Below the pieces are notes generated by a model. That model was not told the origin of the DNA. It worked only from the letters and a program-made list of their open reading frames with translations, and searched no databases. Below, in pieces: positions 1-24,053 of a stretch of 24,053 nucleotides of DNA. This DNA is from a virus, in the IMG/VR virus record IMGVR_UViG_3300007516_000147, positions 1 through 24,053 of that record; one strand, 5' to 3'. Both the position numbers and the translations under genes were made by a program. Each line of letters opens with the position of its first letter. Within the stretch, counting starts at the first letter, position 1.

Positions 1-1
1 T

Positions 2-976
2 GCTGAATTTGATAGCGCCTCAATTCGTGGTGGCATTATTGCAGGAAGCGTAAGCACCCCTGGTATCGATATCCTCTCGGACGGTTCAATAAGTAGTGAG
101 AATTTTCAGGTGGACCCTGATGGAACAATTTGGGCTCAAAATGCAGTTTTATCTGGAGAAATTAATGCGACAAGTGGTACAGTGGCTGGCTGGCAGGTTA
201 GCGCTAGTGAAATATCAGCCGATAGTGGTGCTATTCGGTTATACCAAGAAGCTGAATTTGGGGCATTGTACGCAGGCCTTAGTGCTGAGACTCAGATTGG
301 GATCACATCAGACGCAATATTTTTTGCTAATCGTGGTGGTGTTACAACCGATATAAATGCTGTCACTGATGCTTATTATTCTTTAAGAATTACAGACGAT
401 GGCGGCGGGCAAAAATTCAAAGCATCTCCGCAAGTAGCTAGCATCTCAAACGGAGCGCAATATGCGTTCATTAGTGATGACGGAATCGCTACAAATGGTG
501 AAGTATTTATGAACACTGGTTATGTCACGGGACCAGGAATAGCGTACCCTGGGTGTACAACAGGCCCAGGGACTTTTAACAATATGGGTTTGGTCTGGAA
601 CAATCCAGACATCCGAGGGACAGTTGACAATGTTATTTCTGCGGTTTTGGGAACAGTTTCTGATGTAAGAAGTAAAACAAATATAGTTGATGCTCCGAAA
701 GAGTGGGAAACGCTATCTTTAAATAATTTAAGAGTTGTTGAGTTCAACCCTGTAGATATTTTGGATGATGAAAATTTGCATTTATACCCAAAAAGATTGG
801 GCTTGATTGCTCAGGAAATTAAAAACACATTCCCCCATTTAGTGTCGTCTATCAATGATGATGATGAAAGCGCTATTTTATCAGTAAACTATACTGGCTT
901 GGTTCCTCATTTACTTCAAATGGTCCAATCTCTTAATTTACAAATTATAGATATTAAAAAAAGGTTGGATGCATAA
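2..976 (+). CDS. Tail fibre/tailspike-like protein with C-terminal S74 intramolecular chaperone (5' partial)
   Basis: The reading frame is open from base 2, so the gene begins before the window. A GTG at base 110 is probably only an internal valine codon. The visible 324 residues start with glycine- and serine-rich beta-type sequence (GWQVSASEISADSG, SGEINATSGTVAGW), typical of phage fibre shafts. From about residue 219 comes a Peptidase_S74 domain: VSDVRSKTNI with the catalytic Ser at bases 659-661, then LRVVEFNP, KRLGLIAQEI and a C-terminal helix ending in KKRLDA. In this family the domain trimerises the fibre and then cuts itself off just before the Ser-Asp pair. I infer that about 105 residues are released and the mature fibre sits on the virion as an adhesin. 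The stop codon directly abuts the next ATG. The S74 assignment is secure; receptor-binding function is inferred. Confidence 0.85.
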   Translation, partial: AEFDSASIRGGIIAGSVSTPGIDILSDGSISSENFQVDPDGTIWAQNAVLSGEINATSGTVAGWQVSASEISADSGAIRLYQEAEFGALYAGLSAETQIGITSDAIFFANRGGVTTDINAVTDAYYSLRITDDGGGQKFKASPQVASISNGAQYAFISDDGIATNGEVFMNTGYVTGPGIAYPGCTTGPGTFNNMGLVWNNPDIRGTVDNVISAVLGTVSDVRSKTNIVDAPKEWETLSLNNLRVVEFNPVDILDDENLHLYPKRLGLIAQEIKNTFPHLVSSINDDDESAILSVNYTGLVPHLLQMVQSLNLQIIDIKKRLDA

Positions 977-1168
977 ATGACAAAAACAGACTTAGAGGCG
1001 TACATCTATGCGAGTATGTCTAATTACAGATCACCAAGTGTAAGCGTTGCTAGAAAGCTTTCAGATGTGATGTGGCGTGTATACGAGACTTTATTAACGG
1101 AAGATGGTCCAAATCAGTTGTTGTTCATTGATGAATGCATGGCAAACTCCTTTAAGAACGGGATATGA
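977..1168 (+). CDS. Small hypothetical protein, 63 aa
   Basis: The ATG follows the fibre stop codon with no gap, which suggests translational coupling; the upstream AAAGGTTGG is only a weak ribosome-binding site. The protein is mixed-charge and probably helical, with no signal peptide or membrane segment. It holds one cysteine and an IDECMANSF segment near the end. I do not recognise a family. Its position between two virion proteins would fit a small tail or fibre-assembly protein, but nothing in the sequence proves it. Confidence 0.6.
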   Translation: MTKTDLEAYIYASMSNYRSPSVSVARKLSDVMWRVYETLLTEDGPNQLLFIDECMANSFKNGI

Positions 1169-1194
1169 GGTATACTTAATATGGAGAAAATTTA

Positions 1195-1884
1195 ATGGCA
1201 TATGAAAATTACAACGAAGTTACATGGACTGACGGAACTCCCGTAACGGGGGCTAGGTTGGCGCAAATGTCAACCAATATGGATCAAATTAAGGACGCTA
1301 CTGATGACAACCCGCAGGGTTTAAAAAGGCTCAAAACAATAACCAGCAATTCGGCAACATACACCAATTTCTCCACAACCAATGAAATTATAAATCTCAG
1401 CAATGAGTCTGGGACTGGTGGTGGGGATAATCGGGTAACGATAGATGCTAGTCGCTATTACAGGGTATCTTTAAATTTCACTGGGTTTGCGGTGGATGCT
1501 AAAGGGGCGGAAGACTCAACATATGTTGTGAGTATATGGAGTGGTGTATTTAATACTGGAGTACCAGCAAGGGTATATTCCGCTCAATTCACCCCACCAA
1601 TTTTTGCCTATATAAATGTCGCTACTGCTGGCGCTGCTGCAACTATATCTGATATCGCGTTGAGGAATAATTCCTACGATTCCCGCTTTGGTGCTGGGTT
1701 ACATTCGGTTATTCTGCAAAGCAATATTTCTGGATTAAATAACGGTTCATTCTTTTCTACAGTTGAAAGATACCAGGGCGCTAGTGCAACCAATGCACCA
1801 GGCTTTTGGGTGCCAGCAACAACATCAGCAACAGCAACTGCTTCATCATTGCAATTATATGTCGAGGATATCGGCGGGGTCTAA
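1195..1884 (+). CDS. Virion surface/minor tail protein, actinophage-like
   Basis: This 229-residue protein begins AYENYNEVTWTDGTPVTG followed by ARLAQMSTNMDQIKDA, the layout of actinophage minor tail or head-fibre proteins in which a short N-terminal anchor and helix precede a beta-sandwich. The rest alternates aromatic and small residues (YYRVSLNFTGFAV, HSVILQSNISG), and the C-terminus SLQLYVEDIGG matches the common close of such proteins. No enzyme motif is visible. The ATG at 1195 has a GGAG eight bases upstream (1183-1186). A 26-base gap with TATACT and TTAATAT elements precedes it, so it may have its own weak promoter. It probably decorates the virion and contacts the host; this rests on pattern resemblance and on the fibre gene next door. 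Confidence 0.6.
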   Translation: MAYENYNEVTWTDGTPVTGARLAQMSTNMDQIKDATDDNPQGLKRLKTITSNSATYTNFSTTNEIINLSNESGTGGGDNRVTIDASRYYRVSLNFTGFAVDAKGAEDSTYVVSIWSGVFNTGVPARVYSAQFTPPIFAYINVATAGAAATISDIALRNNSYDSRFGAGLHSVILQSNISGLNNGSFFSTVERYQGASATNAPGFWVPATTSATATASSLQLYVEDIGGV

Positions 1885-1887
1885 TAA

Positions 1888-2322
1888 TTGAAAGATAGCC
1901 GACTAGCTTCTCAAAGAAAAGAAATTGATTGGTCAGCCAAATTTCTTACTGGAAAAGATAGCCCTAATTACAATGGTGGCAAGTACATTGATGATAAGGG
2001 TTATGTAAGGGTATTACAGCCAGATCATCCCAAAAATATTCGTGGATATACATATGAGCATAGAGTAGTCCTTGAGGCGTATCTTAATAGATACCTTGAG
2101 GCTTGGGAAACAGTTCATCATATAAACGAAATAAAGGTAGATAACAGGCTTGCCAACCTATTTTTATGCAGCACAGAAGAGCATAGTGCTTTACATAAAG
2201 AGGGTCATCGTATCACTGAGGCTCATAAGAAAAAGATGCGGGAATCGGCTAGAATAAATAAACCACACACAAAAAAGAGAAATGCCGCCAAAATAATTGT
2301 TATTAAAAAAAGACTCCCGTAG
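1888..2322 (+). CDS. HNH endonuclease, free-standing (homing type)
   Basis: The 144-residue protein has a full HNH fold signature: EHRVVLEAYLNRYL (H58), then VHHIN (H77, H78, N80), DNRLANL (N86, N90) and EEHSALH (H99, H103). This is the pattern of small phage homing-type HNH nucleases that nick DNA with one metal ion. The N-terminal part (DSPNYNGGKYIDDKGYVRV) matches the usual lead-in strand, and the last 35 residues are Lys/Arg-rich and may bind DNA. The start is TTG at 1888, three bases after the preceding stop; no better in-frame start gives the whole domain. It stands alone between a virion gene and a phosphoesterase, as mobile nucleases often do, with no visible intron around it. The nuclease fold is near certain; homing activity is inferred. 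Confidence 0.85.
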   Translation: MKDSRLASQRKEIDWSAKFLTGKDSPNYNGGKYIDDKGYVRVLQPDHPKNIRGYTYEHRVVLEAYLNRYLEAWETVHHINEIKVDNRLANLFLCSTEEHSALHKEGHRITEAHKKKMRESARINKPHTKKRNAAKIIVIKKRLP

Positions 2323-2342
2323 CAACTTTCCTTAGGTCTTTA

Positions 2343-2351
2343 TGATATGAT
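2343..2351 (+). promoter_or_regulatory. Extended -10 promoter candidate
   Basis: The 53-base gap ahead of the phosphoesterase holds TG-A-TATGAT, an extended -10 box, with a second TATGAT overlapping it at 2341-2346. No good -35 hexamer lies 16-18 bases upstream. An AAAAGGAGA ribosome-binding site follows at 2362-2370. It would start a transcript for the regulatory and replication genes. Confidence 0.4.
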
Positions 2352-2375
2352 AGAGAAAACCAAAAGGAGAATACA

Positions 2376-3542
2376 TTGAAAATATGCGCAGGAGAAGGTT
2401 GTAATATAGAGTTCGAGGAGCAAACGGCTAATCATAAATATGCTGACAAGCTCTGTCGTCAATCAATTGACAGTAGTGGTTTGTGCAGGTATAGGCGGGA
2501 TAATGGGCTGTTTGAAGCAGAGCCAGACTTCCTGACTGGAGAAGTCCCCGCAACGGATAGCGAGCTGCGTCTGGTCTATAATAAATTACTTCAAGAATAC
2601 ACGAAGATAAAAACAAAGAGTGACGACCTTGCCGATGCCGTATATAGAGCTGTTAAGGAAGATATTGCGGCTTCAAAGAACGAGATCATCATTAAGCCAA
2701 AATTTACTAAATCAAGCAAGGGAGAGGAAGTCGCGGTCGCTATTATTGCTGACTGGCAACTTGCAAAGATAACACCAGACTACAATTCAAAAGTTTGTGA
2801 AGAGAGAATTTATCGCTATGCCGAGAAGGTCATTCAACTAACAGAAATTCAAAGACAAGATCACCCAGTTAAAGAACTTAGAATTTGGGCTCTTGGAGAT
2901 ATTATTGAGGGCGAGTTGATATTCCCAGGTCAATCATTCCTTGTTGATGGTGGTTTGTATAGACAAATTACTGTTGATGGTCCAAGAATAATGAAAAACT
3001 TTATTAACATGATGCTTGAGCATTTTGAGAAAATAACATTTGTTGGTGTTATTGGAAATCATGGAGCAATTGGTGGGCGGGGTAGGAGAGATCATGATCC
3101 TGAAACTAATGGCGACAGAATGCTTTATCGTATTACCCAATTAATGTTCGAGAAAGAAAGTCGTATCGAATTTAAAATACCAGATGGTCGCGGGGAAAGA
3201 CACTGGTATGCAGTAGATACAATTGGTAAGTACAGAGCGATGCTTTGTCACGGTGATCAGTTTGGAAGCCTCTCAACATTTTATGGGTTCCAGAAGAAAG
3301 CTTATGGCTGGAAGATCGGTGCTATCAGTGATGACTTTGATGATATCTACCTTGGTCATTTTCACACACCAACAAAGATGACATTCAACACTGTCCAAGT
3401 TAGAATATCGGGAAGCCCTGAGTCTACAAATACCTACGCATCAGAGAGTCTCGCTGCAGCAGGAAGGCCATCACAGCCATTGATATTTGTCCACCCTGAA
3501 AAGGGAATTGTTACTGCAGAATATAATTGTTGGCTGGATTAA
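2376..3542 (+). CDS. Calcineurin-like metallophosphoesterase with N-terminal Cys cluster
   Basis: The 388-residue protein carries the metallophosphoesterase motif series: IIADWQLAK (motif I), LGDIIEGE (motif II), VIGNHGAIGG (motif III), LCHGDQFG (motif IV) and LGHFHTPTK (motif V). The family hydrolyses phosphodiesters with two metal ions; phage members are often labelled SbcD-like DNA nucleases or phosphatases. Motif I here has Gln where the canonical D-x-H has His. The first 40 residues hold C4, C9, C27 and C37, possibly a zinc-binding or DNA-binding add-on. The start is TTG at 2376, chosen because AAAAGGAGA lies five bases upstream and the nearby ATG is out of frame. No SbcC-like ATPase is adjacent. 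The fold is confident; the substrate is unknown. Confidence 0.8.
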   Translation: MKICAGEGCNIEFEEQTANHKYADKLCRQSIDSSGLCRYRRDNGLFEAEPDFLTGEVPATDSELRLVYNKLLQEYTKIKTKSDDLADAVYRAVKEDIAASKNEIIIKPKFTKSSKGEEVAVAIIADWQLAKITPDYNSKVCEERIYRYAEKVIQLTEIQRQDHPVKELRIWALGDIIEGELIFPGQSFLVDGGLYRQITVDGPRIMKNFINMMLEHFEKITFVGVIGNHGAIGGRGRRDHDPETNGDRMLYRITQLMFEKESRIEFKIPDGRGERHWYAVDTIGKYRAMLCHGDQFGSLSTFYGFQKKAYGWKIGAISDDFDDIYLGHFHTPTKMTFNTVQVRISGSPESTNTYASESLAAAGRPSQPLIFVHPEKGIVTAEYNCWLD

Positions 3543-3543
3543 T

Positions 3544-3768
3544 ATGGCGAGGAGACGATTAACTGGATTGTATTGTCAGAAATGTTCTGGACGAGTTTTT
3601 ATTGGAAATCAATATTATGCTTTTCAAAAGAACTTTATTGATCTGACATGCACAAGATGTTCATGGTCAAAGGATATAGAGGTTAAGAAGTTAAACTGGT
3701 TGCTTGACAAACTTGGGTTTAATAAAACAAAGGAATATCATGATATCAAAGAAACCAATAGCAAATAA
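3544..3768 (+). CDS. Small zinc-ribbon protein, 74 aa
   Basis: The ATG at 3544 lies one base after the phosphoesterase stop. An upstream in-frame start at 3487 would run deep into that gene and is less likely. The protein has two CxxC knuckles, C11-x2-C14 and C36-x2-C39, separated by about 20 residues of beta-type sequence, which is a classic zinc ribbon. A basic stretch follows (DIEVKKLNWLLDKLG). It loosely recalls the Com-like zinc-ribbon regulators of Mu-like phages, but I would not assign that name. Its 3' end overlaps the next gene by 29 bases. A nucleic-acid-binding or regulatory role is likely. Confidence 0.7.
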   Translation: MARRRLTGLYCQKCSGRVFIGNQYYAFQKNFIDLTCTRCSWSKDIEVKKLNWLLDKLGFNKTKEYHDIKETNSK

Positions 3769-4174
3769 ATTTTATAAATATGCTGGTAACATAGTCAAGA
3801 TAAAGAAGATTTCTAAGTCTAGAAATAAAATTTTTCTTGAAAATCTTACTGATAGGGAGCATATTGATGTCCCATATGAGCAATGTGAATTGCTTCTAAC
3901 AAGACTGTATACTGTTGGCGAGGTCGCTAAAATTGTCGGCAGAAGGCCAGATACTTTAAGAAAATATGAAAGAAGAAATTTAATACCTTCCGCAAAGAAA
4001 TTTGGTGAAGAATGTGTTGGGTATACATCTTGGAGATACTATGATGAAAGCGCAGTGTATGAAATGGTTGAGTTTTTTAACCAGCGAGTGCAGGGGCGAC
4101 CAGTTGTAAAAACAAAAAGCAATATGCAAGGCACATTGAAATTACTGGAACAAAAAGTAAAACTACACAGATGA
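3740..4174 (+). CDS. MerR-like HTH DNA-binding protein
   Basis: The protein has 144 residues when started at the ATG at 3740, which has AAAGGAAT just upstream; a TTG at 3704 would add 12 residues but lacks such a site. Residues 56-118 resemble the MerR/excisionase winged helix: LYTVGEVAKIVGRRPDTLRK, then YERRNLIPSAKKF, and a wing with WRYYDESAVYEMVEFFNQR. MerR-type proteins recognise DNA through this helix and usually dimerise through a coiled coil; here only about 25 basic residues follow, so there is no long effector domain. The first 50 residues look like a small beta domain (GNIVKIKKISKSRNKIFLENL). It may be a transcription regulator or excisionase-like architectural protein. Its place before the WhiB-like gene fits a regulatory role. 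Confidence 0.7.
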   Translation: MISKKPIANKFYKYAGNIVKIKKISKSRNKIFLENLTDREHIDVPYEQCELLLTRLYTVGEVAKIVGRRPDTLRKYERRNLIPSAKKFGEECVGYTSWRYYDESAVYEMVEFFNQRVQGRPVVKTKSNMQGTLKLLEQKVKLHR

Positions 4175-4183
4175 GGAGTTAAT

Positions 4184-4396
4184 ATGAGTAAGAGTGATGA
4201 AACAGGAACAGAAATTTGGGCTTCTTTAGGAATTACCAAAAATCTCGGTAACTACGAGTCATTGAGGCTCGACGCTGGCGCTCGTGCAAAGGCGGAGAGT
4301 CTGGATGATCCAGTTGCGTGGGCAAAGCTCTGGGAGTCTATTGATTCACAAATTGAGGCTAAGCTTCAAGAACTGGACCATGAAAAGTCTAAGTGA
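4184..4396 (+). CDS. Small phage protein with LGNYESLRLDAG motif, 70 aa
   Basis: A GAGGAG ribosome-binding site sits just before the ATG at 4184. The protein opens with a beta-like segment (ITKNLGNYESLRLDAGARA), a pattern I associate with many phage small proteins of unknown function that carry an L/I-GN-Y/F-ES motif. A helix with alternating charged residues follows (WAKLWESIDSQIEAKLQEL). There is no membrane segment. The stop codon overlaps the start of the WhiB-like gene by 17 bases, so the two are probably co-translated. Function unknown. Confidence 0.65.
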   Translation: MSKSDETGTEIWASLGITKNLGNYESLRLDAGARAKAESLDDPVAWAKLWESIDSQIEAKLQELDHEKSK

Positions 4397-4679
4397 TTGG
4401 GTGTTGGAATCAGTTTGTATAAATGATGAAACGCCATCTTCTTGGCTATCTTATAATATAAAAGATATAAAATATGCCAAGGATGGTTGTAGTCGATGTG
4501 AAGTAAGAATCCCCTGTTTTTTAAGAGCGTGGGGCGAAGATTCGTATGCGGGAGTGAACGCTGGTATATCTGAATATGATATATTGATGCTTACATGGAA
4601 GGAGACAAGTAAAGAAAATGGCAAAAACTGGGCTAGAAGCAATAAATTACTTCAAAAAATCCTGCAAAGAATTAAATAA
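4380..4679 (+). CDS. WhiB-family iron-sulfur transcription regulator
   Basis: The 99-residue protein starts at the ATG at 4380; the longer frame from 4284 mostly shadows the preceding gene. It has the four WhiB cysteines C13, C37, C40 and C46 in C-x23-C-x2-C-x5-C spacing, set in GCSRCEVRIPCFLRAW, followed by the turn motif GVNAGISEYD (normally GVWGG-SE). WhiB-like proteins hold a 4Fe-4S cluster and bind the main sigma factor to steer transcription; phage members such as TM4 WhiBTM4 can repress host genes and affect superinfection. The tail after residue 70 (TWKETSKENGKNWARSNK) is basic enough to contact DNA. This is the strongest evidence for an actinobacterial host. Family call strong; target genes unknown. 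Confidence 0.88.
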   Translation: MKSLSDWVLESVCINDETPSSWLSYNIKDIKYAKDGCSRCEVRIPCFLRAWGEDSYAGVNAGISEYDILMLTWKETSKENGKNWARSNKLLQKILQRIK

Positions 4680-4923
4680 GTTATACATTCCAGACTCCCC
4701 AAGGGAAGATGCGATTGCTGATTCGTTAATGGAATTTTATGATAACGATAATTTATTTAAGGCAATAGACCTTTTTGTTAAATCAAGGACAGGGCCATTT
4801 TTAATGTTTGATTTTGCTATAGAATCAAGGAAGTACATTGATAAGATAATCTCTGAAAAGAAAGCACTTGAAAAGTTTAAAGACATCGTAGAAGAAACAA
4901 GGAAGAGAATGGAATCTGAATGA
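4618..4923 (+). CDS. Hypothetical protein upstream of replicative helicase, 101 aa
   Basis: The ATG at 4618 lies inside the 3' end of the WhiB-like gene (62-base overlap). The stop overlaps the helicase start by four bases (ATGA), so translation of the two is probably coupled. The protein is highly helical and charged (DSPREDAIADSLMEFYDN, KKALEKFKDIVEETRKRM) with no cysteine pairs or nucleotide-binding motif. I do not recognise the family. A small helical protein directly before a DnaB-type helicase could be a helicase loader or accessory factor, as in several phages, but that is inference from position only. Confidence 0.65.
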   Translation: MAKTGLEAINYFKKSCKELNKLYIPDSPREDAIADSLMEFYDNDNLFKAIDLFVKSRTGPFLMFDFAIESRKYIDKIISEKKALEKFKDIVEETRKRMESE

Positions 4924-6137
4924 ACGATGAAATAAGATTACTTAACTCCATTATTGACACCAATGGTTATGTTGAGGCTGTTAATGGTGGTTCTGAAAAT
5001 GTCTTTTTAGAATATAGAGACATATGGAGTTTTATCATAAACCATTATGATGAGCATAAAAAGGTTCCATCGAAAGATACCATCAAACATCACTATCCTG
5101 ACTTTGATTTCGTCCCAACTCCAGAACCGCTTAAGTATTATTTAGATCAAGCGAAGCGTGAGTCTCTTTCTTATCAAACAAGAACTCTTGTCTCTAAAGC
5201 CAATGGAATTCTTAATGAATTAGGGCCTAAAGAATCCTTGTCTTTCTTAATGGAAGAAACATCTCGACTATATAAGTTCTCAAGTAGCTTGAAAGATACT
5301 GATCTCGCTGGTGATTGGAAAGAGCGAGCCGCTGCTCTCAGGGAAAGGTCACTAAAAGCAAATGGTGATTTGCAGGGTATTCCTAGCGGGATTAATGTAA
5401 TCGACAAAGTGTTTGGCGGTTGGCAACCTGGTGATTTTATTGTTTTGTTAGGTTGGACTGGTGTAGGAAAATCTTTTATTGCTCGTTTATTTGCGGTTAA
5501 TGCTTGGAAGGCTGGGTATAGACCACTTATTATTTCTCTTGAAATGAATAAACAACAAGAAAGTCAACGCTTCGACACATTGCTGAATAACGGAGAGGGC
5601 AACTTCACCAACTCAGACTTGGTAAAAGCCAACCCCGCAATTATTGATAAATATGAAGCATGGGCTGAGAAAACATTTGCTGGCAAACACGCTATCCATT
5701 TAGTTACAGCCGAGGGCCTTGAATCTGCTGACCAAAACATGGTTCAGGCTAAGATTGACCAGTATCATCCAGATATGGTAATCCTTGACTATCATGGTCT
5801 ATTCGATGATTCAAGCGGGGCAAAAACAGAGACAGAGAAGGCTAAGAATTTATCAAAAGCCTTCAAGAGAATGGCTGTAAAGAACAATATTCCTATTATA
5901 GATGTTGCTGCTGTAACAATGTCTGAGGGGCATGGAGAGAGACCACCAGAGCTAGAGGAAGTCGCATGGAGTAAACAGTTGGCTTACGATGCAGACCTTG
6001 TTCTTGCAATCCATCGTGATTTAGAAACAGGGCTTTTCCAAATTGTATCCAGAAAAGTGCGAAGAGCAACGCAGTTTGGATTTTTCCTTAGATGGAATTT
6101 AGATACTGGTAAGTGGGCTGAGGAGTGGGATATTTAA
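4920..6137 (+). CDS. DnaB/gp41-type replicative DNA helicase
   Basis: The protein has 405 residues. The N-terminal ~140 residues are a helical domain (DIWSFIINHYDEHKKVPS). The RecA-like motor follows: GINVIDKVFGGWQPGDFIVL leads into Walker A GWTGVGKS (178-185), then LIISLEMNKQQ (motif H1a with catalytic Glu), Walker B DMVILDYHG (about 285-293), VAAVTMSEGHGE and the C-terminal IVSRKVRRATQFGFFLRW with arginine residues for subunit contact. This family forms hexameric rings that unwind DNA 5'-3' at the fork and recruit primase. It is shorter than bacterial DnaB (about 450-500 aa), as is usual in phages. It follows a small helical protein with a four-base overlap and precedes the primase. Confidence 0.9.
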   Translation: MNDEIRLLNSIIDTNGYVEAVNGGSENVFLEYRDIWSFIINHYDEHKKVPSKDTIKHHYPDFDFVPTPEPLKYYLDQAKRESLSYQTRTLVSKANGILNELGPKESLSFLMEETSRLYKFSSSLKDTDLAGDWKERAAALRERSLKANGDLQGIPSGINVIDKVFGGWQPGDFIVLLGWTGVGKSFIARLFAVNAWKAGYRPLIISLEMNKQQESQRFDTLLNNGEGNFTNSDLVKANPAIIDKYEAWAEKTFAGKHAIHLVTAEGLESADQNMVQAKIDQYHPDMVILDYHGLFDDSSGAKTETEKAKNLSKAFKRMAVKNNIPIIDVAAVTMSEGHGERPPELEEVAWSKQLAYDADLVLAIHRDLETGLFQIVSRKVRRATQFGFFLRWNLDTGKWAEEWDI

Positions 6138-6138
6138 T

Positions 6139-6318
6139 ATGGACAAAATTCTTAGCGGAACTGCTCAAGATATTGAGGCAATAGCGCGGCTTAGGCCATG
6201 GATGGAAGAAGAGGCTCGGGAAAAGTATGGTTACACAGGTAAAACAAAATTATTTACAGAATACCACAAAGAGTCTGAAACATTTTCATTCTCACTCATT
6301 TTCTGCGATGAATCTTGA
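6139..6318 (+). CDS. Small gene between helicase and primase, 59 aa
   Basis: The ATG at 6139 lies one base past the helicase stop, and the frame runs 59 codons to TGA at 6316-6318, overlapping the primase start by 11 bases. It fills what would otherwise be a 170-base hole in a region with almost no gaps. The product begins DKILSGTAQDIEAIARLRPW, continues with acidic and basic helix (MEEEAREKYGYTGKTKLF) and ends FSLIFCDES. The ribosome-binding site is weak (GGAGTGGGA at 6122-6130), so coupling to helicase translation is likely. I see no known domain. The frame is below usual length cut-offs. Confidence 0.6.
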   Translation: MDKILSGTAQDIEAIARLRPWMEEEAREKYGYTGKTKLFTEYHKESETFSFSLIFCDES

Positions 6319-7207
6319 AAATGAAGTAAAACTGTTATTCCAGAATTATGGTATACATACTCATACCGACTCTGGCAATGAGGTAACGATATATTGTCCG
6401 TTCCATCAGAATAGGAACACTCCATCTTTTTATATAAACAAGAAGACTGGGTTGTGGCAATGCTTCAACCCATCATGCGGGAAGAAAGGTAATTTCAGGC
6501 AGCTATATAGACAGATAACTGGCAAGGCATACGGCAAGGCAACCAGTTTAGACCCAGTTGCTTTGAAAAAAGAACTTGAAAAAGCCTTAAGCCCAGTTAT
6601 CACTGATGAAGAAATAACTATTGACACCCTTATGGTAGACTATAGTTCAGATGATGCTAAGGAAAAATTTTCGTCTTTTCTTGAAAGAGGATTGGAGATG
6701 AAGACTCTGCAATATTTTGATGTCTGTTATTCCGAAACAAAGAAAAGAGTTGTTATCCCAGTAAGAAGCCATGACTTTAAGATTATGGGGCTCATAGGGC
6801 GGGCTACATCAACAGATCAGGAGCCTAGATACCTTTATAATACTGGGTTTAAAAGAGCAATAGTGTTGTTTAATCTTCAAAACGCTAAAAGGCATGATAG
6901 TGTAATTGTAGTTGAAGGTAGCGTTGATGCTATGAAGGTACACCAGGCGGGTTTCCCAAATGTTGTCGCTACATTGGGAGCACAAGTTTCCGCACAGCAA
7001 GCCAAATTGTTGAAGAGATATTTTGATAAAATTATTATTTTTTCTGACAAAGATGACGCTGGCGATGCAATGAAGCGTGCTATAATAAGTTCTTGCTGCG
7101 GTAAAGAAATTTACTCAGCGGAAGTTCCAGAGGATGCTAAAGACCCTGGGGAGCTGACAGTAAAGGAAATACAAACAAGCATAACAAACAAACAAATCAT
7201 TATATAA
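6308..7207 (+). CDS. DnaG-type DNA primase (CHC2 zinc finger + TOPRIM)
   Basis: The 299-residue protein starts at ATG 6308; a start at 6227 would overlap the 59-aa gene by 92 bases and adds 27 residues of unlikely composition. The zinc-binding domain has C30-PF-H33 and C52-x4-C57 (CPFHQNRNTPSF, QCFNPSCGKKGNF). The catalytic core has the RNAP-basic-type VIPVRSHDFKIMGLIGRA segment and a TOPRIM fold: VVEGSVDAMKV (E203) and IFSDKDDAGDAMKRA (D247, D249). These acidic residues bind the metals for RNA primer synthesis. It is much shorter than bacterial DnaG (about 600 aa) and lacks an obvious C-terminal helicase-binding domain, so contact with the helicase may differ. Sits directly between helicase and SSB. 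Confidence 0.88.
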   Translation: MNLENEVKLLFQNYGIHTHTDSGNEVTIYCPFHQNRNTPSFYINKKTGLWQCFNPSCGKKGNFRQLYRQITGKAYGKATSLDPVALKKELEKALSPVITDEEITIDTLMVDYSSDDAKEKFSSFLERGLEMKTLQYFDVCYSETKKRVVIPVRSHDFKIMGLIGRATSTDQEPRYLYNTGFKRAIVLFNLQNAKRHDSVIVVEGSVDAMKVHQAGFPNVVATLGAQVSAQQAKLLKRYFDKIIIFSDKDDAGDAMKRAIISSCCGKEIYSAEVPEDAKDPGELTVKEIQTSITNKQIII

Positions 7208-7222
7208 CAGGAGAAAACAAAT

Positions 7223-7864
7223 ATGACATTCACATCACTTAAAACATTACAAGAACTGGAGAAGGCAGTAACACCACCCCCTGGTTCTGGGGTAAAGAAA
7301 TACTTCACGCTACAGGCGGGCGATTCGTTCAAGATTCGCTTCCGTCAGGAGTTAACTGAAGATGCAAAGAATTATATAGAAGAAGTTGGTACTGGAATTA
7401 CAGTACCCGTTATTACATCACCGATAAATTGGAAGTGGAGAGTAGCATCAACTGCTAGTTTTGAAAAATTCAATTATCGTTGCTGGGGCACGGAGCAGTC
7501 CGTTGTTGATAAAGCGTGGAGACCTAAGCCACACTTCTTGGTCAATATCGCTGTCGAGGTTGAGAAGGGTGTATGGGAACCAAGAATTCTTGACACAACT
7601 TTTAACCAGCGCCATGTTGGTCTTACACTGATTGAATATGCTAAGGAATTTGGCACTATTACAGATAGAGAGTATAAGTATTCCAGGACTGGCTCAGCCG
7701 CTTCTGACACAAACTACAGCCTTATACCTTTAAATATTGGAGAAGTGCCAAAGGAGATTAAAGACATGCCGTTTCATGACTTGGAAAAGGTCTATATGGC
7801 ATTACCATATGAGAAGCAGCAAATTTTCCTAACCACTGGAGAGCTAGAAAAAGACTCTTGGTAA
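7223..7864 (+). CDS. gp32-like single-stranded DNA-binding protein
   Basis: The 213-residue protein has a clear ribosome-binding site (ACAGGAGA) before ATG 7223. Its core HFLVNIAVEVEKGVWEPRIL followed by HVGLTLIEYAKEFGTITDRE and YKYSRTGSAASDTNYSLIPL matches phage gp32-like ssDNA-binding proteins, in which a conserved strand, helix and 'dt-Y-l-p' strand build the OB fold. Aromatic and basic residues (WRPKPHF, NWKWRV, FEKFNYRCWG) could stack on ssDNA. The C-terminus ELEKDSW is acidic, like the SSB tail that recruits partner proteins. Location between primase and polymerase supports the call. A strong hairpin follows 13 bases after the stop. No zinc motif like that of T4 gp32 is seen. Confidence 0.7.
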   Translation: MTFTSLKTLQELEKAVTPPPGSGVKKYFTLQAGDSFKIRFRQELTEDAKNYIEEVGTGITVPVITSPINWKWRVASTASFEKFNYRCWGTEQSVVDKAWRPKPHFLVNIAVEVEKGVWEPRILDTTFNQRHVGLTLIEYAKEFGTITDREYKYSRTGSAASDTNYSLIPLNIGEVPKEIKDMPFHDLEKVYMALPYEKQQIFLTTGELEKDSW

Positions 7865-7877
7865 ATTGTTATTATTT

Positions 7878-7902
7878 GGGCAGGGGGAAACCCCTGCCCT
7901 TT
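7878..7902 (+). terminator. Hairpin terminator/attenuator between SSB and nucleotidase genes
   Basis: A perfect 9-bp stem GGGCAGGGG / CCCCTGCCC closes on a GAAA tetraloop (7887-7890). Only three T follow before AAC, so termination may be partial. It would reduce transcription into the polymerase gene, leaving more mRNA for SSB, and may also stabilise the 3' end of the SSB message. Confidence 0.75.
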
Positions 7903-7916
7903 AACAAAGGAATTTG

Positions 7917-8450
7917 ATGAATAAGAACATTGTGCTCGATCTTGATGGTGTAATTGCCGATATTGCTGACGGTATTGAGAATTATTTATACGAAGGTGTT
8001 GGCAAGATTGATTCAGAATTTTATGATTACTCATCATGGCTAACAACTGACACAAAAGATGAGACTGCTCTACACCTTTTCTCTAAAAAGATATTTTGGA
8101 AAAACTTAAAGCCCTTTGAAGACGCTTGGTACCAAGTTAATTACTGGTTTGGCGCAGGGTTTGATATCCACATTGTGACGGCAAGAAGAAGTGAAGCGTC
8201 TGTGGTTATGACAGAGCCATGGCTTGATGGTTGGAAAATAAATACATTGAGGCCAAAATTTTCTAGGCTCAATGAAAAGCATTTAATCATAAAAGATATT
8301 AACCCGCTATTCGTTGTTGAAGACAACCCCAGTGAAGTAATTAAATTGAGGGAGAATGGAATTAACTGTTATTTGCGCAAGGCGTGGTACAATGAACCTT
8401 ACTGGGCAGACCTGCCCTGCATAGACAACCTTTACGATTTGGATATTTAA
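7917..8450 (+). CDS. HAD-family 5'(3')-deoxyribonucleotidase-like phosphatase
   Basis: The protein has 177 residues from ATG 7917, with AAAGGA six bases upstream (the TTG three bases earlier is less likely). HAD motif I is VLDLDGVIAD (D8 nucleophile, D10 acid), motif II is IVTARRSEAS, and motif IV is FVVEDNPSEV; the lysine of motif III lies in HLIIKDINP. This layout matches the NT5C/5'(3')-nucleotidase group, which removes phosphate from (deoxy)nucleoside monophosphates. In the phage it could adjust nucleotide pools or recycle host nucleotides during replication, consistent with its place directly before the polymerase, whose ATG abuts this stop codon. Other HAD small-molecule phosphatases cannot be excluded. 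Confidence 0.75.
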   Translation: MNKNIVLDLDGVIADIADGIENYLYEGVGKIDSEFYDYSSWLTTDTKDETALHLFSKKIFWKNLKPFEDAWYQVNYWFGAGFDIHIVTARRSEASVVMTEPWLDGWKINTLRPKFSRLNEKHLIIKDINPLFVVEDNPSEVIKLRENGINCYLRKAWYNEPYWADLPCIDNLYDLDI

Positions 8451-11400
8451 ATGACTGAGTTCGTTCACTTACACTGTCACTCAGAACACTCTCTCTTGGA
8501 TGGCATGTCCACTCCCGAAGAGATTGCGCAAATAGCAAGCTCTAACGGGCAGTTCGCTGCGGCTATAACCGATCACGGCACGATGGGTGGGGTACTGAGA
8601 TTCCAGGATGCATGCAAAAAGCATGCTGTAAAACCACTGTTTGGCGTAGAAGCATACTTCGTACCATCCGTAAAAAATGATGGTGATGGTAAGCATGAGA
8701 GATTCCACTTAATTCTCCTTGCAAAGAACAACCAAGGTCTTGAAAAATTGTTCAAGTTATCACAAATTAGCTGGCAGGATAACTTTTATTATAAGCCAAG
8801 AATTGATTTTGATTTATTAGAAGAAATGGTTGATGACGATATTGTTTCATTGTCAGGCTGCAGAGGTAGTTCAATTGCTAAAGCAATTGAGGCTGGCGAT
8901 TACTCCAAAGCGGAGCAACTAGCAACTAGATTCAACTCTATCTTTAAAGAAGATTTTTACTTTGAGCTGCAGGCTTGGAACCCCAAAGTTATAAATGATG
9001 GGTTACTGGATCTCGCAACATCACTTGGCAGGAAGGCTGTTGCTACTGCAGATTGTCATTTCCCAACCTATGCAGACAAGGGGTGTGAGGAAGTTTTGTT
9101 GCTTGTTTCTCAATACCCATCAATTGGCGCAGCGGCTATTAATAAGGCAAAGGAAAATTTGAAAACATTTCCCCCTGGTAATTATGATCTAGTTGAAAAG
9201 GTTAATCATCTATACCCAGATAGATTTTTGAGGTTTGATGATATAAATCCTTATGTGGCTAAAGGGTCAGAGGTGCTTTCTTGGTTTAAAGAATCTGGTT
9301 ATGATAGACCTGATCTCTTGGAGAATACTATCGAGGTTGCGAGCAAGTGCAGTGCTGAAATACAAAAGAGAAGAAGTCTTTTGCCAAAATATATGAAGTC
9401 TCTTAACTCAGATGATTACCTGAAAGAAATGTCTGAGTTTCGCTTGGAAGAGTTGGGCTTAGGAGAGCAATACAGGGATAGATTAGCAGAAGAACTTTCT
9501 GTAATTAAACAACTTGGATTTTCTGACTACTTTCTTATCGTGTGGGATTTAATCTCATGGGCAGACGCAAACTTTGTCGGGAGAGGAACTGGTCGAGGCT
9601 CGGTGGGCGGCAGTCTGCTTGCTTTCCTGCTAAAAATTACAAAAGTAGATCCAATTAAATATAATCTTTTGTTTGCTAGGTTTATCAGTGATGAACGCAA
9701 TGATTATCCTGACATCGATCTTGATTTTGAAGACAAGCGCAGAAATGAAGTCAAAGAATATTTGCGGGATAGATGGGGTCGTGATCATGTTGCCGCAATT
9801 ACCACATTTGGAACATTCAAACCAAAATCTGCTGTAAAAGATGTCGCCAGAGTTCTACAGGTCCCTTTCGAGGAAACTAATAATATCACTCCGTATTTTG
9901 AAACAATTGAAGAATTAATAGACTCGCCTAAGGGAAGGCTGTTTTGTGCAAAATATCCTGATGTCCCAAAAATAGCAAAAAGATTGGAAGGTAGGATTAG
10001 AAATACAGGGATTCATGCTGCTGGAATGGTTGTTTCATCTATTCCTTTAAACCAAGTTTGCCCTATTGAAACAAGGAAAGAAACCGATGGTGGAGAAAGA
10101 ATTACAGTAACCGCTTTTGACATGATTGACGCTGAGGCGGTCGGTCTAATTAAAATAGATATTTTGGGTCTAAAGACGGTATCTGTCATTAAAGATTGCT
10201 TAGCGAAGGTCCTAGAACGCACAGGGCTCGATGTAGAGGACCAGTCCTTGATGCTTGATGACCCCAAAGTTTTTGAAAATTTTAATAATGGCAACACGGT
10301 TGGCGTTTTTCAAACAGATGCGGCTGCGTATAGAAACTTGATTGAAAGAATGGGAATAAATAATTTTAATGATTTGGTTGTAAGTAATGCATTAGTTAGA
10401 CCAGGAGCATTGCTATCACAAGGACAAAAGTATATTGATTGCAAAATGGGAATAACTCAGCCTTACTACCCACACGAGTCAGTTCGTGAAATTCTTGAAG
10501 AAACATATGGCACGGTAATTTTCCAAGAACAATTAATGCAAATGTCTGTAAAGATATCTGGGTTCACATGGTCAGACGCTGACAAACTCAGAAAAATAAT
10601 CGGTAAGAAAAGAGAGGTGAGTGAGTTCAAACAATATAAAGATAAGTTTGTAAACAACGCTATCATTCCAAAGATTGAGGCTAAGCAAATGTGGGCTGAA
10701 TTCGAGATGTCCGCTTTGTACATGTTTAATAAATCTCACGCCGTTGCTTACTCAATGCTTTCGTATCAAACTATGTGGCTGAAGGTGAATTACCCTCTTG
10801 AGTTTATTTGGTCACTGCTTTACAATGAAGACTCTACCGAAAAAACAACGGCATATTTGATGGAAGCGCAGAGACTCAGTGTTCCAATACTCCCTCCTGA
10901 TATAAACTTATCTCAAGAATTTTTTACAACTGATAACTCAACAGGCGTTGACGCAATTAGGTTTGGTCTTTCTAATGTTGCTGGGTGTGGGGTTGCAGCT
11001 ATTAATGAGATTTTTAATAAAAGGCCCTTTAGTTGCTTTGATGAGTTTAACAATAAATGTTCTAAATCAGCAGTGAAAGCACCTCTCCGTTTAAACTTTG
11101 AAAAAGTTGGCGCATACGCATCAATGAATCATATTTCTCAGTATCAACATGAGCGATACTATCTGCCAGTGCTTGGATTCTCTATTCAATCTGCTGAGGA
11201 CAAAAACGAAATGGATGTTTTTGTTGGCAACTTATCTGAGTTCCACGAAATAAATTCTCCGTTAACTTTAATCAAGGCGATTGTTCGGTCAACCAAGAAA
11301 ACTGCCCAATATTTGAGGATTGAGTTTGAAGATTTTTCAGGGTCAGCTACTGTCTTTGCTGATAGGAATACGGAGATGGCTAACCGTGATTATGTATACG

Positions 11401-11870
11401 CTTTAATAGGAGATAGAACACTCCACTCATTTTGTGATGCTTATAATTATATTGATACTGACTTACATAAGTTTATAATTCTTCGTCAAAAAGGCATTGA
11501 ACATGATCGCAGTTGGCTTTATAAAACAGGTCTAGGGTATATTGGCGATGAGAAGACATTAATGTATATAATGCACTCAAGGGTCTTTACAACATCTAAG
11601 GGTAAGTTGATGGCGAATTTATATTGTTGGGATGGGGTACAAATTTTTAAAGTTGTTATATTCCCTAGAGCATATATAAAGATGAAAGGGATTGTTAAAC
11701 AGGGGCAGTGGTATGCGGCAAGATTGTCTAAAATTGAAGAAGCTCCGACATTAACTCGTATGGATTCATACAAAGTTGAGTCTGACTCTGCTATCATAAG
11801 CATAGACAATTACATAGAGCGAAAGAATTTAAAGGAATCGGACTATTTAAATGCTAGCATGCAGGTATAA
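8451..11870 (+). CDS. dnaE: DNA polymerase III alpha subunit (DnaE-type) with intact-looking PHP exonuclease domain
   Basis: The 1139-residue family C polymerase opens with a PHP domain: HLHCHSEHSLLDG, ITDHGTMGG, GVEAY, SGCRG and ATADCHF keep the metal-binding His, Asp, Glu and Cys positions seen in proofreading PHP domains, unlike E. coli DnaE where they are lost. The palm has GRGTGRGSVGGSLLAF (about 376) and PDIDLDFED (about 420) with two catalytic Asp, the third in IKIDILGLKT (about 567). FNKSHAVAYSMLSYQTMWL belongs to the finger region. Near residue 950 AIVRSTKKTAQYLRIEFEDF looks like the OB fold. No separate 3'-5' exonuclease gene is visible in the window, so proofreading may be intrinsic. 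Length matches bacterial DnaE (about 1160). Start ATG 8451 abuts the previous stop. Confidence 0.95.
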   Translation: MTEFVHLHCHSEHSLLDGMSTPEEIAQIASSNGQFAAAITDHGTMGGVLRFQDACKKHAVKPLFGVEAYFVPSVKNDGDGKHERFHLILLAKNNQGLEKLFKLSQISWQDNFYYKPRIDFDLLEEMVDDDIVSLSGCRGSSIAKAIEAGDYSKAEQLATRFNSIFKEDFYFELQAWNPKVINDGLLDLATSLGRKAVATADCHFPTYADKGCEEVLLLVSQYPSIGAAAINKAKENLKTFPPGNYDLVEKVNHLYPDRFLRFDDINPYVAKGSEVLSWFKESGYDRPDLLENTIEVASKCSAEIQKRRSLLPKYMKSLNSDDYLKEMSEFRLEELGLGEQYRDRLAEELSVIKQLGFSDYFLIVWDLISWADANFVGRGTGRGSVGGSLLAFLLKITKVDPIKYNLLFARFISDERNDYPDIDLDFEDKRRNEVKEYLRDRWGRDHVAAITTFGTFKPKSAVKDVARVLQVPFEETNNITPYFETIEELIDSPKGRLFCAKYPDVPKIAKRLEGRIRNTGIHAAGMVVSSIPLNQVCPIETRKETDGGERITVTAFDMIDAEAVGLIKIDILGLKTVSVIKDCLAKVLERTGLDVEDQSLMLDDPKVFENFNNGNTVGVFQTDAAAYRNLIERMGINNFNDLVVSNALVRPGALLSQGQKYIDCKMGITQPYYPHESVREILEETYGTVIFQEQLMQMSVKISGFTWSDADKLRKIIGKKREVSEFKQYKDKFVNNAIIPKIEAKQMWAEFEMSALYMFNKSHAVAYSMLSYQTMWLKVNYPLEFIWSLLYNEDSTEKTTAYLMEAQRLSVPILPPDINLSQEFFTTDNSTGVDAIRFGLSNVAGCGVAAINEIFNKRPFSCFDEFNNKCSKSAVKAPLRLNFEKVGAYASMNHISQYQHERYYLPVLGFSIQSAEDKNEMDVFVGNLSEFHEINSPLTLIKAIVRSTKKTAQYLRIEFEDFSGSATVFADRNTEMANRDYVYALIGDRTLHSFCDAYNYIDTDLHKFIILRQKGIEHDRSWLYKTGLGYIGDEKTLMYIMHSRVFTTSKGKLMANLYCWDGVQIFKVVIFPRAYIKMKGIVKQGQWYAARLSKIEEAPTLTRMDSYKVESDSAIISIDNYIERKNLKESDYLNASMQV

Positions 11871-11884
11871 CGAAGGAGAATAAC

Positions 11885-12172
11885 ATGATTGAGCAGATGC
11901 GTGATTATGCCTACCGTAAATCAATTGGTAAAGAACTGTATCCAATTGTCCGCCAATGTGTAATGATAAATGAGTGGGCTGATCAAGTGGACGCGCTGCA
12001 GGCGAGGGAAGCCAAAGGTCGTAGAATCATCGCTGAATTGCTGCATGAGGTGGAAATATACGCCTACAAGGATTTAAAGCATGAACTCGATGACCCCGCC
12101 GATAACTATGTGATATCTACTGTTCAAAAGACTGTTAATAAAGCAAAGAGATTTATTAAAAAAGGACTCTAA
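11885..12172 (+). CDS. Hypothetical helical protein with NEWAD motif, 95 aa
   Basis: A strong ribosome-binding site (GAAGGAG) precedes ATG 11885. The protein is mainly helical: INEWADQVDALQAREAKG followed by RRIIAELLHEVEIYAYKD, ending in a basic stretch (NKAKRFIKKGL). The NEWAD-x4-LQA segment recurs in the 13444-13830 gene (NEWADHMERLQAE), so the two may be distant paralogues or share a short interaction helix. The stop codon abuts the next ATG. I do not recognise a family and cannot assign a role. Confidence 0.65.
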   Translation: MIEQMRDYAYRKSIGKELYPIVRQCVMINEWADQVDALQAREAKGRRIIAELLHEVEIYAYKDLKHELDDPADNYVISTVQKTVNKAKRFIKKGL

Positions 12173-12661
12173 ATGTATACAATAGCATTTACTGGTCACA
12201 GACCACCAAAGATTGGTGGCTATAACATAGATGCACCTTTGCGTCAGGCTGTAATACAAAAGATAACTCAGGTTGTCCAGTATTATGCTAGTCACTACAC
12301 GAACTGTCAAGCTATTGTTGGCGGTGCTCTTGGCGTAGACCAAGACGCTGCATCAATTTGCGACTCACTAGGGATACCATATCTTGTAGCAATTCCATGC
12401 CTGGGTCAGGATAGTAAATGGCCCAAAGAGTCTCAGGATAAATATAAAATTATGTTAGAAAAGGCATATAAAAGAGTACTTGTCCATAATGGAACATATA
12501 ACTTTACATGCATGGACGAGCGCAACAAATACATGGTGGATAATTGTGATTTATTAATTGCCGTTTGGGATGGTTCCGAGGGTGGAACGGCGAACTGTGT
12601 CCGTTATGCTCAGCATGAGGGCCGAGAGATTACTCTCATTGACCCGTCAAAGTTATTATAA
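12173..12661 (+). CDS. SLOG/YpsA-like (DUF1273-type) Rossmann-fold protein
   Basis: The 162-residue protein has the YpsA/SLOG hallmarks: FTGHRPPKIGGY at the N-terminus, VGGALGVDQDAA at about 49-60, and ERNKYMVDNCDLLIAVWDGS followed by EGGTANCVRYA near the C-terminus. SLOG domains are DprA-related Rossmann folds that bind nucleotides or nucleotide-derived ligands; bacterial YpsA affects cell division in Firmicutes, and related SLOG proteins act in conflict systems. In a phage it could bind a signal nucleotide, ADP-ribose-like ligand or DNA, but the sequence does not say which. It sits in the accessory block right after the polymerase with a tight start (ATG abuts previous stop). Confidence 0.75.
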   Translation: MYTIAFTGHRPPKIGGYNIDAPLRQAVIQKITQVVQYYASHYTNCQAIVGGALGVDQDAASICDSLGIPYLVAIPCLGQDSKWPKESQDKYKIMLEKAYKRVLVHNGTYNFTCMDERNKYMVDNCDLLIAVWDGSEGGTANCVRYAQHEGREITLIDPSKLL

Positions 12662-12675
12662 ACAATAGACAGGAA

Positions 12676-12957
12676 ATGGATGTGAACGAAGCAGAAAATC
12701 TCATCGCGGCAAACGCAATACTTGGATACCCCGAAGTACCAAAGGTGGTACGCCGACAACTCACAAGGAATGCTGCCCATTGCCGCACCTGTAATACAAC
12801 CATTGAGTCTAGACACCGCCATGACTGGGTAGCCTGTGGCTGTCCACAAAACTCAGACAAGGGCATCTATGTTGATGGTGGTCTTGCTTATAGTAGGCGC
12901 GGAATTGGCAAGGATGCGGATTATTTTGATCTTTGTGAATATGATGACACGAAATGA
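12676..12957 (+). CDS. C4 zinc-binding small protein with ESRHRHD motif
   Basis: The 93-residue protein has C36-x2-C39 and C54-x-C56 around ESRHRHDWVACGC, followed by GIYVDGGLAYSRRG. This C-x2-C / ESRHRHD / DGG arrangement is familiar to me from small proteins common in actinobacteriophages, usually annotated hypothetical. The conserved His-Arg cluster beside the cysteines suggests a metal site. ATG 12676 has ACAGGA just upstream; the 3' end overlaps the next gene by four bases (ATGA). Function unknown; a nucleic-acid or protein-binding zinc knuckle is the simplest reading. Confidence 0.65.
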   Translation: MDVNEAENLIAANAILGYPEVPKVVRRQLTRNAAHCRTCNTTIESRHRHDWVACGCPQNSDKGIYVDGGLAYSRRGIGKDADYFDLCEYDDTK

Positions 12958-13430
12958 ATAAGAAAATTATTCAGATGTATTTTGATAGAGTTCTGTGGGA
13001 GATAGGCGACTTCTTTAGTGGGTGCTGGTATAGAAGGCTGGTTATTAAATCTGCTGGTGTGAAGTTTGAGCAGGAGCCGCATATGTTTGTTACCAGTGCT
13101 ACTGCTCTATTCGGTGAGGAAGAAGTTGAGTTCAATGCTTTTTGTGGTGTATGGGTCTGTTGGGAAACACATGATGAATATGAATACTTTGAGGGGTATT
13201 CAGGGGTGTCAGGGAAAGGCTCTGCATGGTCATATGAGGGCACATATGTTAGCAACTGGCACAGTGCTATTAAATCCGATAATACCAAAACTATTTATGA
13301 CGGGTTTGATGGAGAAGTAGAAGACATCATTGAAGAGACATCCGAGATAGATCATAATAATAAAATGCCTGTTGAAACCGCCATGAATATCATATCAATG
13401 TGCTATGCTCATAAAGCAGGATTGCGATGA
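12954..13430 (+). CDS. Hypothetical acidic protein, 158 aa
   Basis: The start overlaps the previous stop as ATGA, a sign of coupled translation. The protein is rich in aromatic and acidic residues (ALFGEEEVEFNAFCGVWVCW, ETHDEYEYFEGY, EGTYVSNWHSAIKSD) and ends in a helix (VETAMNIISMCYAHKAGLR). A beta-rich core is likely. No catalytic motif, signal peptide or membrane segment is evident. Strong negative charge is a feature of DNA-mimic proteins, but that is only a possibility. No family recognised. Confidence 0.6.
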   Translation: MNKKIIQMYFDRVLWEIGDFFSGCWYRRLVIKSAGVKFEQEPHMFVTSATALFGEEEVEFNAFCGVWVCWETHDEYEYFEGYSGVSGKGSAWSYEGTYVSNWHSAIKSDNTKTIYDGFDGEVEDIIEETSEIDHNNKMPVETAMNIISMCYAHKAGLR

Positions 13431-13432
13431 TT

Positions 13433-13811
13433 AGGAGACAGCAATGAGTGAACCAGTGGATATTGCCGCCGAGATTCGGGCTTACGCGCTTGAGGGTTGC
13501 CCCACTACTGATACTTTTAATGAGTGGGCTGACCATATGGAACGGCTACAAGCAGAGTTAGAAAAAGAGCGCAGATTACATGGCATGGCTCGCTCAACAA
13601 TCTCATCGCGCACCGACGAAGTGGAACGGCTACAAGCAGACCAAACGATTCTTTTAGCGACGGCACAAGACGCTTTAGAATGTCTGGTTGATTGGGCTAG
13701 TTATGCCGACGAATATTTTTTAGTTAAACATGATTTCAAAGGTGATGTCCAACGGATTTCAAGTGTCACAGACAGATTCCGCAGAACCCCACAGACAGGA
13801 GACAGCAATGA
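13433..13811 (+). repeat. Duplicated 15-bp translation start signal
   Basis: AGGAGACAGCAATGA occurs at 13433-13447 and again at 13797-13811, in each case as the ribosome-binding site plus ATG of a small gene. Exact identity over 15 bases, including the spacer, suggests copying of a start cassette. Confidence 0.8.
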
Positions 13812-13830
13812 ACCTAATGACGCAAGTTGA
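13444..13830 (+). CDS. Hypothetical coiled-coil protein with internal repeat, 128 aa
   Basis: ATG 13444 is preceded by AGGAGACAGCA. The central region is coiled coil: EWADHMERLQAELEKERRL and, 28 residues later, TDEVERLQADQTILLATAQD, with the two ERLQA units encoded by an identical 19-bp DNA repeat. Such ERL-AE helices are common in small phage accessory proteins (Ead/Ea22-like). The gene is clearly richer in G+C (172 of 360 bases, about 48%, at 13441-13800) than the polymerase or RecA-like genes (60-base samples at 30-37%), hinting at later acquisition. The last residues overlap the next small gene. Function unknown. Confidence 0.6.
   Translation: MSEPVDIAAEIRAYALEGCPTTDTFNEWADHMERLQAELEKERRLHGMARSTISSRTDEVERLQADQTILLATAQDALECLVDWASYADEYFLVKHDFKGDVQRISSVTDRFRRTPQTGDSNEPNDAS
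13538..13640 (+). repeat. 19-bp direct repeat inside coding sequence
   Basis: TGGAACGGCTACAAGCAGA occurs at 13538-13556 and 13622-13640, 84 bases (28 codons) apart and in the same frame, encoding ERLQA both times. It points to an in-frame duplication of a coiled-coil segment. Confidence 0.85.
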
Positions 13831-13966
13831 ATTATCATTACACCGCGACTGTCTTAACGAATGGATTTCTAACAACCAGCTCGAAGATAATAACTCAGAC
13901 GAAGATCGGATGCTACATATATTCAATGACTTCTGTGATGATGTCGAAATATCAATTGTTAAATAA
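13808..13966 (+). CDS. Small hypothetical acidic protein, 52 aa
   Basis: The frame is open from 13730, but ATG 13808 is preferred because AGGAGACAGCA lies directly upstream, the same signal used by the gene before. It overlaps that gene's end by 23 bases. The 52-residue product (VELSLHRDCLNEWISNNQL, DEDRMLHIFNDFCDDVEIS) is acidic and helical, with an NEW triplet that weakly echoes the NEWAD segments of its neighbours. It is too short for a family call. Confidence 0.55.
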   Translation: MNLMTQVELSLHRDCLNEWISNNQLEDNNSDEDRMLHIFNDFCDDVEISIVK

Positions 13967-13980
13967 TAAAGGAGAACAAA

Positions 13981-14175
13981 ATTAAAACCAAAGATGATCA
14001 AACAGAAAACCTAATCATTGATGGGATAACAACCCGCCTTGAAGATGGTAATTCAGAAGTTGTATACATAACCGTGAAAATGAGATTTTTTAGCGAGTGT
14101 TATGGTCGCTCGCGTGACCTGCTAGATGCTGTATCGGCAGTAAATGCGCTTATGGAAAAGAGGGAAAGATGCTAA
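13981..14175 (+). CDS. Small protein apparently started at ATT, 64 aa
   Basis: Between 13967 and 14168 a frame runs without stop from a TAA at 13960-13962 to TAA at 14173-14175. It contains no ATG, GTG or TTG until codon 32 (GTG) and codon 34 (ATG), neither of which has a ribosome-binding site. A strong AAAGGAG (13968-13974) lies six bases before ATT at 13981, the ideal spacing. The product (IIDGITTRLEDGNSEVVYIT, then VKMRFFSECYGRSRDLLDAV) looks like a compact strand-strand-helix protein and fills the gap exactly, overlapping the RecA-like start by seven bases. ATT starts are rare but known, as in infC. A point mutation of ATG, or a sequencing error, would give the same picture. Confidence 0.55.
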   Translation: MKTKDDQTENLIIDGITTRLEDGNSEVVYITVKMRFFSECYGRSRDLLDAVSAVNALMEKRERC

Positions 14176-15086
14176 TTATTGACAAAAGACGCGGGGATCT
14201 TATGCCTCAGCATGATGTCATCCCAACCCCCAGTATTGGGCTGAATAGGGCGCTGGGTGGTGGATTAAATTCTGGTGCAACCCATTTATTTTGGGGCACT
14301 CCGTCAGTAGGTAAAACAACTATGTGCTTCAGAATTATTGGTGAGGCGCAGAAGATGGGTTATCGCCCAATTATAATAGATTCTGAGTCATCTTACAATG
14401 ACGAGTATGCCGCTAAGTGCGGTATTGATATTAGCGATGTTGTAATTATTCAGGCAACAACAGTTGAAGATATTATGAAGAACATTATTGGGTTTCTTAA
14501 TGATGATAAAGAGAAGCATATCTTCTTGTTTGATTCATTGTCCAATATTATCAAGGAAGAGTTTTATGATAAGCCCGAGAGTGGTAAGGCCCTGGGTCTG
14601 CAGGCGCGTTCGCAAGGATACTTACTGCAAAAGCTGGTTAATTATCTTCATAAAGAGAGGAACATCATGCTGTTTGTTGCTCACCAGACTGTTGACTTAA
14701 GCGGTATGTTCGCCATTACGAAGGCTAAGATGGGGAATACTGTCCACCACAATATGCACAATGTTGTTAAGTTATTCCTTTCTATGTCTAAGGCTGAAAT
14801 GGAACGGGACAATACAAATAAGATTACTTCTCAGAGGGCTGTTTGGACTATTGAAAAAACAAAGCAGGTACCTACAATTGGATCAAGTGGTTATTATTAT
14901 GTTTTACCGCAAGAAGGACAAATTGATAAAGCCCGTGAAGTAATTGACATTGCTGTTGAAATGGAGATAATTAGTCGCAAAGGAGCGTGGTATACTTATG
15001 GGGATAGCAAGTGGAACGGCATGGGCGCTATCGAGTTAACTGAAAAACAGGGTGCCGAGATTGAGAAAGCTATTAATGGCGAATGA
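14169..15086 (+). CDS. RecA/UvsX-like recombinase
   Basis: The 305-residue protein has a RecA-type ATPase core: PSIGLNRALGGGLNSGATHL leads to Walker A GTPSVGKTT (43-51), PIIIDSESSYNDEYAAKCGI matches the conserved strand and catalytic Glu region, KHIFLFDSLSNI is Walker B (about 116-127), and MLFVAHQTVDLSGMF fits the L1-side segment that follows. It lacks the long C-terminal domain of bacterial RecA (about 350 aa), as phage UvsX-like proteins do. It would form filaments on ssDNA and drive strand exchange for repair and recombination-dependent replication. GAGGGAAAG precedes ATG 14169; ATG 14202 (residue 12) is a possible alternative start. Confidence 0.85.
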   Translation: MLIIDKRRGDLMPQHDVIPTPSIGLNRALGGGLNSGATHLFWGTPSVGKTTMCFRIIGEAQKMGYRPIIIDSESSYNDEYAAKCGIDISDVVIIQATTVEDIMKNIIGFLNDDKEKHIFLFDSLSNIIKEEFYDKPESGKALGLQARSQGYLLQKLVNYLHKERNIMLFVAHQTVDLSGMFAITKAKMGNTVHHNMHNVVKLFLSMSKAEMERDNTNKITSQRAVWTIEKTKQVPTIGSSGYYYVLPQEGQIDKAREVIDIAVEMEIISRKGAWYTYGDSKWNGMGAIELTEKQGAEIEKAINGE

Positions 15087-15399
15087 AGATGATTATAAAT
15101 TAATATATGTTGGGGGGATGGCTATTCAATGTCGCAAAGGCTGGCTTGAAATAGTCACCAATTGCTATGACGAATTACTTAAGATAGACCCCGACTTCAC
15201 GGTTGCTCAGATTAAAGAAAAATTTGGCACGCTCCGTTTCTATTTTGATACAAGAACTGAATTGTGGGACGAGATGCAGGCCGTTGTCACTAAGTATGAG
15301 CATATGTCAGCCGTGACTTGTGAAGTCTGTAGTGCGCCAGGAGAGTGTGGTAAACAAAAGGGTTATTGGATTCGGACAACTTGTGAGGCCCATCGTTAA
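15076..15399 (+). CDS. Phage protein with KEKFGTLRFYF motif and C-terminal zinc site
   Basis: The 107-residue protein starts at ATG 15076, overlapping the RecA-like stop by 11 bases. It has GWLEIVTNCYDELLKIDP, QIKEKFGTLRFYFDT, and a C-terminal metal cluster C82-x2-C85, C91 and C103-x2-H106 (TCEVCSAPGECG, TTCEAH). This combination is widespread in phages and bacterial accessory regions and remains without known function. The zinc site implies nucleic-acid or protein binding. It belongs to the recombination block by position. Confidence 0.75.
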   Translation: MANEDDYKLIYVGGMAIQCRKGWLEIVTNCYDELLKIDPDFTVAQIKEKFGTLRFYFDTRTELWDEMQAVVTKYEHMSAVTCEVCSAPGECGKQKGYWIRTTCEAHR

Positions 15400-15697
15400 G
15401 CGCACCGAGAAAGAAGAAATTAAGCGTGATCACGCAAAGCCTGTCAAGAACTCTGGGCGCGGCGTTAATAAAGGTGACGCTTCTTTGCACAAGTTTCTTC
15501 TTGATTATAAGCATAATGGGAAGTCTTTTACTTTAAATCACAAATCCTGGTTGAAGATGCGTAAAGATGCGTGGAATGCTAATTATAAATACCCGTGTAT
15601 TTCTGTTGTCTTAGGCGAGAATTCCGAGACAAAGGTTGCTATAATAGAGTGGGAAGTGTTCGTTGAGTTGATAAAAGGAAGTGAATATGAAAAATAA
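15383..15697 (+). CDS. Putative PD-(D/E)XK nuclease, Hjc-like Holliday junction resolvase
   Basis: The start is uncertain. GTG 15383 gives 104 residues with a 17-base overlap; GTG 15347 has AGGAG three bases upstream but reads through sequence that looks like a shadow of the preceding gene; GTG 15320 is longer still. The conserved part has a basic SGRGVNKGDASLHKFLLDYK lead, then NGKSFTLNHKSWLKMRKDAW and PCISVVLGENSETKVAIIEW. This matches small phage nucleases with the GD and (D/E)-x-K metal site (here GD and DYK) related to archaeal Hjc resolvases. They cleave branched DNA. The context of RecA-like, Cas4-like and RuvC-like genes fits. The active-site acid is Asp rather than Glu. Confidence 0.55.
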   Translation: MRPIVKRTEKEEIKRDHAKPVKNSGRGVNKGDASLHKFLLDYKHNGKSFTLNHKSWLKMRKDAWNANYKYPCISVVLGENSETKVAIIEWEVFVELIKGSEYEK

Positions 15698-15878
15698 ATT
15701 TTTCTGTGACGATTTGAGCGGGTGGAGAGTCTTTGGATTTGGCTACGGCGTTCCCTCTGAACATGGGGATTGGTATATTGGTCTTTATTTATGGAAATGG
15801 AGTGCTGGCTTCGGTCGATATAAAGATAATGTAAAACAGGCAGTAGTCAAAACTGAAGACCTAAGAAAGGATATTTAA
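15687..15878 (+). CDS. Small hypothetical aromatic-rich protein, 63 aa
   Basis: ATG 15687 is chosen over GTG 15681 because AAGGAA ends six bases before it. The product is rich in Trp, Phe, Tyr and Gly (DLSGWRVFGFGYGVPSEHGD, WYIGLYLWKWSAGFGRYKD), suggesting a small beta-sheet domain. No hydrophobic stretch long enough for a membrane helix is present. It overlaps its neighbours by 11 bases and one base. Function unknown. Confidence 0.55.
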   Translation: MKNKFFCDDLSGWRVFGFGYGVPSEHGDWYIGLYLWKWSAGFGRYKDNVKQAVVKTEDLRKDI

Positions 15879-16198
15879 TGCCAGATATTATAATAAATAG
15901 AGAAATCCTCAGTGCCCATATGGGTGATAAGGCAGACGAATTTCTTGAGTGCATGAGGATCGTGGAAGATATTATACAACACCCAGAAGGGTATCTTGGT
16001 GCGCAGGCTATTAAGTACGCAAACATACTGGCTGCGTACAGGACTGTAATGATTGTCAAATCACAAATGTTTAAAAGAAGATCGACAATGATGAGTGAGC
16101 AAGATAAATTTGTTAATGATATATGGAAAACTATGTATGAAGCATTATCAGAGAATATAAATACATTAAAATTAGCCGCAAAGGGAGTAAACAGTTGA
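15878..16198 (+). CDS. Hypothetical helical protein upstream of Cas4-like nuclease, 106 aa
   Basis: The start shares one base with the previous stop (TAATG) and the stop overlaps the next start as TTGA. The protein is fully helical (SAHMGDKADEFLECMRIVED, GAQAIKYANILAAYRTVMIV, DIWKTMYEALSENINTLKLA). Phages often place such a small helical gene directly before a RecB/Cas4-like nuclease, and a partner role is possible but unproven. No motif recognised. Confidence 0.6.
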   Translation: MPDIIINREILSAHMGDKADEFLECMRIVEDIIQHPEGYLGAQAIKYANILAAYRTVMIVKSQMFKRRSTMMSEQDKFVNDIWKTMYEALSENINTLKLAAKGVNS

Positions 16199-16938
16199 AA
16201 TCATTAGCACATCTTAAAATGCCAAAAGTGGAAAAACCAATAGTTGTTGAACAAGAGAGAGATCTTGTTGAGGCCATTGATGAGCATTTGGCATTAAGAA
16301 ATAAACCTAGTTTTAAGAAAGTAAGCGGGTTCCACCCTAGTTATACAAATCAGTGCTCTAGATATTGGTGGTATTTATTTGATGGAGTTAGCGTGACTCC
16401 TAGTTTTAATCCACAAACATACCGTATTTTTGATAACGGTCATGCTGTGCATGACAGGCTTTATAGTTATCTTCGAGAGATGGGTATTTTAATGGCGGAA
16501 GAAATTAGTGTTTCTTATAGCAGTCCCCCAATTGAGGGTACCGCAGATGGTATAATTAATTGGTATGGAGAAAAGCTGATTGAATTAAAATCTATTAGTG
16601 CTGAAGGGTTTCATTATAGACAACTTCACAACAAACCAAAAGACGAACATTACCGACAAGCCCAAATATATATGGAGTGCCTAAATCTCGACGCAGGATA
16701 TGTTATTTATGAAAATAAAAATAATCAACAAATCTTGCCAATATACATCGAGAAAGATAAGGATTTCATCGAAAAATTGTTTAAGAAATACAGGAAAATT
16801 CATGCCTCGTATACGAGTGGAGAAATTCCTGTTCAACCTTACAAGATAACTTCCGCCAATTGCGGGGCTTGTGATTTGAAGAAACACTGCTGGGCAGAAG
16901 GAAAGCAAGGTAAGGGTGACGATGTTGAATCGTTTTAA
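16195..16938 (+). CDS. Cas4/RecB-like PD-(D/E)XK exonuclease with iron-sulfur cysteines
   Basis: The 247-residue protein starts at TTG 16195 with AGGGAG seven bases upstream. Motifs in order: HPSYTNQCSRYWWY with C54, FDNGHAVHDRLYSYL, IEGTADGII (D118), LIELKSIS (E130-x-K132), HYRQAQIYMECL (Q156) and CGACDLKKHCW with C223, C226 and C232. This is the Cas4/AddB-like plan of a PD-(D/E)XK nuclease in which four Cys hold a 4Fe-4S cluster. Such enzymes resect DNA ends to make 3' overhangs for strand exchange. In phages without CRISPR arrays they act in recombination; no Cas1/Cas2 or array is here, so a CRISPR role is not suggested. Confidence 0.85.
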   Translation: MKSLAHLKMPKVEKPIVVEQERDLVEAIDEHLALRNKPSFKKVSGFHPSYTNQCSRYWWYLFDGVSVTPSFNPQTYRIFDNGHAVHDRLYSYLREMGILMAEEISVSYSSPPIEGTADGIINWYGEKLIELKSISAEGFHYRQLHNKPKDEHYRQAQIYMECLNLDAGYVIYENKNNQQILPIYIEKDKDFIEKLFKKYRKIHASYTSGEIPVQPYKITSANCGACDLKKHCWAEGKQGKGDDVESF

Positions 16939-16958
16939 CTTTATCTGCAAAACAATCG

Positions 16959-17270
16959 ATGTACGACCAAGAATTGAGAACATGTGCACATAAGGAATGC
17001 AGTAAAGAGTTTAAAGCGAAAGTTTATAATGCTATATATTGCTCTGCGGAATGCAGGAAGATTGTAACAAATAGAAATTTATTAGCCAACTATTACGAAA
17101 AGAAAAAGAACAAAAATAAAAAAAGAATTTGCAAGACAAATGAATGCGGCGCTGTTTTATCAATTTATAATAAAGAAAAGATATGTGAAAAATGTAAAAG
17201 GGAAGCCTATGTCAAAAGACTTGTCGGGTGGGGTTGGAAAGAAAGCGATGTAAGAAGAGGCATTGAATGA
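16959..17270 (+). CDS. Double zinc-finger small protein, 103 aa
   Basis: The protein has two cysteine clusters: C9-x4-C14, C28-x3-C32 (CAHKECSKEF, YCSAECRKI) and C58-x4-C63, C76-x2-C79 (CKTNECGAV, ICEKCKREA), joined by a lysine-rich linker (YYEKKKNKNKKRI). The first resembles the short treble-clef-like finger found ahead of some phage nucleases. The basic linker and paired fingers favour DNA or RNA binding. No ribosome-binding site is evident before ATG 16959, so expression may be weak or coupled. It overlaps the RuvC-like start by four bases, which suggests the two products work together. Confidence 0.65.
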   Translation: MYDQELRTCAHKECSKEFKAKVYNAIYCSAECRKIVTNRNLLANYYEKKKNKNKKRICKTNECGAVLSIYNKEKICEKCKREAYVKRLVGWGWKESDVRRGIE

Positions 17271-17857
17271 GTATAAAAAGCATTGTCTCAAGTGTAAAAT
17301 CAGAAAGAATAATTGCAATAGACCCTTCTTCGCATTCGCTTGCCTGGGTTGTGTATGACATAACTTTAGAAAAGATAGTTCTTGTCGCTTCTGGTAAAAT
17401 TGATTACAAAAAAGATAAAGACATATCTATGAAATTTAGGGCAATAGATACTGGGTTGAAAACTGTCGTGGAGTCCTATAGTCCCAGATATGGCATTATT
17501 GAACAATCAATCTATGTTCAAAACTTTGAGACTAGTCGGATTATATCTTACATAATCGGTTACTCTTGGGGAGTTTTAAGTTCTAGCAATTGTGTTGTTT
17601 GTGATGTGAACCCATTAACATGGAAATCTGGTATTGGATATAAAAAATTATCCAAAAAAGATACAGAGTTATTCGCCAACAATGGAAAGAAGGGCGCTAT
17701 CCACGCTAAATTAAAAAATGAAAGGAAGCGGCGCGTCAGAGAGATTGTAAGTAAATTTTTCCAAACAGGAGACATTAACCTAGATGATGATGATATTATT
17801 GATGCTGCAGGCATTGGTTTATGGTATGCGATAACAAAAATTCAGGTCAATAAATAA
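17267..17857 (+). CDS. RuvC-like Holliday junction resolvase
   Basis: The 196-residue protein has an RNase H-fold resolvase layout: IIAIDPSSHSLAW with catalytic D19, RYGIIEQSIYVQN with E79, and the C-terminal acidic motif DDDDIIDAAGIGLW with D173-D176 and D179. These residues bind two metal ions for symmetric cleavage of four-way junctions. It would remove branches left by recombination before packaging. Length is near that of bacterial RuvC (about 170). A lysine-rich loop (AIHAKLKNERKRRVRE) could bind the junction. ATG overlaps the zinc-finger gene by four bases and the stop shares one base with the next start. Confidence 0.75.
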   Translation: MSIKSIVSSVKSERIIAIDPSSHSLAWVVYDITLEKIVLVASGKIDYKKDKDISMKFRAIDTGLKTVVESYSPRYGIIEQSIYVQNFETSRIISYIIGYSWGVLSSSNCVVCDVNPLTWKSGIGYKKLSKKDTELFANNGKKGAIHAKLKNERKRRVREIVSKFFQTGDINLDDDDIIDAAGIGLWYAITKIQVNK

Positions 17858-18153
17858 TGGCTAATGAACCCTACCGCGACAGGGCGTTCCTGTATGAAAT
17901 GTATGTACAAAGAAGAATGAATTTAACAGACATTTGCAAACATTTACATAAAACTTACAATATAGAAATTACACCGCAAGCTATTTATAACTGGGTAAAG
18001 AAATATGACTTACTTAAGTTTAGAGGAAAAGGGAGAAAGCTTTCAACTGGTGGACAGACTCGGCAGAAGTCTCAGGCTCAACTGAATGCGGAAAGCAGAA
18101 AGAGAGATATAGCAAAAATGAACAAATTTAAAAAACAAGGACGAGGTAGATAA
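17857..18153 (+). CDS. Small HTH DNA-binding protein with basic tail
   Basis: The 98-residue protein carries a homeodomain-like helix-turn-helix at about residues 9-48: FLYEMYVQRRMNLTDICKHL and ITPQAIYNWVKKYDLLKFRG, similar to helices used in phage terminase small subunits and transposase-type HTH domains. The last 45 residues are strongly basic with no acidic core (GRKLSTGGQTRQKSQAQ, KMNKFKKQGRGR). It probably binds DNA. It could be a regulator, or serve DNA packaging since terminase genes lie about 2 kb on; the gene at 19970 is a better small-terminase candidate. Confidence 0.65.
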   Translation: MANEPYRDRAFLYEMYVQRRMNLTDICKHLHKTYNIEITPQAIYNWVKKYDLLKFRGKGRKLSTGGQTRQKSQAQLNAESRKRDIAKMNKFKKQGRGR

Positions 18154-18920
18154 TGAGAAGAGCAGTTACTGTAGGAGACATTTCGTTATTCGCCAAGGTT
18201 GATATGGTGTATAACCAAGTCCGCGTAATCGAAGCAAAACAAAATCAGACAAAATATAAATGTCTTGGATCTGGCGAGTGTTGTCGAATTGGACTAGTCA
18301 TTCACATGGCTGAATGCGCAAATATTGCTTTTAAACTCAGGCAACAATATTATTTATATCTTGAGGATAAAGGCCAGGAGTGCGCGACTGATTGGTTGAA
18401 TGGCGTTGTTTCTGACCTCAAAGAAGCAATGTATGATGAGGACTGGGTTCCTGGTGGAGAAACAAAAAGACACTGCGCCTTTTACAAAGGGGGGTGTACC
18501 ATTTATGCCTATAGGCCGATGGTTTGTAGGTCATTCGGGACCATAACAAGTGTTGATAATTATTGTCCTAGAATTAGGAACGCTAACGGGGAGATTGATT
18601 TTTTCACGGGCGACTCAGTTCATCAAACGATTGTAATGTTCCAGCAGTTCTTAAAAGAATATTCTGAGGGGAAGGACATTGGTTATAGCTTAGTAGTCTA
18701 TATGCCCCTGGGAGTCCTTAGTTTTTTCCTTGACCCAGATGAACTAGAAGAATTACAGGAGAAAACAGATCCTAAATTTTGGACGGCTGTGCAGGGGTGG
18801 TTTAATTATAGAGTTCAATTCACCAAGTTGCATGGTTATACATATGAAGAACTAGGTGTATTTGCAAAAGATGCTGGGGTGCCAGTAAGTTTCCGTGAGA
18901 AAGAAGTTGACGAAGTTTAA
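18153..18920 (+). CDS. YkgJ-family Cys-cluster protein
   Basis: The 255-residue protein matches the YkgJ (CxxCxxCC-type, PF03692) cysteine pattern: KCLGSGECC (C37, C43, C44), HCAFYKGGCTIYAYRPMVCR (C108, C115, C125) and a later C138. Family members hold zinc or an iron-sulfur cluster and many are of unknown activity; some accompany methyltransferases or glycan-modifying enzymes. The C-terminal half (VVYMPLGVLSFFLDPDELEE, FWTAVQGWFNYRVQF) is specific to this phage. It shares a base with the upstream stop and precedes a glycosyltransferase by three bases, which makes a shared modification pathway possible. Family call firm; function unknown. Confidence 0.75.
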   Translation: MRRAVTVGDISLFAKVDMVYNQVRVIEAKQNQTKYKCLGSGECCRIGLVIHMAECANIAFKLRQQYYLYLEDKGQECATDWLNGVVSDLKEAMYDEDWVPGGETKRHCAFYKGGCTIYAYRPMVCRSFGTITSVDNYCPRIRNANGEIDFFTGDSVHQTIVMFQQFLKEYSEGKDIGYSLVVYMPLGVLSFFLDPDELEELQEKTDPKFWTAVQGWFNYRVQFTKLHGYTYEELGVFAKDAGVPVSFREKEVDEV

Positions 18921-18923
18921 AAG

Positions 18924-20009
18924 ATGAAGGATATTCTTTTTTTAGAAAATGTCATAACCAACCCAAACACTGGTTATGGATACACAAGCGAGATGTTGGT
19001 TCCGCAATTAATAAATAGCGGGTTAAATATTGTAAAACAATCTGACAATGCTGAATATATCAAAGAAATTATTAAAATCCAACGGGATCTTAATATTGGC
19101 TATCAATATATAGAATGGAGTAAGGCAGATATTGTAATTAGCCATTGTACCCCTGACACCTTTATGGAGTCTAAAAGTAATTATACAATAGGGTTTACAT
19201 ACTGGGAGCAAAATAAGCTGCCAAGTAGATGGATTGATAGTTGTAATAAAATGAATGAAATTTGGACAGTTTCAGCAGAGATGAAAAATGTTTTTATTAA
19301 TTCAGGGATAACCAGGCCCGTTTATGATTTTAAGCTTGGCGTTGACCCAAGTGTGTTTTACCCCAAGAAAAGGTCTGTGGGTGAACAATTTGTTTTTATG
19401 AGCATGGGTTCTCCAAGTACCCGCAAGAACTCCCAGATGGCTGTAGACGCTTTTCTGAGGCTGTTTAGGGGTAATGCCGCATATAAGTTAATATATAAAA
19501 CATCAGGCCCAGCAGATGCCAGGATATTGCAAGGCAAAACTATGATTTCTAGTATTTATGATCATCCACAAATTGAAGTTATTGATCACTTATTATCTGT
19601 TGAGGAATTAGGGTTGTTTTATGATAGAGCAAATTGTTTGCTTTATCCAACAGCTGGAGAAGGGTGGGGTTTAATCCCATTTCAAGCAATCGCAAAAGGA
19701 ATACCAACTATCTGTACTAATGCATTGGCTTGTACTGAATTTGCCAACATGTCAGTCCCTCTTGATTATTCTTGGACTTATAGAAATTGTAACGGGATAT
19801 ATTCCAATGCGGGTATGTTCGCGGAGCCAAATTTCGATGATTTATGTGATAAAATGTTATATGTAGTTAATAACTATGAGCAAGTTTCTAATAAGACATT
19901 TGAGTCGTCTAAATATATAAATAAGAACATGACATGGGAACATGTCTCAAAGGAGTATTCTGATAGGTTATGGCAAATATTGAAAAATACGAAGAGCCAT
20001 CTCTTCTAG
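18924..20009 (+). CDS. GT-B (GT4-like) glycosyltransferase
   Basis: The 361-residue protein has the GT4 plan: GYGYTSEML near the N-terminus in the acceptor domain, the hinge strand KLGVDPSVFYP (139-147), FMSMGSPSTRKNSQMAVDAF, and the nucleotide-sugar site GEGWGLIPFQAIAKGIP (245-261) with the conserved E-x7-E region replaced in part by Gln. It would transfer a sugar from an NDP-sugar to an unknown acceptor such as virion protein, modified DNA base or host glycan. Its 3' end overlaps the next gene by 40 bases. No start signal stronger than a distant GAAG is seen before ATG 18924, so coupling to the YkgJ gene is likely. Confidence 0.8.
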   Translation: MKDILFLENVITNPNTGYGYTSEMLVPQLINSGLNIVKQSDNAEYIKEIIKIQRDLNIGYQYIEWSKADIVISHCTPDTFMESKSNYTIGFTYWEQNKLPSRWIDSCNKMNEIWTVSAEMKNVFINSGITRPVYDFKLGVDPSVFYPKKRSVGEQFVFMSMGSPSTRKNSQMAVDAFLRLFRGNAAYKLIYKTSGPADARILQGKTMISSIYDHPQIEVIDHLLSVEELGLFYDRANCLLYPTAGEGWGLIPFQAIAKGIPTICTNALACTEFANMSVPLDYSWTYRNCNGIYSNAGMFAEPNFDDLCDKMLYVVNNYEQVSNKTFESSKYINKNMTWEHVSKEYSDRLWQILKNTKSHLF

Positions 20010-20515
20010 ATCAATTAAAGCAGGTTGAAGATGTTGGGCTGCTTTATGTAAAAGGTTATAGCAATACAGAAATAGCCGCCTTGTTGACCATGACTGTTGA
20101 TCAAATAAAATCTTGTGTTCTGGAATATAAGAAAATATTAAACAGACAGGCTGAGAACGATCCATATTTCTTAGAGAAACTACAGTTTAACACAATTAAA
20201 GCTCTCCAAGAGTTTGATCAGTTAAGCAAGGAAGCCTGGGAAACCGTTAACATAGCAACAGATCATGGAATGATCCCCGCAAGAATACAGGCTATAAAGC
20301 TGGCTGGAGAGTTGGCTACAAAGAAGGCTCAGCTTCATAAACTGTTAAGCGGGAACCAGGCCGACAACATTTATGTTGCAAGAATGCAAAAGGCGGAGAA
20401 TGTTAATCAAATACTTTCTATGATTCTTCGAGATGTCATTTCCAAACATCCGAATATAGCAAACGAAGTCAGGTCTGAATTGGAAATTGCTTTTGCAATT
20501 ATGAACGCGGAATAG
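19970..20515 (+). CDS. terS: Probable terminase small subunit (HTH protein)
   Basis: The 181-residue protein has an N-terminal helix-turn-helix: LKQVEDVGLLYVKGYSNTEI then AALLTMTVDQIKSCVLEYKK. A long helical middle follows (NTIKALQEFDQLSKEAWETV, then ARIQAIKLAGELATKKAQLH), ending with an acidic helix. This HTH plus coiled oligomerisation layout, and the place directly before the large terminase, fit a phage small terminase, which binds the packaging site as a ring. The start overlaps the glycosyltransferase by 40 bases with GATAGG just upstream. Sequence alone cannot exclude another HTH regulator. Confidence 0.6.
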   Translation: MANIEKYEEPSLLDQLKQVEDVGLLYVKGYSNTEIAALLTMTVDQIKSCVLEYKKILNRQAENDPYFLEKLQFNTIKALQEFDQLSKEAWETVNIATDHGMIPARIQAIKLAGELATKKAQLHKLLSGNQADNIYVARMQKAENVNQILSMILRDVISKHPNIANEVRSELEIAFAIMNAE

Positions 20516-20655
20516 CCTATAAAATGAATCTAAAAATGTGTCCTATAAAGGTCTATGTAAAGGGTTTAAAACAGCCCCTCATAAAGGTTCAAAATTTAAA
20601 TGTTGGTTAATATGTCTCTCTATCTATATGAATATTCTTTTGGAGATTTAATAGC
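20516..20655 (+). promoter_or_regulatory. Intergenic region before terminase with promoter and short repeats
   Basis: This is the largest gap between genes (140 bases). CCTATAAA occurs at 20516-20523 and 20542-20549, and ATAAAGGT at 20544-20551 and 20581-20588. A promoter candidate TTGGTT (20603-20608) lies 16 bases before TATATG (20625-20630). A TGGAG ribosome-binding site follows at 20640-20644. The repeats could bind a regulator or the small terminase; neither is shown. Confidence 0.45.
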
Positions 20656-22383
20656 ATGAGTGATTTCATGAGCATGAACCTTGATCTTTCTGATTTTGAT
20701 AGATTATTGCGTTCAGATGATCTTATCGAAACACCTGTCGATATCCAAACATTTGTCCAAGATAAAAAATTTTTAGGTTTACCTCCGCTTTCCGATATTC
20801 AACTAGAGATTGTAAAGCATAGCACACAGATTTATAAAGAAAGAACTATGATATCAATGTATGGGGAAGAAAAGGGCAAAGAGCTTTATAAGAATTATAC
20901 TGTTAATGAAGTTATTTGCATGTTAGGTAAAGGATCTGGGAAAGACCATTGTGCTAGAATATCTATGGCTTATACTGTATACTTAATTCATTGCTTAAGA
21001 GATCCGATGGGCTATTACGGCAAAGCTCACGGTGTGTATATTGACTTGCTTAATCTTGCTGTTAATGCTCAACAAGCTCAAAGAGTTTTCTTTGAACCAT
21101 TTAAGAACTTATTACTTAGATCCCCGTATTTTAATGAAGTTGGATTTGAACCAAGAGTATCAGAAATATTTTTCTTTTCAAGACCAGTTAGATGTTTTTC
21201 TGGTCACTCTGAATCTGAAGGTTGGGAAGGATATGAGGTTATGACTGTGATTTTGGATGAGATCGCGGCTTTTAAAACAGACGCGGAATTGCGTGGGGAA
21301 ACTAGATCAAAAGGATCTGCGTCCGCGATTTACAATATGAGTAAGCTATCCGTGATGTCTCGATTCCCAGAAACGGGTAAAGTTATTCTTCTATCATTCC
21401 CTCGCTATAAAGGTGATTTTATTCAACAAAGATATTATAATTCCAGGGAAAAGAATGAGCCAAAAACTTGGTCAATAAAAGCATCAACATGGGAAGTTAA
21501 CCCAACGATTACAAGAGAACAATTGGAATCAGAATACATTAGAAATCCATTAGAAGCGCGAGCTAGATTTGAATGTGAGCCTCCTAATATGGAAGACGCT
21601 TTCTTTAGAGATGCTGATTTAGTAAGAAAAGCGTTTATGTATGGAGATGACCCAGTAGATGAAGAAGGTAAATTCCATAATTGGTTTAACCAAACAGATG
21701 GTCAAACAAGGTTTATACATATCGACTTGGCCTTGAAAAGAGATAGGGCTGCGCTTAGTATGGTGCATTGTCCTGGATTTAAAGAAGTAAAGACAATTAA
21801 TGGTGTTGAAAAGTTACCTATTGTAAATGTTGATCTTGTTTATTCATGGGAAGCTTCTATAAACAAAGAAATTAACTTTGCATCTATTAGGCAAATGATT
21901 GTTGATTTGTGTAGAAAATTTGATGTGGGCCTGGTTACATTTGACAGATGGCAATCTATTGAGATGATTCAAAGCTTAAGATCTCAGGGTATAAATGCAG
22001 ATTTCCATAGCGTTAAGAAAACAGATTATGATACTCTTATGACTTGTATATATGATACAAGATTGCGTGGATATTGGAATGAATTATTGGTTGAAGAAGA
22101 GCTTTTGAAATTAAGATTGTTTTCTAATAATAGAATTGATCACCCCAATAGTGGATCAAAAGATTTAGCTGACGCTGTTGCTGGCGCTACATTTACTTGT
22201 CTGGAAAATATGGCTATTGATACCGAGTTTGAGATAGAGGTATTATCTCCAGATAAATTTTGGGAAATCAATGAAGATATTGAAGAGTTTGGCACTGTGA
22301 CAATTCGTAATGAAATGGGTCAGTTCACGCCAGGTTTTAACCAAACAAATGTTTCTGCTGAACAATGGCTAGAACAGTTATAA
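20656..22383 (+). CDS. terL: Terminase large subunit
   Basis: The 575-residue protein has both terminase domains. ATPase: Walker A-like MLGKGSGKD (G91-D97), Walker B MTVILDE (D201, E202) and a coupling motif in VILLSFPRYKGDF. RNase H-like nuclease: HIDLALKRDRAAL (D355), LVTFDRWQS (D428) and HPNSGSKDLADAVAGA (D501, D504), which bind metals to cut concatemers. It powers DNA translocation into the capsid and makes the genome ends. Residues 60-80 carry a charged insertion before the Walker A motif. Length is usual for the large family (about 500-600). A clear ribosome-binding site and a putative promoter precede it. Confidence 0.92.
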   Translation: MSDFMSMNLDLSDFDRLLRSDDLIETPVDIQTFVQDKKFLGLPPLSDIQLEIVKHSTQIYKERTMISMYGEEKGKELYKNYTVNEVICMLGKGSGKDHCARISMAYTVYLIHCLRDPMGYYGKAHGVYIDLLNLAVNAQQAQRVFFEPFKNLLLRSPYFNEVGFEPRVSEIFFFSRPVRCFSGHSESEGWEGYEVMTVILDEIAAFKTDAELRGETRSKGSASAIYNMSKLSVMSRFPETGKVILLSFPRYKGDFIQQRYYNSREKNEPKTWSIKASTWEVNPTITREQLESEYIRNPLEARARFECEPPNMEDAFFRDADLVRKAFMYGDDPVDEEGKFHNWFNQTDGQTRFIHIDLALKRDRAALSMVHCPGFKEVKTINGVEKLPIVNVDLVYSWEASINKEINFASIRQMIVDLCRKFDVGLVTFDRWQSIEMIQSLRSQGINADFHSVKKTDYDTLMTCIYDTRLRGYWNELLVEEELLKLRLFSNNRIDHPNSGSKDLADAVAGATFTCLENMAIDTEFEIEVLSPDKFWEINEDIEEFGTVTIRNEMGQFTPGFNQTNVSAEQWLEQL

Positions 22384-22385
22384 AA

Positions 22386-22391
22386 TATGAT
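22386..22391 (+). promoter_or_regulatory. -10-like TATGAT box before small genes
   Basis: TATGATACAC lies just after the terminase stop and 36 bases before the next ATG. The same TATGATA core occurs before the phosphoesterase gene at 2346. No -35 hexamer is evident, so an activator or phage-specific factor may be needed. Confidence 0.3.
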
Positions 22392-22426
22392 ACACTACAC
22401 TATCAAATTAGAAAAGGAGCAAGTAA

Positions 22427-22609
22427 ATGAATCCACTAGATAATATTAAAATTACACATGAGGATGTGCTAAAGCAATTAGTCCAGCAAAACTCTGTTCT
22501 ATCTACCGATATTGCGGTGCTTCGTGCAGAAAATTTAAAGCTGAAGGAATATATTACTGAAACGGCTCCGAGCAATGCTAAGGCTGTTGAGTCTCCTAAA
22601 GAAAAATAA
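22427..22609 (+). CDS. Small coiled-coil protein, 60 aa
   Basis: A strong ribosome-binding site (AAAAGGAG) precedes ATG 22427. Most of the protein is one amphipathic helix with heptad spacing (DVLKQLVQQNSVLSTDIAVL, RAENLKLKEYITE), followed by a disordered charged tail. It is probably a small oligomeric protein; being after the terminase it could be a head or packaging accessory. No family recognised. Confidence 0.65.
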   Translation: MNPLDNIKITHEDVLKQLVQQNSVLSTDIAVLRAENLKLKEYITETAPSNAKAVESPKEK

Positions 22610-22634
22610 TATTTTTTCGTCTTTGATGTAGTTT

Positions 22635-22665
22635 TTGACTTTAACGCTGGTAGTGTGCTTAGGTA
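22635..22665 (+). promoter_or_regulatory. Putative sigma-70-type promoter
   Basis: In the 89-base gap TTGACT (22635-22640) is followed after 18-19 bases by TTAGGT/TAGGTA (22659-22665), close to actinobacterial -10 sequences. A ribosome-binding site ACAGGAG follows at 22687-22693. This would drive the 118-aa gene, which is then bounded by a terminator, making a one-gene transcription unit. Confidence 0.45.
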
Positions 22666-22698
22666 CAGAAAAACCACAAACCAAAAACAGGAGAAAAA

Positions 22699-23055
22699 AT
22701 GCTAAAGCTAAATAAAGTAGATAGCCTTCCAGAAATCGTAAGAGCTGGTCGTCATTCAGAAGAATTGACTATGATTATTGGTGCCCTTAAAGAGTCGGTA
22801 AAATATGGCACTGTGTATAGTCTTGAGGGAATTACTGCTGGTAATGCTTACAATTCAATGCAACAAAGAATTCGCGCCCAGGCTAAGAAATTGGGTTTCA
22901 AAACAGTTGTTCGTTTTGATTCAACTAAGGGTTCTCTATTCTTCAAAGCAACAGAATTGGTTTCCATAAAGACTCCGATTACTGTTGTTAATAACAATGT
23001 CGCCGTTAGCGCAAAAGAAATTGCTGGTATCAAGTCAAAGGTTAAGACAAAGTAA
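22699..23055 (+). CDS. Hypothetical basic protein, 118 aa, probably DNA-binding
   Basis: The protein begins LNKVDSLPEIVRAGRHSEEL and has MIIGALKESVKYGTVYSLEG, then AYNSMQQRIRAQAKKLGFKT and VVRFDSTKGSLFFKATELVS. The R-x-A-x2-LG and following strands resemble a small winged or arm-type DNA-binding domain found in many actinophage hypothetical proteins. The tail is lysine-rich (SAKEIAGIKSKVKTK). It has its own promoter candidate, strong ribosome-binding site and terminator, a layout of a highly or separately expressed protein. A nucleoid-like or regulatory role is possible; nothing proves it. Confidence 0.7.
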   Translation: MLKLNKVDSLPEIVRAGRHSEELTMIIGALKESVKYGTVYSLEGITAGNAYNSMQQRIRAQAKKLGFKTVVRFDSTKGSLFFKATELVSIKTPITVVNNNVAVSAKEIAGIKSKVKTK

Positions 23056-23066
23056 TAAAATAAATT

Positions 23067-23106
23067 AAAAAAGCCCTCCGTCTAATCAGCGGAGGGCTTT
23101 TTTTTA
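23067..23106 (+). terminator. Rho-independent terminator
   Basis: A perfect 10-bp stem AAGCCCTCCG (23071-23080) / CGGAGGGCTT (23090-23099) encloses a 9-base loop and is followed by a T run through 23105. The A run before the stem makes it possibly active on both strands. It ends the 118-aa gene transcript. Confidence 0.92.
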
Positions 23107-23115
23107 TGTCATAAT
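23107..23115 (+). promoter_or_regulatory. Extended -10 promoter, possibly for a leaderless mRNA
   Basis: TG-T-CATAAT lies immediately after the terminator T run and only two bases before ATG 23118. A transcript would begin near 23121-23124, so the first usable codon would be ATG 23124 at or close to its 5' end. No ribosome-binding site is positioned for either ATG. Confidence 0.45.
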
Positions 23116-23117
23116 AG

Positions 23118-23975
23118 ATGTATATGATTACTACTCAAGAAGAAAATATTGAAATTACCCAAGAACAGATGAGTCAATGGGTTCCGTTTTTCGCGCTTCC
23201 TTGTTATGACAGACAATTGACTGAGCCTTTCTTTATGTCTTTTATCAAGACAGCTCTTTACTTAAAAGAAAACAATATGCGGTTTTCTATGGCTACCGTT
23301 AGCGATTCCTTAATCTCTCGCGCAAGGAACACGCTTGTTGCTAAGTTTATGGCTAACCCAATTCACACACATATGTTATTTATAGATGTTGATCTTGGAT
23401 TTGAGCCAGAGGCTATCCTTAAACTTCTATGGCAAGATAAAGATATTGTAACCGCAGCATATCCCATTAAAGAAATTAATTGGAAAAAGGTTGCTGATTT
23501 TGCAAAGCAAGGGGTTGACCCTGCTAAATTATCTGGCAAATCAACGAGATTTGTTGTCAATCCAGTTAAGCCTGGAAGTAATGAAATCAAAGTAGATAAA
23601 GGTGCTCTTGCTATATATGACGCAGGAACTGGGTTTATGTTGATTAAAAGAGAAGCGATTCAGAAAATGATGGATGCTTATCCTGAATTGAAATACAATG
23701 ACGATACTGGTTCTTTAAATGATGAAGAGAAGAAATATACATATGCTCTGTTTAATTCTTATGTTGATAGTGAGCAAAAAAGGTTTCTATCAGAAGATTA
23801 TGGCTTTGCAAGATATTGGCAAAATATGGGGAATGCGATTTGGGTTGATCCTTCAATTGAATTAAGTCATTTAGGTAGATTTAATTTTACAGGGAACCTT
23901 ATCGAGTTTTTAATAGACTTAGAAAAGAAAGATGTCGCAGACACAAAACGGTCTAAGAAACCAAAAAAGAAATAA
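23118..23975 (+). CDS. GT-A-like glycosyltransferase
   Basis: The 285-residue protein has SDSLISRARNTLVAKFM, THMLFIDVDLGFEPEAIL with a D90-V-D92 metal/nucleotide-sugar motif, KDIVTAAYPIKEINW, DAGTGFMLIKREAIQKM and FLSEDYGFARYWQNMG, ending in a lysine-rich tail. This set matches a phage-encoded GT-A family often annotated glycosyltransferase family 2, in which the DxD binds a metal and NDP-sugar and the SED acid probably aids transfer. The acceptor is unknown; glycosylation of virion or host components is plausible. The first ATG is 23118, but ATG 23124 may be the true start if the mRNA is leaderless. Confidence 0.78.
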   Translation: MYMITTQEENIEITQEQMSQWVPFFALPCYDRQLTEPFFMSFIKTALYLKENNMRFSMATVSDSLISRARNTLVAKFMANPIHTHMLFIDVDLGFEPEAILKLLWQDKDIVTAAYPIKEINWKKVADFAKQGVDPAKLSGKSTRFVVNPVKPGSNEIKVDKGALAIYDAGTGFMLIKREAIQKMMDAYPELKYNDDTGSLNDEEKKYTYALFNSYVDSEQKRFLSEDYGFARYWQNMGNAIWVDPSIELSHLGRFNFTGNLIEFLIDLEKKDVADTKRSKKPKKK

Positions 23976-24053
23976 CAGGCTTATAGCCTGAAAAAAATAT
24001 ACTAAAGTTTGCTAAAATATTGGTTAAAATACGCTGGGTGTTTCATTATATAA
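23976..24053 (+). other. 3' terminal intergenic segment
   Basis: No frame of note is present. A 5-bp palindrome CAGGC-TTATA-GCCTG (23976-23990) is followed by A rather than T on this strand, so it is not a convincing + strand terminator. AT-rich TAAAATA and TTATATAA elements near the end could be promoter parts for a gene beyond the window. Confidence 0.4.

Follow-up and report, generated by a model that had tools for sequence, protein, structure and literature searches.

Computational analysis of a 24,053-base virus record (hereafter the window, meaning the whole stretch of DNA that was analyzed) revealed a divergent WhiB-like (Wbl) gene upstream of dnaB, whose product, named WhiB-B here, keeps the four cysteines of the family and has its predicted fold, but lacks the tryptophan of the family turn. 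We found that this gene holds a fixed place among the replication genes of a whole group of related phages, that it is under purifying selection, and that it is accompanied in these genomes by a second, canonical copy (WhiB-A). The window very probably comes from a phage genome of about 105-110 kb, the host of which would be a planktonic actinobacterium, very probably of freshwater. Our preferred reading, which we hold with moderate confidence, is that WhiB-B would carry a 4Fe-4S cluster, bind the host sigma-A at its region 4, and act during replication beside WhiB-A in such a phage.

Identification of a divergent WhiB-like protein

The WhiB-B gene lies at 4380-4679 on the + strand, runs from the ATG at 4380 to the stop at 4679, and encodes 99 amino acids with the N-terminus MKSLSDWVLESVCIND. 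A preliminary description of this DNA had placed a WhiB-like regulator at exactly these coordinates and had recognized in it the four-cysteine WhiB signature, and both points agreed with our searches: the protein scored 27.9 bits against Pfam Whib PF02467 (E 3.5e-6), which exceeds the gathering score of 23.6, and its cysteines C13, C37, C40, and C46 form the pattern C-x23-C-x2-C-x5-C and are invariant in 33 distinct orthologues. A six-frame search of the virus record for WhiB gave an E-value of 7.4e-8, several of the PHROGs matches of WhiB-B carry a WhiB-like annotation, and a profile built from 24 WhiB-B orthologues matched Streptomyces WhiB in the PDB (E 3.6e-11) and also WhiB1, WhiB3, WhiB4, and WhiB7. 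When WhiB was scanned for at E 0.001 in 14 control genomes, Corynebacterium glutamicum was the sole positive. The search of NCBIfam with WhiB-B gave no match, which is in line with the divergence of the protein. The C-terminus of WhiB-B is basic (net +6 over the last 30 residues), and the orthologues have a mean of +3.6 and a range of -2 to +7, the basic block being weaker in some of them.

The AlphaFold2 model of WhiB-B (pLDDT 90.8, pTM 0.79) was matched to WhiB1 of the WhiB1:SigA region 4 complex (6ono_C) with Z 9.5 and rmsd 1.5 over 69 residues, and every structure match listed for the model was a WhiB protein, in most cases bound to SigA region 4 or RNA polymerase. In Foldseek, the first 14 rows were all WhiB chains, with a weak best E-value of 0.035, which is unsurprising because the protein is so small. 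The closest solved structures are Wbl proteins (WhiB1 with SigA region 4, 6ono and 6onu, and Streptomyces WhiB, 8dy7), and these have in common with WhiB-B the spacing C-xn-C-x2-C-x5-C, a helical fold over WhiB-B residues 6-75, a basic C-terminus, and a conserved W ahead of the first cysteine. As modeled, WhiB-B has the Wbl fold.

Loss of the turn tryptophan in WhiB-B

The Wbl family has been described by its four cysteines, its G(V/I)WGG turn, and its basic C-terminus (PMC3905903). In WhiB1, the loop bearing this turn passes over the face of the cluster (PMC5741622), and a role of the loop in protein contacts has been proposed (PMC6282962). The preliminary description had taken GVNAGISE for a clear WhiB turn, but it is not canonical when set against the family motif: the turn in the window reads GVNAG instead of GVWGG, and the WhiB-B orthologues have GVNAG or GVNGG where the family has G(V/I)WGG. 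Because of this departure, we file the product of 4380-4679, on the basis of its sequence, as a WhiB-type homologue that is a divergent and not a canonical Wbl.

The position of the turn tryptophan was occupied by N in 69, by V in 8, and by I in 3 of 80 orthologous WhiB-B loci, and by W in none (0/80); these loci came from a separate scan with a WhiB alignment, whose pattern omitted the turn tryptophan position and favored the WhiB-B type just after it, so the frequency of tryptophan-less Wbl proteins beyond this phage group cannot be read from the scan. In the WhiB-B set found through DnaB, S and Y were present at this position too, and W never was. Besides the cysteines, the residues invariant in the orthologue alignment are, in the numbering of the window protein, W7, W22, S24, Y25, A33, V42, G58, G62, E65, and W73, among which W22, S24, Y25, and W73 fall outside the family signature as published. 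WhiB-B keeps W7 and W22 with an aromatic residue or leucine adjoining, together with the four cysteines and E65, and WhiB1 keeps the residues that align with W7 and the aromatic position 22-23. After the turn, the arginine-rich stretch of WhiB-A (e.g. SQRERRRYH) is replaced in WhiB-B by SEYD..LTWKE. Since both the turn tryptophan and the arginine-rich stretch are missing from WhiB-B, its canonical partner contacts may be lost or changed; the residue pattern suggests that they are altered, which would leave room for a decoy like WhiBTM4 or for a partner linked to replication.

A decoy of host WhiB proteins would lower or block an essential host Wbl of cell division, ready the cell for phage growth, and exclude other phages. 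WhiBTM4 represses the host whiB2 and its overexpression produces the whiB2-mutant phenotype (PMC6282962), overexpression of a phage WhiB is mildly toxic in mycobacteria (PMC11797047), and the missing turn tryptophan, like the missing basic stretch behind it, would suit a protein that engages a partner but does not activate it. However, the constant place of the gene in the replication operon points to a function connected with replication and not host shut-off alone, and we regard the decoy as a possible but unlikely explanation of WhiB-B.

Gene neighborhood and conservation across relatives

The gene order is tail fiber, HNH, metallophosphoesterase-type exonuclease, a small ORF, a MerR-like helix-turn-helix protein (3704-4174, 29.5 bits in Pfam MerR where the cut-off is 28.2, start listed as TTG 3704 with an alternative ATG at 3737), a small phrog_5189 protein (4184-4396, PHROG E 7.3e-11), and WhiB-B. 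It continues with a small ORF without assigned function (4618-4923, overlapping the WhiB-B end and the DnaB start), a DnaB-like replicative helicase (4920-6137, Pfam and PHROGs), a DnaG-like primase (6227-7207, Pfam and PHROGs), a single-strand DNA-binding protein (SSB, 7223-7864, phrog_9721, E 4.6e-24), a nucleotidase-like protein, and the DNA polymerase III alpha DnaE (8451-11870). Further downstream are a RecA/UvsX-like recombinase (14169-15086), a Cas4-like exonuclease (16195-16938, phrog_1706 and phrog_1990), a RuvC-like Holliday junction resolvase (17267-17857, Pfam and PHROGs), a glycosyltransferase, and the terminase large subunit TerL (20656-22383); from the MerR-like protein to TerL, all of the genes just listed with coordinates are on the + strand. 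WhiB-B had been described earlier as lying beside the MerR-like protein and ahead of the replisome. DnaB, DnaG, SSB, and DnaE do come after it, and the MerR-like gene is real by its Pfam score, but that gene is two genes upstream and the phrog_5189 gene intervenes. A tblastn search with the MerR-like protein gave no match.

The window also encodes a YpsA/SLOG-family protein at 12173-12661 (Pfam, 54.5 bits) followed by a DUF7695 protein at 12676-12957 (61.4 bits), and a protein with a CxxCxxCC-type metal-binding domain at 18153-18920 (22.7 bits, slightly below the 23-bit cut-off). Two glycosyltransferase-like proteins are located at 18924-20009 and 23118-23975, one matching a conflict-system family-4 glycosyltransferase and the other matching phrog_1574 and, weakly, the Anp1 type. 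Glycosyltransferases are also encoded by isolated Planktophila phages.

The WhiB-B gene overlaps the preceding phrog_5189 gene by 17 bases and the following gene at 4618 by 62 bases, and we therefore infer that it is read as one operon with the replication genes. A promoter scan around the WhiB-B gene gave fewer sites than shuffles did and was given no weight.

We collected relatives by DnaB and TerL scans of viral contigs, which gave 160 related loci, and a scan of viral contigs with the single WhiB-B protein gave one 100% copy only. A WhiB-B orthologue was present upstream of dnaB at a constant offset (match start 522-543 bases before dnaB) in 73/73 relatives, that is, in all DnaB loci with enough upstream sequence; the phrog_5189, MerR-like, and 4618 genes were in the same places in all 73, and DnaB was in the flank of 80/80 loci found by the WhiB-alignment scan. 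Among 23 close-orthologue pairs with measurable dS, the dN/dS of WhiB-B was 0.03-0.21. Thus, WhiB-B is under purifying selection and in fixed synteny across the phage group. The weak single-sequence WhiB score of 27.9 bits and the lost signature residue could be taken as marks of a decaying host gene without function, but these dN/dS ratios and the presence of the gene in all relatives contradict such decay, which we find hardly credible. When WhiB-B was compared with GenBank phages by tblastn, one weak match (34%, E 0.06) was obtained in a spring-water podovirus, the WhiB of which has a tryptophan in its turn (GFWGG); this match was set aside as evidence.

The constant place between the phrog_5189 and 4618 genes, together with the lost turn tryptophan and the invariant W73 after the turn, may also be read as the mark of a protein detached from the sigma factor, serving the neighboring replication proteins as an iron-sulfur adaptor or redox switch. 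However, gene neighborhood alone is no proof of physical contact, the N-terminal aromatic residues align with those that WhiB1 keeps, and the model is matched by WhiB structures in sigma-bound form; we consider an adaptor of this kind improbable.

A second, canonical WhiB in the same phages

In relatives of 59-109 kb, another WhiB, which has a tryptophan in its turn, lies 24-28 kb downstream of WhiB-B. Both WhiB-A and WhiB-B were present in 10 of 12 records, and the remaining two records were fragments. Contig L006, which shares 12.4 kb with the window at 99.9% identity and extends past the window end, encodes a canonical WhiB (GIWGG, 70.6 bits) at L006:17987-18290, corresponding to about position 29645 of the window, past its end. 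As L006 overlaps the window and has WhiB-A, the phage of the window very likely encodes both copies. WhiB-A and WhiB-B formed separate clades in a tree of short, long-branched sequences that did not include cellular WhiB, and an origin of WhiB-B by recent duplication of WhiB-A was unsupported in that tree.

Phage kinship, host, and habitat

The best isolates for TerL (43% over 88% of the length), DnaE (about 38-39% identity), and DnaB (36%) were all Streptomyces phages, which, together with WhiB, supports the earlier view of the window as actinobacteriophage DNA. Between the tail genes and Cas4, the window and the Streptomyces phages (Stanwilliamsviridae and kin) also have their genes in the same order. 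The host lies almost certainly within the Actinobacteria. Homologues of TerL, DnaB, and DnaE are found in Proteobacteria and Cyanobacteria phages too, and the only MAG contigs found bear other labels, which might speak for a non-actinobacterial host whose phage had picked up a WhiB gene or shows a chance match; but, among isolates, the best matches of the three proteins are Streptomyces phages whose genes are in the same order, and the phage group keeps two separate WhiB copies, which makes such a host very improbable. The MAG contigs in question (L164 and L165) came from a TerL scan of genome contigs, are short, have 75% identical TerL, and carry the labels archaeon and Flavobacteriales. Since viral contigs can stray into MAG bins, we rejected these labels as host evidence; the two contigs, the only direct MAG links found, are most likely mis-binned viral contigs.

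The DNA is AT-rich, as had been noted before: the G+C content of the window is 38.5% (34-42% per kb), and the mean of its relatives is 36.6% (117 contig pieces). The preliminary description had gone on to propose a low-G+C, planktonic freshwater host. Streptomyces hosts have about 72% G+C. The Streptomyces phages have 48% in the 19-kb stretch homologous to the window, so the G+C of a phage does not fix that of its host, and the low G+C of this phage is a weak argument for a host of low G+C. A host of low G+C is plausible, and so is one among the Nanopelagicales, which lack CRISPR-Cas (PMC10202952). The freshwater part of the proposal was supported for some of the relatives, whose contigs came from IMG metagenomes 3300002835 and 3300020151/160/162/172/205, listed as their own by two freshwater lake studies (PMC6344600, PMC7527133). 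A tRNA search of the window found none, and three relatives of 105-109 kb have tRNA-Arg(TCT), tRNA-Asn(GTT), and tRNA-Thr(TGT) in common, one of them adding Ala and Leu (L192, L200, L201, L206-L208).

Proposed role of WhiB-B

Because its gene overlaps its neighbors and sits in the replication operon, WhiB-B is most likely made together with the replisome. It would hold a 4Fe-4S cluster on its four cysteines and use its conserved N-terminal aromatic face to dock on the primary sigma factor of the host, at region 4. The docked protein may redirect or restrain the host RNA polymerase during phage replication, and it would act beside the canonical WhiB-A encoded about 25 kb downstream. A host sigma-factor tether, as suggested in the preliminary description, appears a reasonable role by homology, and in its favor a search of 13 phage records found no sigma-70 region 4. 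In a further scheme, the paralogues would divide the Wbl function: canonical WhiB-A would act via the sigma factor, and WhiB-B would have acquired a new partner and serve as an iron-sulfur regulator linked to replication, so that phage DNA replication would be coupled to redox conditions or nitric oxide in the host cell; this seems to us a doubtful, rather remote prospect. For the Wbl family, the WhiB-A/WhiB-B lineage amounts to a natural experiment, as the turn tryptophan is gone in every WhiB-B member and the cluster cysteines are kept, and a comparison of WhiB-A with WhiB-B in sigma binding would reveal what the turn is for. The phage group itself is common in public aquatic viromes and distant from isolated phages.

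Comparison with known systems

Freshwater actinophages bearing whiB were reportedly described by Ghai in 2017. The use of whiB as a marker of freshwater actinophages, the low-G+C freshwater actinobacterial hosts of such phages, and the presence of multiple whiB copies in some actinophage clades have all been published (PMC6802176, PMC10202952, PMC10914622). A low-G+C freshwater actinophage with whiB is an already known, ordinary phage type, and host inference therefore adds little. The new part is the tryptophan-less WhiB paralogue fixed in the replication operon beside canonical WhiB-A, for which a non-exhaustive literature search found no published description.

Like the window group, the freshwater actinophages of Kavagutti 2019 (PMC6802176), the Planktophila phages E7 and F5 (PMC10202952), and those of COBRA (PMC10914622) are aquatic, have low G+C, and carry whiB. 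However, E7 and F5 have 39-kb genomes and encode a sigma-70 factor, whereas contigs of the window group reach 109 kb, and a search of 13 of its records found no sigma-70 region 4. WhiBTM4 of mycobacteriophage TM4 is, like WhiB-B, a small phage-borne Wbl, but it has been described as highly similar to the host WhiB2 (PMC6282962), whereas the identity of WhiB-B to any solved WhiB does not exceed about 30%. The Streptomyces phages (Jay2Jay, Anedea; Stanwilliamsviridae and kin) share with the window the order tail-HNH-metallophosphoesterase-HTH-small genes-DnaB-primase-SSB-DnaE-RecA-resolvase-Cas4, and Anedea has an HTH protein at the place corresponding to the MerR-like gene of the window. In contrast to the window, these phages, of about 133 kb and with 36-43% protein identity, have no WhiB at dnaB, where the flanking genes overlap, and possess a single WhiB with a GVWGG turn far away. 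Therefore, either the aquatic lineage acquired the helicase-linked copy or the Streptomyces lineage lost it.
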